Part shown: piece after piece, positions 1 through 64,000 of the stretch
Numbering within the stretch: position 1 is the first letter of the stretch
How the letters are laid out: the number at the start of each line of letters is the position of its first letter
IMG/VR virus record: IMGVR_UViG_3300032291_001492
Span: 1-64,000 of that record
From: a virus
Reading direction: 5' to 3' (one strand)
DNA length: 64,000 bases
Made by a program: the position numbers and the translations under genes
Notes under the pieces: generated by a model
Seen by the model: only the letters and a program-made list of their open reading frames with translations
The model's database searches: none
What the model was told of the DNA's origin: nothing

Positions 1-340
1 ACCCAAATTACCTATATTAGCATTACCAGTAACTGACAATACACCCCCAGTTACTAAGTTAGCACCTGTGATGTTACCCGTAGCAGTAATTAATGCAGTT
101 CCAATATTACCTACGTTAGCATTACCAGTAGCACTAATCACACCACCTGTTACTAAGTTACCTGCGGTTACGTTACCAGTAGCAGTAATTAAACCACCTG
201 TACCAATATTACCTATATTAGCATTACCAGTAACTGACAATACACCCCCAGTTACTAAGTTAGCACCTGTGATGTTACCCGTAGCAGTTACAAGACCGGT
301 ACCAATATTACCTATATTGGCATTCCCTGATACACTTAAC
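1..340 (-). repeat. Tandem ~100-nt coding repeats in the fibre gene
   Basis: On the minus strand the fibre gene consists of ~33-codon repeats. The stretch at 10-86 recurs almost exactly at 211-287, a 201-nt offset equal to two units, while the unit between them is more diverged. The near-identity at DNA level suggests recent duplication or recombination, which can change fibre length. Confidence 0.7.
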
Positions 341-681
341 GTACCATTAACGTTTGCACCTGTACCTGTTATTACCGCAACGTTAGCATTTCCTGCACTA
401 CTAAATGTAATATTACCGTTATTTAAAACTTGAATGTTACTAGTACCGTTACTCAATCCTGATGTACTTACAGTAGTAAATGATAAATTACCTGCGCCGT
501 CAGTAGAGATAACTTGACCACTTGAACCGCCAGTAATTTTAACGTTACCAATTGCGTTAAGGTTCGCTACCCCTGTTGTAGTTATATTAGTAGTGGTTAT
601 GTCACCGTTAGCTAAAATAATATTAGCCGGTGTTTCGCCAACTGAGAAGCCTGCTACCGAATTTAATGCTTTAACTGCCAT
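1..681 (-). CDS. Tail fibre-like repeat protein (N-terminal 227 residues, continues past the left edge)
   Basis: An open frame runs without a stop from an ATG at 681 to the window edge, so only the N-terminus is visible. It starts MAVKALNSVAGFSVG and then becomes a low-complexity Gly/Asn/Thr/Val protein. After a fibre-type segment (GGSSGQVISTDGAGNLSF, the same motif type as in the next fibre gene) come ~33-residue repeats with the pattern GNANIGNIGTG...TATGNITGANLVTGG. Regular short beta repeats of this kind are usual in trimeric phage fibre shafts. A GATAAATA motif lies 18 bases upstream. The gene follows the 690-aa fibre gene with a 34-base gap and the two N-termini have similar layouts (MA.., ..GFSVGxP / ..GYSVGIPS), suggesting paralogous fibre subunits. 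The full length and receptor-binding end are not visible. Confidence 0.75.
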   Translation of the reverse strand, partial: MAVKALNSVAGFSVGETPANIILANGDITTTNITTTGVANLNAIGNVKITGGSSGQVISTDGAGNLSFTTVSTSGLSNGTSNIQVLNNGNITFSSAGNANVAVITGTGANVNGTLSVSGNANIGNIGTGLVTATGNITGANLVTGGVLSVTGNANIGNIGTGGLITATGNVTAGNLVTGGVISATGNANVGNIGTALITATGNITGANLVTGGVLSVTGNANIGNLG

Positions 682-699
682 GATTGTATCCTATATCTA

Positions 700-707
700 T
701 ATTTATC
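700..707 (-). promoter_or_regulatory. Candidate late promoter (GATAAATA)
   Basis: The minus strand reads GATAAATA here, 18 bases upstream of the ATG at 681. It is one base from the T4 late consensus TATAAATA recognised by gp55, and the same octamer precedes several other structural genes in the window. Confidence 0.5.
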
Positions 708-715
708 TAACATTC

Positions 716-2788
716 TTATACAGCATACGCTGTAATCAACATTTTGTATGTGATTGGATTAGAAGAACTTGGGGTTACCTTGAGTTCTAATGCCGGTGGT
801 ATTATTATATTACCTGCATTATAATCCACTTCAAAGTTACCCACACCACCATTTACAAACAGACTTGCGTATTCAGTAAACTGCACTGTTCCGTTGTAAT
901 ATAATGAACTAATTTTACATGATTGTCTACTTGGGCCAGCTGGCTCAGTAGCAATAATTTCAAATTCAACTCCAGACAAATCTGCTACAGGAATTGAATA
1001 TAATACTTGTGCAGGTGTTGTACTTGCAGTTGAAGCAAAATATACTAAACTAGTAGACCATTTGTATACTCCGGCTCCCATTTGGAAGCTGTTTGCAATT
1101 AAGTTACCACCTACTTGCAGTACCTTAGTGAAATCGTTATATGTTAAGAAAGCACTGCCGCCAAATACTCCATCATTATTAAATTGAACTTGTGTATTGG
1201 CTCCACCTGGAACGCCATTGCCACCGCCGCCGCTGGCTGACCAAGATAAGTTCCCGGATCCGTCTGTCTGTAATACATATCCATTTAATCCACCTGAAAT
1301 TTTTAAGTTAGCAACATTACCTAAATTAACGTTAGTTGCACCGGTGAAGTTTGCAGTTGCATTACTTTTAATAGATGGTACAGATAATATATTAGTTGCA
1401 CTATCATATACAAATCCTGTATCTCCTCCAAAAGAACCTGAATCATTGTATTGAACCATTTGGTTAGTGCCGCCAGGACTGCCTGTACTTGCAATCCATG
1501 ATAAGTTACCAGACCCATCAGTTGATAAAATATAACCACCAGAGCCACCTGTCATTTTGACATTAGCAACATTACCTAAACTTAAATTACCACTACTAAA
1601 TGTTACATTAGGTATGCCACCAAATAATCCGGCATTGTTATATTGTAATTGTGTGTTAATACCACCGGGTGATCCATTACCACCGCCGCCACCTGCTGCC
1701 CAAGCTAAGTTTCCTGCTCCATCAGTTTGTAAATAATAACCACTAATACCGCCTGAAATTCTAACATTAGAAATTGGACCTAAATTAGCAGTGCCAACCA
1801 TAGTTAAACTAGTTAGATTTCCTACAGAAGTAATATTTGGTTGCGCCGCGGTTGTTACTGTTCCTGCAATTGCGGCAATAGCGGCAGTACCTGCTTGACT
1901 AACTGTGCCTACAACGTTAGAACCATTGATATTTGTTAATCCGTTACCATTACCTACAAAGTTTGTTGCAGTTAGTGTATTTGTTGATTTATTAAATGTA
2001 AACGAACTAGAACCATTCATTGTTCCAGCATCATTAAACTGAACTTGTGTGTTTGAGCCTGCAGCCGGGGAAGTAATAGTCACCCAAGATAAATTACCAG
2101 ATCCGTTTGTAGTTAAAAATTGACCACTGTTGCCACCAATAATTATTACATTACCTACATTACCTAAATTTGCAGAACTACCAACTTGTAATGTAGTAAT
2201 ACTAGCAAAACCAGTAGTGCTGATATTTCCTAGATAGGCGGTGCCTGATGTAGTTATATTATTACCAATTGATAGATTGGCAGCTACAATAATATTGTCT
2301 GAATTTAATGTATTAGTTACATCGTTATATGTAAATCCAGCATCACCGCCAAAATCACCATCACTATTGTATTGTACTTGACTGTTTGCCCCACCTGGAC
2401 TACCATTACCGGCATTTCCACCTGTTTGTGCTGTCCATGTTAAATTACCAGATCCATCTGTTTGTAAAACAAACCCATTTGTACCACCGGCAATTTTTAT
2501 GTTTGCTACATTTCCTAAACTTAAATTACCACTACTAAATGTTACATTAGGTATCCCACCTAATATACCGTTATTATTGTATTGTAATTGTGTGTTAGAG
2601 CCACCTGGGTTAGCGTTGAAGGGTTGACCATTAGCATAGAAAAAGCTATTGGCGTAAACTTTATTAGCGGTGACATTACCTGTTAAGTTTAAAAAATTTG
2701 AAACTACATTACCATTTCCATCTATGACGGTGACGGAAGGTATTCCTACCGAATAACCAGTTAATGTATTGAATAATTCTGATGCCAT
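716..2788 (-). CDS. Tail fibre / virion adhesin built of repeated fibre modules
   Basis: 690 residues. It starts MASELFNTLTGYSVG and contains six copies of a fibre module. Each copy has a GSNTQLQYNN- or NTQVQFNDAG-type opening, then G-G, then an F(S/T)YN..TNTL-type strand. Several are separated by a glycine-rich turn and a (G)GxxGxxLQTDGSGNLSW motif. This module is common in fibres of T4-like marine phages. The last ~115 residues (from about YKWSTSLVYFAS) are non-repetitive and predicted beta-rich, so they are the likely receptor-binding tip. There is no catalytic motif and no intramolecular chaperone triad that I can recognise. The gene is upstream of, and co-oriented with, a second fibre-like gene. 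The start at 2788 fits the GATAAATA box 30 bases upstream. Assignment as a fibre is firm as a class; the T4 counterpart (34-37 or 12) cannot be stated. Confidence 0.8.
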   Translation of the reverse strand: MASELFNTLTGYSVGIPSVTVIDGNGNVVSNFLNLTGNVTANKVYANSFFYANGQPFNANPGGSNTQLQYNNNGILGGIPNVTFSSGNLSLGNVANIKIAGGTNGFVLQTDGSGNLTWTAQTGGNAGNGSPGGANSQVQYNSDGDFGGDAGFTYNDVTNTLNSDNIIVAANLSIGNNITTSGTAYLGNISTTGFASITTLQVGSSANLGNVGNVIIIGGNSGQFLTTNGSGNLSWVTITSPAAGSNTQVQFNDAGTMNGSSSFTFNKSTNTLTATNFVGNGNGLTNINGSNVVGTVSQAGTAAIAAIAGTVTTAAQPNITSVGNLTSLTMVGTANLGPISNVRISGGISGYYLQTDGAGNLAWAAGGGGGNGSPGGINTQLQYNNAGLFGGIPNVTFSSGNLSLGNVANVKMTGGSGGYILSTDGSGNLSWIASTGSPGGTNQMVQYNDSGSFGGDTGFVYDSATNILSVPSIKSNATANFTGATNVNLGNVANLKISGGLNGYVLQTDGSGNLSWSASGGGGNGVPGGANTQVQFNNDGVFGGSAFLTYNDFTKVLQVGGNLIANSFQMGAGVYKWSTSLVYFASTASTTPAQVLYSIPVADLSGVEFEIIATEPAGPSRQSCKISSLYYNGTVQFTEYASLFVNGGVGNFEVDYNAGNIIIPPALELKVTPSSSNPITYKMLITAYAV

Positions 2789-2817
2789 ATTTTATCCCGA
2801 ACTTTATTTTTATAATA

Positions 2818-2825
2818 TATTTATC
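2818..2825 (-). promoter_or_regulatory. Candidate late promoter (GATAAATA)
   Basis: GATAAATA on the minus strand, 29 bases before the ATG of the 690-aa fibre gene. The spacing leaves room for a transcription start and a short leader. Confidence 0.5.
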
Positions 2826-2886
2826 AAAATATTGTATTTTAACCCATAGAAAAAAGCACCCATAAAATCTTTTTTCTAAATACAAT

Positions 2887-3252
2887 ATGTTAACTAGACA
2901 ACCATCAAGACCATTATGTATACATTGCAATGTATCATTAGCAAAGCCTAATGGAATTAGTAAGCATGGATTTAAAAAGTGGCACAAGTATTGTGTTGAT
3001 TGTGCTAAAGGTGCATACAATACTACGTATGGTTATCTATTACATAAGAAAAATAAATGTGAGAAGTGTGGCTTTATTCCAGAAGACAACTGCCAATTAG
3101 ATATTATCTATAAAGACAATAACAAAAAGAACAAAGATAAAAATAATTTAAAGACATTGTGTGCAAATTGCAACAGGTTACACACAAAGAAAATGAAAGA
3201 AAAGAAAAAATCTATTTTAGATATAACAGTAGATACTGACCTTACTCTTTAA
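2887..3252 (+). CDS. HNH-endonuclease-like zinc protein, catalytic motif degenerate
   Basis: 121 residues. The N-terminal CxxC pair (CIHC) and a later CVDC pair form one probable zinc knuckle. The second half has CEKCGF, then QLDIIYKDNNKKN, then NLKTLCANCNRLHTKK. That is the skeleton of a phage HNH domain (CxxC, LDxHH.., NN..NL..LCxxCH). However, the two histidines expected after LD are Ile-Tyr, and the histidine after the second CxxC is Asn (CANCNR). The fold-defining cysteines are kept while the metal/catalytic histidines appear lost, so it may be a DNA-binding relic or a non-cleaving protein. It is a lone plus-strand gene between minus-strand genes and overlaps the convergent DUF6165-like gene by four bases. 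No clear ribosome binding site precedes the ATG. It may represent a free-standing homing-type nuclease that has decayed. Confidence 0.6.
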   Translation: MLTRQPSRPLCIHCNVSLAKPNGISKHGFKKWHKYCVDCAKGAYNTTYGYLLHKKNKCEKCGFIPEDNCQLDIIYKDNNKKNKDKNNLKTLCANCNRLHTKKMKEKKKSILDITVDTDLTL

Positions 3253-3614
3253 TAACTTTTTTCTTCAATTATAGTAGAACCCATCAATACATTTATTTTC
3301 TTTTTAAGTTCTGCACGATAGTCGTTTTTTATATATACTTGACGAGCCAATTTGATAAACTCATCATCAAATCTTTGCTCTTGTTCATGTTTACGTTTGC
3401 TATCTTCAATATCCCATAAATCCTGATTTACCGTTAGTAACTGTGTGTAGTACACATTTAATTCTAAAGGTGCTTCTAAATTATCTGCTATAGCACGTAA
3501 TTGAATTAATTCTTTAATCACGTTTTCGATTTTTAATGGATCAGAAATTCTAGCCACTTTAATTGTCAAGATTGTTATCTTGTCAAATAATTCTCCGATG
3601 CTTATTGGTGCCAT
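3249..3614 (-). CDS. DUF6165-like protein
   Basis: About 121 residues from the ATG at 3614 (an in-frame ATG at 3623 would add three). The opening MAPISIGELFDKITIL and the helical charged body (KLARQVYIKNDYRAELKKKIN) match my recollection of the DUF6165 family, small proteins of unknown function in phages and in bacterial polysaccharide loci. It lies 12 bases after the radical SAM stop and is probably co-transcribed with it from the TATAAATA box at 4652. Its 3' end overlaps the convergent HNH-like gene by four bases. There are no transmembrane segments and no cysteine motifs. Function unknown. Confidence 0.6.
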   Translation of the reverse strand: MAPISIGELFDKITILTIKVARISDPLKIENVIKELIQLRAIADNLEAPLELNVYYTQLLTVNQDLWDIEDSKRKHEQEQRFDDEFIKLARQVYIKNDYRAELKKKINVLMGSTIIEEKSY

Positions 3615-3626
3615 GATTATCATAAA

Positions 3627-4628
3627 TTAGTTTACCCCACACCTATCATTACACATTAATAGTCGACCGGCTTCAAATGTAGGAATTGACCAAGTTTTTT
3701 CAATTTTGTTAAACCAGGATATGCAGTGTTCTAAACTGTGTTCTAATGCATTATTTTCTTGCACAAAATCTCGAAACTGTACATTTGCAGCCTCATGGTA
3801 ATGTCCGTGTCCATAAGTTTTTGGGCTAAACCCTAGCCAACAACAAGGAGATACATCTCCTATACTAGAAATATAAATTGATTTTTGTTTTTTAGCAAGG
3901 CAATCAATATTTTTTATAGGTTTAAATGGCGCAATGTCTTTTAATAGCATTTTACGCTGAGTGCGTAATTTCCAAAGCCTATCAAAATCAATTATAACAG
4001 GACTACCTATTGTGTGAGATAGTTGCTTGTTTTTGTCAAATACCGGTGCTTGATTTCGTTCGCTATTTATTAGTTCAAATTTTTTAAATCCTAACTGTTG
4101 ACTTAGTGTTTGTGCAGTAGATTGCTGATGCCGATTGTGGTCAAAATCAATCATTTTCCATACAGCATTACCTCCGGCTGCAATAAAAATTTTAGCATTC
4201 TGAATCACAGTTGAGTACAAAGTATTTTGTCTATATAGACTATGTGTATCTTCTAGTCCGTCGATACAAAAAATTATCTCAACTCCTAATGTAGCTAGAG
4301 ATTGCCAATATTCTTTGTTTCTTGCACCTGCATTAGTACTGATTATGATTTTTAAATTACTTGAACAGGATCTAAAGTACTCAACAATTTCTACTGTTTC
4401 GGGATTCATTACAGCATCTCCAAAATTTCCATTTATATATATGTCATCAAGTTGCTGTACAAACTCACGTTGAAATATTTTCATTGCCTCTTCTAATGTC
4501 ATGTTATGTTCAACATATCCATCATTAAACTCATAGCCGTAAAAGTTTCTAGGACAGAGCGGGCAAGCCGCATTGCACAAACTAGAGATTTCTAAATGTA
4601 CGTTACGTATGTCAGCAAAATTATACAT
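3627..4628 (-). CDS. Radical SAM protein with SPASM-like C-terminal cysteines
   Basis: 333 residues from the ATG at 4628. An upstream in-frame start at 4718 is rejected because it would lie beyond the gp23 terminator and the TATAAATA box. The radical SAM motif CNAACPLC (Cys18, Cys22, Cys25) binds the 4Fe-4S cluster that cleaves S-adenosylmethionine. INGNFGD occupies the usual GGEP position but lacks the Gly-Gly-Glu. Near the C-terminus, cysteines at CLAKK, SPCCW, HCISW and MCNDRCG suggest a SPASM-type auxiliary cluster domain, which in known families acts on peptide or protein substrates. No precursor peptide is seen beside it; the neighbour is the DUF6165-like gene. It is only distantly similar to the radical SAM array at the right edge, where the auxiliary cysteines come first. 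The substrate is unknown. Confidence 0.75.
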   Translation of the reverse strand: MYNFADIRNVHLEISSLCNAACPLCPRNFYGYEFNDGYVEHNMTLEEAMKIFQREFVQQLDDIYINGNFGDAVMNPETVEIVEYFRSCSSNLKIIISTNAGARNKEYWQSLATLGVEIIFCIDGLEDTHSLYRQNTLYSTVIQNAKIFIAAGGNAVWKMIDFDHNRHQQSTAQTLSQQLGFKKFELINSERNQAPVFDKNKQLSHTIGSPVIIDFDRLWKLRTQRKMLLKDIAPFKPIKNIDCLAKKQKSIYISSIGDVSPCCWLGFSPKTYGHGHYHEAANVQFRDFVQENNALEHSLEHCISWFNKIEKTWSIPTFEAGRLLMCNDRCGVN

Positions 4629-4651
4629 TATTAGGTTTAGAGTATTTGTTT

Positions 4652-4659
4652 TATTTATA
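4652..4659 (-). promoter_or_regulatory. Candidate late promoter (exact TATAAATA)
   Basis: The minus strand carries TATAAATA, identical to the T4 late promoter core, 23 bases upstream of the radical SAM ATG. It sits just past the gp23 terminator, so it gives the radical SAM/DUF6165-like pair its own transcript. Confidence 0.55.
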
Positions 4660-4680
4660 TAGGATACCACATTCAAATAC

Positions 4681-4704
4681 AAAAAAGGCTCCGAAGAGCC
4701 TTTT
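4681..4704 (-). terminator. Rho-independent terminator after gene 23
   Basis: On the minus strand AAAAGGCTC-TTCG-GAGCCTTTTTT forms a 5-bp GC-rich stem extended by A-T pairs, with a UUCG tetraloop and a U-run. It lies 43 bases after the gp23 stop. This is a textbook intrinsic terminator and would end the abundant major capsid message. Confidence 0.85.
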
Positions 4705-4746
4705 AAGTAACTTCCCATCCCGAGGGTAAAAAGTTTGATTCCGTTT

Positions 4747-5943
4747 TTATTGGAATGTCAAGTTTTGAACAGCGATCTCACCAACGTAGTCAGCAGCGTT
4801 ACCAAAAGATGACGCTGTGTTTGTCAATTCGATGTAACCATAACGTGTCATAAATGATACGACTGGTTCGAATGTTGATGGGTCAAGAACAACACCAGAA
4901 CTCATCAATGGAATATATGGGCAATAGAAAGCGGCTGCATCAGTCTCGCTTGAACCCTTATAACCAACTAATACTGGTTGTGTATCTGGAGCATAAGAGT
5001 TAACGAAAACTCTCATTGCACCATTCAATGTACCAACAAACTTAGTGTTTGTAGGTGCTTCGAATGTACCTTCTGTTGTACGTGCAAATGCGCTTGTTGT
5101 AGCAGACTGTAGAACAGTCAAGCTAGCTGGAGATACAACTGCCCAGTTACCAGCACCACGGCGTGTGCGTTGTGCGATCAAGTTAGCAACACGGTTGATC
5201 AAAACAGCTAAAGCAGCGTGTTCGTCACCAACGTATGTAGCTGTACCAGATACAGTAGCTTGGTTGTATGTATATTCAGTTGTAGCTAGAGTTGCTAGAG
5301 ACAATAGAATTTCTTGGTCGATTTCAGCAGTAATTTCTTGTGCTAAAGCGGCCATGATTTCTGCTTCAACGTCAATACCATGTTGGCTTTGAGCGTCTTG
5401 AGCCGCTTCAAATGTCCAACGTGCTTGCAACTTACGTGACTTAGCTTCAACAGCTTGACGTAAGATTTGTACGCTGATTTGTTTACCACCGTTGCCTTCT
5501 AAGGCAGCTGTGTCATTACCAGTGTAGAATGTTGATGTATCAGTTCCTAATGGAGTACGTGAATATGCTTGAGCAATCTTGAATGGACTCAATGCTTCTT
5601 CACCAGCTACTACGCTAGTTTGAGCCGCACTGTTGTCAGTCAAGTTGTTTGCATAACGTACACGCAATGTATGGATCTGACCAACAGGACCAGTCATGGG
5701 CTGAACGCCTACCAATTCGTTAGCGATAACGGTTGGCATTACACGACGGATAACTGGTAGAATCACACGGTTTAGTGTAGCGATATTACCTGCAGTTGTT
5801 GTACCGGCTGAAGATTCAGCTAGCAACTGCTTTTTGGTGTTTTCTAAAATAACACCCATTGTTGAACGGCGAGTTCCTTTTAAGCCTTCTAACAGAGCTT
5901 CCTTGGTCTCGTCCCAACGGCTTTCTAAGAGTACTTTTGACAT
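4747..5943 (-). CDS. 23: Major capsid protein, T4 gp23-like
   Basis: 398 residues (T4 gp23 has 521). The segment ATLNRVILPVIRRVMPTVIA followed by VGVQPMTGP and HTLRVRYA matches the conserved N-terminal part of gp23 (PVILSLVRR..., AGVQPMSGP). The C-terminus (YIELTNTASSF) is also gp23-like. The T4 prohead protease cuts after (L/I)xE, and LAE at residues 41-43, followed by SSAGTTT, is the likely cleavage site that removes the propeptide. The gene has a strong ribosome binding site (TAGGAG) 8-13 bases upstream, is last in the head operon after gp22, and is followed by a strong terminator. The product forms the capsid hexamers. The shorter length suggests a smaller insertion domain than in T4. No separate gp24 vertex gene is seen in the window. 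Confidence 0.93.
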   Translation of the reverse strand: MSKVLLESRWDETKEALLEGLKGTRRSTMGVILENTKKQLLAESSAGTTTAGNIATLNRVILPVIRRVMPTVIANELVGVQPMTGPVGQIHTLRVRYANNLTDNSAAQTSVVAGEEALSPFKIAQAYSRTPLGTDTSTFYTGNDTAALEGNGGKQISVQILRQAVEAKSRKLQARWTFEAAQDAQSQHGIDVEAEIMAALAQEITAEIDQEILLSLATLATTEYTYNQATVSGTATYVGDEHAALAVLINRVANLIAQRTRRGAGNWAVVSPASLTVLQSATTSAFARTTEGTFEAPTNTKFVGTLNGAMRVFVNSYAPDTQPVLVGYKGSSETDAAAFYCPYIPLMSSGVVLDPSTFEPVVSFMTRYGYIELTNTASSFGNAADYVGEIAVQNLTFQ

Positions 5944-5973
5944 TTTATATTTCTCCTAATTTATGTCTTTATT

Positions 5974-7074
5974 TTAAAGCCCTGCCAGACGTTTGATATC
6001 GATAACGTTATCACGTTGTTCCATATCAACTTCTTTTTGTTTGGCAGATTTATCACCAGTTACCTCTTGTACACTTTCACGGATCATAGTCTTTGAAGAC
6101 TTTTTCTCCATACCAGTGTTAAGAACTGCTGGTAGATACTTATCGAAAGCGGCTTGTAGACGTGGTGTCTGGACGCTTTCTAGTAAGTTTCGCATTGTGT
6201 CTGCTTTTTCCTCATTTAGAGTAGATAACAAATCACCCATAGTCTTCTCACGTAGATTAGATTCTTTGATTATGCGAACTTCACGTTCCTTACTTTCAAC
6301 CAACTTTTGTGCTTGGTTTACTTTTGCGATAGATTCGGCTAGTTGTTCATCTTTTAACTGCAATGCATTCATTAGCTTGCGAGTTTCAGCTTTATCATTT
6401 AAATGAGTAACACTGAATTCACTAGCGAATGATTCAAAGATGCGGCGACCAAAGTTGTTTTCTCTAGCAACTTTAATGTCTTCCTTCAACTGACCCATTT
6501 CACCCTTTAGATGTTTAGTTACAACTTGGTTAATTCTAGATGCAGATTCAGCAACAAAACGTGCCTTCAATGTTTCTAGTTGTTTACGACCTTCAGCAAC
6601 TAACTTGACCTTAGCTTCAACAACAGCTTGTTTATCTTGTGTAAATTCTTTAATTTCACGTGCAAGAGCATGAACAATAAATTGTTCTAGCTTTTGTTGA
6701 TTTTCTAATTGAATTTTGCGTTCGCTACGCAGTTCTTTAATTTCTTCGGCTAGTTTAGTAACCATAAAATCATTGAACTTTGTTGCTGATTCACGCAATT
6801 TTTGTTGTGCTTTCACACGGTCTTCGTTCATTGCTTGTCTTTCAGTCTGAAATTCTTCAATTTCAGTTGTTAGACCTTCTGTAACCATTTTATCTAGGGC
6901 TTCAACCATCACGCTTCTGTCATGTTCATAACGTTGTGCGAATTCTTCTCGTAATTCGGCACGTACTTGTTCTCTAGCCTCATTCAATTTAGATTCCCAT
7001 GCTTCGTTTAATTCACGACCCACGTCCTCATTGATAAGACCACTTTCAAGTAATGGCTTGATAGCATCAAACAT
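5974..7074 (-). CDS. 22: Prohead core scaffolding protein, T4 gp22-like
   Basis: 366 residues, highly charged and almost wholly helical, with long Glu/Lys/Gln coiled-coil heptads (for example EEIKELRSERKIQLENQQK). It starts MFDAIKPLLESGLINEDVG, like gp22 proteins of T4-like phages. It lies between the protease gene and the capsid gene, exactly as in T4. The role is the main internal scaffold of the prohead, degraded by gp21 during maturation. T4 gp22 is 269 residues, so this is a longer version. The gp21 stop and gp22 start are three bases apart, indicating translational coupling. Confidence 0.87.
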   Translation of the reverse strand: MFDAIKPLLESGLINEDVGRELNEAWESKLNEAREQVRAELREEFAQRYEHDRSVMVEALDKMVTEGLTTEIEEFQTERQAMNEDRVKAQQKLRESATKFNDFMVTKLAEEIKELRSERKIQLENQQKLEQFIVHALAREIKEFTQDKQAVVEAKVKLVAEGRKQLETLKARFVAESASRINQVVTKHLKGEMGQLKEDIKVARENNFGRRIFESFASEFSVTHLNDKAETRKLMNALQLKDEQLAESIAKVNQAQKLVESKEREVRIIKESNLREKTMGDLLSTLNEEKADTMRNLLESVQTPRLQAAFDKYLPAVLNTGMEKKSSKTMIRESVQEVTGDKSAKQKEVDMEQRDNVIDIKRLAGL

Positions 7075-7076
7075 GC

Positions 7077-7730
7077 TTATTCCCCTTTGTTAATTTTGAG
7101 ATCCTTTATAAGACGAAGGACTTCGCCTTTAAGATATCTCTGTACCTTTTTGTCACCGCCTTGAGCATCTTTTGCAATTTCTAACATTTTATGACCATGA
7201 CGCATATTCATCATGCCTTCATAAATTGCTTTAGGATATGCATTAGGTGCGCTTGGTTGAGCAACAATATCCACAGTGACTATTTCAAAGTCACTTACTT
7301 GGCCATTCATATCGTTAACGTTTCCGCTACCTCTACTACTGACTCCGAGTTTGACACCACTCTCCAACATGGTAGACACTAACTGTCCCATTGGAGTTGG
7401 TAAAATCTTTAATTTGCCGAATCCATTTGCTCCGTCCATCCACATGCTTGTTATCATATGTGATACACGATCCAAATTGATTTTTAGGTCATCAGGGTGA
7501 TCTACTTCACCTAATACTGAGTAGCCTTCTTGTATTTGTTTATTAAGAGTGTCAACGGCAGATTCGATTTCAGAAACAGGGTAAACACGCTCATTAGCGT
7601 TTTTTACCCCACCCTGAATGAAGATGCCCTTCATATAAAGGCTCTTCAAACTACCTTCACCTTCTTTGACCGATTCGACAACCATGCCGGCTCGGTCAAA
7701 AGTTAGGTGTTCTTTGAGATACAAAGCCAT
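7077..7730 (-). CDS. 21: Prohead maturation protease, T4 gp21-like
   Basis: 217 residues, matching T4 gp21 (212). The N-terminus (YMKGIFIQGG...NERVYP) is characteristic. The probable catalytic His78 is in GEVDHPDD and the serine (Ser131/132) is in LGVSSRGSG, the His-then-Ser arrangement of the T4 prohead protease family. It cleaves scaffold and capsid proteins after (L/I)xE sites inside the prohead. It is located between the acidic core protein gene and gp22. An AAGGA sequence precedes the start. Confidence 0.92.
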   Translation of the reverse strand: MALYLKEHLTFDRAGMVVESVKEGEGSLKSLYMKGIFIQGGVKNANERVYPVSEIESAVDTLNKQIQEGYSVLGEVDHPDDLKINLDRVSHMITSMWMDGANGFGKLKILPTPMGQLVSTMLESGVKLGVSSRGSGNVNDMNGQVSDFEIVTVDIVAQPSAPNAYPKAIYEGMMNMRHGHKMLEIAKDAQGGDKKVQRYLKGEVLRLIKDLKINKGE

Positions 7731-7744
7731 TGCTCTCAGATTCC

Positions 7745-8575
7745 TTATATTCTACGCTTTACAGGCTTGCGTGATTCTGCAACCGGACTTCTAGAATTTA
7801 CACCATTGTCACCCTTTGACGGGGCAGGAGCTTTTTCTAAGTCTGCATTGTTTTGTGCAGGAGAGTTCTTGAATGATCCAGCGCCTTTAACGCTTGTCTC
7901 ACCTTTGCTGTATGCATTAGATGGAGCTTTTGGTCCTGTTGGGTTAGATTCTGCACCACCGGAGAAATTAACTGGCTTAGAATCCATTCCAGCTTGACCT
8001 GAGTTAGCTGTTACTGTTGATCTATTTTGTACGCCGTTGTCGCCATGAGTTACAGAAACTTTCTTCAATGTGATAGCTTCCATCATAGCATCTTCTTCGT
8101 CCATAGCATAACCCATTTCATTCATATCATCGTCCATTTCGCCGTCCATGTCGCTGTCCATATCATCCATGTCGCCGTCCATTTTGCCTTCTTCACCATC
8201 AGACATGATATCTTCAAATTCAGCCATCAACTGGTCTAATTTGTCTTCAATATCAGCAACACGGTCTTCTAGTTCTTCTTCACCGCCCATGTCCATACCG
8301 TCATCTTCGATATCGATAATCTCGTCATCACCTTCATCGTCAAAGTCGATTTCTTCTTCGTCTTCACCTTCGATGACACCGGATTGTTCAGCAGTGATTT
8401 CATCCATCATTTGACCGACTTGGCCTCCCATGCCTTCTTCCATTTCATCGTGCATCATGTTCTCATAGATTTCGCGGCTTTTCTCAACTACGATATCGTG
8501 AAATAATGCACGGGCTTGTTCTTCATTCTCATTAATGATTAAATCAATGAGTGTTTCAAATTTTTTGTTATCCAT
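7745..8575 (-). CDS. Acidic prohead core protein (T4 gp67/gp68 position)
   Basis: 276 residues. The first ~60 are helical (KKFETLIDLIINENEEQARA.., LFHDIVVEKS) and resemble the start of T4 gp67 (an 80-aa acidic core protein). Next comes an extremely acidic Asp/Glu/Met/Gly stretch (DEEEIDFDDEGDDE.., DGDMDDMDSDMD), then a Ser/Asn/Gly/Ala-rich tail ending in a basic KPVKRR. It sits between gp20 and gp21, the place of genes 67 and 68 in T4. The likely role is a prohead core component that is cut by gp21 and may leave acidic internal peptides. It has its own ribosome binding site (TAGGAG) and a CTAAATA box upstream. The identification rests on position and composition more than on sequence. Confidence 0.7.
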   Translation of the reverse strand: MDNKKFETLIDLIINENEEQARALFHDIVVEKSREIYENMMHDEMEEGMGGQVGQMMDEITAEQSGVIEGEDEEEIDFDDEGDDEIIDIEDDGMDMGGEEELEDRVADIEDKLDQLMAEFEDIMSDGEEGKMDGDMDDMDSDMDGEMDDDMNEMGYAMDEEDAMMEAITLKKVSVTHGDNGVQNRSTVTANSGQAGMDSKPVNFSGGAESNPTGPKAPSNAYSKGETSVKGAGSFKNSPAQNNADLEKAPAPSKGDNGVNSRSPVAESRKPVKRRI

Positions 8576-8609
8576 TGTATGTTTCTCCTAAGTAATGGCT
8601 TTGTAGAGT

Positions 8610-8616
8610 TATTTAG
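8610..8616 (-). promoter_or_regulatory. Candidate late promoter (CTAAATA)
   Basis: CTAAATA on the minus strand, 35 bases before the ATG of the acidic core protein and just past the terminator at 8628-8654. It would restart transcription for the 67-like/21/22/23 genes. Confidence 0.4.
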
Positions 8617-8627
8617 TGAGTATATGG

Positions 8628-8654
8628 AAAAACAGCACAATAAGTGCTGTTTTT
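8628..8654 (-). terminator. Bidirectional intrinsic terminator between head genes
   Basis: A perfect stem AACAGCAC / GTGCTGTT with an AATAA loop, extended by three A-T pairs, has a U-run on either strand. On the minus strand it follows the stop of the 73-aa gene by ~30 bases, so it separates portal-side transcripts from the capsid-side operon. Confidence 0.75.
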
Positions 8655-8682
8655 TTACGTTTTTGTTAAAACATATGATATT

Positions 8683-8904
8683 TTATGCAGGAGCAGCCGC
8701 GGCCTGTACACCATATTGTTCATGTACTTTTTTTAGATATTTTTGTTTTTCGTAGTTACGTACATCTAACATTTTTCTAAGTTTACGAATTTGTCTTAGT
8801 GTTAGTTTTGTTTTACGGCTTTCTTTCCATTTAGGTCTACTGTTGTCGCTTGCAACATCTTGATAGCCTTCTATAGCCGGGTCAAACATTTCCAATAATT
8901 TCAT
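8683..8904 (-). CDS. Small basic protein between gp20 and prohead core gene
   Basis: 73 residues. The start MKLLEMFDPAIEGYQDVASD is followed by a very basic middle (KWKESRKTKLTLRQIRKLRKM) and an alanine-rich end (AAAAPA). It lies directly after gp20, separated by a GATAAATA box, and is followed by a terminator, so it may form its own short transcript. Its position matches T4 gene 67, but its charge is opposite to acidic gp67, so I do not name it. The basic helix could bind DNA or the acidic core. Function unknown; the gene call is supported by placement between regulatory signals. Confidence 0.65.
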   Translation of the reverse strand: MKLLEMFDPAIEGYQDVASDNSRPKWKESRKTKLTLRQIRKLRKMLDVRNYEKQKYLKKVHEQYGVQAAAAPA

Positions 8905-8911
8905 AATATAT

Positions 8912-8919
8912 TATTTATC
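8912..8919 (-). promoter_or_regulatory. Candidate late promoter (GATAAATA)
   Basis: GATAAATA on the minus strand immediately after the gp20 stop (8920) and only 7 bases from the ATG at 8904. That is closer than expected for a promoter with a leader, so the octamer is clear but its activity is less certain than at other sites. Confidence 0.35.
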
Positions 8920-10713
8920 TTACATACCTGTTCCTGCAGGTGCGGGCATGCCTGCAGGCATATTACCAGCTTGGCCACCTGCTACAGGACCTGCAACTTC
9001 GGGTGCTTCTGCTCCAGTTTCTTGTGCGGCTGCTTCAACATCATCCGCAGTCTGTAAGTCAGTTTCCATATCACCTGCTGAAACACCAATATTACGTAAA
9101 TCACTACCTTCAGGTTCAATACTTTGATCCTTGTTATGTTCTTCACGCCATAGTCTTTCATTTTTAGTAATTTCTTCTTCACTTAATCCCAAGAAACGTT
9201 CCATAGCAAAACGCTTACTAATATATGGTATTTGTTCCATACTTTGAAACACACTAACACGTGCATTATCTAATTCACTTTGACGGTAAGCCGCAAAGTT
9301 TTGAGGTGGATTAAATTCTAAAGTGAATAAACCACTGTCAATATTAAAGCCTCTCCAACGCAAGAATAATTTAAATTCTTCGTCTAATTTTTGGCTCATG
9401 TATTTTTGTAATCGTTCGCAATATTGATTGAAACGGAACTCTTGAATCATTGCAGTTCCAACACGACCGTCACTTAATGGAGTCGTATTGTCATCAGGAC
9501 CAGTAGGTAAATATGAACTTGGAACACGTAGTCCACGTGCTAATCTATTGTTGAAATACTTCAAGTCATCAATCTCACCCAAATTCTGTCCACCAGGTAA
9601 TACTTCAACACTTGAGCCACGACCATCAGCAGTAACTGGAAAGAAGTAATCCTCGTTCATACTTAATGGATTGTATGTAGCATCGACAATTGCTGAACCA
9701 CCATGTGTTGAAGGAATACGTCTTTGATGAATTTCATTCTTGATGCGTTCAACGAATGCCATAGCTAAGTGACTTGGCATATTGCCAACATCAATCTTAA
9801 ACATTCTACGCTCTGGTGCACGTTGTACACGATAAATCAATACCGCATCTTCAAGCAATTCTTTTTGCTTGTATACTTTAAAAATGTTTTCTAAAATACT
9901 TTGTCCAAAAGGCCAAAATCTATCTAGACCTTCAGTTAAACTTAAATGTACAACATGTTTAGCATCAATAGCACTTTCACTTTGACCTAATGTAAATCTT
10001 GAACCAGTTGTATTGTATGGCATAGAAGGAACAGTATAACCACCACTTCCGCCTCCGCCGCCTGTACCACCTAATCCAGTTGCAGGATTAGCCGCAAAAT
10101 CTGTGTTTGTTTTTGTTGCTACTGTTAAGTTTTGTAAATTAATATTAATATCTTTAATAACATACTGTTCAGGCTTCTTACCTTCACTTTCATTAACAAT
10201 AACCTTAATTACTTTAGTCATATCAATCCAGTATAACTTAAAGTTTTCTGGATCTCTAACAAATACTTGATCACCGTATTTTACAGTATTACGGAATATT
10301 TTAAATATACGTGTACCAAATTCGTTTAATTTAGTCCACTGTTGTAATTGTGTTTTTAGTAATTCAACTTCATGTGGTGTGGGGTCTTCTGAATATGATA
10401 GATTAAACGGGGTATCGTTATGCTCATTCTTTTGTGTACTAAACTCTGAAATGATATCTAAACATGCATTGATTTCAGCATCAACATCCATCATTTCATA
10501 TTGATTATATCGTTCAATTCTATTTGGGTGACCTGTATAAACTTCTGGCAATCTACTCATGTAGTTTTTATAACCAAAATCACTATTATTCCATCCACCG
10601 GTGCTTGATCCATTTTGTCCTGGACTACCGTTCCATGCACCGGTATTACTATTGCCGCCGCCTATTGGACTTGAAATACCGCTTTTATTTGTGAATCGTT
10701 TTTTATATGACAT
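8920..10713 (-). CDS. 20: Portal vertex protein, T4 gp20-like
   Basis: 597 residues (T4 gp20 has 524). Recognisable portal segments include YNQYEMMDVDAEINACLDII, VHLSLTEGLDRFWPFGQSI.., YRVQRAPERRMFKIDVGNMP and LPGGQNLGEIDDLKYFNNRL, all strongly conserved in T4-like gp20. The first ~45 residues are Gly/Ser/Asn-rich, and the C-terminal ~40 are Ala/Gly/Pro-rich (QAGNMPAGMPAPAGTG), so both ends are disordered extensions. A glycine-rich insert (GGTGGGGGSGG) lies near residue 220. The product forms the dodecameric portal through which DNA is packaged. It precedes the core genes as in T4, with a GATAAATA box 12 bases upstream. The packaging genes 16 and 17 and sheath/tube genes 18 and 19 are not in this window. 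Confidence 0.93.
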   Translation of the reverse strand: MSYKKRFTNKSGISSPIGGGNSNTGAWNGSPGQNGSSTGGWNNSDFGYKNYMSRLPEVYTGHPNRIERYNQYEMMDVDAEINACLDIISEFSTQKNEHNDTPFNLSYSEDPTPHEVELLKTQLQQWTKLNEFGTRIFKIFRNTVKYGDQVFVRDPENFKLYWIDMTKVIKVIVNESEGKKPEQYVIKDININLQNLTVATKTNTDFAANPATGLGGTGGGGGSGGYTVPSMPYNTTGSRFTLGQSESAIDAKHVVHLSLTEGLDRFWPFGQSILENIFKVYKQKELLEDAVLIYRVQRAPERRMFKIDVGNMPSHLAMAFVERIKNEIHQRRIPSTHGGSAIVDATYNPLSMNEDYFFPVTADGRGSSVEVLPGGQNLGEIDDLKYFNNRLARGLRVPSSYLPTGPDDNTTPLSDGRVGTAMIQEFRFNQYCERLQKYMSQKLDEEFKLFLRWRGFNIDSGLFTLEFNPPQNFAAYRQSELDNARVSVFQSMEQIPYISKRFAMERFLGLSEEEITKNERLWREEHNKDQSIEPEGSDLRNIGVSAGDMETDLQTADDVEAAAQETGAEAPEVAGPVAGGQAGNMPAGMPAPAGTGM

Positions 10714-10725
10714 AATATTATCTAG

Positions 10726-10733
10726 TATTTATC
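10726..10733 (-). promoter_or_regulatory. Candidate late promoter (GATAAATA)
   Basis: GATAAATA on the minus strand between the tape-measure stop (10735) and the gp20 ATG (10713), with 12 bases to the start codon. Confidence 0.45.
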
Positions 10734-10734
10734 G

Positions 10735-13700
10735 TTAAACCCTTGAAGATTTTAATAACTTGTCAGAAATATTATTACCAGTTTCTAATGCAGAAAGCAT
10801 TGCATCAAATTTATCTTCCATCATTCCAAACAACTCTTCCATAATTGGCATCAAGTTATCAGATTGTTTACTAGATGGTGTTGCAGTAGTTGTTGAAGAT
10901 GCTGTGGGAAGGTCTTTCTTTACAACATCCTGCATTGATGCAGCAAAGTCAGGTATCTTGAAGTCAGGAATAACCAGCTCTTTTCCATGTAATGTTACCG
11001 GATACCCGGACATTGGGCCACTAAACACTCCACCGTTCATAGCTTGTTGAACCGGAGGACCTTTTGTGAACGTTCCCATATTTGAAGCATGTGCTGTTAC
11101 TTTGCCTAATAATTCATTCTTTAAATAGTCACTACTTTTTCTAACATCTTTTCCTGCAACTTGACTTGTTGCTAATAAATTAGCATCAGCTTCTGACAAG
11201 GGGCCACTACCTAGACCCATATTAGCTTGCATTCTATTCTTAGATTTTTCCATGTACCAAGCAACAACTTGAGATGCAATTTTAGGGTCCATTACAGCAT
11301 CAGGGTTCTTAACTAACGTATCATTACCAAAGATAGCCTGTGATGCAGCCGCATAATTATTTTTACCTGTTAATTGAATAAATCCACGACCTCTATACTT
11401 CCAACCATCACCGGCTTCTAAATTGCCCATACTTCTACCAATAGCAGTTCCTGATCCGTACATGAATTCACCCATGTTTTCTGGATTACTCTTGATCTTA
11501 TTCAATTCTTCATCTGATTTACCTGCGGCACGTGAACCAAAAATTTGACGAATGCGTTCATTACTTGTCCTAGAATAATCAAGGTTTTCTGAGATGTTTT
11601 TACCACCTGTTTCCTTCATTACATTACCCAATGTAGCTTTAATGTAATTCTCATCGGTAATACCACGTTTTTTCAGTGATTCGACAATTGAAGCAAGATT
11701 AGATTTAACGTTCTGATCTTGGGGTGGTGCTACTGTGGCTCCACCGGTAGATCCACCACCGGTAGATCCACCACCACCGGTAGATCCGCCGCCTGATCCG
11801 CCACCACTAGCGGCACCGCCGGTCACACCTGTACGCATTACTCTACTCAATGCATCAACACTTTCTTTTAATGCATTTAATGATTCTACTAAAGTCTTAG
11901 TAGATTTTGTAGATTTTTCTTCAGAATCTAACTGTTCGTCTACTATTCGTTTGGCTTCAGGACTTTCAAATGCTTTTCCAGCAACACTCCCTACTGCTTC
12001 GCCTACTTTCTCTCCGCCTTTACTACCTAGCCAACCACCAATCGCCGCGCCAATTGCAGTGCCAACTACAGGGAAAATAGCAGTTCCAATTGCAGCGCCT
12101 GCTATTGCGCCGCCTACACCTCCTGCCGCTTGTCCAGTGCCTTTGCCAATAGCCGAACCCTTTTCTGTGGCAGTGTTAGCATTTTTTAGTCCTTCAGCGG
12201 CTGTCATTACTCCAGTACCAACTGATAATACACCTGCTAAAGGTCCTGCAAATTTACTTAATACTGATAACGCACCTGCTTTTGCACCACTTGCCGCGGC
12301 TGTTGATGCGGCACCTGTTGATGCGGCACCTGTTGCGGCTGTTGATGCGGCACCTGTTGCGGCTGTTGATGCGGCACCTGTTGCGGCTGTTGATGCGGCT
12401 GTTGATGCGGCACCTGCAAGTCTTCCTTCAGCTTGTACTAAGCTACTAAATCCGCCTACTTGTCGTTTGGCTTCGGATGCTGGCATACCTTGTGCCCGTA
12501 ATGCATCGTATTTTGCTTTTTGATCAGTGGACATTCCAGTTGCAGGTTTTGGTCCTCCACTAGTTCCGCCAGCAGTGCCGGCACCGCCAGCGCCACCAAC
12601 AGTTGGTTTTGCACCACGCCCGCGCCGATCCATCAATCCACCTAATGCTTTTGCACCTGCTAACCCTGCAAGTGCGGCAGCGGCTGCTAATGCCGCACCC
12701 ATCAATGCTGTTGCGGCAATAGTTGTAGCGTTAAATCCATTCAACAAAGGATTTACAGATGCCAATAAATCATCTAATGCACCCTTTGCTTTTATCTCAG
12801 CTTCAGTTAATTTGTTTCTTGCAATTTGCGCAGGATCTTGTTCTGTCTTAGCACCAGTTTTTCCATCTTTTGGTGAACCTATATCTGCTGCCGCTTTTTG
12901 ACCGGCCTTATCTATGTCTTTACCAACTTTACTCATAGCAAAGCCAACACCGTCACCAGCAAGACCAAAGGCTTTAGCAGTAGTTTCGCTATATGCACCT
13001 GCTTGGCTTAAACTCCTGATATTGTTTTGCACACCATTAGTATAATCTTTTTGGTACTCTAATGTTACATCTTGGCCATCTCTTAATTTTTGTAAGAATT
13101 TTGCCTGATCTATTCCTAAACGTTCTTGTACAGCGTTATCTTTGGTAACTGATTCAGTTGCAATTAATGATTGAACTGCTAAAACCTGTTGTTGGTCACC
13201 GGTTGCAATTGCAGCCTCTAAAAATTTCTGATTAGCCGCTACTTGGGCACGTAACTGTGCGGCTCTTGCTGTATCACCGGCTTTTTCTGCATCAGCCGCT
13301 TCTAATGATAATGATGATTGTTTAATTCTAAACTGAAATTGAGTTTGCTCAACTGCGATTTTGTCTTTTAATTCCTTAGTACTCTTACCAGTTAATGCAC
13401 TTAATTGTAATAAATTTTCCGTGTATTCTAGTGATGCTCGTTTTAATGATCCATCACGTTTCATTTGTTCAGTAATTACAACACCACTAGCTTGTAAATT
13501 TCTAACATATTCACCTTGATTTTCAGCTAATTGTTCTTGCGAAACACCCAGTCGTTGAAATGCTTGACGTTGTTCACTGGTAACAGAAGTTAACTTAGCA
13601 AACTCTGCTACACCCTCACCTGCTGTGGCACCTAAACTTACTACACCTTTACCAGCAACCCCAACGGCTTTAGTAAACACTGAAAGATTTTCAGAGGTAA

Positions 13701-14208
13701 GACCCATGCTCCTACCCATTCTACGAACTTCTTCAGCACCAAATACACCTGCACTACCCATTTCAGATAATTCATCTGTTGCCTTTAATACATTATCTGC
13801 TTGCTTTAATGCCGCTCCTGCGGCCATGGTAACACCTTTTACCAATGCACCAACTGCCATTCCTACTATACCAAAGTTTTTACTTAAATTCCAAACAGCA
13901 GTTCCAGCCGAATCTATTCCGGAACCAAATTTACCAAAACCTTTTTCTGCACTTAAAAACGCTTTTCCTAATGAAACTACTGATGCTGTTGCCGCTGTTT
14001 CAGCTTTGGTTAGATTTTGTGTCGCAATTTCTGATTGTTTTTTTGCTTGTATTTCTGATTGAACAGCCGGGCTTAAATCATCGTATGCTTTTTGATTTTG
14101 AGCAAGTGTAGAATTCAATCTAGATGAATTACCGGTAAGGTTAGACATGACCATTGCCAGTTCATTCATGGATTCAATCAGTTGTCGATTTATTTCGTCT
14201 TGTGTCAT
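10735..14208 (-). CDS. Tape-measure-like tail protein with GH19-type peptidoglycan hydrolase domain
   Basis: 1157 residues. The N-terminal ~500 are helical and Ala/Gln/Lys-rich with hydrophobic stretches (IVGMAVGALVKGVTMAAGAA), and a second hydrophobic Ala/Gly block follows (~residues 490-520, 660-730). This is the usual look of a tape measure. An Ala/Ser/Thr repeat region lies near residues 600-640, and a Gly/Ser/Thr linker near 800-825. Residues ~845-1045 form a lysozyme/chitinase-like GH19 domain: MKETGGKNISENLDYS gives the probable catalytic Glu, and GWKYRGRGFIQLTGKNNY is the hallmark motif. The C-terminus (GVFSGPMSGYPVTLHGKEL) also fits tail length proteins. In the cell it should set tail length and locally open peptidoglycan during injection. 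T4 gp29 is only 590 residues and has no hydrolase. The next plus-strand genes encode gp26- and gp51-like hub proteins. A CTAAATA box lies at 14262-14268 on this strand. Confidence 0.75.
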   Translation of the reverse strand: MTQDEINRQLIESMNELAMVMSNLTGNSSRLNSTLAQNQKAYDDLSPAVQSEIQAKKQSEIATQNLTKAETAATASVVSLGKAFLSAEKGFGKFGSGIDSAGTAVWNLSKNFGIVGMAVGALVKGVTMAAGAALKQADNVLKATDELSEMGSAGVFGAEEVRRMGRSMGLTSENLSVFTKAVGVAGKGVVSLGATAGEGVAEFAKLTSVTSEQRQAFQRLGVSQEQLAENQGEYVRNLQASGVVITEQMKRDGSLKRASLEYTENLLQLSALTGKSTKELKDKIAVEQTQFQFRIKQSSLSLEAADAEKAGDTARAAQLRAQVAANQKFLEAAIATGDQQQVLAVQSLIATESVTKDNAVQERLGIDQAKFLQKLRDGQDVTLEYQKDYTNGVQNNIRSLSQAGAYSETTAKAFGLAGDGVGFAMSKVGKDIDKAGQKAAADIGSPKDGKTGAKTEQDPAQIARNKLTEAEIKAKGALDDLLASVNPLLNGFNATTIAATALMGAALAAAAALAGLAGAKALGGLMDRRGRGAKPTVGGAGGAGTAGGTSGGPKPATGMSTDQKAKYDALRAQGMPASEAKRQVGGFSSLVQAEGRLAGAASTAASTAATGAASTAATGAASTAATGAASTGAASTAAASGAKAGALSVLSKFAGPLAGVLSVGTGVMTAAEGLKNANTATEKGSAIGKGTGQAAGGVGGAIAGAAIGTAIFPVVGTAIGAAIGGWLGSKGGEKVGEAVGSVAGKAFESPEAKRIVDEQLDSEEKSTKSTKTLVESLNALKESVDALSRVMRTGVTGGAASGGGSGGGSTGGGGSTGGGSTGGATVAPPQDQNVKSNLASIVESLKKRGITDENYIKATLGNVMKETGGKNISENLDYSRTSNERIRQIFGSRAAGKSDEELNKIKSNPENMGEFMYGSGTAIGRSMGNLEAGDGWKYRGRGFIQLTGKNNYAAASQAIFGNDTLVKNPDAVMDPKIASQVVAWYMEKSKNRMQANMGLGSGPLSEADANLLATSQVAGKDVRKSSDYLKNELLGKVTAHASNMGTFTKGPPVQQAMNGGVFSGPMSGYPVTLHGKELVIPDFKIPDFAASMQDVVKKDLPTASSTTTATPSSKQSDNLMPIMEELFGMMEDKFDAMLSALETGNNISDKLLKSSRV
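12298..12416 (-). repeat. 24-nt tandem coding repeat (Ala/Ser/Thr/Gly linker)
   Basis: Within the tape-measure gene a 24-nt unit (plus strand GATGCGGCACCTGTTGCGGC plus TGTT) recurs about four times with partial copies, encoding the peptide AATGAAST repeated. Near-identical units point to recent slippage. The peptide is a flexible linker between hydrophobic blocks. Confidence 0.8.
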
Positions 14209-14304
14209 AGTCTATACCAATAATTTTAGGGTGCTTTTGTTGCTAATAAATAGTTGCTATATATTTAGTATTGGGTGAAAACCCTTTTTTTATCAAGGAA
14301 AAAC

Positions 14305-15132
14305 ATGATCGCAACAAACAACCCATTAAAGCAGTATTTTCGTAGACCGGCAATTTATTTAAGATTGCCCAGCGGTGGAACGGGATATCCCCCTGGAGTA
14401 GTTGATTTACCTGAGTCAGGTGAATTGCCAATATATCCAATGACTGCAATTGATGAAATTACAAGTAAAACACCAGACGCATTGTTTAGTGGAACTGCAA
14501 TTGTAGAATTAATTAAAAGTTGTATACCTGATATAAAGGACCCTTGGTCTATCAATAGTACAGATTTAGATGCTATCTTAGTAGCTATTAAATCAGCAAC
14601 ACAAGGAAATGATTTTGAAATTGAATCATCTTGTACAGCTTGTGGTGAGGCTGCGACATATGGTGTTAATCTAATAGGAATCCTAACAGGATTGAAACCC
14701 GGAGACTATTCTAAAGAATTAGAAATTGGTGATTTGAAAATTAAATTCAGACCTTTATTGTATAAAGAAATGAATGATGCAGCCAAAACACAATTCGAGA
14801 TTCAAAAGATATTTTCTAACTTAGAAGAATTACCCGAAGAGGAAAGAAATACAAAAACTCAAGAAGCTATAAAAAGTATAACTGAGATTACCATGCAATT
14901 GTTATCAAAAACAATTGAGTATATTGAAACTCCTGGATCACAAGTTGCAGAAAAAGCATTTATTTTAGATTTTTTGCATAATTGCGATAAGAACTCATAT
15001 ATCACAATTCGTGACTATCACGCAAAACTAAAAGAACAAACTGATATTAAACCATTAAAAATTAAATGCATACACTGTCAAGTAGAATATGAACAACCAT
15101 TCATATTGAATGCATCTGATTTTTTCGGATGA
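14305..15132 (+). CDS. 26: Baseplate hub protein, T4 gp26-like
   Basis: 275 residues from the ATG at 14305, chosen because AAGGAA lies 6 bases upstream. A GTG at 14275 would place the start inside the promoter/leader region. The opening NPLKQYFRRPAIYLRLPSGG and the following PESGELPIYPMTAIDEI are strongly typical of the T4 baseplate protein family containing gp26 (T4 gp26 has 208 residues). CTACG and later IKCIHCQVEY form two CxxC pairs that could bind zinc. It is the first gene of a two-gene plus-strand unit and overlaps the gp51-like start by four bases. It sits beside the tape-measure gene as in T4, where 26, 51, 27, 29, 48 and 54 cluster. In other phages this family serves as a tail assembly chaperone. 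Confidence 0.8.
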   Translation: MIATNNPLKQYFRRPAIYLRLPSGGTGYPPGVVDLPESGELPIYPMTAIDEITSKTPDALFSGTAIVELIKSCIPDIKDPWSINSTDLDAILVAIKSATQGNDFEIESSCTACGEAATYGVNLIGILTGLKPGDYSKELEIGDLKIKFRPLLYKEMNDAAKTQFEIQKIFSNLEELPEEERNTKTQEAIKSITEITMQLLSKTIEYIETPGSQVAEKAFILDFLHNCDKNSYITIRDYHAKLKEQTDIKPLKIKCIHCQVEYEQPFILNASDFFG

Positions 15133-15356
15133 GGCTTCTACACCTTGACCACGAGGGTGTAAGTAAGCTGATAGACGGAATGGAAAAAGAATGTATTGAG
15201 TTAAAGAGAAGTGCTTTATCTTTAACTTGGTACATGCGTGGTGGCGTTTCATATGAAGATGTACTAAACATGTCCATTGAGGAAAGAAAACTCATCAATG
15301 AACTAATAGAAGAAAATCTTGAAACAACTAAGAAAACGCAATTGCCATTCTTTTAA
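15129..15356 (+). CDS. Small hub-assembly protein, probably gp51-like
   Basis: 75 residues (MRLLHLDHEGVSKLIDGMEK..), helical and charged, with ALSLTWYMRGGVSYEDVLNM in the middle. It overlaps the gp26-like gene by four bases (ATGA), implying translational coupling. In T4-like phages the small gene after 26 is 51, which helps hub assembly and is not in the mature tail. Sequence recognition alone is modest, so the symbol is left blank. It ends before the hairpin-rich gene-free region. Confidence 0.6.
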   Translation: MRLLHLDHEGVSKLIDGMEKECIELKRSALSLTWYMRGGVSYEDVLNMSIEERKLINELIEENLETTKKTQLPFF

Positions 15357-15863
15357 TACGTGGTATAATAGACGCAAATATTCATTTATACTTCATTCGG
15401 GTTCACTTATAAAGACAAACTTCGTTTGTCTAAGAACTCACTTCGTTCGTTCTTACTTTTACGGTTATATATTGTTTTTAAATTATATTTTATAAAAGAT
15501 ATATTGCCGCTTGGAGAGCCATGGTAGTGCTATTCAGCACTACCAGTGGTAAAGGGAATTTGCCATGCCCATCGTCCATTGTTATCTTTTCCCCGTTTAA
15601 TTGCCTATTTCTGACACTAAACGCTACCGGTTGCTCTGTAAAGTTTACGGGACTGTAGTGAAGCTAATGTTTTTAACAATTCTTCAGCAACGCACATTCT
15701 ATAACTTAAAGATAAAGTTGTTATAGACTTGTTGAAGGTTCGCTTTGTCGATTGCCTTCTCGGTATACCCATGAATATTACTATTCATGCTTGCTCCAGA
15801 TCCGTCAGCACAGCACAATCTGTACAAACTCAAGGAGGACTGTCAAACACAGTCAGCGAATTT
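15357..15863. ncRNA. Gene-free, hairpin-rich region; candidate structured RNA
   Basis: 507 bases without a credible gene between two convergent operons, less AT-rich by eye than its surroundings. Perfect or near-perfect stems are AGACAAAC/GTTTGTCT (15412-15430, TTC loop), AAGAAC/GTTCTT (15432-15453), TGGTAGTGCT/AGCACTACCA (15522-15545, ATTC loop), TGGTAAA/TTTGCCA (15547-15565), CTATAAC/GTTATAG (15699-15726), GAAGG/CCTTC (15734-15759), CATGAATA/TATTCATG (15770-15789, TTAC loop) and GACTGT/ACAGTC (15838-15854, followed by a T-run). The first two can serve as terminators for the gp51-like transcript. The dense set from 15500 to 15860 exceeds what termination needs. I could not match it to tRNA, tmRNA, RNase P RNA or a group I intron. 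The strand is not decided. Confidence 0.5.
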
Positions 15864-16430
15864 TTATATATTAATAGTTAAAAGTTTGTTTTCAATTGAT
15901 TTTGACGTGGTGTCTGTTGAGCCTGAATATGTTTTCAGAAGATTTGTATTGAAATTAAAGAAACTGTCAAATTCCATTATGATCCAATCACCGTGTTTAA
16001 CCGATGTGTAATACATGAAATTGTCAGTCACCCATGTTAGTTTGCTTTGTACTGCAACATAGCGACCCTTACGATTAAACTTCATAAAAAGAACGTTTAA
16101 ATCTTCGGGATCGGCTACATCCATGAGTTGTTCTAGCCAGCCATCAATTACTTTGCATTCACCTGAAAGTAATAAATGAAACGGAAAATCAGCATAGAAT
16201 TTACATTCAACATTTAATTTAGAAAAAGTTTCTCCGGGAACAATATCCCCTTTAAAACTTCTAATCTGCCCTTCATGTAAGAATTCCGTTCTTGATTGAT
16301 TTTTACCACCCACATAAGCACCTGATCCAGGAGCACGGATAAAACTTTCTCCGTACTTCTCTGATAGATATTTTGCGATTTCTCGTTCGAAACCTGAACC
16401 TTTTGCTTTTTGTGGACTTGGCATACTCAT
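15864..16430 (-). CDS. PD-(D/E)XK nuclease, Holliday-junction-resolvase-like
   Basis: 188 residues. The N-terminal GSGFEREIAKYL supplies the helix-1 glutamate (Glu15/Glu17), GDIV supplies Asp62, and VECKFY supplies Glu75-x-Lys77. That is the complete active site order of PD-(D/E)XK nucleases such as Hjc-type resolvases. The middle and C-terminal parts (LMDVADPEDLNVLFMKF, YYTSVKHGDWIIMEFDSFF) are beta-rich. It is the last gene of the gp55-gp47-gp46 operon, 26 bases after gp46, which fits a role in recombination or branched-DNA resolution (T4 uses the unrelated endonuclease VII, gp49). A restriction-like or RecB-type activity cannot be excluded. Confidence 0.72.
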   Translation of the reverse strand: MSMPSPQKAKGSGFEREIAKYLSEKYGESFIRAPGSGAYVGGKNQSRTEFLHEGQIRSFKGDIVPGETFSKLNVECKFYADFPFHLLLSGECKVIDGWLEQLMDVADPEDLNVLFMKFNRKGRYVAVQSKLTWVTDNFMYYTSVKHGDWIIMEFDSFFNFNTNLLKTYSGSTDTTSKSIENKLLTINI

Positions 16431-16456
16431 ACTTATCTGTTATTTCAAATATAAAA

Positions 16457-18532
16457 TTATTCTATATCTACTGCGGTACTGTATGTTGTAAAGCCGTTTT
16501 CTTTAATTACTTTTAGAACACTGGGTACACGACCTGCTAATTCTTCTCTATGGCTAACTAACCAAATAGATTTATGTCTTCTACGAGACATGTCTTTAAG
16601 AATCGCAATAGCATTTTCAACACCCATAGTGTCTAATCCGCTATCAATTAATTCATCAATAAACAATGTATTGATTGGGCTATATAAGTTTTCCCAAACA
16701 TCACGGAAAGCAAAACTCAAGCCTAAGATTAAACGATTACGTTCACCACGACTTAAATTATCAAAGTCAAGTTCACGACCCAATTCAGTAATTTCTACTT
16801 CTAGGTCATTTTTAAATACAACTTGATGAGGCAATCCAATACTATCTAAGTAATGAGTTAAACGTGCATTCAAGTATGACAAATTCTGGTCAATAATCTT
16901 TTTACGAACAAAACTATCTTTACTTGTTAGTACATCTAACAAGAATTTTTGATGTTCCATTGTTTTTGTTAGCTTGTTAATAGTATCAAAATCAGTAGAT
17001 TGTAAAGCATTCTTTTCCATCTCAACAACTTGTTCATTGTATGGGTCAGATTCAGCAGCCTTTGTTTCAATGTTATGTAACAAACCAGATACTTTACTGC
17101 GATGCTCAATTGCTTGTGCTTCGGTGTCATAATGTGTATTTGGCATAGTACCCACTTCAACTTCAGTCAATTCTATAAGTTGTTCTGCGTATGGGTCAAC
17201 TTCTTGTTCTTTTTCAAGAATTTTTGTACGAATATTTTCTGCTTCACTACCATGACGTATTGCTTCTGCTTCTGTTTTGTAATGTGTCTTTGGTTTTTTA
17301 TCTGCAACAATGATAACTTTATCTTTTTGTTCGTTCCATTGTTTAAGTAAAGACGTTACATGAACATTTGCTTCAATCAACATATGTTCTTTATCTTGTA
17401 ATACTTTGGTATGTTGTTCATCGTGAAAATCTTGTCCACAAGCATAACAAGTATGGTCACGTAGTGTAGCGACCTCTGTTTTAAGTTTTATGATTAACTT
17501 ATTTTCTTTGTCAATATCTTTTTGTAAACGTGCAAGTTCTTTATCACGTTCAGCCAACTCAACAGTTTTAATATTATATTCGGCTAAGGCTCTATGTGCT
17601 GATATTTCTTCAACAATGTCAATGTGTTGCATTTTAAATATAGCATGTTCTAAATCACCTATATCTTTTTCTTGTTTTTGTTTCCAAGCAACTTGTCTAG
17701 ATAATAATGCATTGTATGTGTCTTGTTGTTTTTTCTTTTGATTCCAAATTACTAATTCTTTGTGCGCTACTAATTCACTGTCAATGTCAATTTTTGAAAG
17801 TTCATCATATTGTGCCACTAATACAGCCAAATCACTTTCGTGTTTTTTACTCCATAGTACTTGTCTACGTTTTAAACTTTCAATTTGTTCTTTCACTCTT
17901 TTATTGGCTTCTTCTACTGCCTTAACTTTAAATTCTTCTTGTTGAATACTATCTTTGGTATTCTTCAACATTGTTTTAATAATTTCAGCTTTTTCAGATA
18001 ATAGTGTAATACCCAATAATTGTTCAATAATTTCACGTTGTTCATTTGCCTTTAATGACAAGAATGGTTCACTGTACGTATTCAATGCTACAATATGTCT
18101 AAACATACTACTAGACATATTCAGTACGCGGTCAATTGCTTGTTGAGTTTCTTTATTCTCACCCTGAGCATCATCTAAAGTTTTTTGTAAATCATTGTTC
18201 ACATAGAACCGTAGGATATTTGGTTTACGACCTCGTTCAATTTTATATTCAATGCCATGCACACTAAACTCAAGTGTGACCATCATGCCCTTTCCATTTG
18301 TACGATTAACTAAATTATCTTTTCTAATTGAGTTAATGGGTACACCAAACAATGCATAGCTAAGTCCTTGAATAAGACTAGTTTTACCCGTACCGTTACG
18401 TGCGCCGTCGCTACCTAAATCTAAGTTCTCACCTAGAATAAGTGTTAATTCTTTTTTGTCAAAGTCAACTGCCTGTGTTACTTGTCCAATAGATAGGAAA
18501 TTACGTAATGTAATATTTTTTAGTATAATCAT
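16457..18532 (-). CDS. 46: Recombination endonuclease subunit, T4 gp46-like (Rad50/SbcC family)
   Basis: 691 residues (T4 gp46 has 560). The Walker A region is GARNGTGKTS (Lys50). Long coiled coils flank a zinc hook, HTCYACGQDF, at about residue 360. The ABC signature is NLSRGERNRLILGLSF and Walker B is NTLFIDELIDSGLD, followed by the H-loop WLVSHREEL. It pairs with gp47 as the ATPase of the Mre11/Rad50-type complex that resects DNA ends for recombination-dependent replication. It lies in an operon with gp47, but two unrelated small genes separate the pair. The extra length is in the coiled coil. Confidence 0.94.
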   Translation of the reverse strand: MIILKNITLRNFLSIGQVTQAVDFDKKELTLILGENLDLGSDGARNGTGKTSLIQGLSYALFGVPINSIRKDNLVNRTNGKGMMVTLEFSVHGIEYKIERGRKPNILRFYVNNDLQKTLDDAQGENKETQQAIDRVLNMSSSMFRHIVALNTYSEPFLSLKANEQREIIEQLLGITLLSEKAEIIKTMLKNTKDSIQQEEFKVKAVEEANKRVKEQIESLKRRQVLWSKKHESDLAVLVAQYDELSKIDIDSELVAHKELVIWNQKKKQQDTYNALLSRQVAWKQKQEKDIGDLEHAIFKMQHIDIVEEISAHRALAEYNIKTVELAERDKELARLQKDIDKENKLIIKLKTEVATLRDHTCYACGQDFHDEQHTKVLQDKEHMLIEANVHVTSLLKQWNEQKDKVIIVADKKPKTHYKTEAEAIRHGSEAENIRTKILEKEQEVDPYAEQLIELTEVEVGTMPNTHYDTEAQAIEHRSKVSGLLHNIETKAAESDPYNEQVVEMEKNALQSTDFDTINKLTKTMEHQKFLLDVLTSKDSFVRKKIIDQNLSYLNARLTHYLDSIGLPHQVVFKNDLEVEITELGRELDFDNLSRGERNRLILGLSFAFRDVWENLYSPINTLFIDELIDSGLDTMGVENAIAILKDMSRRRHKSIWLVSHREELAGRVPSVLKVIKENGFTTYSTAVDIE

Positions 18533-18535
18533 ATT

Positions 18536-19153
18536 TTAAAATTTAGAGAACCATTCAACTACTTGGTCATAGTTTGTAAAAACAGTACGTTTATAATCAG
18601 GTAGTTTTTCAGTACGATGTTCAATCGTTACATTATATAGGTTTAATGCAGGTATATCAAAAGGAAAGGACATGTCCTCATAATACAATGTGTAATTTTC
18701 GTAGGGTGTAGAATATTCATTCCATAAATAATCTTCATTTTCTTTTCTACGCATAAATTTAACAACATTCTTAAAATCTATTTCTATTTGCTGTTTGGTA
18801 AAATCATAAAATGATTCAACGTCTTGAGTTGGTCCGTCTTTTTCTATATTACGAAAATTATTACCAATATGATATATAGCCACTTCACTTAAAAATTGTT
18901 CACATTTATTTTTTCTAGTACATCTAAACACAAAGGGATTATTATATCTATCCAGTTCTTTTAATTTTTCAAACAGGTGTGTGTTTAATAGTAACTTGTG
19001 ATTAGGCAAATTATTCCAAGTATGTTGACCGTTTACTATTTCAGCTACTAAATTATCTACAAAACAGAAATCCCGATTTAATATATCAGCTAGGTATTTT
19101 GTCACACTAGTGCTACCTGAACGGGGCTCCCTAAACATCCATATATCTCTCAT
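18536..19153 (-). CDS. Sulfotransferase-like P-loop protein
   Basis: 205 residues. The N-terminus MRDIWMFREPRSGSTSVTKY is the PAPS-binding loop pattern of sulfotransferases (RxxRSGST..). FVFRCTRKNKCEQFLS resembles the second PAPS-contact strand/helix (normally RxPxxxxxS). The size is small but within range for phage and bacterial members of the fold. It sits between gp46 (three bases downstream) and the 73-aa ORF/gp47, an insertion into what is normally an adjacent pair. It would transfer sulfate from PAPS to a sugar or other acceptor; the acceptor is unknown. It may belong functionally with the glycosyltransferase/radical SAM genes at the right of the window. Other P-loop kinases are possible but the RSGST motif argues against them. 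Confidence 0.65.
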   Translation of the reverse strand: MRDIWMFREPRSGSTSVTKYLADILNRDFCFVDNLVAEIVNGQHTWNNLPNHKLLLNTHLFEKLKELDRYNNPFVFRCTRKNKCEQFLSEVAIYHIGNNFRNIEKDGPTQDVESFYDFTKQQIEIDFKNVVKFMRRKENEDYLWNEYSTPYENYTLYYEDMSFPFDIPALNLYNVTIEHRTEKLPDYKRTVFTNYDQVVEWFSKF

Positions 19154-19156
19154 AAT

Positions 19157-19378
19157 TTATTTTAATTTTCTAAAAAAACTGTCTTTGGCTAACGTTTCAG
19201 CCTTCAGTGTTCGTTCTAGTATACCTTCTAATTTGAGTTTAACACTGATTAAACTCTTTTGTTCTCTTAAGCTACCTAAATAAGAATGAGTATTAGTTAA
19301 CTCAGATAAAGCAATGCCCAAATATTTGTTTACTTTTATCAAAGATTCTAATTCTCTAACTTCTTTGGGTATCTTCAT
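19157..19378 (-). CDS. Small helical protein in the gp47-gp46 operon
   Basis: 73 residues, helical and basic (MKIPKEVRELESLIKVNKYL.. ending in FFRKLK). The start overlaps the gp47 stop by four bases (ATGA), so translation is coupled. The next gene starts three bases after its stop. No recognised domain; I do not assign a function. The tight coupling supports it as a real gene. Confidence 0.6.
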   Translation of the reverse strand: MKIPKEVRELESLIKVNKYLGIALSELTNTHSYLGSLREQKSLISVKLKLEGILERTLKAETLAKDSFFRKLK

Positions 19379-20388
19379 AGATTGTTATAAATTTCTAATA
19401 GAATCTTTTTATCAAAGGTTGTGCTTTCAATGCTATTGATTTGATCAATAACAATCTGGTCAACAGATTCGAATTTAAGTCCGTCGTTCCCTTGTTGTTC
19501 TACTTGTTCAACTTTCATAGGTATCAATGTCATTTCACGCAATTTATGTTCTGGAATAAAAGTTTCACGTAAGAAGTTAGCTTCTTCATATGAAATATCA
19601 ATATCAAGATGTACTCTAACATGACTATCAATTAACAACAATCCTTCGGGATTTTCTAAGATATCACTAAGTTTATGTAATCTAAAAATAGGTTGTCTTG
19701 GCCATGAATGAAATACAGGATCTTGACCCCATTCTAATATCATCATGCCACGTGCATCATCACCGGCATCAGCATAGTTATGCGGGAACGCATTTCCGAT
19801 ATACCAAACATTCTTGCTTGCCTGACGTTTATGAAAGTGACCACTAAACACTTGATCAAATTGTTTCATATGATTAGTAGATATCTCCCCGTGATCGGGC
19901 ATCTCTACCATTGCATTCATATAGAAGTGTGGTAATTCAAAATGACCAAACAAATACTTGCCTGACATTTTTTGAACTTTTTTGTAATCATCACCTACTA
20001 ACCAAGGAGCAATACAAACATCACCTTCGTCAAAAAAATCGTTTATGATTCTAACATTGGGTAAATGTTTAGCCCACTCAACACTATGAATATCTCGGCG
20101 ATCACGATAATAAAGATCGTGATTACCTGGGATAAAATACACTTGATCAAACGCCGCACTTAATTTTTCTAATGCCTGCAGTCCAAACTGTAATGTATGA
20201 ATGTTAATACTTGCACGATGATGATTATAATCACCCAGAAAGAAACAGGTTTCGCAATTTTCTGATTTTGCTTTGGTAATAAACCAATCAACAAAATTAG
20301 CACAATCTTGATTGTGTACTAAACTGTTTGATTTTAAACCAAAATGAATGTCAGTAAAAACTGCGGCTTTTTTAAATAGGTTACTCAT
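19375..20388 (-). CDS. 47: Recombination nuclease subunit, T4 gp47-like (Mre11/SbcD family)
   Basis: 337 residues, close to T4 gp47 (339). It has the full metallophosphoesterase motif set: FTDIHFG (Asp13, His15), LGDYNHH (Asp53), PGNHD (Asn89, His90) and later SGHFHKR (HxH). The remaining third is a capping domain typical of the family. It forms the nuclease half of the gp46/47 complex that processes double-strand ends. It lies just after gp55, from which it is separated by ~50 bases holding a hairpin. Confidence 0.94.
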   Translation of the reverse strand: MSNLFKKAAVFTDIHFGLKSNSLVHNQDCANFVDWFITKAKSENCETCFFLGDYNHHRASINIHTLQFGLQALEKLSAAFDQVYFIPGNHDLYYRDRRDIHSVEWAKHLPNVRIINDFFDEGDVCIAPWLVGDDYKKVQKMSGKYLFGHFELPHFYMNAMVEMPDHGEISTNHMKQFDQVFSGHFHKRQASKNVWYIGNAFPHNYADAGDDARGMMILEWGQDPVFHSWPRQPIFRLHKLSDILENPEGLLLIDSHVRVHLDIDISYEEANFLRETFIPEHKLREMTLIPMKVEQVEQQGNDGLKFESVDQIVIDQINSIESTTFDKKILLEIYNNL

Positions 20389-20405
20389 GTGTTTATTGTA
20401 TAGGG

Positions 20406-20431
20406 AGAGGGACTACTTTAGCAATCCCTCT
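20406..20431 (-). promoter_or_regulatory. Hairpin between gp55 and gp47
   Basis: AGAGGGA / TCCCTCT forms a 7-bp stem with a 12-base loop in the short gap between the gp55 stop and the gp47 start. There is no U-run on the minus strand, so it is not a classical terminator. It lies 18 bases before the gp47 ATG and could mask or stabilise the gp47 message. Confidence 0.45.
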
Positions 20432-20438
20432 GGTTAAA

Positions 20439-21350
20439 TTATTCTTCGTAAACCATTGCCCCGCCAGAGCCAGAACCTTGGCGTGACCAACTCGGATTGA
20501 GTCCGTTGATTTCTAAAATATCATCACGGATGTTTTGGTTGCGCTTTTCGGTATTAAGTACTCGGCAAAAACTATTAGTAATTGCGGCAGTGTAGTATGC
20601 AAATGGGTTAGCCGATTTTGCTTCATTGAAACGTAATCCAACATAGGTAAGTTGAAGAATGGCGCTGTTACGCATTTCATCATTGTAAGTATACCCACGC
20701 CAATTAAATTTCATCGCATATTTTTCACACATCATAATATACATACGGGCAAGTTTATTTGTAATTTGTCCATGATCTTTGCTAAATGAACCATTTTCTA
20801 GATCACCATTCCAATGACTTTTCCCTACACAATAGAATGTATTGTTACTATCAATTTTGTAATGTTGGAATGGTGGAAAATTAACTTTGACATGAACCAT
20901 ATCGTCAACTTCTGCTTTGGTTGTTACATCTTCTAGATCGGCAAAAATTTCATCGGGGTCAACTTCTTCAAATTCAAAAATATCTTTTGCTGTTTTCTTT
21001 TTAACTGTTTTGCGTGGTTGTTTTGGTGCAACCGGAATATGATCCCAAGTCATTATGCGAAACACTAAATCAGTAGTTGGTATACTTGTAGGGTCGGTTG
21101 TTCCCTTAGGTAACTCTAATTCTATATCTAATCTTAACGCTCTGGTTTCTCTTGCTTGCTGAATAGTTTCAGGTTTAAAAGCATATTCTAAACTATGTTC
21201 CATAGTATCTTGTGGCATATCAACAATGAAATCATATCTATGATATTCAGGCTTTGAAAAATAGCAGTAAGTTGTTTTGCTTTCGTGTATCTCTTTTAAG
21301 ATATCTTTGTTGTTTAAGTAATTTACAGGTTTTCTTGATGGTAAACTCAT
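20439..21350 (-). CDS. 55: Late transcription sigma factor, T4 gp55-like
   Basis: 303 residues (T4 gp55 has 185). The C-terminal ~110 residues carry the recognisable part: NKLARMYIMMCEKYAMKFN, NDEMRNSAILQLTYVGLRF and NPFAYYTAAITNSFCRVLNT.., which is the region-2-like core by which gp55 binds RNA polymerase and late promoters. The extra N-terminal half (residues ~1-170) has an unusual basic KQPRKTVKKKTAKD stretch followed by an acidic EFEEVDPDEIFADLEDV segment, and may be a separate domain. It heads the minus-strand operon 55-47-orf-sulfotransferase-46-nuclease. Its target octamer is probably the GATAAATA/TATAAATA motif seen before the structural genes. The gp33 and gp45 partners are not in the window. 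Confidence 0.85.
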   Translation of the reverse strand: MSLPSRKPVNYLNNKDILKEIHESKTTYCYFSKPEYHRYDFIVDMPQDTMEHSLEYAFKPETIQQARETRALRLDIELELPKGTTDPTSIPTTDLVFRIMTWDHIPVAPKQPRKTVKKKTAKDIFEFEEVDPDEIFADLEDVTTKAEVDDMVHVKVNFPPFQHYKIDSNNTFYCVGKSHWNGDLENGSFSKDHGQITNKLARMYIMMCEKYAMKFNWRGYTYNDEMRNSAILQLTYVGLRFNEAKSANPFAYYTAAITNSFCRVLNTEKRNQNIRDDILEINGLNPSWSRQGSGSGGAMVYEE

Positions 21351-21377
21351 GGGGTCCTTGTTGTTATCATACTGGTC

Positions 21378-21407
21378 ATTTTAACACTTTTGTATTAGAA
21401 AATGCAA
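21378..21407 (-). promoter_or_regulatory. Possible host-type sigma70 promoter for gp55 operon
   Basis: On the minus strand TTGCAT (-35, 4 of 6) and TAAAAT (-10, 5 of 6) are separated by 18 bases, ending 27 bases before the gp55 ATG. No late octamer is present here, consistent with gp55 needing to be made before late transcription. Short AT-rich matches like this also occur by chance. Confidence 0.35.
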
Positions 21408-21450
21408 TAGATTTTGGATGAAGAGGGTAAATATAGCACTTTTATTTAGC

Positions 21451-21458
21451 GATAAATA
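21451..21458 (+). promoter_or_regulatory. Candidate late promoter (GATAAATA)
   Basis: GATAAATA on the plus strand, 22 bases before the ATG at 21481, with AAGGA in between as a ribosome binding site. It would drive the baseplate operon 48/54-like, 53, hub and 5. Confidence 0.55.
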
Positions 21459-21480
21459 TAAGCAAGGATAACAATATATT

Positions 21481-23322
21481 ATGCCAGCATGGACCCCCAG
21501 AGATTTAGCTAATCAAAGTTTTGTGGTATCGCAACTGTCACCAAAAGACAGAAGTTATGCATTAAACACTGTTACACGTGAGTTAGATAGTGCCCAACCA
21601 CGATTGGCTCAACAAGAAGCAGAACTGGCTGCGGCTGACGCGGCTTATAATAATAGACCTGACCGTCGAGTAATTAGAGAATTATTAGCTAAAGCACAAG
21701 ATCAAACATTGTCGCAAACAGAAAGAGATGCCTCTGCCGCAGAAGCCGCTAAATTACAAGATGAAAGAGAAAGACTTTCTGCGGCAGCAGACCAAGCGCT
21801 CCAAAAAGTTGAAAGAACAAGAGAATATGTTAATAACTTAACTGCTGGTCAAAGTAACCTATTGCAGGCAGGCGCAGTACCGCCCGGAGAAAATCTGTTT
21901 GCGGCACCTCCAGGGTATGAAGAAAGAAACGCACCGGCTGCCCAAGTACCTGATAGTCAAAATCCTAATCCAGTTCCAACGGCTGCAACTACGTTACCAG
22001 ATAATGCAGTCCCACCGGCAACAGGTGAAGCTACACAAGATCAAGCAAACGAAATCAATGCGGCATTAAGAGCAGAAGAACAACTTCAAGTTGAAACTGA
22101 ATTAGGTGCTACTGAAAACGAAGCTAATTTACTTATTAAAGCACAACGAGAAGCTGACCAATTAGAATATGAAACTCAATTAGGTGCTACCGAAGGCGAA
22201 GCTAATTTACTTATTAAAGCACAGCAAGAAGCTGACCAATTAGAATATGAAACTCAATTAGGTGCTACCGAAAGCGAGGCTAATTTACTTATTAAAGCAC
22301 AACGAGAAGCTGATGCAAATGAGTTTTCATTGGGTGCAACACAAGCAGAAGCTGATGTCATCAATGAACAAAAACAAGTTAGTGATTTTGAATCAGGATT
22401 AGGAGCTGCCGGTGCAACACAAGCAGAAGCCGATGCTATAAATAATGCATTGGCTAGCGCGGGTGGCGGAGCTAATAGAGGGTTATCAGGACCGTTAGCA
22501 AAGACTCGGGGTGCAGCTACAAACCAAGATGCAAGTAATTTTCAACAAAAACAAGATTGGCGAGTAAGACTAAGTTTAGCTCCTGGTTCAACATATCTAT
22601 ATAATAATAAAGGTAATGAAGGGATATTATTACCGTTAGCACAAACTGATGGAGTTATATTCCCGTACACACCTGCAGTTTCTGTTGCGTACAGTGCTTC
22701 ATATGATAATACAGAGTTGACACATAGTAATTATAAATTTTTCTCCTATAGAGCCAGTTCAGTAGACAGTATATCAATTACGTGTGATTTTACTGCACAG
22801 GATACTTTTGAAGCTAACTATTTGTTAGCAGTTATTCATTTCTTTAGATCAGTTACAAAAATGTTTTATGGACAAGATCAAAACCCCAAACCAGGAACAC
22901 CCCCTCCTTTGTGTTATTTAACCGGATTGGGTGCCTTTCAGTTTGATGCTCATCCATTAGCAATTACTGGTTTTACTTATAGTTTACCAACAGATGTTGA
23001 TTATATACGTGCAGGTGTGCCGACTACACAACCAGGTGTTAACAAAGGAGCCGCTATTCCTCCCACAGGATCATCTGGGGCAACTAATAGTAGATTACAA
23101 AGTTCTGGATTGCAACCAGGGGCACTAGCACCTCCGGTGTACTTTACGGAGAATGCAGGAACAAAAGAACCTACATATGTTCCGACTAAAATTCAAATGG
23201 CAATAACAGCAGTACCTATTGTAACAAGAAATGATATTAGTAACCAATTTAGTTTAAGAGAATATGGAACTGGTAAGTTATTAAGAGGAAGTAGAAATCG
23301 CAATGGCGGAGGAATTTGGTAA
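21481..23322 (+). CDS. Baseplate/tail-tube-initiation protein, gp48/gp54-like, with long coiled-coil N-terminus
   Basis: 613 residues. The N-terminal ~340 are Ala/Glu/Gln-rich and helical (EQAAELAAADAAYNN-like composition) and include three ~26-residue repeats with LGATExEANLLIKAQ. A short linker leads to the C-terminal ~270 residues: WRVRLSLAPGSTYLY, GVIFPYTPAVSVAYSASYD, then FFSYRASSVDSISITCDF and LLAVIHFFRSVTKMFYGQ. The last block resembles T4 gp48 (FTWDLTPRSTEDLMAIINI..YFNYFSYG), the protein that caps the hub and starts the tube. Position before gp53 and the hub supports a baseplate role. The gp48/54 assignment is an inference from pattern and context. The Ala/Glu repeat extension is unusual for this family. 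Confidence 0.6.
   Translation: MPAWTPRDLANQSFVVSQLSPKDRSYALNTVTRELDSAQPRLAQQEAELAAADAAYNNRPDRRVIRELLAKAQDQTLSQTERDASAAEAAKLQDERERLSAAADQALQKVERTREYVNNLTAGQSNLLQAGAVPPGENLFAAPPGYEERNAPAAQVPDSQNPNPVPTAATTLPDNAVPPATGEATQDQANEINAALRAEEQLQVETELGATENEANLLIKAQREADQLEYETQLGATEGEANLLIKAQQEADQLEYETQLGATESEANLLIKAQREADANEFSLGATQAEADVINEQKQVSDFESGLGAAGATQAEADAINNALASAGGGANRGLSGPLAKTRGAATNQDASNFQQKQDWRVRLSLAPGSTYLYNNKGNEGILLPLAQTDGVIFPYTPAVSVAYSASYDNTELTHSNYKFFSYRASSVDSISITCDFTAQDTFEANYLLAVIHFFRSVTKMFYGQDQNPKPGTPPPLCYLTGLGAFQFDAHPLAITGFTYSLPTDVDYIRAGVPTTQPGVNKGAAIPPTGSSGATNSRLQSSGLQPGALAPPVYFTENAGTKEPTYVPTKIQMAITAVPIVTRNDISNQFSLREYGTGKLLRGSRNRNGGGIW
22081..22314 (+). repeat. Three 78-nt tandem coding repeats
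   Basis: Three consecutive units of 78 nt encode ADQLEYETQLGATEGEANLL followed by IKAQQE, with a few substitutions. Two further decayed units (LGATQAEADVIN, GATQAEADAINN) follow. Near-identity at DNA level means recent expansion of a helical segment in the baseplate protein. Confidence 0.8.
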
Positions 23323-23633
23323 TGGCAAGTAATAGTTTTTATCCGGCAACAAGCCCATATTATAACACGGATGTAGTTAATGATAAATTTTTAGATGTTA
23401 TGATAAACAGGTCTATACCTATGCAACCATCAGACATATATTGGGAAATAACACCAGTTTATGAGTATAGACCTGATTTGCTAGCATTTGACTTGTATGC
23501 AGACAGTAGATTATGGTGGGTGTTTGCAAGTAGAAATCCTAATAGATTAAAAGATCCTTATTTTGATTTTGTTACGGGTGTGGGTATATATTTGCCCAAA
23601 GCAGAATTGCTTAATCAATTACTGGGACTATAA
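23322..23633 (+). CDS. 53: Baseplate wedge protein, T4 gp53-like
   Basis: 103 residues from the ATG at 23322, which overlaps the previous stop (TAATG) and follows a good GGAGG site at 23308-23312. An in-frame TTG at 23316 is not needed. It contains PVYEYRPDLLAFDLYADSRL then WWVFASRNPNRLKDPYFDF, the hallmark of gp53-family wedge proteins (..YRPDxxSxxLYGxxxYWWVL). T4 gp53 is 196 residues, so this is a short core version ending in GIYLPKAELLNQLLG. It links wedge and hub in the baseplate. The next gene starts immediately at its stop. Confidence 0.85.
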   Translation: MASNSFYPATSPYYNTDVVNDKFLDVMINRSIPMQPSDIYWEITPVYEYRPDLLAFDLYADSRLWWVFASRNPNRLKDPYFDFVTGVGIYLPKAELLNQLLGL

Positions 23634-26369
23634 ATGGCAACGGATCAAATATCTCAACAGAACAGAACCTATATTGCATCAGGCGGAATAGATGATGATT
23701 CCGGCACTGTGCAACGATTCGATGACGGATCTAGTATACAAACATTTGATGATGGTTCTACTATTGTTATTGATAATGAAGGTGCAATTAGTTCTACTCC
23801 TATACCACCTGAATATAGTAATGCAGGCACTACTCAAGCAGGAAAATCAGGTACACGATCAGCTAAAAATAAAAGACCTAAACCAGGCAAGAGACTTCAA
23901 AATCCTTTAGGTAATTTTAGTAGTTATACATATCAGATATCATTGTATATGATAACTCCTGAAGCATATAACACTTTTGTTCAATCAGGTAGAAAAAATA
24001 TATCAGCCTTTCAAGGAGTAGACAATACTAGTAAAGGTGCATTTTTAATCGCACAAAGCGGAGGTATTAATAACTCTACTACTAAACGTGCTCCTGAATT
24101 TGATTTAGATTTTTATATTGATGATTTAAAAATAAAAGCAGTAATTACCGGTAAAGAAACTTTAACAGCAACTAATATTGAAGAAATAAATTTCAATATA
24201 TATGAACCTTATGGATTTTCTTTTTTAACTAGATTACGAAGGGCATTGGATGCGTTAAATCAATCACCTCCTAGTAATGCAAATGCTGCCAATGGTGTAG
24301 ATGAAGAAGGTAGAAATGTTGGTATTGAAGTTCGTGCTGAAGATGGTACACTTTCTCAATCACGCCGAAATCCTGAAACAGGAGAACTTTATAATCCGGC
24401 AGTTGAATCAACTACTGGAACTCCTAATTCATCATCGGGAGGAAAAACTAGTCCACTATCAGCACAATCACAAAACCCCTCACGTCAATTTTTTATATTA
24501 GGAATACGTTTTCAAGGGTATGATAGAAATGGTAAATTAATTAGTACAAAAGACCAGTCAGGATATAATGCTGACCCTACGGGAAATGCAAATGGTGTAT
24601 ACGAAAGATTTTTTGATATTAAGATTCAAGAATTAAAATTTAAAATTGATGGTAGAATGGTTGTATATCAATGTACTGCGGTTGTTCCTAAAGTCAGTGA
24701 AGCAATGGGAACAAAACGAGGAATTATTGATAATGGTGTAACCATTGTAGGCGGAACAGTAAACGATGCATTTTTGGGGGAGACAGAAGGTAATATTGGA
24801 ATGTTTACTAAATTAAATAATGATCAAAAGAAATTAAAAACACAAGGATCAATTAATATACCTAATGAATTTACAGTTACATACTTAGGAAATACTGAAA
24901 TAACCGTTGGTGGTGCAAGTATTGTTAGTCCTGCCGATCTTGATAAGTTAAAATGGAAAATGACAAATGCAAAAACAACTACTGAAGTTAATGTAAAAAC
25001 AGAAGAAAAAAGTACAGTTGATAATACTAAAAGACAGATCACTATTAGACGCGGTGTTCCTATATTACAAGCAATACAACAAATAATTTCACAAAGTTCT
25101 TTTTTAGAAGCGGCATTAAACAAAGTTTATACTACTGTTGAAGAACCTGATACACAAGGCGAAGATGATGAAACTGTAAACTCTGATGAAAATACTATTT
25201 CTTGGTATAATGTAAGTCCTGAAATAACAATTTTAGGATGGGATGATTTAACAGGTGATTATGCATACAGAATTAATTATGTTATACAACCTTATTCTAC
25301 CCCAATAGTAAATAGCCCGTATGTAAAAAGGACTCCTAAATATTATGGTCCACATAAAAGATATGATTATTGGTTTACTGGAAAAAATAGTGAAGTATTA
25401 AAGTATGAACAAACATTTGATAATGCATATTTTACAGTTGCGATTGATCCGGGAAATAGCAAGCAAGCATCTGGCGGAGAACAACAAGTTCCTACCATAG
25501 CAAATAAACAACAAAATCAACCTAAACAAGGAGCATTGAATTTAGGCAGAGAAGCACAAAATTCATACATGACTAGTTTATTTGATCCAGGTGCATATGC
25601 TGAAGCCAAAATTTCAATATTAGGAGATCCTGATTTTTTAATGACCACTTCAGCAAGTAGTGTACAAGCTGTGTATGATCAATTCTATGGACCTGATGGG
25701 TATACTATTAACCCAAATGGGGGTCAAACATTTATTGAAATAAATTTTAAGGAACCACAAGATTATAATAATAAAGATGGTTTATTAAGCATTAATGAAT
25801 CTATATTATTTTATCCTTATCCTGATGAAGTTAGAAAAGATATTGATTCTCGCGGTGGTGGAATAAGTTATTTGGTAAAAACAGTCACTAGTAGTTTTAA
25901 GGGTGGTAAATTTGAGCAAGACCTTGAATTAGTAATTAATACGTTTGCTTCATTAACTAATACTCCTACAAATGAAGGAGCAAGACCCCAAGCTACAAAC
26001 AGCGTTGCAGCCGCAACCACTACTACTACTGCTGACCCTGCTAATATATCAGCCGCTGTCGCAACTAGAACAGGGGTTACATTAAATTCTACAGCCGGCG
26101 CCGGACGAGGTGGACGAGGAGGCCCAACAGCCGCAGAACTTGCTGCCTATCAAGTAAGCCAAGGAAAAGGCTTTCAACAATCACCACCTATAACTAATGC
26201 AACAGGTAATGTAACAGGTGGAGGAGCCGCATTTGGCAATCCAAATTTAGCAAGACAAGCTAATAAAGCTAGGAACAATCAAGCACAACAAGGTACTAAA
26301 ACAATACCTACAAAAACTGGACAAGTTCAAGATGATGACGGCGGAACTGGTACATATGTTGCGGCGTAA
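23634..26369 (+). CDS. Baseplate hub-like protein (probable gp27 counterpart)
   Basis: 911 residues, starting directly at the gp53 stop. It contains beta-rich segments around YTYQISLYMITPEAYNTFVQ, RQFFILGIRFQGYDRNGKL and RQITIRRGVPILQAIQQII. It also has RYDYWFTGKNSEVLKYEQTF DNAY, the FTGxNxxIL pattern that occurs in gp27/gpD-type hub proteins. Linkers are Ser/Asn/Gly-rich, and the last ~130 residues are low-complexity Ala/Gly/Thr. It lies directly before the gp5-like spike gene, and gp27 and gp5 form one complex in T4 (gp27 has 391 residues). The hub assignment is inferred from pattern and neighbourhood; the large extra domains are unassigned. Confidence 0.55.
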   Translation: MATDQISQQNRTYIASGGIDDDSGTVQRFDDGSSIQTFDDGSTIVIDNEGAISSTPIPPEYSNAGTTQAGKSGTRSAKNKRPKPGKRLQNPLGNFSSYTYQISLYMITPEAYNTFVQSGRKNISAFQGVDNTSKGAFLIAQSGGINNSTTKRAPEFDLDFYIDDLKIKAVITGKETLTATNIEEINFNIYEPYGFSFLTRLRRALDALNQSPPSNANAANGVDEEGRNVGIEVRAEDGTLSQSRRNPETGELYNPAVESTTGTPNSSSGGKTSPLSAQSQNPSRQFFILGIRFQGYDRNGKLISTKDQSGYNADPTGNANGVYERFFDIKIQELKFKIDGRMVVYQCTAVVPKVSEAMGTKRGIIDNGVTIVGGTVNDAFLGETEGNIGMFTKLNNDQKKLKTQGSINIPNEFTVTYLGNTEITVGGASIVSPADLDKLKWKMTNAKTTTEVNVKTEEKSTVDNTKRQITIRRGVPILQAIQQIISQSSFLEAALNKVYTTVEEPDTQGEDDETVNSDENTISWYNVSPEITILGWDDLTGDYAYRINYVIQPYSTPIVNSPYVKRTPKYYGPHKRYDYWFTGKNSEVLKYEQTFDNAYFTVAIDPGNSKQASGGEQQVPTIANKQQNQPKQGALNLGREAQNSYMTSLFDPGAYAEAKISILGDPDFLMTTSASSVQAVYDQFYGPDGYTINPNGGQTFIEINFKEPQDYNNKDGLLSINESILFYPYPDEVRKDIDSRGGGISYLVKTVTSSFKGGKFEQDLELVINTFASLTNTPTNEGARPQATNSVAAATTTTTADPANISAAVATRTGVTLNSTAGAGRGGRGGPTAAELAAYQVSQGKGFQQSPPITNATGNVTGGGAAFGNPNLARQANKARNNQAQQGTKTIPTKTGQVQDDDGGTGTYVAA

Positions 26370-26392
26370 TAGATTTTAATTATTTTTAATAT

Positions 26393-29300
26393 ATGGAAAA
26401 TTATTTTAAACCAATAGGTACAACTAAAGAAAGCGAACCTAATGCAGGTGGAGGAGCAGTACGTTCTGAACCAGTATTAGCAGTAGTTAAAAACAACATT
26501 GATCCTACAAGGGGCGGAAGGTTACAAGTTTATATTGCAGACTTTGGAGCACCTGATCCCGATGATAGTTCAAGTTGGGTTACTGTTGGTATGATGGTGC
26601 CCTTCTTTGGTGCTACTCAAGGCAGCGGCGGTTCAGAAGGCTACGGCAGTTACACACAAAATCCAAGTTCATATGGTATGTGGTACAGTCCACCGGACAT
26701 AGGAAGTACAGTAATTTGCATTTTTATTAACGGTGACATGAGTTATGGTTATTATATTGGTGCAGTACCTAAACCAGAAGTATTGCAAATGGTTCCTGCT
26801 ATTGGTGCAACAGACAATGTTACATTAAATGAGGGTGAAGCAGAGAGTTACGGTGGTGCCACTGTACTTCCTGTAACTAATTTAAACACTGATAATTCAA
26901 CAATAGCAGATGGTGCAGAATTTTTAACTGAAGCAAAACCTGTACATAGCTATCTTGCATCAATATATTCACAGCAAGGTTTAATTCGTGATACTGTTCG
27001 CGGTCCAATTACAAGTAGCGCCCAGCGTGAAAGCCCATCACGTGTTGGCTGGGGTGTAAGTACTCCGGGTAGACCTATCTTTGAAGGTGGATTTACTGAT
27101 GAAAATATTGTTGATCAATTAGATGGAAACACACAGGGTGATATATATGGTTTAAAAGTAATTTCTCGCCGAGGTGGTCACAGCATTGTTATGGATGACG
27201 GTGATATTACTGGGCAAGATCAATTAGTACGAATAAGAACTGCATTAGGTCACCAAATTCTAATGAGTGACAACGGGCAATGCTTACACATTATACATAG
27301 TAATGGTCAAAGTTGGATTGAGTTAGGTAAAGAAGGTACTATAGATATGTACTCAACTAATTCAGTTAATATAAGAACACAGGGTGATTTAAATTTACAT
27401 GCAGATAACAATATTAACATCAATGCAAAAAAAGATTTAAACATTGCCGCAGATAACATAAAAATAACTTCAGAGAAAAATTTTAGTTTTAAAGCTGGGG
27501 CAAACTTTAACGGTTATGCTATGGGAACGTATACGGTAAAAGTTAATGGTTCAATGAGTATGTATTCAGAAGCCGAAGGCTCATATGCAAGTAGCGGAAC
27601 AATGTATGTAAATGGTGCTGTAGTTAATTTAAATACCGGCTCAAGTTCAACTGTAGCGGCTGAAGTGCCACCTATTCCTGTAGTTGCACACACTGATACA
27701 TTATTTGATAGTGTAAAAGGTTATGCAGCAGCACCTGGAAAACTTTTAAGTATTGTCAGTAGAGCACCGGCACATGCACCGTGGGCTAGTGCAGGACAAG
27801 GAGTAGATGTTAAAGTTTCTACTAATGCAAGTAGTGAATTACCAAAACCACCTAGTAGTGAAGTAGCACAAGCAAACAAAACGACAGCAGGAACTCCTAA
27901 CAATCCAACAAGTCCTGCAGTGGCAGCTACTGTTCCCCCTAGTGCTGAAGTAAGTCCGGCTATTGACAAAAATGTAACAGCCGCTATGGTAAGTGGGGTG
28001 GCATCACAAGCCGCCGCAACAGTACCTAATTTAAGTAGTCTGGGAGCAACTACTATAACAAATGCAACGGGACAATTAACTGCCGCAGTAGGTGCTTTAG
28101 CACAGACTCCTGCACAATTAGAAATTAGTAATGTATTAAAACCCGGATCTTCTACATTGATTAATGGATTGATTCAAGGTGGGGCTAATGTACAATCTGC
28201 AATGACAAGCAATTTGTTTAAAGGCGCTCCAGGAGCATCAAACTTAAATTCTTTAGTTCAAAATACTACAGCACAAGTAACAAGTCAGGTTGCTAACTTT
28301 ACACAGGCACAAGCAGGTCTTACTAAAATAGGATTAATGACTGGTAATGAAGCACCTGGACAAATTGCAGGAATTATTACTGCAGGATCACAAATTGGAT
28401 TGAGTGCCACAACAGATTTTGTTAAAAATGCTGGCGCCGCACTAACAGCCGGAGCAGGATCACTCGCAAGTGCTGTTTCTGGGGCAGGCAGTGCAATATC
28501 AGGTGCTATGTCAGCCGGTGGTTTCGCCGCAAATATGGCAACATCTATTACAGGTGGATTAAGTTCTATCGCTACATCATTAGATGGAATGTCAAAGGTA
28601 GCAGGTGCAGGTGTAAGTGGGTTGCTTGATAGTGCAAAAGGAATTTCCGGATCTGCGTTTTCTGCAATTACCGCATCGTTCAAAGCATTTACCCCCGGCA
28701 TACCGCAAAATTTAACAGCAATTGCTGAAAAGAACGCAAAAGCTGCCGCAGCCTCAGAAGCATCTTCGGGTGCAAATGCGGGACAACAGCTTGCTAGTGC
28801 AATATCTAATGCACCTGCAGGTTTAGCCGCGGCAGCAGGTGGATTAGCAAGTGGATTAGCAGGTGGATTAGAAAATTCAGTTGGTGCAGTTAGAAATGCA
28901 TTAGGTGGAATTACTGGTGCAACTAGCGGCGGTCTTTCTTCTATTGCAGGTGCAGCAGCCTCACTAACCAACTCAATATCGTCAGTCACTAGTGCAGCCG
29001 GTGTGACTTCGGTTACTTCTGCGTTAGGAACTGCATCTGCTATTAGTGGTACAATTTCTAGACTAACATCTAGTATTCCATCAAGTATACCCGGTCTTGC
29101 AAGTGGAGTAAATTCTTTACCCGGCGGAGTTAGTGCAATATCTTCTGTTGTCAATAATGCTACCGGAGCACTTAATAATGTTCCTGGATTGGGTGCAGTA
29201 TCAGCATTAGTAAAAAACACTTCATCATCAATATTAAATGGTGTATCAGGATCAGCTACTGCATTAAGTTCTTTAGCAGGACCTTCTGCAGGAGCTTTAG

Positions 29301-29884
29301 GTGGTCTGATAAATCAAGCAACAGCTGGATTAGGTAGTTTGGGTAGTTTGGGTAGTTTGGGTAGTTTGGGTAGTCTAGGTGGGGTAGATGTTGCTGGACT
29401 TGCACAAAAAGTAGCAGCCGGAACATCTTCTTTAACTTCTTTAGCTTCTACAGGATTATCTCCTGGTGCGGCTGCATCACTAGCGGCAGCGTTTAATTCA
29501 TTAAATTCAGGTGGCTCGTTGCCTATAAAGTTACCCACAGTGGCTGCAAATACTACAGATAGAAGCGAATTAACTTCTCAAATTGCATCAGTACTTGGAA
29601 GTCCAAAGATACCTGCTCCAAATTTTAGTGGAGGCATTTCAAGTGGTGCAAGGGCTCAAGTATCACGATTAGATGATTTACTTAAACAACAACAAAAGCT
29701 AGTAGTTGAAAAAGAAGAACAGAGTAAAGTTGTCAATACTGCCCGAAGAGCGTTTCTTGAGGCAAAAAATAATCTTCCAGAAGGTGACCCGCAACTTGAA
29801 GAAGCAAAAGTCGCTTATATTGCGGAAGTAAATAAATTTTCTGCAATAACTAAAAAGATAAGCGATATAGCTAACCAAGCATAA
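26393..29884 (+). CDS. 5: Baseplate spike/hub protein, gp5-like, no lysozyme domain visible
   Basis: 1163 residues. Residues ~20-135 form an OB-fold domain (VVKNNIDPTRGGRLQVYIAD, GMWYSPPDIGSTVICIFING) like the N-terminus of T4 gp5 and VgrG proteins. Residues ~255-400 are VgrG/gp5-type: HSIVMDDGD, HQILMSDNGQ, then IDMYSTNSVNIRTQGDLNLH and ADNNININAKKDLNIAAD repeats that build a triple-stranded beta-helix needle. T4 gp5 has a lysozyme between OB and helix, and I see none here. The remaining ~700 residues are Ala/Ser/Gly/Thr-rich low complexity with amphipathic segments, a (GSL)n tract, and a final coiled coil (LDDLLKQQQKLVVEKEEQ). Such a long tail is not in T4 gp5. The gene follows the hub gene by 23 bases and precedes gp25. 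Confidence 0.8.
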   Translation: MENYFKPIGTTKESEPNAGGGAVRSEPVLAVVKNNIDPTRGGRLQVYIADFGAPDPDDSSSWVTVGMMVPFFGATQGSGGSEGYGSYTQNPSSYGMWYSPPDIGSTVICIFINGDMSYGYYIGAVPKPEVLQMVPAIGATDNVTLNEGEAESYGGATVLPVTNLNTDNSTIADGAEFLTEAKPVHSYLASIYSQQGLIRDTVRGPITSSAQRESPSRVGWGVSTPGRPIFEGGFTDENIVDQLDGNTQGDIYGLKVISRRGGHSIVMDDGDITGQDQLVRIRTALGHQILMSDNGQCLHIIHSNGQSWIELGKEGTIDMYSTNSVNIRTQGDLNLHADNNININAKKDLNIAADNIKITSEKNFSFKAGANFNGYAMGTYTVKVNGSMSMYSEAEGSYASSGTMYVNGAVVNLNTGSSSTVAAEVPPIPVVAHTDTLFDSVKGYAAAPGKLLSIVSRAPAHAPWASAGQGVDVKVSTNASSELPKPPSSEVAQANKTTAGTPNNPTSPAVAATVPPSAEVSPAIDKNVTAAMVSGVASQAAATVPNLSSLGATTITNATGQLTAAVGALAQTPAQLEISNVLKPGSSTLINGLIQGGANVQSAMTSNLFKGAPGASNLNSLVQNTTAQVTSQVANFTQAQAGLTKIGLMTGNEAPGQIAGIITAGSQIGLSATTDFVKNAGAALTAGAGSLASAVSGAGSAISGAMSAGGFAANMATSITGGLSSIATSLDGMSKVAGAGVSGLLDSAKGISGSAFSAITASFKAFTPGIPQNLTAIAEKNAKAAAASEASSGANAGQQLASAISNAPAGLAAAAGGLASGLAGGLENSVGAVRNALGGITGATSGGLSSIAGAAASLTNSISSVTSAAGVTSVTSALGTASAISGTISRLTSSIPSSIPGLASGVNSLPGGVSAISSVVNNATGALNNVPGLGAVSALVKNTSSSILNGVSGSATALSSLAGPSAGALGGLINQATAGLGSLGSLGSLGSLGSLGGVDVAGLAQKVAAGTSSLTSLASTGLSPGAAASLAAAFNSLNSGGSLPIKLPTVAANTTDRSELTSQIASVLGSPKIPAPNFSGGISSGARAQVSRLDDLLKQQQKLVVEKEEQSKVVNTARRAFLEAKNNLPEGDPQLEEAKVAYIAEVNKFSAITKKISDIANQA
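29332..29380 (+). repeat. 9-nt tandem repeat encoding (Gly-Ser-Leu)n
   Basis: The unit GGTAGTTTG is repeated about five times, giving GSLGSLGSLGSLGSLGG in the gp5-like protein. It is a perfect microsatellite-like array, prone to in-frame length change. Confidence 0.9.
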
Positions 29885-29897
29885 GACTAAATATATC

Positions 29898-30347
29898 ATG
29901 CCTACATACATCGGATTTAGTACAATTAATGCAAATAAACCAAGATCCACTGACCTTAATGCAGGGGCAGACGGAGGGACTGGTTCTATAACACAACCTG
30001 TAATTTTTGGTAAAAAATTTAGAATTGTTGACACACAATTAGTAATCCAAGATTTCTTAAATGCTTTGAATATACAACAAGGCGAAAAAGTAGGGAATCC
30101 GGGATACGGAACAACACTATGGAGTTTTGTATTTGAACCAAATACAGCAGATGTACAGTTTCAATTAGAAAATGAAATACGTAGGGTTGCAAGTTTAGAT
30201 CCCAGAATGATATTAAATTCTGTAAAGGCTTTTCCGCAGGATAACGGAATATTACTTGAAGTTGAAATGGCTATTGCCCCATTCAATGATGCATTTCAAT
30301 TGTCAGTTTTCTTTAATAACGCAACAAATACCGCAGTATTGCAGTAA
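29898..30347 (+). CDS. 25: Baseplate wedge protein, T4 gp25-like
   Basis: 149 residues (T4 gp25 has 132). Conserved features are KFRIVDTQLVIQDFLNALNI, then KVGNPGYGTTLWSFVFEP, DVQFQLENEIRRVASLDPR and NDAFQLSVFF, the gp25/GPW family pattern with the EIRR(V/I) helix. The wedge protein binds sheath at the baseplate in all contractile tails. It starts 13 bases after the gp5-like stop and precedes gp6, the same order as many T4-like marine phages. Confidence 0.92.
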   Translation: MPTYIGFSTINANKPRSTDLNAGADGGTGSITQPVIFGKKFRIVDTQLVIQDFLNALNIQQGEKVGNPGYGTTLWSFVFEPNTADVQFQLENEIRRVASLDPRMILNSVKAFPQDNGILLEVEMAIAPFNDAFQLSVFFNNATNTAVLQ

Positions 30348-30374
30348 CCCTAAAAATCCAGTGTTTTCAGGTAT

Positions 30375-30382
30375 GATAAATA
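30375..30382 (+). promoter_or_regulatory. Candidate late promoter (GATAAATA)
   Basis: GATAAATA between gp25 and gp6, 20 bases before the gp6 ATG, with a purine-rich AAAGAGAA in the leader. Confidence 0.5.
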
Positions 30383-30402
30383 CATGAAAGAGAACACGAT
30401 CC

Positions 30403-33400
30403 ATGGCTACAAGTTCAAGACAATCAGCAATATTCGGCGTAAATGACTGGAAAGCCATTTACCAAACTTTCCGTGAAGCCGACTTTAAGAGTTATGATTA
30501 TGAAACCCTTCGTAAAAGTTTCATAGATTACTTACGTATATACTACCCTGAAACATATAACGATTATATTGAGAGTGCAGAATTTATTGCATTGCTTGAT
30601 GTTATGGCATATATGGGACAAGGTCTTGCTTTCCGTAATGATTTAAATGCACGTGAAAATTTTATCGATACTGCTGAACGTAGAGATAGTGTTATAAAAT
30701 TAGCAAATCTAGTTAGCTATACACCAAAAAGAAATCTTGCTGGTCAGGGTTATCTTAAAATTAATAGTGTACAAACTACACAAAACATTACAGATTTAAA
30801 TGGATTTAATTTAAGTAATGTTCCTGTTTTGTGGAACGATCCTGCTAACCCAAATTGGTTAGAGCAGTTCAATACAGTAATAAATGCATCATTAGTTGAT
30901 GTTCAACGAATAGGTCGCCCAGCAAATTCAGCACAAATTTTAGGGGTAAAAACTGATGAATATACTATGCAGATTCCTGCTAATAGTATACCTGTAGTTC
31001 CTTTCAATTCTAGTGTTGATGGAATAAACATGAATTTTGAATTAGTTAGTGTAACTAGTGTTGGTGAAGATTATGTATATGAGATTCCTCCGCAACCAAC
31101 AAATAGATTTAACATGCTATATCGTAATGATAAATTGGGATACGGTAGTCCAAATACAGGATTTTTCTTTTACTTTAAACAAGGTTCGTTACAAACGTTT
31201 GATTTTAATTTAGCACAACAAATTTCAAATCAAGTAGTTGATATTGATATTCAAGGTATTAATAATACTGATACATGGTTATCTCAATTGACTGCAAATA
31301 ATGGATTGATTGGTCTATGGAAACAAGTTGATAACATTTATGCTAATGCATATCTACAAACTGAAACTAGTTTTAAAAAGATTTTCTCTGTTAATAGTAG
31401 ATTTAATGACCAAGTTAGTTATGTATTTGGTGACGGGGTGTTCAGTGAAATTCCAGTTGGTTCATTTAGAGCATATGTTCGTGCAGGCAACGCACTAACT
31501 TATGTAATTCAACCTACTGAAATGCAAGGCATTTCAATTTCATTTAGTTACATTAGTCGAGTTGGTCGTCAAGAAACATTGACTGTTGGATTGTCATTAA
31601 CAACTCCTGTTTCAAATGCTCAAGCACGTGAAACATTAGCTAATATTAAACAACGTGCTCCAACTCGTTACTACACACAAAATCGTATGGTTAACGGGGA
31701 AGATTATAATAACTTTCCGTATACACTTTATAGTTCTATTATAAAGAGTAAAGCAATTAATAGAAGTAGTGTTGGTGTATCACGTAATTTAGATTTGTTA
31801 GACCCAACAGGAAAATATTCAAGTACAAATACTTTTGCAGATGATGGCGCGGTATACTTAGACACAAATAATGGTTTTTCAATATTAACTATTAATAGTT
31901 CAGGTGATATCATTACCTTCTTATCTGACACACTAGCAGCCATACTTGCTGATAATCGTTCAATTCAATATTATATACAAAACTATACTAGATATAATGT
32001 TAATCAAGCATCAGGTGATGGCACAGTTTCTTGGCAAACTAGTACAGTCAATGCAAGTAGTTTGACTGGATATTTTTATAACCTTACAAATAATGTTGAT
32101 ACTCCTATTCCAACAGGAACATATTCTACATACAATGCAAAATATATAACAAAAGGTGCATTGTTAAAATTTATTGCACCTCCTGGTTTTTACTTTGATA
32201 GTAATAATCGTTTAGTTAGTGGAGTAGCAACACCAACAGATACTACTTTTATTTGGACAACTGTTTTAAATGTTGTAGGAGATGGCTATAATAACGGATC
32301 AGGTCAATTTGCAAATGGAACAGGCCCAATTACATTAAATGGATTTGTGCCTACTGAAGCCGTGTTATCAGTAATTATACCTGCATTTGACAATACGTTA
32401 CCAAATTCAGTTATACAAGAATGTATCATAAAACTTGAATTGCAACAAAACTTTTCATTAGTGTTTAATAACTCACTAACGATTGCACAAGATCGTTGGA
32501 GTGTTGAAGCATATAACGCAACTGGTTATTTTGTTAATTTTGAAAGTACTGGGTACAACAGATATACAGTTACATATCGTTCATTAGCTTATTATTTTGG
32601 TAGTGTAGCTGATACTAGATTTACATTTGATTCAGGTAAATTAGTTTATGATCCATTCAGTGGTAAAATTTTACAAGACTTTGTAAAAGTATTAGCAACC
32701 AATACTCAACCTAGTTCTAATTATCCACTGACTGCACCAGTTTCTGCTAGTATTATAGGACAAACGGTGCAGTCTGATGGTTATATTGATGACTTTGAAG
32801 TTGAAGTAGCAAGCATTGATGTTAATGATAGAACGGTTGTCGAGAATCCAGATTTTTTTAATCAGATTACTGGGTATGTAACTGGTAATACCAATGTTGG
32901 AATTTATGCATTTTTTGAAGAAGTACAAGATGCTATTAATTTATCTCGCTTGCAATTAATACCTACAGCAGATGTTGTGTATCAATATTCAACTACTAGT
33001 CAAATTGAAGTTGTAAAATATGAATACCCTGTAGGTCAGTTGTTTTATGCATCTTCAGAAAATGTATTTTATATAACTGTGCAAGATGAAACTATTAATA
33101 CTCCTTTTTATGTATTAGTATTGCAACCACAGTATAGTATGAAGCCAGGACGTCAAGGTTTACAATTCCAATATCGTCACAATAGTAATAACACAACACG
33201 TATTGATCCTGCTACTACAAATATTATTGATTTGTATGTAGTAACACAAGCATACTATACTGCATATCAAAATTGGATTCAAGATAGTACAGATACTGTA
33301 CCGTTACCAAGTAGACCTACTATCAATGAATTAAATCAAGAATACGGACAGATACAAGATTTTAAAATGTTAAGTGATAGTGTAGTTTTAAATAGCGTTG

Positions 33401-33774
33401 TGTTTAAACCATTGTTTGGCCCTAAAGCCGCAAGTGCATTAAGAGCAACTATTAAAGTGATTCAAAATAGTAATACAAATGCTAGTGTAAGTGAGATTCG
33501 TAGTGCAATATTGGCTTCAATGGATACTTACTTTGATATTAATAATTGGAATTTTGGTGACACATTTTATTTTAGTGAATTAGCCGCATACTTACACGCA
33601 CAAAACGGATCACTAGTCAGTTCAGTTGTTTTAGTACCCAATGATCCAACAATGCGTTTTGGAGATTTATATGAAATTAAATGCCAACCATACGAAATAT
33701 TTGTTAATGCCGCAACTGCTAATGATGTAGTAGTTATAGCCGCACTTACACCCGCCGAATTACAGATAGCATAA
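30403..33774 (+). CDS. 6: Baseplate wedge protein, T4 gp6-like
   Basis: 1123 residues (T4 gp6 has 660). The N-terminal block contains RKSFIDYLRIYYPETYNDYI, then SAEFIALLDVMAYMGQGLAF, RNDLNARENFIDTAERRDSV and KLANLVSYTPKRNLAGQGYL, a near-diagnostic gp6 signature. Later segments (FKKIFSVNSRFNDQVSYVFG, DGVFSEIPVGSFRAYVR; NIKQRAPTRYYTQNRMVNGE DY) also match gp6/gpJ-type wedge proteins. The C-terminus (FGDLYEIKCQPYEIFV) is distinct. In T4, gp6 dimers make the inner baseplate ring that triggers contraction. The extra ~460 residues lie mainly in the second half. The giant gene begins 29 bases downstream. Confidence 0.92.
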   Translation: MATSSRQSAIFGVNDWKAIYQTFREADFKSYDYETLRKSFIDYLRIYYPETYNDYIESAEFIALLDVMAYMGQGLAFRNDLNARENFIDTAERRDSVIKLANLVSYTPKRNLAGQGYLKINSVQTTQNITDLNGFNLSNVPVLWNDPANPNWLEQFNTVINASLVDVQRIGRPANSAQILGVKTDEYTMQIPANSIPVVPFNSSVDGINMNFELVSVTSVGEDYVYEIPPQPTNRFNMLYRNDKLGYGSPNTGFFFYFKQGSLQTFDFNLAQQISNQVVDIDIQGINNTDTWLSQLTANNGLIGLWKQVDNIYANAYLQTETSFKKIFSVNSRFNDQVSYVFGDGVFSEIPVGSFRAYVRAGNALTYVIQPTEMQGISISFSYISRVGRQETLTVGLSLTTPVSNAQARETLANIKQRAPTRYYTQNRMVNGEDYNNFPYTLYSSIIKSKAINRSSVGVSRNLDLLDPTGKYSSTNTFADDGAVYLDTNNGFSILTINSSGDIITFLSDTLAAILADNRSIQYYIQNYTRYNVNQASGDGTVSWQTSTVNASSLTGYFYNLTNNVDTPIPTGTYSTYNAKYITKGALLKFIAPPGFYFDSNNRLVSGVATPTDTTFIWTTVLNVVGDGYNNGSGQFANGTGPITLNGFVPTEAVLSVIIPAFDNTLPNSVIQECIIKLELQQNFSLVFNNSLTIAQDRWSVEAYNATGYFVNFESTGYNRYTVTYRSLAYYFGSVADTRFTFDSGKLVYDPFSGKILQDFVKVLATNTQPSSNYPLTAPVSASIIGQTVQSDGYIDDFEVEVASIDVNDRTVVENPDFFNQITGYVTGNTNVGIYAFFEEVQDAINLSRLQLIPTADVVYQYSTTSQIEVVKYEYPVGQLFYASSENVFYITVQDETINTPFYVLVLQPQYSMKPGRQGLQFQYRHNSNNTTRIDPATTNIIDLYVVTQAYYTAYQNWIQDSTDTVPLPSRPTINELNQEYGQIQDFKMLSDSVVLNSVVFKPLFGPKAASALRATIKVIQNSNTNASVSEIRSAILASMDTYFDINNWNFGDTFYFSELAAYLHAQNGSLVSSVVLVPNDPTMRFGDLYEIKCQPYEIFVNAATANDVVVIAALTPAELQIA

Positions 33775-33803
33775 GTAATATATAACAATAGAGATTTTAA
33801 AAG

Positions 33804-36800
33804 ATGGCAACAAGAATTAGAACGCTAAATTTTCTTCCAGAAATATTTAAAACACAAACCAATGCACAGTTCCTAGCGGCAACACTAGATCAACTTGTAG
33901 CACAACCTAACACAAAAAAGATACAAGGTTATGTGGGTAGTAGATTTGGTTATGGAGTAAATGCGACTGATTACTATGTTACTGAACCTACTAAAGTTAG
34001 AACAGATTATCAATTAGACCCCGGTGTCGTATTCTTAAAAGAAAATGATACTACTGCAAATGACTTTATTAGTTATCCTGGTATTGTTGATGGCATAAAA
34101 CTTGAAGGTGGATTAACTCAGGATAATAATAGACTATTCAACAGTCAATTTTATTCTTGGGACTCATTCACTAATCTAGATAAAATAATTAACTTTAATG
34201 AATATTACTGGTTACCAGATGGACCTGACCGTGTAATAATTTCTACGGATGTAGTGTTTAATTCGTCTAATTATCTAGTTCAAAGTTTATCAAATGAATA
34301 TTTAATTTCTTCTGAGTCTCAATCTGCAACAAGCAATCCTACGCTTACTTTATTGAGAGGCGGATCATATACTTTTAGTGTAAATCAAAATACACAATTT
34401 TGGATACAAGGTGAACCCGGTGTTACTGGATATAGCCCAACACAGCCCAACGTGCAAACACGTGACGTATTTGGAGTTACCAATAATGGTGCTGAGAATG
34501 GGGTTATTACATTTGAAGTTCCTGCACAGAATGCATTAAACGAATATAATTTTCCTCCTGGTCCTGCCGTAGGAGTTGTATCTTCATTACCGTTTAGTCA
34601 AATCAATGGTGCAAGAGTAACTGAAATAGGCGGAATTGATGGCGTTACAGCATTGGATGGTTTGACTGTGATGTTTTATAATACCGGCATAGCTGATGAA
34701 ATAGGTTATATTCAAAAATTTTACGATCAAACTTTATTTGATGAAGACGGTGGTGTTCCTTACAATGAAGCAACTGATTATCCCGGAACATCTGAATTTT
34801 ATAATAATTATGAAGGTGGTTTTTACAGCCCAGTAAATTCTAATTTTTACACAATTACTTTGTTAGGAGACCAATCTAATCCTATCATTCAACTTACCCC
34901 GGCAGGAATTATTCCTACTAATCAAACAATCACACCTACATTTGGTTCCGAGTGGGTAAACAGAAATTTTTATAGAAGTGTAGATGGTGCAATTGCTTTA
35001 GTTCCATATAACAGTGCAATACTAGACACACTATATTATCAAGACGGTACTAATCCAAATAAAGTTGGTATTATTAGATTAGCTAATAGCAATGTTTCTA
35101 ATTCATTAGATGTTGTTACTGAGATTTTAGGAAAGCCACAATATACTGCACCCAATGGAGTAGTATTTACAAATGGATTAAAAATTTTATTCCAGGGTAA
35201 TGTTACTCCTGAAATTTATAATAACACTGAATTCTATGTTGAAGGTGTAGGTACCGCAATTGAATTAATACCAGTTGCAGATTTAGTTAGCCCCGGTGCA
35301 TTTGCTGAAGGTTCTTATATTCCATTCGACACTACGCCATATGATGTGGGTAATTTTGATTCAAGTTTATATCTTTTAATAGATCCGGATTATATTACTA
35401 TTGCAAGAAATGCAATTAATAGAAATGCATGGTCACGTAGTAATAGATGGTTTCACATTGATGTTATAAATGCAACCGCAGATTATAATAATAATCCCGA
35501 ATTAGCCTCAGTTGCTACAATTTATAATAAAGCATCTCGTCCTATTATAGAATTTTATCCAAATCTTAGTTTATTCGATTCTGGTGTGATAGGTAAACAA
35601 CCTATCGATTTTATAGATTTTAGAACTACTGATGCATTTACATTGGTTGCAGGTCAACCTACATATTATCCTGATGTTGCAGGATATACAGGCTATTCTG
35701 CAACAATTGCACCAGTCTTAGCAGCCGTTACAAGTAAAACAGCAACTCAAACAGTTGGTTTGGTAAATCAAGTTATATTAAGTCCTGACACAGCAGGTAT
35801 ATACGTTAATGACACTATTGTGTTTGGTTTAGTAACTGCCGGAGGATTTGTTCCCGGCACTACGTACAAAATCGTAACTCCGGGAAACACTGATTTCACT
35901 GCAATAGGTGCATCTTCTAACGCGGTAGGTACTGTGTTTGTTGCAACAGGGGCAGGCTCAGGAACAGGTACTGCCGGAGATGTCGATTCAGAATTTGGTG
36001 GATTAATTGCCGGAGTAACTTATTATATTACTGAAATTTTTGGCAACAGAATAACAATCTCAACTGAAAAACAAGGTACAAGTGTTATCTTGTCATCTGT
36101 AGCGGGTTCTATGAGTACGTCAATATATCCTTACAGTACAACTATCACGGTTGCAACGGATGAGGTATTTGGATTATTTGAGGTTAACCAATATATTGCA
36201 GACTCAACAGGCATTCTTCCTGCAGTAACATTTATTAATGCAATAACAGAAGTCGGGTCTAATACAATCTTAACAGTTTCTTGGTATAACCAAGAAGTTA
36301 TCACCGGAACTTCAGTTGCATCTATTGTATCTGCTGATACTACTTTATCAAACTATGCTTTATTTGATGGGGCTAGAGTAGTTTTTGCTGCCGATACTAA
36401 TTTAAGTGTTAGAAACAAAATATATATTTCTCGTTTTTCTTCTATTGATGGTACAGGAACTCCTGTAATTACACTATCTGAAGCCTTTGATGGTCAAGTA
36501 TTACCGGATGAGCAGACTTCGGTTTATAGAGGATATAATTATAAAGGTAAAGATTTTTACTTTAATGTTGAAAATTGGCAACAAGCACAACAAAAAATTA
36601 CAATTAATCAGGCCCCTAAATTTGACATATATGATGAAAATGGTATAAGTTTTGGTGATAGCACAGTTTATATTGGTACGTCATTCACTGGTTGTTCACT
36701 ATTTCAATATGGCTTGGGAACAGGTATAAGTGATCCTGTTTTGGGTTTCCCATTACGTTATAGTACAGTAAATAATATAGGTGATGTTAGTTTTGATGTT

Positions 36801-39800
36801 ACACTAGATTCACAAACATTTAATTATGTTCAAGGAACAAATCCAATTACACAAAAAGTGAATACTGGATATGTATACAACTATACATCACGTACTAGCT
36901 TTGTAAGACAATTGGGTTGGCAAACAGCAGTATCACCTAGTGTACAATATCAAATTTTTGAATTTAATTGGTCAATCGATAATCCAATAACTAACTTTGT
37001 ATGTGATATAGCTCCGGTATCTTCTAGTTCAACTAATTGGCCAACTGTACAAGTTTATATAAATAATACCTATTTACCAGATACTGATTTTACAGTTTCA
37101 ACAACTGATAATACAACCACAGTTACTATATCTCAGATTGACGCTGTTAATACTGTAGTTCAGGTATTGATATTAAGTGATCAAGTAAGTTCTACTGCAT
37201 ATTATCAAATACCAATTAACTTAAGCAATAATCCTTTCAATGAAGATGTAACAACAGTTAATATTGGTGATATTCGCGGACAGTATCAAAGTATGTTCTT
37301 TAATAATCCAAATACTTTGGGACCAGTATTTGGACGTAACAACTTCCGTGATTTAGGAAATCTTGTTCCTTGGGGAAATAGAATTATTCAAAACAGTGCT
37401 TCACTTGTGTTGCCTGGAACATTCTTGCGTAAACAAAATCATAATTTGTTTAATTCTATTTTATACAACAGTAGACAATACATTACGTTTAAAAATTTAT
37501 TAATTGATACCGTAAACAATACAGATTATAATCGTATGTTGTCTCCGGCAGAAATGTTAGATGATGCAATGGATCAAATAACATCTACAAAAACAGACAG
37601 TCAACCATTCTTCTGGAGTGATATGTTGCCTTCTAAGGCACCTTATATTTCTAATACGTATTCTTTTGCAAACACACTGGATGTTAGTATATATCCTTTA
37701 AGCAGAATTTATGATTTTGACAAAGCAAATTATTATGGTGTATTGGTTTATCTAATTAGAGACAGTATCACCTCACAATTAATTTCTGGAGTGGATTATA
37801 CTGTAAGCACCAGTGCTCCTTCATTAACAGTTACATTAGATTTATTATCTAACGATCAAATTGTTATTAATGAATATAATCAAACATATGGTAGCTATGT
37901 ACCTAACACGCCTACTAAATTAGGTCTTTACCCTTCGACTATTCCAGCAGTTGTTGTCGATACTGCATATTTTGAACCTACATATTTTATAGTAGGACAT
38001 GATGGGTCATATAATAAATTGTTTGGATCATATGATAGTACTACAGGACAATTAGAAGATTTCAGAGATCAAGTATTACTTGAGTATGAGACACGTATAT
38101 ATAATAACTTAAAACTAAGCAACGTTATTCCAATTCAAACATATGAAGTAATCCCGGGTTTCTTTAGAGACCTTCAATATTCATATGATGAATTCTTAGA
38201 AGTTTATTCTGAATCTTTCTTGGATTGGGTTGGACAAAACAGAGTTGACTATAAAAGACAATTTTATAATCCAGTAAATGAATTTTCATATAATTATCGT
38301 AACAGCGGAAACAAAATAAACCGAGAAGCAATACAACAGGGATATTTTAGAGGATTGTATTTGTATTATTATGATACAACTACTCCTAATGTAACACCTT
38401 GGCAAATGATAGGTTATGCAGATCAGCCAACATGGTGGACTGAGCGTTATGGTCCTGCTCCATATACAAGTGATAACTTAATTTTATGGAACGATTTAGC
38501 AGAAGGTATAGATTGGAACAATGGTAATCCTGTAGTCATAACAGAATATATTCGTCCTGAGTTATTGCAAGTGTTACCAGTAGACAGTAACGGTGATTTA
38601 GTGTCACCTCTTACATCTATTGTTGGAAACTATAATAACAATATTTTCAAGCGTGATTGGAAAGTTGGCGATGTTGGGCCTACAGAATTTAGTTATCGTA
38701 GAAGCAGTACATGGCCATTTGATTTGATGCGTCTTTATGCATTAGCAAAGCCAGCTAATTTCTTTAACTTAGCAGTGGATGTTGACAATTACAAGTACAG
38801 TGCTGAGTTTGACCAATATTTGGTTAACAATAGAAGTCATTTACAATTAGGTGATATACCTATATATGGTTTAGGAACTCCTGCAACTAGCTATATTAAC
38901 TGGATAGTTGATTTTGAAAAACAAGTTGGCATTGATGCAACAACTGATATCACTACTTTATTAAAGAATTTAGATGTACGTTTGGTATATCGTGTAGCAG
39001 GGTTTTCAGATAAGAATTTGTTAAAGTTTTATGTTGAAAAAAGTTCAGCAAACACAACTAATAGTTCATTATTAATACCTGATGAAAGTTATTCTGTATT
39101 ATTATACGATAATCAACCATTTGATAGAATTGTATATTCTGGTGTAGTTATCCAAATAACAGAAAATGGTTATCAAGTATATGGAAATTCTCAAACTAAC
39201 GCATACTTTAAAATTTTATTGCCAAAAAATTCAGGATACAGTGAAACTATTGAAGTTGAAAATTTGTCAGTTAGGATAGCTGATCAATATACAGATAAAG
39301 TTGGTATTATTCCTTATGGTACAGAATTTTATAGCGTTCAGGAAGTTGCACAGTTTCTAAGTTCTTATGGAAAATACCTTGAAAACCAGGGTATGAAATT
39401 TGACCAGATAGAAAATGGTATTCCTGTTAATTGGGCTCAAATGATTGCTGAGTTTTTATATTGGTCGCAAATCGGTTGGGAAATTGGTAGTATAACTACA
39501 ATAAATCCTTCTGCCTCTACATTAGTAATTGACAAAGACAGTAGCGTTGTACAACCATTAACAGTAAGACAACGTAACTTTGTACTAAATCAAAACTTAT
39601 TTCCAATACAATCAATTGATTTAAATGTTGTTCGTCAAGATACTGCATTTACAGCACAACCATTGAATCAAGGTGATGCGATCAGTTATGGTCAATTTAA
39701 TATTAGTAACTTTGAACACGGTATCGTTTTTGACAACGTTACATTATTCAACGACATAATTTATAATTTAATTACTGGTTTACGTCAATATCGTGTATCA

Positions 39801-42800
39801 GTCCGCGGAGCTATAACAGCAGACTGGAATGGTACAGTTGATGCGGCAGGCTTCATTTTAAATCAAGACAACATCCAAGAATGGAATAGAGAAATTAAAT
39901 ATACCAAGGGTGAAATTGTTCTTTATAAAAATAGGTATTGGACATCTTTAACTATTGTACAACCTAAAGTATTATTTGACGAACGTGATTGGAAAGAAAC
40001 AAACTATAACGAAATTCAAAAAGGATTATTGCCTAACAGTCAAACTCGTTCTTTTGAAAGTACATTATACTATAACACTGATTCTGCAAACTTAGAAAAT
40101 GATGCAGATTTATTAAGTTTTAGTTTGATTGGATATCGTCCAAGAGATTACTTAGCACTTGCTGATTTAACAGATATCACGCAAGTAAACGTGTACAAAA
40201 ACATGATTAAAGAAAAAGGTACATTGAATGCAGCCAGTGCGTTCAAGGGTGCTAATTTACCACAAGGTGGAATTAATTATGACATTTATGAAAACTGGGC
40301 TATTAAATCAGGTGAGTTTGGTGGCGTATTAAACAACAACTTTATTGAATTTAACTTAAATCAAGCGTCATTGACAGGTAATCCAAGTATTGTTGGTTTA
40401 ACTAATGGAATATTTACTGATGGAGTACAACAAGAAGTACCGTTGTATTCTATATTCAATTATGGTAGACCAATAACTAGCCCTAATATATTACCTACTA
40501 TTTCAGCCTCTGAGCCTTCTTCATTATTCCCTACAGCAGGCTATGTCAATTACAATGACGTTAAAATGTCAAGTTATTATTATTCTGGTTTAGCTACTGC
40601 AACTAATGCTAGTGGAACAATAGTACCTATCAATGAATTTTATGTACGTGATTATGTTTGGTTAGCAAATTATCTATCTGACTGGAGAGTGTATACACCA
40701 GTCAGTTTAGGTTCAATCATTAATGCCAAGAATAATTTGAATGGTACCGTGACTATTACATTTAGCCAGGCTCATAATTTAACAAGATTTGAGTTATTTG
40801 GTATAACAAACTTTGATGTAGCAATTAATAACTATTATCTAGTGGCAGCAGTTGTTGATCCGGTTAGAGTCATTATTAATCTTTCATTGAGTCCTAGCAC
40901 ACTTAATATTGTGGGTCAAGGTATTGGTTTAAGAATGCAAAGTCAACGTGTAGCAACTGCACCTGAAATTGTTGATTTACCATTATTAAATAATGAATTC
41001 ACTAAATCAAAAGTTTGGGTTGATGAAAACAATGACGGCAGCTGGGCAGTATATCGTAAGAGTTTGAACTATCAGTATGATGCAGAAATCATTAGGGCTT
41101 CAAGCCAAACATTTGGTAGCGCAGTTGCATACACTACTCCTATGGGATACTTGATTGGTGATGCAGATGTTGGAGCAGTATACCGCTATACTTTTAATGC
41201 AGAAGCAAATACCTACACACTAGACCAAGCTATTACAAATAGCACTTCATTTGGTTCATATATATCTTATGCTGATGATTTATTTGTAATTTCAGAACCA
41301 ACAAGTGGTTCACCTAAAGTATATGTATATCAATTGATAACCACTACTCTAGTAGACAATCTGAATTCTTATCAAACTATTTCTGCACCAGGCGGAGTAA
41401 CTGACTGGGGTAGCACGACTGCTATTTCAGGTGATCAAAATTGGTTATACATCTCAGATACAGGTAATGCTAGAGTTTATGTATATCGCAAATCAACTCT
41501 TACCAACTTGTATGAAAGTGTAGGATATATTTCAGTAGCAGGTTTAACTTCTGCTGACAATTTTGGATTTTCGATTGCAACAGACTACTATGGTGATACT
41601 GTAGTAATTGGCGCGCCCGATCAAGACTATAATGTAAACACTGATAACTACGGATATGTGTACGTGTTTGCAAGAACAGTACAGAATTTTATAGCACCTT
41701 CTACCAGCCAATCATACATCCCGCAAACATTTGCATTGTCTTGGTCACCCGTCACAGTTACACAAACTGCAACTGCTACAGATAGTACCAACGATAGAAT
41801 CACGATAACAAGTTCTGCTGGTTTTAGTGTTAATGATCCTGTAGTATTCTCTGGTGATATTTTATCTTCTGGTGCAATTTCTCAAAATACTGTGTATTAT
41901 GTTTATGATAAACCAACAGCTACTACATTTAGAATTGCATCAACACGTAATGCAGCCGCACCAATTGAATTAACTACAGCTTCAGGCCCACCAAACATGA
42001 CTGTTACTGTACAAACAACACCGTTGTTTGTTAACATTAACGGAACATTGCTTGAAGATGATTCTTATGCAGTTATAGGGTCTACGTTATATGTTTACAG
42101 TGGATTAACCCCAACATTAAATGCAGGTGATATTCTTTCTGTTAGTGGATCAAATTTTGTATTGACACAAACATTAGACAACGGTCAGACACCACGTGTG
42201 GGTGTGCAGTTTGGACAAAGCGTAGATACAAATACATACGCTAATGAAATTTTAGTAGGTGCACCGTTTGAATTAAGTGCTGACAATTATGAAGGTGCTG
42301 TACATAGATTTACTAATGGTGGTGAAAAATATGGTTTTATTATTGGTACTGCTAATTGTAATATCACAACACCAAGAACAATTTTAATAAACGGATATCA
42401 AGTTATTTTACCAATAGGTAATGCAACAAATGCTTCAAACTTTATTAATGCAGCTAACATTCCCAATGTAAGTGCTACTTCTATTGACGGTAAATTAGTC
42501 ATTCAATTAGTTGACATTGCTATAGGATTTGCAGGTTCAAAACTTTCATTGACTGTGTTGAATTCAGCAACTCCTGCTGAAATGGGAATTAATATCTATA
42601 CAGCAACACAAACTATTGCTTGCCCACACTTAACTGGACCTACACAATTTGGAAGTGTAATTAAATTTAATGAGTTTGGTTCATTTATAGCTAGCGCCCC
42701 TACAGGAACTCGCTACTCAGCTACAACATTTGATTTTACAGATGATGAATTAGATAATGACACTGTATTTGATAACAATGCTACACAATGGATTGACACA

Positions 42801-45800
42801 TTTACCAATGCTGGTGCAGTATATATGTTTGATTATATTTCTGCATATAATGAAAGTTTAAATAATCCAGGTAAATTTGTATATGCTCAAAGTACAAATG
42901 CAGAAAATATTGATTACGGTTCGCAACCTTATTATGGTCAGGCATTAGATTTTAATGATAATAGAGTTACAGTAGGAACTCCTAATTTTAGACCAGGATA
43001 TGATAATGGTCAAGTAGTAGCATATACTAGTACTAGTACCGAACAAGACTGGGCAGTCTATAGAAGTTCTGCACCTATCGTTGATATAAATGGTATTGCA
43101 AACATTCAGTTATTCAGCGGATCATCTAATACAACATTAGACAACTTAGATTACTTTGATCCATTACAAGGAAAATTATTAGGGGCAATTAGAGAAAATA
43201 TTGATGTTATTTCTAATTCAGATCCTGCGGCATATAACTCTCCTAATAGCATACAGCGTGGTTTAGTATGGGGAGCAGACAAAGTAGGTCAATTATGGTT
43301 TGATACATCAAACACAAGATTTGTTAATTATCATCAAAATGATATTGTTTATAACAGCGCATATTGGGGTAGAATTTTCTCAGGCAGTGACGTTGCGGTA
43401 TATTCGTGGGTAGTAAGTAATGTTAGTCCACTCGACTATATTGGCCCAGGCATTCCGTATGATATTGATACCTATACTGTTAACGGAGTAATCAATGCAG
43501 AAGGCACTATTGTTCCATTATATTATTTCTGGGTAAGAAATACAAATATTGTATTTGAAAAGACTGGAAAAACATTAGCTGATTCTACATTAGAGGCATA
43601 CATATCTCAACCTCAAAACACCGGTATAAGTTATTTTGCACCATTACAACCTAACATTTTTGCTTTATACAATTCAGGTGATTATTTAAATGGTAATGAT
43701 ACTGTATTGCATATTGGTTATGCAACAGGAACTAACGATGATCCTATACACAATCAATATGAATTGATTCGTGCTGATTATGCAGATGATTTCTTGTCAG
43801 GTGTTCCGGGATCAGGTGCTGGATATCAAACACGTTCATCAACGGGTATAACAGAACCAATCTCATTGTATAATAGAATGTTAGATAGTATGTGCGGCGT
43901 AGATAATGCCGGTGCAGTAGTACCTAACCCATTCTTACCAAGAGCAGTTCAAACCGGTGTTCTTGCAAGACCGAGACAAAGTTTCTTCTATGATAGATAT
44001 GATGCATTAAAGAATTATTTACAATATGCCAATGAAGTATTAGCACAATTTCCTATAACAGAAATAAGAAATCCTTCATTCTTAAATACTACTGGTGCTA
44101 CGAACCCATCAACAGTAGACAATCCTGATTGGACAGGAAGTGTATTACCATTCTATGATACAACTAACTATTGGAGTTATATAAATTGGTGGGCGCCTGG
44201 TTATGATAATAATACAAAGTCTGCATTACAAGTTCCGATTTATGCTGATTTATCAACACTAACTGTTACACCTGGAACAATTGTTACTGTAGCAACAAAT
44301 GGCAATGGAAATTCAGAAACATATATCTATAATGTAGATGGTTCTTGGACCCGAATTGGATTAACAAACGGTACAATTGAATTTAGTAGTGCATTATGGG
44401 ATTACTCTACTTATAGACTAGGATTTGGTGACAATTTCTTTGATACTACACCGTATGATAACTACCCGTCAGAAGAAACTAGATATATTATTCGTTCTTT
44501 AAATGAAGAAATTTACAACAACGAATTGTTAATTTTCAGAAATAAAAGTTTAATTTTATTATTTGAATACATCCAGAGTGAAACATCTGAGAATCAAAAT
44601 TATTTGCCTTGGTTAAATAAAACATCATTCTTAGATGTATCACACACTATCCGTGAACTACGTCCAATTGAAGTATTCCAATCAGACAACGAGTTATTCT
44701 TGGAAGGTTACATGAATGAAGTTAAACCATATCATGTAGTTATTAAAGAATTCTTATTCAAATATACCGGCACTGATGTATACGAAGGTGACATCACTGA
44801 TTTTGATTTACCTGCACAGTACAACAGTTCAGTGCAACAGTTTATAACACCGGAATTAGTTTATTCTAATCCAAACGGTGATAATCAGTATTTACCAAAT
44901 GATCCTATATGGCAAACTGCCCCTTACATTCAATGGTTTAATAATCACGGAGTAAGTATTGTTGGTGAAAATGATTATCCTATATCAGTTTTAACATCAT
45001 ACATTGCGACAAATTCAAACTCATGTTATGTTGACAACGTAACCGGATTCCCTGTTACTGGAACAATTTTAATTGGCACTGAGTTGATTGGATATTCTAG
45101 TGTAAATCTATTAACTAACCAATTATTAGGATTAGCAAGAGGACTACAAAATACTGTAATACAACAACACATTCCGGGAGAAACAATCTTTATTGATTTG
45201 CCTGCTGTATTAGTGTTGAATGCAGGTAGATTGTATGACAATCCTCCTAAAATTACTGCAATAACTGATACTACTATATATCCTGAACCAACAGTACCCG
45301 CACAGTTTGAAGCTGTAATGGGCTTAGGTACTGTCATTGGTATAAATGTTATAAATCCTGGACAAGGATACGCAGTACTTCCTAAAATTGAAATTGATCC
45401 TGCTGTTGTTGTTGAAGTTAATAGTACTCAAGTAAATATTTCAAACAATACAATAGAACTTACTATACCTACATTACAAACAGGAGATTTGATTGTATAT
45501 CAGCCTGGTACAAACAGTACTGTAATAGGTGGATTAACTTCAGGACAAAAATATTATGTTAACTTGTTGGAAGTTTCTCCGGCTCCAATTATAGCACTTT
45601 ACGCTAGTTATATTGATGCTGATAGAGATCATAACCGTGTAGTTTTAACTAGCACTGGTTCAGGAGTTCAAAAATTAAACTTAGGTGCAGTTGCGTCTTG
45701 TATAACTAGCTCTGTACCAGTGAGAGAAAATAGTATTAATCTACGATTTGACAGAACTTCATATACTTCACAGGTAACTGAGTGGGCATCAGGTGATTTT

Positions 45801-48800
45801 TACGGTTCATTTTACGCAGGAACTTATTCAAATAGTGACCAAGTTTCATCTTCTTCAATAGCCTTGCAAAGCACTCAACCACCAATTGATACTATTTTGG
45901 CAAGTGCTCAGGGTGCAACATTTGAAATTTTAGATGCTACTAATGATCAAACATTAACATGGTCTTCACGTACAAGAGAAACAGTACAAACATACGGACC
46001 GGCTACTTTATATCCAAATGCTATAAGAATCAATCCATCAACAGGTGGCTCACCCGTTGCAGGAGAATTGGGTTCTACTGTAGGTTTCTATATAGGGATG
46101 CCAGTTAAATTCGTAGGTGCAACTGTAGGAAATTTAGTTAATGAAACTACTTACTATGTAAAATCTTTGGTAGATTTACCTAATCTAGTTACATCAAATC
46201 CGGAAGCTACTGGTTTTACTATATCAGCGACCGTAGATGAAGACGGTGTGCCAGGATCAACATTTGTTCTTTCAACTGCAACTGTTACGGCTGCTGGTTT
46301 ACCGATGTTTGTAGGTGAAGTCACTAATACTGCTGTGCTAACTATTAATTATAGCGGCATTAGAAACGCAACAGTTACTACATCAGGTACTAACACAATT
46401 ACAGTATTGCTTACTGCTACTGGACAAAATGGCACTAATGGATTATATACAGGTATACCTGTATACTTTACCGGAAATGTGTTTGGTGGAATTTCTGAGA
46501 ACGAGATTTACTATGTAACTACTGTTACTGGTCCACAGACATTCACTATGTCTACTCAAACAAATCCAACAACACTAACTATAACAGAAACAGATTCAGT
46601 TACTGATGCTATTACTTGTGACAGTACATTAACTCTTTCTCTTAATGAACCAATCGTGTTTACTGGAGATGTGTTTGGTAATATTGTTGAAGGTACACAA
46701 TATTACATTAGAGAACTATTCTCAGGAAATATAACGTTCTCGATTTCTGAAACTATTAACGGACCTGTATTTGCACTTGCATCTGACACTGGTTCTTGCA
46801 CAATGATAAGTCAAAAAGACACTGTAACATTACAAGATGATATTGGTTCTATGACAATGAATGTCAGCTTACCAGTAAGTCCAGGTCAAGTCAATGGACA
46901 ACTATTTACATTATATCCTACTTCTCAGCAATATATCAATCAAACAGGTGTAGTTACTAACTTGATAGAAAGAGACATTAATGCAACTCTTTCAACCGTA
47001 AACAGATTGTGCTTGTCAACTTTTACTGGCGGTATTTTAAATTTATATACTAACTTTGAGTTTGATGTTGCAAGCAATATAGGCGGACTAACAACATCAG
47101 GTGGACCATACATTGTAACTGCTGTAGGAACAACAACTGTTAACGTGTCTAGCACTAGTGGGTCAGGCAATTGGTTAACTGTACCATTAGATACTAATCC
47201 ATATACAACTGATGTGTTGTATTCTGGAATGCCAATAATATTCAGTGGGGTATCATTGGGAGGCGTATTATTAAATACAGTTTACTATGTAGATACTATT
47301 GACGCAAGCCCTCCAGTTGGCTCAGGAAGATTTACTATATCAGAAACTTCTGATTTGTCAAGTGGTATATTTGTAGTTACCAATGATAATGGTGACATGG
47401 TTGGTACAGGTGATCCATTCATTCAAGTAGCAGATACATTAAGTAATGCAACAGGTCCGGTGATGCTAACACAAACTGTTGGCACTACCCCAACATTCGA
47501 TGTAAGTTATATTTTAGGCGGTTACCGAGTAACAATTCAAAATCCAGGTAGTGTATTTGCAATTGACAACACTATAACTATTTTAGGAACTAATTTAGGT
47601 GGTACTACACCAGAAAATGATTTAGTGCTGACTGTTTCTTCAATTAATACTACTGGTGGAATAGTATCTACTATATGTAACGGAACACCTGCAGGCACAA
47701 CTGAACAATATTATTTTAAGGTTGTATCAGAAAATCAAGTAGAAGTTTACGAAAATGCAGCCTTAAGTGTTCCGGTAAGTGGACAAAATTTCCCTTATGT
47801 TGGAATCACTTCAACTACTGCTACGATAGCAACTGCTTCAAATGATAGATTTACAGTAACTAGTTCAGCCGACTTTAGTATAAATGATCCGGTTGTATTT
47901 ACTGGAACAGTATTTGGTGGAGTTACATTAGGTCAAACATATTATATTAAATCTAAACCAACAGGCACTACTGTTACTATTACAGAAACTGTAGATGGTA
48001 CCGTATTCAATATCACTACCAATGCTACAGGTTCAATGACAATGGCAAAATCAGGTGATTATGCACTATTACCGGAGCCATTCTTCTTTAGTCCTAGTAT
48101 CGTAAAATATAACAATCGTGTTTATCAATGTATCGTAAGTAACAATGATCCTGAATTTATTTTAGGTAAATGGGAACTATTAGATCCGGGTAATAGAAAA
48201 CTTAACGGGTTAGATAGAGTTATTGCATATTACAGACCTACTGTAAATATGCCGGGTGTTGATTTAACTCAATTAGTTACCGGTATAACATATCCAAACA
48301 GTACATATTTGGGTAATGCATTTGCTCCGGATGACGAATTTACAGTAGATGTTAATTTAACAGATCAACCATTTTACCCAACCGGAATTGATTTAAGCAC
48401 TATTATTTGGAATGGTATAAGCTATCTTGCAGGATCGAATGCAGAAACATACTCATCTATTAATTTAAGTGAGACTGGTTCATCTTGGGTCATCAATAAA
48501 ATTTCCAATCAACCAATTGGTATTACCGATTTGCTTTTTGCAGGAGGTAGTTATGTTCTAACTTCTAATAATCCAGCTACTCCTATACTAATAAGTGACA
48601 ATGGATTTACTTGGATTAGTAACGGAACATTTACTCCGTTTGATTCAACACCTTATGATATAACAACTTTTGATATATCTTCTGTAAATGTTCCTTCTCT
48701 GTTATTGAACGGAGTAGTTTACTATAACGGAATATACATTGCAGTGGGAAATAATATCATTTCATCTACTGATTTGTATTCATGGGTTGAACGTTATGCA

Positions 48801-51800
48801 TTCACAAGCACTACATTATCAAATGTATTAAACGATGTTGCTTATGTTAGCACTCCTGGATATACTGGATTTGTCGCAGTTGGATTAGGACAACGTTTAA
48901 TTAGTGGAACAGCAGTAAATGTTGCATTAATATTCACTAGTACGGACGGTTATAACTGGAATCAAGTATCGTTTACTGACACTGTATTCTCATTAAATGC
49001 GATTGCATCAAACAGCGGTAGCATTGTTGCAGTTGGTAATAATGGTATTATCTATGTTAGTTTCAATACTGTTAACTGGTTTGCACAAACATCACCGGTA
49101 TCAGAAAACTTAAACAATATTATTTGGGATAGTTATAATAATCAATTTGTTGCAGTAGGTGATAACGGAACTATATTGACCGGTGATGCTAATGGCAACG
49201 CATGGACAGCACGAACATCTGGCACAACAGAAGATATACAAAGTGTTGTTTGGAATAATGATGATGGCATTTATATTGCTGTTGGATTGAACAATACAAT
49301 TTTACAAAGTGCTGATGCTATAACATGGATCTCAATTGCTACATTTGAAGTATTACCGTCAGTCTATGATATTCAAGGTGATGCGTTTACTGCAGGTTAT
49401 GGTCCGGAAGAAATGGTTCCTGGGGTAGTATCTGATACTATTACTATGACTGTTGCGACCCGTCCAGGAACTAACTGGGATGAAACTGTTTATCAACATG
49501 TTGGATATAATGTAGTATCTATTGAATTATCACCAATTAATGCATTACAAACAGAGTACAGTTTTGTAAATATAACCTCTACTCCTGCACAATTAAGTGT
49601 GTTTATCATTGACTATACAACAGAATTAAGCACAACAATTTATCAAGGTATTGATTATACAATAGATTGGATCAACAAAGTTGTGACTTTGACAAATCCA
49701 TTAAGTTTTGTTACAGAAGGTACATCAGATAGATTACGTATTGATGTATATGAAGTTGGTAATGGTGATCAGTTAGTAAAAGCAAATACAGAAACTGATC
49801 CTATTAGATTAAACACCACTACTGGATTTCAAGAAATATATGTAAATGCTAATTATAGTGCAGACATTTATCAAGGTTCAGGTATTATTAGACCTAATAC
49901 TAATCCACTAGAAGCAATTGCGATTGCAACGGATGAAACAACAGATGCAATTACTTGTGAAAGTGTTGAGAATTTTGTATTGAACGGCACAATTACTTTT
50001 AGCGGAGCAGTGTTTGGTGGAATAGTAGAAGACCAAGTTTATTATGTAAAATCTATTAGTTATATATCAAACAGAATTACTATTTCTGAAATATTTAATA
50101 CAGGTTCAGGCACTGCAGGAGCAACGTTCCCGTTGACTACTGCAACCGGGTTAATGACTGCAATTATTCAAGTTGGTACCGGTACAGTATGGACACCTCC
50201 TAGCGTGTTCCACAATGGTACTAAACTAGTATTGGGTCATACTGCAAATATAACTAGAACTAAATCAGGAACCAATACTATAACTACGAATACTACCGGT
50301 GACTTAGTTCCTAATCTATCTATTAAGTTTAGTTCAACTATGTTTGGTGGAGTAATCGTACCGTTACAAACATATTACATTAAAACAATTTATGATGGAA
50401 ATGAATTTACAATTTCAGAAACACCAGGTGGCGCAGAATTAGAATTGACCAACGCTACGGGTGGTGCAATTTTCATATCAGGTGATTATGCGATTGGTAT
50501 TGCAGATAATGGCATTTCTGCTGCGGTGTTGTTGGCAAATGAATATGATGCATTAACAGACTATATCACTTATACTTTCTTTGGACAAACATTACCTGTA
50601 CAATATGGTTACACACTTCCGGAAGTGCAACTATTTGAAGGTGATGGATCAACTGCATCATTTACATTAACTAATTATGTGGGTGATAGTAATGTTACAA
50701 GTGCAATTGTCGAAATTGATGGTATAAGACAAACTATTTCTGCCTATAATATAAGTGCAATCTCTAACACTATATTGTTCAACACACCTCCGGCAAACGG
50801 ATCAACTATAGCGGTTACTTCATATAATTTGACAGACCGTCAATATTTTAATACACAATACGGCATTACAGGTTCTTCTGGTGCAACTACAACTACTATT
50901 GTAGTTAGTGACACAACCCATAGCGTGGGCACGTTTGACCAAGATACTCCAACTATTGAAACATTTGACCAAGATACTCCTAGTGTAGTTTTATATGACC
51001 AAGAATTAGATTGGCTAACACTGGGTTCAGGCTCAACAAGCAGTTTATCAATTAATTTCCCAATTGTATTCCAAGCACCAACTCTAGGTGGGTTAATTGC
51101 TGGACAAATCTATTATGTAGTAGAAATATTAAATTCAACTGATTTTGTTGTATCTACTCAAGTAGACGGAACACCCACAACAGTTACTACTGATAGTGGT
51201 TCAATGAATGGTGTGGTTAATGGATTAACAGTTGCTAATATAATTAATATTAATAATGCTATTTCTAGTCCTTTGACAACTGTATTAGTTACTGGAACTA
51301 CAGGTGGTGCATCAGATTATGTAGTGTGTGGTTCTACAACTGGACTAATCGTAGATCAACCAATTATATTTAAAGCCGCAATAACTACTGCTGGCTCATT
51401 TGTTGTAGGTAAAACTTATAAAATTACTACACTAACAGGTACTTCACAAGTGCAGTGGAATACTACTGCTGGAACTTCAGGAGTAACATATGTAGTGGGT
51501 GATATATTCACAGCCGCAACAGTTGGTGCTGGTACTGGTCAGGCGTTATTAACTGATTTGGGTGGAATTAATACATTGGGTGAAGTATATTTTGTTCGTT
51601 CTGTTGCAAGTGGAACTGAATTTACAATTAAAGATCAGTATGGAACATTAGTTAATCTAACTACTGCTAGCGGTAGTTTAGTAGGATTTATGGGTGGTCT
51701 ATCTGCAATTAGTGTAACAACTGGCATAGATCATAATCTATCGGAAAATGAAATAGTTCGTATTGATGGCACATTAGGTTCAGTACAACTTAATAACAAT

Positions 51801-53195
51801 ACATACTATACTAAAATAATAACTGACACTGAATTCTTGTTATACGATCAGCCATATAATCCAGCATTGAATGCAGTTAATTACCCAGTTACATTCTCAT
51901 CAACTTATATATCAGGCGGTTACGTTTGGTTAGATGGATTATTTACTGTATCATGTACTAATACAATTCGTACATCTTCAAATGGAAATAGAATTACAGT
52001 AGATAGCACTGAGTCATTAATTCCTAATACTCCTGTATACTTTACATCAATAGGTGAAAGTCAAGGTACTAACATATTAGGAAATATCTTAGCAAAGACT
52101 GAATATTATGTTTTAGCGGTAAGACCTGAAGTAACTGCTGGTAATTTTATTGTAGGCAATGAATATGAGATTGTAGATTTAGGAAATACTAATTGGAATA
52201 CTTGTGCCGGAACAGTTAGCGTAACTTATGCAATCGGAGATACTTTTGTTGCAGCCGCAACTGATCCAGGAACTACTGGTATTGCAACTGGTCTACAAGA
52301 GTTTACTATTACTGAAAACAGATTCCCTGATGAAGCTGAAGTTGTATTAACTAATGCTACTGGTAGTGTTGATGTATCACAATTCCAGCAAGTTAATGTT
52401 GATAGATTGTGGGTAACAATAAATGGATACAGAATCCCTTCTTCATTATTGAGAATTAATGAATATAATAATTTAAGTATTTTATCAACTGTTACTACCG
52501 GTGATGAAGTTATCATTACAAGTATGATGCCAACAGCAACACCTAATGAAAATGTATATTTGTTAAATGTAACTACAACAAATCAACCTACAGTTTATAG
52601 AGCAAACACTCAAACTAGAACTTGGTTAACTCAACCATTGAGTTTCACGGATGAAGTTATTTACTTAAATGATGCTACTAGGGTTACTGATTCTATAGTA
52701 CAAGAAGTAATTGCGCCCGCACCAGTTGACGGTAAATATAATATTGGATTAGAAGCTAATAAAAATGTAATATGTCACGTGACCGTGTACAACAATACAA
52801 CTTCAACTTTAGTAGATCCTGCTAATTTTGCAATTATTATCGTTAATTTGGCTCCAATATTACAAATTTCAGATGAAGTAAACACTGGAGATTCGTTGAC
52901 AATAACTACACTTGAGGGAAGATTGTTGTTTGTTAATGGAGAACAGATTGCGTTTGCTGAATGTGACATTATAAATAATACAGTCAGTGGATTAACTAGA
53001 GGGGCAAATGGTACAGGGGAACAAACTTTTATTCCGTTATATTCTGAAGTATTTGGTATTATTCCTAATAACAGAATGACTAATGTAACCTACGGGGCTG
53101 TGTGGAATTCTTACATTTATAATTCCGTAGACGGGGATCCATTGCAAATTAGTCAGACTATAGGTGCAAATTTCTTAAAAGTGGATAGAAGTTAA
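33804..53195 (+). CDS. Giant 6463-residue virion protein at the gp7 position
   Basis: One uninterrupted frame of 19.4 kb, directly after gp6 where T4 has gp7 (1032 aa). The N-terminus (TRIRTLNFLPEIFKTQTNAQ, NFNEYYWLPDGP) looks like a large conserved baseplate/fibre protein of marine T4-like phages. Residues ~181-241 (YTFSVNQNTQFWIQ.., VFGVTNNGAENGVITFEVP) look like a small cupredoxin-type beta domain. Residues ~1050-2400 are non-repetitive. Residues ~2430-2635 and ~2800-3085 hold FG-GAP-like propeller blades (FGFSIATDYYGDTVVIGAPD; FGSVIKFNEFGSFIASAP). Residues ~4866-5190 hold BNR/Ycf48-like blades (GYNWNQVSF, IVAVGNNGIIYVSF, FVAVGDNGTIL). At least twelve copies of a ~75-residue YYV module lie at ~653-773, ~2655-2736, ~3870-4753 and ~5376-6196. 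No signal peptide, transmembrane segment or protease motif was seen. It is probably a host-contact or baseplate-periphery structure. It is listed as virion protein by context, not by a named family. Confidence 0.75.
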   Translation: MATRIRTLNFLPEIFKTQTNAQFLAATLDQLVAQPNTKKIQGYVGSRFGYGVNATDYYVTEPTKVRTDYQLDPGVVFLKENDTTANDFISYPGIVDGIKLEGGLTQDNNRLFNSQFYSWDSFTNLDKIINFNEYYWLPDGPDRVIISTDVVFNSSNYLVQSLSNEYLISSESQSATSNPTLTLLRGGSYTFSVNQNTQFWIQGEPGVTGYSPTQPNVQTRDVFGVTNNGAENGVITFEVPAQNALNEYNFPPGPAVGVVSSLPFSQINGARVTEIGGIDGVTALDGLTVMFYNTGIADEIGYIQKFYDQTLFDEDGGVPYNEATDYPGTSEFYNNYEGGFYSPVNSNFYTITLLGDQSNPIIQLTPAGIIPTNQTITPTFGSEWVNRNFYRSVDGAIALVPYNSAILDTLYYQDGTNPNKVGIIRLANSNVSNSLDVVTEILGKPQYTAPNGVVFTNGLKILFQGNVTPEIYNNTEFYVEGVGTAIELIPVADLVSPGAFAEGSYIPFDTTPYDVGNFDSSLYLLIDPDYITIARNAINRNAWSRSNRWFHIDVINATADYNNNPELASVATIYNKASRPIIEFYPNLSLFDSGVIGKQPIDFIDFRTTDAFTLVAGQPTYYPDVAGYTGYSATIAPVLAAVTSKTATQTVGLVNQVILSPDTAGIYVNDTIVFGLVTAGGFVPGTTYKIVTPGNTDFTAIGASSNAVGTVFVATGAGSGTGTAGDVDSEFGGLIAGVTYYITEIFGNRITISTEKQGTSVILSSVAGSMSTSIYPYSTTITVATDEVFGLFEVNQYIADSTGILPAVTFINAITEVGSNTILTVSWYNQEVITGTSVASIVSADTTLSNYALFDGARVVFAADTNLSVRNKIYISRFSSIDGTGTPVITLSEAFDGQVLPDEQTSVYRGYNYKGKDFYFNVENWQQAQQKITINQAPKFDIYDENGISFGDSTVYIGTSFTGCSLFQYGLGTGISDPVLGFPLRYSTVNNIGDVSFDVTLDSQTFNYVQGTNPITQKVNTGYVYNYTSRTSFVRQLGWQTAVSPSVQYQIFEFNWSIDNPITNFVCDIAPVSSSSTNWPTVQVYINNTYLPDTDFTVSTTDNTTTVTISQIDAVNTVVQVLILSDQVSSTAYYQIPINLSNNPFNEDVTTVNIGDIRGQYQSMFFNNPNTLGPVFGRNNFRDLGNLVPWGNRIIQNSASLVLPGTFLRKQNHNLFNSILYNSRQYITFKNLLIDTVNNTDYNRMLSPAEMLDDAMDQITSTKTDSQPFFWSDMLPSKAPYISNTYSFANTLDVSIYPLSRIYDFDKANYYGVLVYLIRDSITSQLISGVDYTVSTSAPSLTVTLDLLSNDQIVINEYNQTYGSYVPNTPTKLGLYPSTIPAVVVDTAYFEPTYFIVGHDGSYNKLFGSYDSTTGQLEDFRDQVLLEYETRIYNNLKLSNVIPIQTYEVIPGFFRDLQYSYDEFLEVYSESFLDWVGQNRVDYKRQFYNPVNEFSYNYRNSGNKINREAIQQGYFRGLYLYYYDTTTPNVTPWQMIGYADQPTWWTERYGPAPYTSDNLILWNDLAEGIDWNNGNPVVITEYIRPELLQVLPVDSNGDLVSPLTSIVGNYNNNIFKRDWKVGDVGPTEFSYRRSSTWPFDLMRLYALAKPANFFNLAVDVDNYKYSAEFDQYLVNNRSHLQLGDIPIYGLGTPATSYINWIVDFEKQVGIDATTDITTLLKNLDVRLVYRVAGFSDKNLLKFYVEKSSANTTNSSLLIPDESYSVLLYDNQPFDRIVYSGVVIQITENGYQVYGNSQTNAYFKILLPKNSGYSETIEVENLSVRIADQYTDKVGIIPYGTEFYSVQEVAQFLSSYGKYLENQGMKFDQIENGIPVNWAQMIAEFLYWSQIGWEIGSITTINPSASTLVIDKDSSVVQPLTVRQRNFVLNQNLFPIQSIDLNVVRQDTAFTAQPLNQGDAISYGQFNISNFEHGIVFDNVTLFNDIIYNLITGLRQYRVSVRGAITADWNGTVDAAGFILNQDNIQEWNREIKYTKGEIVLYKNRYWTSLTIVQPKVLFDERDWKETNYNEIQKGLLPNSQTRSFESTLYYNTDSANLENDADLLSFSLIGYRPRDYLALADLTDITQVNVYKNMIKEKGTLNAASAFKGANLPQGGINYDIYENWAIKSGEFGGVLNNNFIEFNLNQASLTGNPSIVGLTNGIFTDGVQQEVPLYSIFNYGRPITSPNILPTISASEPSSLFPTAGYVNYNDVKMSSYYYSGLATATNASGTIVPINEFYVRDYVWLANYLSDWRVYTPVSLGSIINAKNNLNGTVTITFSQAHNLTRFELFGITNFDVAINNYYLVAAVVDPVRVIINLSLSPSTLNIVGQGIGLRMQSQRVATAPEIVDLPLLNNEFTKSKVWVDENNDGSWAVYRKSLNYQYDAEIIRASSQTFGSAVAYTTPMGYLIGDADVGAVYRYTFNAEANTYTLDQAITNSTSFGSYISYADDLFVISEPTSGSPKVYVYQLITTTLVDNLNSYQTISAPGGVTDWGSTTAISGDQNWLYISDTGNARVYVYRKSTLTNLYESVGYISVAGLTSADNFGFSIATDYYGDTVVIGAPDQDYNVNTDNYGYVYVFARTVQNFIAPSTSQSYIPQTFALSWSPVTVTQTATATDSTNDRITITSSAGFSVNDPVVFSGDILSSGAISQNTVYYVYDKPTATTFRIASTRNAAAPIELTTASGPPNMTVTVQTTPLFVNINGTLLEDDSYAVIGSTLYVYSGLTPTLNAGDILSVSGSNFVLTQTLDNGQTPRVGVQFGQSVDTNTYANEILVGAPFELSADNYEGAVHRFTNGGEKYGFIIGTANCNITTPRTILINGYQVILPIGNATNASNFINAANIPNVSATSIDGKLVIQLVDIAIGFAGSKLSLTVLNSATPAEMGINIYTATQTIACPHLTGPTQFGSVIKFNEFGSFIASAPTGTRYSATTFDFTDDELDNDTVFDNNATQWIDTFTNAGAVYMFDYISAYNESLNNPGKFVYAQSTNAENIDYGSQPYYGQALDFNDNRVTVGTPNFRPGYDNGQVVAYTSTSTEQDWAVYRSSAPIVDINGIANIQLFSGSSNTTLDNLDYFDPLQGKLLGAIRENIDVISNSDPAAYNSPNSIQRGLVWGADKVGQLWFDTSNTRFVNYHQNDIVYNSAYWGRIFSGSDVAVYSWVVSNVSPLDYIGPGIPYDIDTYTVNGVINAEGTIVPLYYFWVRNTNIVFEKTGKTLADSTLEAYISQPQNTGISYFAPLQPNIFALYNSGDYLNGNDTVLHIGYATGTNDDPIHNQYELIRADYADDFLSGVPGSGAGYQTRSSTGITEPISLYNRMLDSMCGVDNAGAVVPNPFLPRAVQTGVLARPRQSFFYDRYDALKNYLQYANEVLAQFPITEIRNPSFLNTTGATNPSTVDNPDWTGSVLPFYDTTNYWSYINWWAPGYDNNTKSALQVPIYADLSTLTVTPGTIVTVATNGNGNSETYIYNVDGSWTRIGLTNGTIEFSSALWDYSTYRLGFGDNFFDTTPYDNYPSEETRYIIRSLNEEIYNNELLIFRNKSLILLFEYIQSETSENQNYLPWLNKTSFLDVSHTIRELRPIEVFQSDNELFLEGYMNEVKPYHVVIKEFLFKYTGTDVYEGDITDFDLPAQYNSSVQQFITPELVYSNPNGDNQYLPNDPIWQTAPYIQWFNNHGVSIVGENDYPISVLTSYIATNSNSCYVDNVTGFPVTGTILIGTELIGYSSVNLLTNQLLGLARGLQNTVIQQHIPGETIFIDLPAVLVLNAGRLYDNPPKITAITDTTIYPEPTVPAQFEAVMGLGTVIGINVINPGQGYAVLPKIEIDPAVVVEVNSTQVNISNNTIELTIPTLQTGDLIVYQPGTNSTVIGGLTSGQKYYVNLLEVSPAPIIALYASYIDADRDHNRVVLTSTGSGVQKLNLGAVASCITSSVPVRENSINLRFDRTSYTSQVTEWASGDFYGSFYAGTYSNSDQVSSSSIALQSTQPPIDTILASAQGATFEILDATNDQTLTWSSRTRETVQTYGPATLYPNAIRINPSTGGSPVAGELGSTVGFYIGMPVKFVGATVGNLVNETTYYVKSLVDLPNLVTSNPEATGFTISATVDEDGVPGSTFVLSTATVTAAGLPMFVGEVTNTAVLTINYSGIRNATVTTSGTNTITVLLTATGQNGTNGLYTGIPVYFTGNVFGGISENEIYYVTTVTGPQTFTMSTQTNPTTLTITETDSVTDAITCDSTLTLSLNEPIVFTGDVFGNIVEGTQYYIRELFSGNITFSISETINGPVFALASDTGSCTMISQKDTVTLQDDIGSMTMNVSLPVSPGQVNGQLFTLYPTSQQYINQTGVVTNLIERDINATLSTVNRLCLSTFTGGILNLYTNFEFDVASNIGGLTTSGGPYIVTAVGTTTVNVSSTSGSGNWLTVPLDTNPYTTDVLYSGMPIIFSGVSLGGVLLNTVYYVDTIDASPPVGSGRFTISETSDLSSGIFVVTNDNGDMVGTGDPFIQVADTLSNATGPVMLTQTVGTTPTFDVSYILGGYRVTIQNPGSVFAIDNTITILGTNLGGTTPENDLVLTVSSINTTGGIVSTICNGTPAGTTEQYYFKVVSENQVEVYENAALSVPVSGQNFPYVGITSTTATIATASNDRFTVTSSADFSINDPVVFTGTVFGGVTLGQTYYIKSKPTGTTVTITETVDGTVFNITTNATGSMTMAKSGDYALLPEPFFFSPSIVKYNNRVYQCIVSNNDPEFILGKWELLDPGNRKLNGLDRVIAYYRPTVNMPGVDLTQLVTGITYPNSTYLGNAFAPDDEFTVDVNLTDQPFYPTGIDLSTIIWNGISYLAGSNAETYSSINLSETGSSWVINKISNQPIGITDLLFAGGSYVLTSNNPATPILISDNGFTWISNGTFTPFDSTPYDITTFDISSVNVPSLLLNGVVYYNGIYIAVGNNIISSTDLYSWVERYAFTSTTLSNVLNDVAYVSTPGYTGFVAVGLGQRLISGTAVNVALIFTSTDGYNWNQVSFTDTVFSLNAIASNSGSIVAVGNNGIIYVSFNTVNWFAQTSPVSENLNNIIWDSYNNQFVAVGDNGTILTGDANGNAWTARTSGTTEDIQSVVWNNDDGIYIAVGLNNTILQSADAITWISIATFEVLPSVYDIQGDAFTAGYGPEEMVPGVVSDTITMTVATRPGTNWDETVYQHVGYNVVSIELSPINALQTEYSFVNITSTPAQLSVFIIDYTTELSTTIYQGIDYTIDWINKVVTLTNPLSFVTEGTSDRLRIDVYEVGNGDQLVKANTETDPIRLNTTTGFQEIYVNANYSADIYQGSGIIRPNTNPLEAIAIATDETTDAITCESVENFVLNGTITFSGAVFGGIVEDQVYYVKSISYISNRITISEIFNTGSGTAGATFPLTTATGLMTAIIQVGTGTVWTPPSVFHNGTKLVLGHTANITRTKSGTNTITTNTTGDLVPNLSIKFSSTMFGGVIVPLQTYYIKTIYDGNEFTISETPGGAELELTNATGGAIFISGDYAIGIADNGISAAVLLANEYDALTDYITYTFFGQTLPVQYGYTLPEVQLFEGDGSTASFTLTNYVGDSNVTSAIVEIDGIRQTISAYNISAISNTILFNTPPANGSTIAVTSYNLTDRQYFNTQYGITGSSGATTTTIVVSDTTHSVGTFDQDTPTIETFDQDTPSVVLYDQELDWLTLGSGSTSSLSINFPIVFQAPTLGGLIAGQIYYVVEILNSTDFVVSTQVDGTPTTVTTDSGSMNGVVNGLTVANIININNAISSPLTTVLVTGTTGGASDYVVCGSTTGLIVDQPIIFKAAITTAGSFVVGKTYKITTLTGTSQVQWNTTAGTSGVTYVVGDIFTAATVGAGTGQALLTDLGGINTLGEVYFVRSVASGTEFTIKDQYGTLVNLTTASGSLVGFMGGLSAISVTTGIDHNLSENEIVRIDGTLGSVQLNNNTYYTKIITDTEFLLYDQPYNPALNAVNYPVTFSSTYISGGYVWLDGLFTVSCTNTIRTSSNGNRITVDSTESLIPNTPVYFTSIGESQGTNILGNILAKTEYYVLAVRPEVTAGNFIVGNEYEIVDLGNTNWNTCAGTVSVTYAIGDTFVAAATDPGTTGIATGLQEFTITENRFPDEAEVVLTNATGSVDVSQFQQVNVDRLWVTINGYRIPSSLLRINEYNNLSILSTVTTGDEVIITSMMPTATPNENVYLLNVTTTNQPTVYRANTQTRTWLTQPLSFTDEVIYLNDATRVTDSIVQEVIAPAPVDGKYNIGLEANKNVICHVTVYNNTTSTLVDPANFAIIIVNLAPILQISDEVNTGDSLTITTLEGRLLFVNGEQIAFAECDIINNTVSGLTRGANGTGEQTFIPLYSEVFGIIPNNRMTNVTYGAVWNSYIYNSVDGDPLQISQTIGANFLKVDRS
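45410..48060 (+). repeat. First dense array of ~75-residue YYV modules
   Basis: Within the giant gene about six diverged copies occur here (around 45.42-45.66, 46.02-46.27, 46.37-46.56, 46.59-46.81, 47.12-47.41 and 47.82-48.05 kb). Pattern: an initial TIT strand, then N(D/E)PVVFTG, FGGh(x)2-4 Q/T-YYVK, FTISET, ending LTxATGSMT. They are repeats at protein level; DNA identity between copies is low, so the amplification is old. Confidence 0.75.
49930..52390 (+). repeat. Second dense array of YYV modules, with nested inserts
   Basis: Five further copies (around 49.93-50.16, 50.24-50.49, 51.00-51.22, 51.30-51.69 and 51.96-52.39 kb). The last two each contain an inserted ~45-residue segment of a second type: FVVGKTYKITTLTG..VGDIF.. 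at ~51.39-51.55 kb and FIVGNEYEIVDLGN..IGDTF.. at ~52.15-52.29 kb. The same inserted type occurs at ~35.84-35.97 kb in the isolated first copy. Confidence 0.7.
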
Positions 53196-53197
53196 AA

Positions 53198-53205
53198 GAT
53201 AAATA
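53198..53205 (+). promoter_or_regulatory. GATAAATA motif after the giant gene
   Basis: GATAAATA lies immediately after the stop of the giant gene, only 5 bases before the ATG at 53211. It more plausibly serves the 206-aa gene downstream than the 50-aa gene, unless the latter is read from a nearly leaderless transcript. Confidence 0.4.
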
Positions 53206-53210
53206 AATAT

Positions 53211-53363
53211 ATGAACGAAAACTTGGAAAATTCAAAGCAAGAGCAACCCGAAAAATCTGGGCCAAAACCCAATGAACACGGTGGGTTTTATTTTTCTTCT
53301 AGTGTTAAAATAACAGATCCTAATAGCAAAGAAATATTAGTCCACATGCGAGGCGATAACTAA
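53211..53363 (+). CDS. 50-residue hypothetical protein
   Basis: ATG at 53211 to TAA at 53361-53363. The residues are MNENLENSKQEQPEKSGPKP, then NEHGGFYFSSSVKITDPNSK and EILVHMRGDN. The first half is hydrophilic and disordered; the second has a beta-hairpin look (GGFYFSSSVKITDP..KEILVHMR). Its stop overlaps the ATG of the 206-aa gene (TAATG), which argues for real, coupled translation. No strong ribosome binding site is seen. It is too short for a family call and may be a small virion or assembly protein. Confidence 0.55.
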   Translation: MNENLENSKQEQPEKSGPKPNEHGGFYFSSSVKITDPNSKEILVHMRGDN

Positions 53364-53983
53364 TGTCAGTAATTACACTATCATATAAAATAGAAGGATT
53401 TTTAAAAATCTACGACCCTAATAACGGGGAAATATTTGTAGATAAGAAAAATGCCATCAACTATGAAAATATGTCAGAAGCAATCGCTGACACTCTAAGT
53501 AGTCGTGGATACGGTGAAATATACGAGATGGCATTTGGAAACGGCGGGGCAAGCGTTTCCGATACAGGTGTCATCACATATTTGCCACCTAATACCACAG
53601 GACAAAATGCAGCCTTGTACAACCAAACTTACGCTAAAATAGTTGATGATACTAGCGTTTTTAACTTAGACCCAACTAGAAACAAAATGACAGTTTCGCA
53701 TACTACGGGCAAAGTTTACACAGATATTTTGGTTCAGTGTTTATTAGATTACGGCGAGCCTGCAGGGCAGGCAGCTTTTGACAATAGTACGTCAACAGAT
53801 TCAGCATATATTTTTGATGAATTGGGTTTACTTGCAAATTACGGTACAGATAATGATGGAAACGTCATTACTAGATTATTAACTCATGTGATTTTTCACC
53901 CCGTACAAAAGAGTTTAAATAGACAGATTCAAATAGACTACACAGTTAGAATTCAAAGTCTGACTAATTTAGTGACAATATAA
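53363..53983 (+). CDS. Conserved virion protein of marine T4-like phages, function unknown
   Basis: 206 residues. The start SVITLSYKIEGFLKIYDPNN is followed by GEIFVDKKNAINYENMSEAI and RGYGEIYEMAFGNGGASVSD. The C-terminus (HVIFHPVQKSLNRQIQIDYT, VRIQ) is beta-rich. I recognise the layout as a family found next to fibre and baseplate genes in T4-like marine phages, without an experimental role that I know. It follows the giant gene and the 50-aa gene (start/stop overlap) and precedes the fibre-like gene, so it is probably a baseplate or fibre-attachment component. Confidence 0.6.
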   Translation: MSVITLSYKIEGFLKIYDPNNGEIFVDKKNAINYENMSEAIADTLSSRGYGEIYEMAFGNGGASVSDTGVITYLPPNTTGQNAALYNQTYAKIVDDTSVFNLDPTRNKMTVSHTTGKVYTDILVQCLLDYGEPAGQAAFDNSTSTDSAYIFDELGLLANYGTDNDGNVITRLLTHVIFHPVQKSLNRQIQIDYTVRIQSLTNLVTI

Positions 53984-53991
53984 GATAAATA
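53984..53991 (+). promoter_or_regulatory. Candidate late promoter (GATAAATA)
   Basis: GATAAATA, overlapping the end of the 206-aa gene, 23 bases before the ATG at 54015. A GGAG ribosome binding site follows at 54001-54004. The geometry is that expected of a T4-type late promoter. Confidence 0.55.
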
Positions 53992-54014
53992 ACAGATATC
54001 GGAGAAATTTTAAA

Positions 54015-55259
54015 ATGGCATATACAATTGTAAAATCAAATGGACAGGTCTTAACCACCATCCCTGACGGTACTATCAATACTAGCAGTACATCATTAGG
54101 CTTACCCGGAAGAAATTTTGCTGGTTACGGACAGTACATTGACACAAACTTTGTCCATATGATGGAAAATTTTGCCGACACTGCCCCACCTGCAAACCCA
54201 TTGCAAGGTCAATTATGGTACAATACTAATGCTAATACGCTTTATGTATGTCCTGCTGACGGAACAGCAAACGCTAATGCATGGTTAGCACTGACTTCAA
54301 CCTCAGGTGGCGGAACAACAACATTTGGTGCGGTTACAATCACAGGAAATTTAACAGCAAATAATTCAACTATTACAAACGGAATTACTGCTGATACAAT
54401 CACAGTTAGATTAGCCACAGTAACAGATTTAGCTACCATTGCTAATGCAAACGTTACAACTGCTAATATAGGAACAACAAATACAACAACAATTTCAGCT
54501 GGTTCACAATCAACTAATGGCACATTGACTGGTGTGTGGACTGCTAATGGTTCAGGTACTGCAAACAGTGTTGCCGGAACAAGTATGTGGATCACTGGTG
54601 GTAACTTAGTTATCACCGGTGGTGCAAGTTTAGGTATCAGAACAGATAATTATTACTATGCTAACGGAACACCAATCAGTTTTGCTGGTACATATAACAA
54701 CGGTAATGTGTTTGACTATTTGACAGGATCAAATGCAGTTTCAAGATTTGGTGGCGCAATTGCAGTGTCGAGTATTACCACAGCTAATATAACAACAGGC
54801 GCTTCGGGTACAGCTGGTCAATTAACTGGTAACTTTACATTAAGTAGTGGTTCACGATTAAATGCAACATACGCTGACTTAGCAGAACGTTTTGAAGCAG
54901 ATGCTTCATATGATGCCGGTACAGTAGTTGAATTAGGCGGATCCAAAGAAATTACTGCTGTTCAGTATGAATTAAGCGAAGATGTATTTGGTGTTATATC
55001 TGACACAGCGGCTTATTTAATGAATTCAGCAGCCGGTTCAAACGATACTCACCCTCCAGTAGCAATGACTGGTCGAGTACAAGTTAAAGTAATGGGTGTA
55101 GTTAAAAAGGGTGATAGATTAGTTAGTGCAGGCAAAGGAATTGCTAGGGCAGCTAAAAAAGGCGAAGCTAATGCATTCAATACTATTGGTCGCTCATTAG
55201 CAAATAAAACTGATGAACAACTCGGCACCGTATTAGCAACCGTAGTTATTGCAAGATAA
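54015..55259 (+). CDS. Fibre-like virion protein with a G2-peptidase/IMC-like C-terminal domain
   Basis: 414 residues. The N-terminal ~100 (YTIVKSNGQVLTTIPDGTIN, RNFAGYGQYIDTNFVHMMEN, NPLQGQLWYNTNANTLYV) are a conserved head-fibre/neck-like domain of marine T4-like phages. Residues ~100-280 are Thr/Asn/Gly beta repeats (NGITADTITVRLAT.., ITGGNLVITGGASLG) like a fibre shaft. Residues ~285-414 start at YADLAERFEADASYDAGTVV and continue through EDVFGVISDTAAYLMN to GRVQVKVMGVVKKGDRLVSA. This resembles the C-terminal G2/IMC-type domain that trimerises fibres and in some phages cleaves itself. I did not identify the catalytic residues. It has its own late-type promoter. Fibre identity is likely; the exact position in the virion is unknown. 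Confidence 0.65.
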   Translation: MAYTIVKSNGQVLTTIPDGTINTSSTSLGLPGRNFAGYGQYIDTNFVHMMENFADTAPPANPLQGQLWYNTNANTLYVCPADGTANANAWLALTSTSGGGTTTFGAVTITGNLTANNSTITNGITADTITVRLATVTDLATIANANVTTANIGTTNTTTISAGSQSTNGTLTGVWTANGSGTANSVAGTSMWITGGNLVITGGASLGIRTDNYYYANGTPISFAGTYNNGNVFDYLTGSNAVSRFGGAIAVSSITTANITTGASGTAGQLTGNFTLSSGSRLNATYADLAERFEADASYDAGTVVELGGSKEITAVQYELSEDVFGVISDTAAYLMNSAAGSNDTHPPVAMTGRVQVKVMGVVKKGDRLVSAGKGIARAAKKGEANAFNTIGRSLANKTDEQLGTVLATVVIAR

Positions 55260-55268
55260 GGAATAAAA

Positions 55269-56225
55269 ATGGCATACGCACAATTTGGTACAATTCAAGC
55301 CGCAGATTTTAACACATTAGTCGGTGGTGACCCGGTAACTTCATCAGGTACATTAAATGCTGTTTGGGCAACAGGTGGAACTAATGCTGGGTATGGTCAA
55401 ACAGCAGTGGCTAACGTAGCAGTTGGTGCCGTAGTTGCAGCAAATCAGCAATGGGCAAATTTGGTAACATATACTGCTAACTCGGCAACACATCAAGGCA
55501 CTTCAATAACTGCGGTGTCCGCACCGGTTACAGGCGGAACTATTACATATCTGTCTGCAATCCCTACAAACCTAACTTCAATTTATAATAGTAGATTAAA
55601 CGCAGCCACACAAGGTGCAACTACTTCTAATTCAGCGGTATATGGTAGTACTTGGACAGCTGGTATTACTTTTACACATACTGTTACCTTTGCAAATGGA
55701 AATGCCGCAAGATATTTCTTTAACTCAGGTGGTCAATTAAAAGTAACATGTTCACATGCAAACTCAACTGCTGGTATTAATTTATTATTAAATAATTTGG
55801 CAAGTAATGTGGGAACGGTTGTTATGAGTTCGCCTACATCAGGTGCAATCACAGTATCAGGTACATCTTATAATGGAATTACTAAGATTGGTGGGGGAGG
55901 TAATGCACCTACTATTAGTACTAACACAGGGTACTTTGCGTTGACTACATCCAATGCAACAATATTTACACAAACAGCAAGTACAGGTCCTTCTGGATAT
56001 CTGGGAACATTTATTCGTATGATTGCAAAATCAAATGGAACTCAAGGTGCAAACGGAGATGCAGGTAGTGTTATAACCATATACACTATTTGGGATGAAG
56101 TTCCGGACGGTCTTACTGCTGGTACAGGTTCAACCACAACTGTTACTGCACAAGCACCAGAAACAACTAATATAGCTAATACCTGGGGTGCAATAACTAT
56201 ATCAGGTACAGTTTCTGGTTCATGA
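55269..56225 (+). CDS. Beta-rich virion protein, probable fibre or decoration protein
   Basis: 318 residues, starting MAYAQFGTIQAADFNTLVGG, with high Thr/Ala/Gly/Asn/Ser and no charged helices. The start IQAADFNTLVG and a later TLNAVWATGGTNAGYGQT are a pattern I associate with conserved structural proteins beside fibre genes in marine phages. The middle region (FANGNAARYFFNSGGQLKVT, CSH; INLLLNNLASNVGTVVMSSP) suggests a jelly-roll-like domain. It starts 9 bases after the preceding fibre gene with a small AAGGAA site, so it is in the same transcript. No catalytic motif. Function unknown. Confidence 0.6.
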   Translation: MAYAQFGTIQAADFNTLVGGDPVTSSGTLNAVWATGGTNAGYGQTAVANVAVGAVVAANQQWANLVTYTANSATHQGTSITAVSAPVTGGTITYLSAIPTNLTSIYNSRLNAATQGATTSNSAVYGSTWTAGITFTHTVTFANGNAARYFFNSGGQLKVTCSHANSTAGINLLLNNLASNVGTVVMSSPTSGAITVSGTSYNGITKIGGGGNAPTISTNTGYFALTTSNATIFTQTASTGPSGYLGTFIRMIAKSNGTQGANGDAGSVITIYTIWDEVPDGLTAGTGSTTTVTAQAPETTNIANTWGAITISGTVSGS

Positions 56226-56250
56226 TTTTTATTAACGTCTTTGTATCTAT

Positions 56251-56257
56251 CTAAATA
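56251..56257 (+). promoter_or_regulatory. Candidate late promoter (CTAAATA)
   Basis: CTAAATA 15 bases before the ATG at 56273, with AGGAG (56263-56267) in between. It is the only promoter-like element I see before the glycosyltransferase/radical SAM operon, so it may drive all of it as a late transcript. Confidence 0.4.
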
Positions 56258-56272
56258 CTCTTAGGAGTACAC

Positions 56273-56578
56273 ATGGATACAAAGACATTGATTTCCGAAG
56301 CTAAAGCCCGCTTCAATCACAACTCAGCCAAAGCATACTTAAAGGACAAGTACGATAGTAAGTTTATCGTAGCAGACCAATCAGGGCTTTGGAGAGCCGA
56401 CTTAGAAACTATTAATTTTTTAACTGCCTACACAGATGAATGGGTTATTTTAATTGACACCTTTAAAAATCCAGTCAGAGTAAACAGAGTTACTCTACTT
56501 GAAAAACTTTCTGAAACATACAAATCTGTTATGGATGATTGGTATACAGAATGGACTGAATTAGAGAAAAAAAGATGA
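56273..56578 (+). CDS. Small hypothetical protein opening the modification operon
   Basis: 101 residues: MDTKTLISEAKARFNHNSAK then AYLKDKYDSKFIVADQSGLW. It is mixed alpha/beta and soluble, with many aromatics (three Trp near the C-terminus: DDWYTEWTELEKKR). It has a good AGGAG ribosome binding site. Its end overlaps the next start by four bases (ATGA). I recognise it only as a family-less small protein of T4-like marine phages. Position at the head of the glycosyltransferase/radical SAM operon makes it a candidate partner or carrier, but it has no core-peptide-like tail, so a RiPP precursor role is not supported. Confidence 0.6.
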   Translation: MDTKTLISEAKARFNHNSAKAYLKDKYDSKFIVADQSGLWRADLETINFLTAYTDEWVILIDTFKNPVRVNRVTLLEKLSETYKSVMDDWYTEWTELEKKR

Positions 56579-57378
56579 GTAGAGGGGCATTATTATTTGC
56601 ATTTAATAGTCCTAAATTTAACTACTATGACATGGCAGTAGCAACTGCTAAACGCATTAATCACTTTTTGGACATTCCGGTTACTATAGTAACGGATAAC
56701 GAATCATTGCCTGAAAATCAAAGTTACACGTTTGACAATGTTATATTAGCAGAGGCTGACAAAAACAATAAGCGTGACTGGGGTATGTGGATAAATAAAG
56801 GTCGATATCGTGCTTTTAATTTAAGTCCATATGATGAAACTTTGTTGTTAGATACTGATTATATGGTAAATTCAAATAAGTTATTAAAAACTTTTGATTT
56901 ACCTACTGATTTTTGTTGCCATGATACAACTAGTTTCCTAATGTATCCTGATGCCGCACAAGAAGTACTCAGTTCATATAGTTTTAAAACACTATGGGCA
57001 ACTGCAATTACTTTTAAAAAAACAAAAAGATCAAAATTAATATTTGATTGTTTAGAAATGGTTCAGAAAAATTTTGAACATTATGCAAACCTTCATGGTT
57101 TTATTTCTGTAACTTTTCGCAATGACTATGGATTGACGTTAGCTACTAGAATAGTTAACGGACATACTACTCCTATAGAAGACATAATTCCCTGGAATCT
57201 ATTACACGCAGGTAAAAACACCACCATATATAAAAATAGTGATGATGAATTTAATACTGACTATACTATAATGTTTGATAATTGGAATAAAGGTAAAATT
57301 CGCAAAGAATATATAATCATTAAAGATACTGACTTTCATGTTATGAACAAAGAAAACTTTTTGGAGTTAATCAAATGA
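56575..57378 (+). CDS. Glycosyltransferase-like protein (GT-A type)
   Basis: 267 residues. GALLFAFNSPKFNYYDMAVA and IPVTIVTDNES form the first Rossmann half. LSPYDETLLLDTDYMVNSNK contains the DxD motif (Asp93-Thr-Asp95) that binds the metal and nucleotide sugar. A second part (LWATAITFKKTKRSKLIFDC; NDYGLTLATRIVNGHTTPIE) matches the acceptor side. There is no signal peptide or membrane segment. It is the first of two adjacent related genes; the second starts within its stop codon. The likely role is adding a sugar to a phage or host polymer. The sugar and acceptor are unknown. Confidence 0.65.
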   Translation: MSRGALLFAFNSPKFNYYDMAVATAKRINHFLDIPVTIVTDNESLPENQSYTFDNVILAEADKNNKRDWGMWINKGRYRAFNLSPYDETLLLDTDYMVNSNKLLKTFDLPTDFCCHDTTSFLMYPDAAQEVLSSYSFKTLWATAITFKKTKRSKLIFDCLEMVQKNFEHYANLHGFISVTFRNDYGLTLATRIVNGHTTPIEDIIPWNLLHAGKNTTIYKNSDDEFNTDYTIMFDNWNKGKIRKEYIIIKDTDFHVMNKENFLELIK

Positions 57379-58139
57379 CCAAAGGTTTTGTAATAATGGC
57401 ACAAAATACAACAAATGTGAAATATACTAACTGTGCCAAAGCCTTAGAAAAAAGTATAAAGCGTGTTATGCCAAACGCTAATGTTACTATTGTTACTACT
57501 GAAATGCTGCCTCACGGAGATTTGGCTCCCGCGAGTGATTGGAAATTAATAAACGATTGGCAAGTCTATGAAGCAAGTCCATATGATGAGACTATTAAAT
57601 TAGAAGCAGATATGTACATTCCTAGAAGTATTGAACATTGGTGGGATATATTATCTCAAAAAGATGTTGTGGTGTGTAATACTATTAGGAATTTTAAACA
57701 AGAAATTTCAGATGTACGAGTATATCGTAGATTTATTGATGATAATAATTTACCAGATGTATATAACGCAATTACATATTTTAAGAAATCGGATACAGCT
57801 AAACAATTTTTTTACATTGTGAGAAATGTATTTGATAATTGGAAAGAATATAAAGCTATACTAAAATGCAATCCGGAAGAACCGGCGACAACTGATTGGG
57901 CGTATGCAATTGCATGTCATATTATTGGTATTGAAAAAACAATGTTACCTAACTTTACCGAAATGAGTATGGTACATATGAAACAATTTATTAACAATAC
58001 CCCTACAGAAAATTGGACAGATACATTTGTTTATGAATGTTTGCCCAATCAAATTAGAATTCAAACCGTACCGCAATTTTATCCTTTTCACTATCATATA
58101 AAGAACTTTAGTGATAAAATATTAGAAAGTATGAAATGA
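57375..58139 (+). CDS. Second glycosyltransferase-like protein, paralogue of the preceding one
   Basis: 254 residues. It has the same order of motifs as its neighbour: GFVIMAQNTTNVKYTNCAKA, NVTIVTTE, then EASPYDETIKLEADMYIPRS with EADM (residues 77-80) in place of DTD, so the metal motif is altered but one Asp remains. NCAKALEKSIKRV and AITYFKKSDTAKQFFYIVRN parallel the first protein. It overlaps by four bases at both ends. Either it uses a different metal coordination or it is a non-catalytic partner. The GT-A fold is inferred from the parallel motifs. Confidence 0.6.
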   Translation: MTKGFVIMAQNTTNVKYTNCAKALEKSIKRVMPNANVTIVTTEMLPHGDLAPASDWKLINDWQVYEASPYDETIKLEADMYIPRSIEHWWDILSQKDVVVCNTIRNFKQEISDVRVYRRFIDDNNLPDVYNAITYFKKSDTAKQFFYIVRNVFDNWKEYKAILKCNPEEPATTDWAYAIACHIIGIEKTMLPNFTEMSMVHMKQFINNTPTENWTDTFVYECLPNQIRIQTVPQFYPFHYHIKNFSDKILESMK

Positions 58140-58492
58140 ATACCGAAGACACCTCATCAGATTTTGTAATAATATGGGAACCCCCTAAACTAGAAACACC
58201 TGAGTTTAGGTTATATTATGATAGCACCGGCGCAGTAATATGTTACACCGGTGACAAATCTATGCAGGGTAATTATATTGTAATTGATGCACATACATTT
58301 GCTGCCGCAAGACCTGATGTAAGAGTTATCGATGGTAGGATATCTAGTGTTGCACCTAATGCAGTAGTTTATAAATTAATGCCAGACAATATCGAAGGTA
58401 AAGACTGTCATATTGAAGATATAAGTGTATTAGTTGATGAATTATATACTGGCAAAAAGCAAAAATGGAAATTAAACATATATGAACTCTGA
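58136..58492 (+). CDS. Small hypothetical protein between glycosyltransferase-like genes
   Basis: 118 residues with an acidic start (MNTEDTSSDFVIIWEPP) and a beta-rich body: LYYDSTGAVICYTGDKS, NYIVIDAHTFAAARPDVRVI, DGRISSV, AVVYKL. Its start overlaps the preceding stop by four bases, and its end overlaps the next gene by 11, so it is clearly part of the operon. A single Cys in VICYTG and one in KDCHIED. No family recognised and no function assigned. Conserved operon membership with glycosyltransferases suggests an accessory role. Confidence 0.6.
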   Translation: MNTEDTSSDFVIIWEPPKLETPEFRLYYDSTGAVICYTGDKSMQGNYIVIDAHTFAAARPDVRVIDGRISSVAPNAVVYKLMPDNIEGKDCHIEDISVLVDELYTGKKQKWKLNIYEL

Positions 58493-59435
58493 TGATATTA
58501 TTGATGTTGCGGATTTAGATTGTGTATATCTAAGCTATGATGAACCACAAAAAGAAGAATTTTGGATTAAGATAAAAAATATGGTGCCTTGGGCAAAACG
58601 TGTTGATGGTGTAAAAGGAAGTGATGCCGCACACAAAGCCGCAGGTGAAGCAAGCGACACGGAACGTTTCATTCTAATTGATGGCGACAATATGCCAAAC
58701 GAAGATTTCTTCAATATTCAATTAGATTTTACAAACAAAGATCCTTCATTTAAGAAAGCACAGTTTCGTTGGAAAGCAGTAAACAGTATTAATGGTTTGC
58801 GTTATGGTAATGGTGGCATGAGTAGTTGGACAAAAGAATATGTTGCTAATATGAAAACGCATGAACATCAAACAGAAGGTGATGTATCTCGCATTGCTGA
58901 TTTCTGTATGGGAGGTAATGATAATTTATATTGGGCTATGTACAATTGCTACAGCACAACATACCCTAACTACACACCCTTTCAAGCATGGCGTGCAGGA
59001 TTCCGTGAAGGTGTTAAAATGAGTTTAGACAGAGGTGCAAGACCTTCTGTTGAAGCGTTTAAAGAAACAGTAGCAAGTAGAAATTTAAATAATCTAACTA
59101 TCTGGCACAACGTAGGTATGGATGTAGAAAACGGTGAGTGGGCGATAATGGGAGCCCGTATGGGTACACATATGACTATGCTCACTGATTGGGACCATGC
59201 TAATGTTCAATGGTTTGATAATTACATTGAGATGTGGAATAAGATCAAAGACGAAGATCCATTAGAACTATCAGAAATATATGGCATCGAACTAAAAACT
59301 AAATTGGATTTGCCAATGTGTGCATTAGATAGTGACCAAAGTAAATTTTTTAAGCGTCACTATAAAGCAGATTTTCATAACTTAGATCCATTAGTAACTG
59401 AGATGGATGTAATTCGTAGAATTGAAGGATGGTAA
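58482..59435 (+). CDS. Third glycosyltransferase-like protein (GT-A, DGDN motif)
   Basis: 317 residues. DLDCVYLSYDEPQKEEFWIK, WAKRVDGVKGS, then ERFILIDGDNMPNEDFFNIQ with DGDN (residues 67-70) as the likely metal/nucleotide-sugar motif. GLRYGNGGMSSW and DFCMGGNDNLYWAMYNCYST lie where a GT-A acceptor loop would be. No homology to the two previous genes is evident outside the fold. It overlaps the 118-aa gene by 11 bases. The next gene starts at its stop (TAATG). Phages use such enzymes on DNA, on tail proteins or on host surface glycans; the sequence does not say which. Confidence 0.6.
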   Translation: MNSDDIIDVADLDCVYLSYDEPQKEEFWIKIKNMVPWAKRVDGVKGSDAAHKAAGEASDTERFILIDGDNMPNEDFFNIQLDFTNKDPSFKKAQFRWKAVNSINGLRYGNGGMSSWTKEYVANMKTHEHQTEGDVSRIADFCMGGNDNLYWAMYNCYSTTYPNYTPFQAWRAGFREGVKMSLDRGARPSVEAFKETVASRNLNNLTIWHNVGMDVENGEWAIMGARMGTHMTMLTDWDHANVQWFDNYIEMWNKIKDEDPLELSEIYGIELKTKLDLPMCALDSDQSKFFKRHYKADFHNLDPLVTEMDVIRRIEGW

Positions 59436-60829
59436 TGAGTAGCGAACAGCAACGTATAAAAGACATTAAGATTAAAATTGAGAATGAAGTAGGTCCAACC
59501 TTCTGTCTTGCTAAATGGCACCATGTTACTATGTACCTACAGTCAGGAGAAACACATAGTTGTTATCATCCACAACCTCATAAAATTCCAATTAGCGAGT
59601 TAATAGACAATCCTTCAGCGTTACATAATACACAACAAAAAAAAGAAGAACGTAAACTTATGTTAGATGGTGGTAAACCATCCGGTTGCCAGTATTGCTG
59701 GAACATTGAGAGTATGGGTCCTGACTATATTAGTGATAGACATATACGCAACGCTAGCATATTCACAGAAGAACGATATGAACAGACTGTCAAAGGTCCT
59801 TGGAATCAAAATATAAATCCAGAATACTTAGAAATTAACTTTGGTAACGAATGTAATTTCAAGTGCGGCTATTGTCATCCTAAGTATTCTACTAGTTTCT
59901 ATAATGAAATTAAAAAGAATGGCCCTGTCACTACAGTAAAAAATCATAGATGTGACATTGACTGGATGACACTTTATCAACGTGAAGAAGAAAATCCATA
60001 CGTTGATGCATTTTGGAAATGGTGGCCCGAATTACGTAAAACATTAAACATTATGCGAGTAACCGGCGGCGAACCTACGATGCATACTAGCACATGGAAA
60101 TTGTTGAAAGAGATTGAGCAAGATCCTATGCCTTGGTTAGAACTAAATATCAATAGTAATTTAGGAACTAAAACTGCACTAGTAGAAAAATTAGCTGATA
60201 GTGTTAAAAAATTAGTAGACAATAAAAAAATACGTGCATTCAAATTGTTTACTAGTCTGGATACATGGGGTGAACGTGCAGAGTACATTAGAACCGGATT
60301 AGATTTAGAATTGTGGGAAAAGAATTTTCACACATATTTGACCCGTACAGATAGTCCAATCACATTTATGATAACCTTTAATATATTTTCAGTCACTACA
60401 TTTAAGTCATTACTTGAAAAAATGTTAGAATGGCGTGAACAATATGGTTGGTATGAAGATATAAAAAGCCATCGTGTTAGATTTGACACCCCGTATTTGC
60501 GAGACCCAATTCAATACGATATGAATATATTGCCTAAAGAAGAATTCATGCCTTATATGAATGATACACTGGCATTTATGAAAGCTAATGTAGATGATGA
60601 AGCCAGTAATAAATTTACAACAGTTGAATATGAAAAATTTAAACGTGTTGTTGATTATATGGCTGAGACAGTATATCCAGAAAGTAAATTGATTGAAGGT
60701 CGAAGAGATTTTTATAATTGGTTTAATGAACTAGATGAACGCCGCGAAAATGATATGTTATCTGTGTTTCCTGAAATGTTAGGATTTTATAGATTATGTC
60801 AAGAGGTTAACCAAACACATCCAAAATGA
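59435..60829 (+). CDS. Radical SAM protein A of tandem array (twitch-type)
   Basis: 464 residues from the ATG at 59435 (AAGGA 5 bases upstream and TAATG overlap with the previous stop); an in-frame ATG at 59429 lies inside that site. It has auxiliary-cluster cysteines before the core: FCLAKWHHV (Cys24), HSCYHP (Cys43) and SGCQYCWN (Cys85, Cys88). The radical SAM motif CNFKCGYC is Cys140, Cys144 and Cys147, followed by MRVTGGEPTMHT as the SAM-binding GGE. It carries one cysteine (SCYHP) where its paralogues have CC, so its auxiliary cluster is ligated differently. These twitch-type radical SAM proteins are known in T4-like marine phages without a defined reaction. First of at least four consecutive copies; the stop overlaps the next start (ATGA). 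Confidence 0.8.
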   Translation: MSSEQQRIKDIKIKIENEVGPTFCLAKWHHVTMYLQSGETHSCYHPQPHKIPISELIDNPSALHNTQQKKEERKLMLDGGKPSGCQYCWNIESMGPDYISDRHIRNASIFTEERYEQTVKGPWNQNINPEYLEINFGNECNFKCGYCHPKYSTSFYNEIKKNGPVTTVKNHRCDIDWMTLYQREEENPYVDAFWKWWPELRKTLNIMRVTGGEPTMHTSTWKLLKEIEQDPMPWLELNINSNLGTKTALVEKLADSVKKLVDNKKIRAFKLFTSLDTWGERAEYIRTGLDLELWEKNFHTYLTRTDSPITFMITFNIFSVTTFKSLLEKMLEWREQYGWYEDIKSHRVRFDTPYLRDPIQYDMNILPKEEFMPYMNDTLAFMKANVDDEASNKFTTVEYEKFKRVVDYMAETVYPESKLIEGRRDFYNWFNELDERRENDMLSVFPEMLGFYRLCQEVNQTHPK

Positions 60830-62103
60830 CAGAAAAAATATCAAACAATAAAGAATTCGATCTTACGCAAAGTAAAACTTTTTGCATGTCTCCTTGGATA
60901 CACTTGTACTCAAGTCCTAGTGGTGAGGCAGCACCGTGTTGTATTGCTGAATCATGTGCCCAGGGCGGAGTGGGTAACACTAGAACACAATCATTAATGG
61001 AAGTAGTTAATTCACCTAAAATGAATCAACTACGAAATGATATGCTATCTGGGGTAAAGAATAAAGAATGCGATAAATGTTACATGCATGAAGATCAAAA
61101 CTTATTAAGTTCACGTAATATGCTTAATACTAGATTTGGTCCTAATTTCTACGATGAAGTTATTGAAAATACAAACATTGACGGATCATTGGCTAAATTT
61201 AAAATGAGATATTTTGATATTCGTTTTAGTAATATATGTAATTTTAAATGTAGAACATGCGGTTCCGGCTTTAGTACACAATGGGAACAAGAAGATTTAA
61301 AAAATAATGTTTACCATGCAAAAATAATTCCAAAAAATGATAATCCAGATTTTTTAAAAGAAATATTTGATCAAATAGATTTTATGGAAACCGCTTATTT
61401 TGCGGGCGGTGAACCCTTAATCACAGAAGAACATTATATTTTGTTAGAAGAAATGATACGAAGAGGTCGTACTGATATCCAACTAAGGTATAATACAAAC
61501 TTAAGCAATTTTAAATTTAAAAACAAAGATTTATTATCTTTATGGAAGCATTTTAGTAAAGGGGTCGATATATATGCAAGCATTGACCATTACGGAGAAC
61601 GTGCAGAGTATATAAGACACGGAACAGATTGGGGAGTAGTAGAAAGTAATTTTTTACAAGCTAAAAAAACTCCCTATTTAAGAGTGAATATGAACACTGT
61701 ATTAAGTGTTTTTAATTTTTTAACAATACATGAATTTTATCAATATCTAATAGATAAAAAATTATATACTCCTAATAGTAGTGTTTATACACTATATAAC
61801 ATGTCAACTCCTGATTATTTGGCTTGTCATATTTTGCCCTTAGATTATAAAGATGTTGGAAAAAATAGTATTGAAAAAACTATGCGATTATTAAAAGATA
61901 AGAGATTTAAAAAACACCATATAACGCAACTATCAGATACTATTCCTTGGATTTATTCAAAAGATTCATGGGATGAAAACAAATATCAATTTAGAAAAGA
62001 AGTAAAAAGATTAGACTCAATTAGAGGGGAAGATTTTTCAAAAACTTTTCCTGAATTAGCTCCGTTGTTACTTCCAGATCGTAATAAATTTTTCCCTATA
62101 TGA
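60826..62103 (+). CDS. Radical SAM protein B of tandem array
   Basis: 425 residues. Auxiliary cysteines: TFCMSPWIHL (Cys20), AAPCCIAESC (Cys38, Cys39, Cys44) and KECDKCYMHE (Cys82, Cys85). The radical SAM motif CNFKCRTC is Cys138, Cys142 and Cys145 after RYFDIRFSNI. The GGE motif is in YFAGGEPLI. HYGERAEYIRHGTDWGVVE, shared by copies B and C, is typical of the array. The C-terminus (FSKTFPELAPLLLP) matches the end of copy C (FWKTFPELNKLM), so the whole protein is homologous, not only the core. It overlaps A and C by four bases. Confidence 0.82.
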   Translation: MTEKISNNKEFDLTQSKTFCMSPWIHLYSSPSGEAAPCCIAESCAQGGVGNTRTQSLMEVVNSPKMNQLRNDMLSGVKNKECDKCYMHEDQNLLSSRNMLNTRFGPNFYDEVIENTNIDGSLAKFKMRYFDIRFSNICNFKCRTCGSGFSTQWEQEDLKNNVYHAKIIPKNDNPDFLKEIFDQIDFMETAYFAGGEPLITEEHYILLEEMIRRGRTDIQLRYNTNLSNFKFKNKDLLSLWKHFSKGVDIYASIDHYGERAEYIRHGTDWGVVESNFLQAKKTPYLRVNMNTVLSVFNFLTIHEFYQYLIDKKLYTPNSSVYTLYNMSTPDYLACHILPLDYKDVGKNSIEKTMRLLKDKRFKKHHITQLSDTIPWIYSKDSWDENKYQFRKEVKRLDSIRGEDFSKTFPELAPLLLPDRNKFFPI

Positions 62104-63326
62104 ACAAAAATTATCTATTAAATGATAGCAAAACGTTTTGTATGTTTCCGTGGGTACATCTAAATGTAACTCCCAAAGGTGATATATATCCTTGCTGTAG
62201 TAATGACTATACGCAACCCTTCGGAAACACAAAAGAAATAACATTAAAACAGGCATTTAACAGTGAACCAATGAAGCAATTGCGATTGGACATGTTAAAT
62301 GACAAACCTAATAAAATATGCAATTTCTGTTACAAGCACGAAGAAGCAGGTCCGCATAGTTTTAGAAATTACAGTAAAGAACATTTTGGAAAACACTTTG
62401 ATGAAGTTGTGCCCACTACGTTAGAAGATGGAACTGTTCCTGAATTTAAGATGCATTACTTTGACATTCGTTTTAGTAACATATGTAATTTCAAATGTAG
62501 AACATGCGGTAGTGAGTTTAGCAGTCAGTGGGGAGCAGAGATGCGAGCTAATCATGATCCTAAGCATCCCATTATTATTCATGCTGATGAAAAAGGTAAT
62601 TTATTGCGTGAAGTACTAGAACAAGTAGAACACATTGATTTGGCATATTTTGCAGGTGGAGAGCCCACACTTACCGAAGAGCATTATATAATGCTTGAAG
62701 AAATGATACGTAAAGGCCGCACTGACATTACATTACGCTATAACACAAACGCTAGTAATATCAAGTTTAAAGATTATGATTTACTAGACATGTGGAAGCA
62801 CTTTAAGAAAATTGAATTGAGTTGCAGTGTTGACCATTATGGTGAACGTGCAGAATGGCTACGTCATGGTACTGATTGGGGATTAGTTGAAAGTAATCTG
62901 TTAAAGTTCCGTGAATTAGATTATGTTAGTTTTCAAATGAACACTGTATTCAGTATCTTTAACTATAGTACAATTGGTGAATTTTATCAGTACTTAAAAG
63001 ACAAGAATATTATTAGAGCAGAAGATTGGTATCATAGTTTGTACTTGGCAGTACATCCTAGTTATTATAGTGCTAAGAGTCTACCCAAAGAATTAAAAAT
63101 TGAAGCCGCAAAGAAAGCACTTGATTGGGCAGATAAGAATACAGGTGATCATACCTCATTATCACGCTTAGTTACTGATGCAGTAAACTTTGCTACAGAC
63201 GATGACATATGGACTGAAAATAAAGAAACTTTCATGTTGCATACAGGTTCAGGAGATAGAATTCGTAATGAAAGTTTCTGGAAAACATTCCCTGAATTAA
63301 ATAAATTGATGGATTTAACGGAGTAA
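62100..63326 (+). CDS. Radical SAM protein C of tandem array
   Basis: 408 residues. TFCMFPWVHL (Cys14), IYPCCSND (Cys32, Cys33) and KICNFCYKHE (Cys74, Cys77) precede the radical SAM core CNFKCRTC (Cys129, Cys133, Cys136). AYFAGGEPTLTEEHYIMLEE gives the SAM-binding GGE. It is closely similar to B throughout (YFDIRFSNICNFKCRTCGS in both), showing that B and C arose by duplication. The stop is 2 bases before the next gene. Confidence 0.82.
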   Translation: MNKNYLLNDSKTFCMFPWVHLNVTPKGDIYPCCSNDYTQPFGNTKEITLKQAFNSEPMKQLRLDMLNDKPNKICNFCYKHEEAGPHSFRNYSKEHFGKHFDEVVPTTLEDGTVPEFKMHYFDIRFSNICNFKCRTCGSEFSSQWGAEMRANHDPKHPIIIHADEKGNLLREVLEQVEHIDLAYFAGGEPTLTEEHYIMLEEMIRKGRTDITLRYNTNASNIKFKDYDLLDMWKHFKKIELSCSVDHYGERAEWLRHGTDWGLVESNLLKFRELDYVSFQMNTVFSIFNYSTIGEFYQYLKDKNIIRAEDWYHSLYLAVHPSYYSAKSLPKELKIEAAKKALDWADKNTGDHTSLSRLVTDAVNFATDDDIWTENKETFMLHTGSGDRIRNESFWKTFPELNKLMDLTE

Positions 63327-63328
63327 AA

Positions 63329-64000
63329 ATGCAAGACCCAATAGTTGTAGAGAATTTAGTAAAACATGGTAAACACTTTTGTGTATTACCCTGGGTCCAC
63401 TTTCATTCATGGCCTGATGGCAGAGTTATGCCTTGCTGTGTTGCTGATAGTAATATGCCAGTGGCTGAGATTAAAAAAGATGAATCTATCATACAAATGG
63501 TTAATAGTGAAGATTTCAAAAAAATGCGTACTGCTATGTTAGCTGATGAACCAGTTGAAGCATGTAAGCGTTGCTATGACCTAGAGTTAATGGGTACTTG
63601 GACAATGCGTTTAAGTCATAATAAACGCCGAGGATTAGAGTATGTTAATCATATAAGTGAAATTACAGAAGATGATGGTAGTTTGACGGAATTCAAAATG
63701 AAATACATGGATTTACGTTTTAGTAATATGTGTAACATGAAGTGCCGTAGTTGTGGTCCTGGCTGTAGTAGTTTATGGGCACAAGAGTTTATTGATGAAC
63801 GTGGCGTGGATGTATACGAAGAATATTTTCACACAAAAAAAATTGTAATTAACAAAGCAGAAGAAATGGGCTTTATGAATAAATTAAAGCCATATCTAAA
63901 AGATGTTACTGAGGTTTATTTTGCTGGTGGTGAAATTATTATCACCCCGGAACATTATGAATGTTTAGATTATTGGATTGAGAATGGCTTAAACGAACAA
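63329..64000 (+). CDS. Radical SAM protein D of tandem array (N-terminal 224 residues, cut by window edge)
   Basis: ATG at 63329 follows GGAG at 63320-63323. HFCVLPWVHF (Cys18), MPCCVAD (Cys36, Cys37), ACKRCYDLE (Cys79, Cys82) and the radical SAM motif CNMKCRSC (Cys135, Cys139, Cys142) are all present. YFAGGEIIITPEHYECLDYW gives the GGE. It is more diverged than B and C. The frame is open to position 64000, so the array continues beyond the window. Confidence 0.8.
   Translation, partial: MQDPIVVENLVKHGKHFCVLPWVHFHSWPDGRVMPCCVADSNMPVAEIKKDESIIQMVNSEDFKKMRTAMLADEPVEACKRCYDLELMGTWTMRLSHNKRRGLEYVNHISEITEDDGSLTEFKMKYMDLRFSNMCNMKCRSCGPGCSSLWAQEFIDERGVDVYEEYFHTKKIVINKAEEMGFMNKLKPYLKDVTEVYFAGGEIIITPEHYECLDYWIENGLNEQ

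Follow-up and report, generated by a model that had tools for sequence, protein, structure and literature searches.

A pseudoknotted RNA of T4-like phages, encoded between resolvase and baseplate-hub genes and remotely related to Polynucleobacter-1 RNA

What occupies the 507 nt (positions 15357–15863) that lie between two convergent operons of this phage? No other non-coding gap in the window comes near it in length, the next three measuring 167, 130 and 107 nt; the window is the 64,000-nucleotide stretch analyzed here and belongs to a virus record of 95,465 bases. Before it stands a plus-strand operon in which the T4 baseplate-hub gene is followed by a 75-aa ORF, the operon's last gene; beyond it a minus-strand operon encodes a gp55-like sigma factor, gp47, gp46 and a RusA-like/PDDEXK_15 resolvase. 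The MCP and portal encoded in the window are of T4 type and, because the records of relatives reach 524 kb, the window probably represents only part of the genome of a jumbo phage. Elsewhere in the window a 6463-aa ORF (33804–53195, plus strand) sits amid tail and structural genes, its only Pfam match being a sub-threshold FG-GAP repeat. A 1157-aa protein adjoining the portal gene (10735–14208, minus strand) shows, toward its C-terminus, a glycoside hydrolase 19 domain that scores below threshold, and is perhaps a tail-associated or lysis enzyme.

The original prediction, made from the sequence alone, drew attention to the many hairpins within ∼500 bases, to the absence of a gene and to the unusual length of the gap, and proposed a possible new structured RNA. 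The first three points hold. A protein-coding reading was rejected: stop-free runs are like those of shuffled sequences and most indels are not multiples of three. The minimum free energy z-score of the gap is −4.0 on the plus strand and −3.9 on the minus strand, none of 100 shuffles folds equally well, and the perfect inverted repeats are for the most part genuine helices.

Loci of relatives were gathered by searching with both neighboring genes. The arrangement and the gap are retained in 139 loci, with a gap of ∼500 nt in most and hub proteins that are mostly only ∼50–70% identical; among 80 distinct gap sequences the core (∼15503–15850) contains many columns of more than 90% identity. A profile search found the RNA in 261 loci, with 138 distinct near-complete copies (105 at less than 95% identity) and one strong match per genome, in records of up to 524 kb. 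The phages that keep it, well over a hundred, are related giant phages of water. Conservation of the stems in relatives, named beforehand as the test that could refute the idea, was evident in an alignment of 47 non-redundant, diverse sequences: 92.6% of cells are paired, compared with 79.9% in shuffled and 31–43% in slid control alignments. Changes on both sides of a pair account for 575 cells (170 in the shuffles) and affect 60 pairs, and a covariation scan that presupposes no structure concurs with this count.

The same pairs reveal the strand. At 93 pairs that both strands are predicted to form, 153 oppositions give G-U only if the minus strand is transcribed and 38 only if the plus strand is, and this asymmetry places the RNA on the minus strand. 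In the same count, A-C oppositions (G-U in a minus-strand RNA) are retained four times as often as G-T, which means that selection acts on RNA rather than DNA. The 5′-end lies near 15862, at the resolvase stop codon, and the 3′-end near 15503. The plus-strand hairpin and T-run of the original prediction are not a terminator: the terminator scan finds none, P2 of the minus-strand RNA accounts for the hairpin, and the T-run is what the other strand shows opposite the AAAAATT with which the RNA starts beside the stop codon. A probable bidirectional terminator is formed by twin hairpins between the operons: their G-U wobble counts are nearly equal on the two strands (12 vs 10), as expected if terminators are read from both sides. 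No T-run is called there by the terminator scan; clade B, described below, also has twin hairpins at the matching position.

Table 1. Features of the gap and its neighbors, with evidence.
Feature	Position	Strand	Evidence or remarks
T4-type baseplate hub protein, convergent neighbor	14275–15132	+	PF12322
75-aa ORF, final gene of convergent operon	15129–15356	+	adjoins hub gene in relatives
Twin hairpins between convergent operons, probable bidirectional terminator	15413–15455	.	covary; symmetric wobbles
RusA-like/PDDEXK_15 resolvase, directly 5′ of RNA	15864–16430	−	PF24608, E 1e-25; phrog_244
Structured RNA, ∼360 nt	15503–15862	−	conservation and covariation; ends inferred from closing helix P1
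P1 closing helix, 5′ strand, joins both RNA ends	15854–15861	−	85% of cells paired
P1 closing helix, 3′ strand	15503–15509	−	pairs with 15854–15861
P2 hairpin, sequence variable	15839–15853	−	5/5 pairs with double-sided changes
5′ domain, P3 enclosing P4	15794–15837	−	CCCA/UGGG in clade B
P3, CUCC/GGAG	15837–15834 with 15797–15794	−	99.5% paired; U-A in place of C-G in L212
P4, inside P3	15825–15823 with 15810–15808	−	
P5 hairpin, variable	15770–15789	−	8 pairs, all with double-sided changes
P6, 5′ strand (partner 15625–15629)	15761–15765	−	100% paired
P7/P7b hairpin, highly conserved	15734–15759	−	100% paired; G-C to C-G in 12/47
P8a/P8 long hairpin, loop makes PK1	15695–15731	−	10/10 pairs with double-sided changes; 97% paired
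PK1 pseudoknot, UUAUC with GAUAA (15582–15586)	15711–15715	−	5/5 pairs covary; 98% paired
P9, 5′ strand GUUGC (partner GCAAC, 15630–15634)	15687–15691	−	100% paired; 2 pairs with double-sided changes
P10 arm, length variable	15660–15685	−	4/4 pairs with double-sided changes; 73% paired
PK2 pseudoknot, UCCC with GGGA (15590–15593)	15649–15652	−	4/4 pairs covary; 97% paired
Core motif ACUUUACAGAGCAACCGGUAG	15625–15645	−	UACAGnnCAACCG-like in all three clades (A–C)
P11 hairpin, variable	15595–15622	−	8/8 counted pairs with double-sided changes
PK2 and PK1, 3′ strands	15582–15593	−	
P12 hairpin GGUAGUGC/GCACUACC, sequence nearly invariant	15519–15549	−	5/11 pairs invariant; 95.9% paired

Details of the fold are given in Table 1. 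A terminal helix and two pseudoknots accompany a nearly invariant multi-helix core, outside which lie variable hairpins: P2, P5, P10 and P11 vary freely in sequence while mostly retaining their pairing. PK1 was recovered by the covariation scan with no structure preset, and P9 covaries in clade B as well. As read from the alignment, the pseudoknotted core is fixed and the arms vary, which is the pattern of a large functional RNA. Positions near 15765, 15625 and 15642 could form a base triple or, equally, an extra pair as in clade B. The invariant CCUCCUU was considered as a mimic of the anti-Shine-Dalgarno sequence and rejected, because it is the pairing and not the motif that is conserved: L212 has CUCU/AGAG and the clade-B counterpart of P3 is CCCA/UGGG.

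How closely is the RNA tied to the resolvase? In clade A, to which the window belongs, the resolvase gene lies directly 5′ of the RNA and on the same strand in 250 of the 250 loci with enough sequence, mostly 0–60 nt away, and no conserved sigma-70 promoter precedes the RNA. The link is nonetheless not obligatory, as loci of more divergent resolvases show. Another gene intervenes in L380, G013 and G019; in G012/L464 a distance of ∼8 kb, containing ORFs of the opposite strand, separates the RNA from the resolvase. The G012 RNA begins with AAAAUUCGUUUGAUC, as does that of the window, and because it is still conserved away from the resolvase the RNA must be regarded as a module of its own. Ahead of it TTGCAA-17-TACATT was noted by eye; the promoter scan does not call it. 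A 562-aa protein encoded upstream of this decoupled RNA (7686–9374 of L464, plus strand) shows a weak, below-cut-off match to ART-PolyVal ADP-ribosyltransferase.

Among phages with 50–65% identical resolvases, many keep a 400–480-nt gap with no convincing gene and with shared motifs (clade B). Five loci (L374, L400, L392, L412 and L383) match the Rfam family RF01718, the Polynucleobacter-1 RNA, with E-values from 1e-18 to 8e-23. These RNAs lie directly 3′ of the resolvase on the same strand, that is, at the locus of the window RNA. RF01718 spans only their 5′ part; the 3′ part has the clade-B UACxGnnCAACCG core, which is also found in the window RNA. Three models, whose E-values are each rough (the calibrations were short and loci were chosen by resolvase), connect the clades: R1, the clade-A core, matches downstream of the resolvase in L375–377, L381, L405 and L409 (clade C; 1e-4 to 1e-9) and matches the G012 RNA at 1e-22; R2, the clade-B core, trained partly on RF01718-bearing RNAs, finds more members, including the RF01718-bearing L412 independently and clade C (L409 6e-5, L381 7e-4), and does not match clade A directly; R3, built from nothing but the clade-A 5′ domain, recovers clade B where it was expected (L397 3e-6, L415 9e-6, L421 6e-5 and others) and matches L464 at 1e-11. 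Because position is shared, homology across the clades is firm as a whole. Going by sequence and place, the window RNA is a remote homologue of those that bear RF01718; both occupy one locus, and their 5′ domains are exchangeable.

No convincing copy was found in phages with 38–43% identical resolvases (L287, L288 and L290), nor in the isolates PA5oct, Phosso (L288), Atu_ph07 and SCTP-2. In the isolated jumbo phage Phosso of Sinorhizobium (L288) a stretch of ∼1 kb without annotated genes (2760–3773) directly precedes the resolvase gene and is matched by none of the three models. No model tried found the RNA at the related resolvase loci L387, L449, L384 and L404. Gaps of more than 500 nt occur in L387 (after the resolvase) and L449, and could hold a further divergent RNA. 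Among 369 genomes from a single bacterial class RF01718 and R2 had no match, and there a positive control was likewise silent. Pattern matches in genome contigs were judged to be due to chance, the best (L159) lying inside a 417-aa ORF that resembles a TonB-type receptor, and blastn of clade-B RNAs against phage isolates returned only two records of one cyanophage protease gene (E 0.03).

Is the RNA then new, as originally proposed? The window clade appears undescribed, and here the word stands; the RNA as a whole has remote homologues in the RF01718-bearing RNAs of the same locus. In the literature searched, no description was found of the window clade, of the full-length fold or its pseudoknots, of the assignment to phages or of a connection with the resolvase locus, and almost nothing was found on RF01718 beyond a 2010 table in which Polynucleobacter-1, an orphan candidate RNA, is listed from Burkholderiales and from fresh water/estuary (Weinberg et al. 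2010, PMC2864571); the accession is printed in one further paper. It is quite possible, if somewhat short of probable, that T4-like jumbo phages carry a new class of large RNA, comprising three or more sequence clades built on a common pseudoknotted core, RF01718 being one interchangeable 5′ domain, and that this class has an activity so far unknown from phages.

What might such an RNA do? The account that we favor, and hold to be reasonably probable, is that of a ∼360-nt non-coding RNA of a T4-like jumbo phage, operon-final, processed and free-standing. We infer that it would be transcribed as the final element of the gp55–gp47–gp46–resolvase operon and released by termination at its 3′-end and processing at the resolvase stop codon, then to act in trans during infection as the scaffold of an RNA–protein or RNA-only complex. 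A scaffold is the most likely role by analogy with GOLLD, ROOL and OLE (PMC12286853).

A less likely reading, though one to be taken seriously, is that no free RNA exists and that a cis-acting 3′-UTR element protects or regulates the gp46/gp47/resolvase mRNA, by blocking exonucleases or through feedback by an encoded protein. The strict abutment seen in clade A, where the RNA starts at the stop codon and follows the resolvase in every testable locus, is also compatible with such an element; the RNA ends at the probable convergent terminator, and Polynucleobacter-1 is marked as probably cis-regulatory ('y' in the table of Weinberg et al. 2010, PMC2864571). However, a different gene is directly upstream in L380, G013, G019 and G012, with opposite-strand ORFs between in the last, and stability hairpins are far smaller and less conserved than this fold. 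A free RNA is favored because the RNA persists when the preceding gene changes.

Catalysis is improbable. The conserved core of a ribozyme might bring about its own 5′ release, for example, or act on another RNA, and the dense invariant unpaired residues near P6–P9, together with two pseudoknots, form an architecture common to large ribozymes; but Rfam gave no ribozyme or intron match, and neither a cleavage site nor exon-like flanks were recognized. Still harder to credit is a guide or cofactor RNA for the adjacent PDDEXK resolvase. Nuclease-associated RNAs exist in other systems, the omega RNA of IscB among them, and in clade A the two genes adjoin; yet the linkage is lost in some relatives, a variable guide segment was not seen, and phages with 38–43% identical resolvases have no convincing RNA. 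That the gap is a DNA element, its cruciforms serving the replication origin or recombination site also envisaged at the outset, can practically be dismissed: inverted repeats do adjoin a Holliday junction resolvase, but the pseudoknots and the fourfold retention of A-C over G-T point to selection at the level of RNA, and the proposed skew analysis found GC skew to track gene strand in the window, with no extremum at the gap.

An RNA of this size invites comparison with known RNAs. The covariance-model search proposed in the original prediction yielded no Rfam family for the window at gathering score, and the one match at E≤5 is due to chance; blastn matches to Staphylococcus phage genes (E=2) are chance too. 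The prediction could not fit the gap to a tRNA or tmRNA, and neither was found in the window (ARAGORN, Rfam), and no Rfam core of a group I or II intron or of RNase P RNA matches the window or its relatives. RF01718 itself gives no match in the window at the gathering cut-off and none at E≤5: it models 141 nt of 5′ domain, in which the window RNA differs (P2–P4), and the window RNA has its own P11/P12 end, unlike the RF01718-bearing RNAs. The L17 downstream element, a 3′-UTR RNA (PMC2864571), is likewise structured and directly follows a gene, but the window RNA has no Rfam match to it, is much larger and is separable from its gene. Rfam models of GOLLD, ROOL and OLE do not match the window RNA; in being large, many-helix and pseudoknotted, it is nevertheless like them (PMC12286853). 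GOLLD and ROOL are found in phages, often near tRNA islands (PMC12286853), whereas the window has no tRNA and its RNA, at ∼360 nt, is smaller. An orphan 141-nt fragment of 2010 becomes part of a ∼360–400-nt RNA for which there are now hundreds of sequences, a strand, a core with pseudoknots and a defined place, the gap that separates resolvase from baseplate hub in T4-like jumbo phages; with all this, its function becomes testable. There are few large phage RNAs, and the recently solved GOLLD and ROOL proved surprising.

Follow-up and report, generated by a model that had tools for sequence, protein, structure and literature searches.

The gene that follows gp6 in phage T4 encodes gp7, a protein of 1032 aa. 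According to PMC7029224, pelagi- and cyanomyophages lack T4 gp7, which VrlC seems to replace. Much larger proteins are found in this position in cyanophages: the slot after gp25-gp6 is occupied by a "baseplate wedge initiator" of 3884 aa in S-CAM9, and by gp101 (18,231 bp, 6076 aa by coordinates), with an unrelated core, in syn9. The PHROG profiles for such giants have 4179 and 6136 columns. Another family of giants, PHROG 10938 ("virion structural protein"), is widespread among large phages of aquatic habitats and includes CBB_236, PA5oct gp355, Atu_ph07 gp180 and PBECO4 gp538. These belong to Rak2-like, PA5oct-like and Atu_ph07-like jumbo phages, and the isolates carry proteins of 3333-4555 aa in the gp6-following slot.

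Here, we describe a giant of 6463 aa from a virus. The window, which is the whole stretch of 64,000 nucleotides that was analyzed, is part of a 95,465-bp virus contig (IMG/VR record IMGVR_UViG_3300032291_001492). Because relatives of one of the giant's propellers (propeller 2, below) sit on contigs of up to 364 kb, this contig is probably one piece of a jumbo genome. The giant adds an unusually long, previously undescribed member to a family of giant baseplate-associated proteins that is already known. We estimate a probability of about 70% that it acts as the baseplate-associated virion protein of its lineage, with a conserved wedge-anchored core and a variable arm, a reading that fits the conservation gradient, the synteny and the virion data.

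Genomic Context and Family Assignment

The giant gene begins about 30 bp past the end of the gp6 open reading frame and, as in the PHROG 10938 family, lies directly after gp25-gp6. Genes for gp53-like, hub/gp5-like, gp25 and gp6 proteins precede it, and a conserved gene follows:

26393..29884, + strand: hub or tail-lysozyme-like protein at the gp5 position (family match)
29898..30347, + strand: gp25 baseplate wedge protein (family match, synteny)
30403..33774, + strand: gp6-like baseplate wedge subunit, 1123 aa
33804..53195, + strand: giant virion protein gene, PHROG 10938 family (open reading frame, profiles, orthologs, pN/pS)
53363..53983, + strand: conserved 206-aa gene, PHROG 11259

A gp6 gene stands immediately before the giant gene at all 80 clade loci, at 124 of 143 more distant loci and in five of six jumbo isolates; a PHROG 11259 homolog lies downstream in five of the six. 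The core search found 159 relatives, of which 80 were kept. The original prediction had placed the gene at the gp7 position, and synteny agrees with it in a purely positional sense.

Three slices of the protein match PHROG 10938 (E-values of 1e-124, 6e-84 and 2e-35), and together the match spans aa 1 to about 3700. Four conserved blocks are colinear with six jumbo isolates, and are common, in the same order, to Atu_ph07, Phosso, PA5oct, SCTP-2, Vibrio 2.275, PBECO4 and CBB:

33804..34283, + strand: block 1, aa 1-160, common to jumbo isolates
35361..35663, + strand: block 2, aa 520-620, from the isolate alignment
36372..40793, + strand: block 3, aa 857-2330, with the motif PW[EQ]MxG[FY]xxxPxWW (alignment, AlphaFold2 of part)
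43011..44963, + strand: block 4, aa 3070-3720, with the motifs EVKPY and TDFDLP (alignment)

CBB_236 is a homolog of the window's giant (E 2e-129) and is encoded directly downstream of the gp6 gene CBB_237. It was detected in purified CBB virions by mass spectrometry, with 21 unique peptides and 7.72% coverage (PMC5259590), and the sequence record of the homologous PA5oct gp355 carries an ESI-MS/MS note. That the giant is a structural protein, as first proposed, is therefore supported through these two homologs found in virions.

The PHROG 10938 giants and the window's giant share colinear blocks, the post-gp6 slot and a single long gene. They differ in length and in the C-terminal arm, which is far longer in the window and carries YYV modules and a second propeller. 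Complete genes at fetched loci that match the most conserved block encode 3046-4898 aa, and open frames in records reach 6311 aa. Position, size and domain mix had together been thought unusual. For position and size this is not supported, given the isolates, the 6076-aa syn9 protein in the same slot and the at least 599 stretches in IMG/VR that match the most conserved block (575-586 of them confirmed among the matches listed); the two together are already documented, and the giant-bearing group is abundant and mostly uncultured.

The only core segment that was folded, aa 1364-2400, gave an AlphaFold2 model with a pLDDT of 84. Foldseek returned mainly related giants from BFVD, and from PDB no overall fold match and weak local matches only, to endosialidases and E1 enzymes, which were set aside as chance or small-domain matches. 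A phmmer search of aa 1-2230 against PDB and a megablast search of the whole gene against phages retrieved nothing. Moraphage (PMC12619734) was considered as a possible member of the same lineage, and the link was not established. The most conserved part of the giant includes aa 2132-2159, with a KGT motif.

Domain Architecture

Outside the four blocks, the chain is composed of the following features:

39849..40001, + strand: CBM5/12-like (chitin-binding type 3) domain, aa 2016-2066, within block 3, also resembling a tail-fiber PHROG
41091..43010, + strand: propeller region 1, aa about 2430-3069, with FG-GAP_2 repeats (profile)
46068..48044, + strand: YYV-module array 1, aa 4089-4747, five copies amid other beta domains
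48390..49352, + strand: propeller 2, aa 4863-5183, seven-bladed and Ycf48-like (profile, AlphaFold2 model, Foldseek)
49944..52169, + strand: YYV-module array 2, aa 5381-6122, seven copies
52344..53192, + strand: C-terminal domain, aa 6181-6463, its end conserved in orthologs

Profile comparison confirms region 1 as a predicted FG-GAP propeller, broken by one YYV module (aa 2664-2732). FG-GAP repeats (PF14312) were detected in 20 of 21 orthologs, with a best E-value of 1.4e-9, and those of the window scored 25.0 bits against a curated cut-off of 23. Similarly, modeling confirms propeller 2 as a predicted seven-bladed, Ycf48-like fold. Its profile matched 8am5 (E 1.6e-6), and in Foldseek the AlphaFold2 model aligned with a designed seven-bladed propeller (TMt about 0.72) and with Ycf48 (TMt 0.62). 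The likeness to Ycf48 and to designed propellers is one of fold; propeller 2 is embedded in a virion protein, and a photosystem role is not implied. Both kinds of propeller serve as generic scaffolds, and their presence is no proof of host binding.

The YYV module, of about 66 aa, occurs 17 times in the window's giant, for a total of 1003 aa or about 15% of the chain. Orthologs carry 1-25 copies, and the isolates tested at most one. While the core is conserved, the C-terminal third differs among orthologs by module number, array 2 being the most length-variable part. Copy number follows protein length with a rho of 0.89 among 21 sequences, which share ancestry and are not independent. Because module number tracks length, repeat expansion contributes to the size of the giant. 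The protein had been described from the letters as a mosaic of beta modules with two propeller-like regions and not as one expanded repeat. The profiles and the predicted fold of propeller 2 bear out the mosaic and both propellers, but the part played by repeat expansion was understated, as the 17 YYV copies show.

Compared with its relative L010 (97% identical, equal length), the window's giant shows a pN/pS of 0.08-0.18 in each section, and synonymous changes predominate. Values this low in all sections indicate purifying selection at the protein level over the whole length.

Proposed Role

The gp25-gp6-giant block would yield the giant as one chain. Its conserved blocks most likely form a scaffold in or on each baseplate wedge, beside gp6 and gp25. 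Lineage-specific pieces, such as the FG-GAP propeller at about 2430-3069, would be inserted between these blocks, and the YYV beta modules and the Ycf48-like propeller would make up a C-terminal arm of 2.7 kaa. Arm and inserts may project outward, as a spacer and as a surface that binds the host envelope or further components of the virion. The arm may bind the host, link fibers or only space them. If each of six wedges held one copy, as assumed here, roughly 4 MDa would be added per baseplate. The place in the wedge, the number of copies, the geometry of the arm and any binding to the host are inferred. A peripheral arm or host-recognition surface had been proposed for the protein as a whole; this is reasonable for its C-terminal part, but the N-terminal and central blocks look scaffold-like.

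The arm could instead serve chiefly as a structural spacer or ruler, without recognizing the host. The correlation of length with module copies points in this direction, as does the low pN/pS of the arm itself (0.11-0.18). On the other hand, the highest values (0.17-0.18, a difference with few sites behind it) belong to propeller 2 and the C-terminus, and we regard a mere spacer as possible, at odds of about one in three.

It could also be argued that the giant is a true, hugely inflated ortholog of T4 gp7, whose chain conceals the gp7 core-bundle and trifurcation folds. Both genes follow gp6. In addition, aa 2132-2159 (40197-40280) show a very weak, not significant local match (E 0.018) to residues 198-225 of the S-CAM9 giant gp7, and this same segment, in PHROG 2885, is matched by T4 gp7 730-758. 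However, no significant match to T4 gp7 (PHROG 964/20454) emerged from hmmsearch, from hhalign or from profile searches of PDB, profile-profile comparison of all conserved blocks with it was insignificant, and the model of aa 1364-2400, which covers only part of the chain, found no gp7 match in PDB. Orthology is therefore doubtful, and T4 gp7 homology was set aside. The 1032-aa T4 protein and the 6463-aa giant have the slot in common, but neither sequence similarity nor, in the segment tested, fold similarity. The profile search likewise found no similarity of the other conserved blocks to T4 gp7 or to other solved baseplate proteins, and it is because of this lack of detectable likeness that insertion into the wedge is argued from synteny. 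As far as the sequence goes, the label "gp7" would denote positional equivalence only, and we do not place the giant in the T4 gp7 family.

The cyanophage giants (PHROG 2885, 701) resemble the window's giant in their position after gp25-gp6, in size and in beta modules near aa 3700-3960, and the S-CAM9 protein also has the Ycf48-like propeller 2 stretch. By contrast, blocks 1-3 (aa 1-2330) are not detectably present in them, and no N-terminal core homologous to the cyanophage giant gp7 or VrlC-like proteins was found by profile. Jumbo phages and cyanophages appear to carry different giants in the post-gp6 slot, where T4 has its small gp7.

A further alternative is that the giant is mainly an adsorption protein, a tail fiber or whisker, that adjoins gp6 by chance. 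The CBM5/12 domain with its tail-fiber PHROG similarity and the propellers would suit such a protein, syn9 gp101 is annotated as "putative fiber", and Atu_ph07 and CBB bear whiskers (PMC6102473, PMC5259590). Nevertheless, N-terminal and central blocks conserved across very distant hosts, together with strict linkage to gp6, suit a scaffold better, and family searches of the chain gave neither a trimeric fiber tip nor a fiber chaperone. We consider this alternative improbable, with perhaps one chance in four.

Returning to the wedge-anchored core with a variable arm, a bolder and speculative extension, to which we give no better odds than to the fiber, is that in this clade of aquatic jumbo phages an unrelated scaffold took over the gp7 slot. 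The arm would then consist of interchangeable beta modules strung into an evolvable chain, which grows and shrinks as modules are gained and lost, reaches about 7.8 kaa at most, and forms a megadalton-scale outer baseplate layer for which the solved contractile tails offer no equivalent. The family names allow annotators to drop "hypothetical" or an unsupported "gp7".

Integrity of the Giant Gene

The gene is a single open frame with an ATG start, 6463 codons and no internal stop, and it takes up 19392 of the 64000 nucleotides, the roughly 30% first reported. The five alternative frames across 33804-53195 contain 336-794 stops apiece, and the third-position GC of the giant frame is evenly low (0.16-0.22) from end to end. 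The product, of 704 kDa and a predicted pI of 4.2, has no convincing transmembrane stretch. The frames of relatives were examined for a join or stop, and 52 of 53 related IMG/VR records are uninterrupted (20 of 20 in one set, 32 of 33 in the other). Complete clade orthologs, 5284-7756 aa long, share the N-terminal sequence (MATRIRTLNFLPEIF...) and end in related C-termini. The frame, as originally called, is confirmed to be real, large and well supported. An assembly artefact or fusion of genes, conceivable in a metagenomic contig whose repeated modules could mislead assembly, is extremely improbable given the uninterrupted relatives, which rule out a join inside the frame, the conserved ends and the pN/pS that is low throughout.

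The sole clade member with an in-frame stop is L061 (record G039), which has one TAA in the core that may be a sequencing error or a real break. The longest ortholog met here, L022 / L096 (record G007), has 7756 aa, 838 kDa and 25 YYV modules, and giants of up to this size are among the longest phage proteins we have met.

Other Genes in the Window

Three consecutive radical-SAM proteins are encoded at 59429-63326 (+ strand). In two of them the usual domain order is inverted, with a SPASM domain on the N-terminal side of radical-SAM. In Atu_ph07 and Phosso, too, radical-SAM clusters come after the giant gene, and another radical-SAM protein of the window (3627-4718, - strand) adjoins the major capsid gene. 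A 1157-aa protein with tail-associated-lysin-like and endolysin-like regions (10735-14208, - strand) adjoins the portal gene. Finally, a 414-aa protein at 54015-55259 (+ strand) has a Peptidase_G2 autoproteolytic cleavage domain, of the kind present on self-cleaving fiber or spike proteins.
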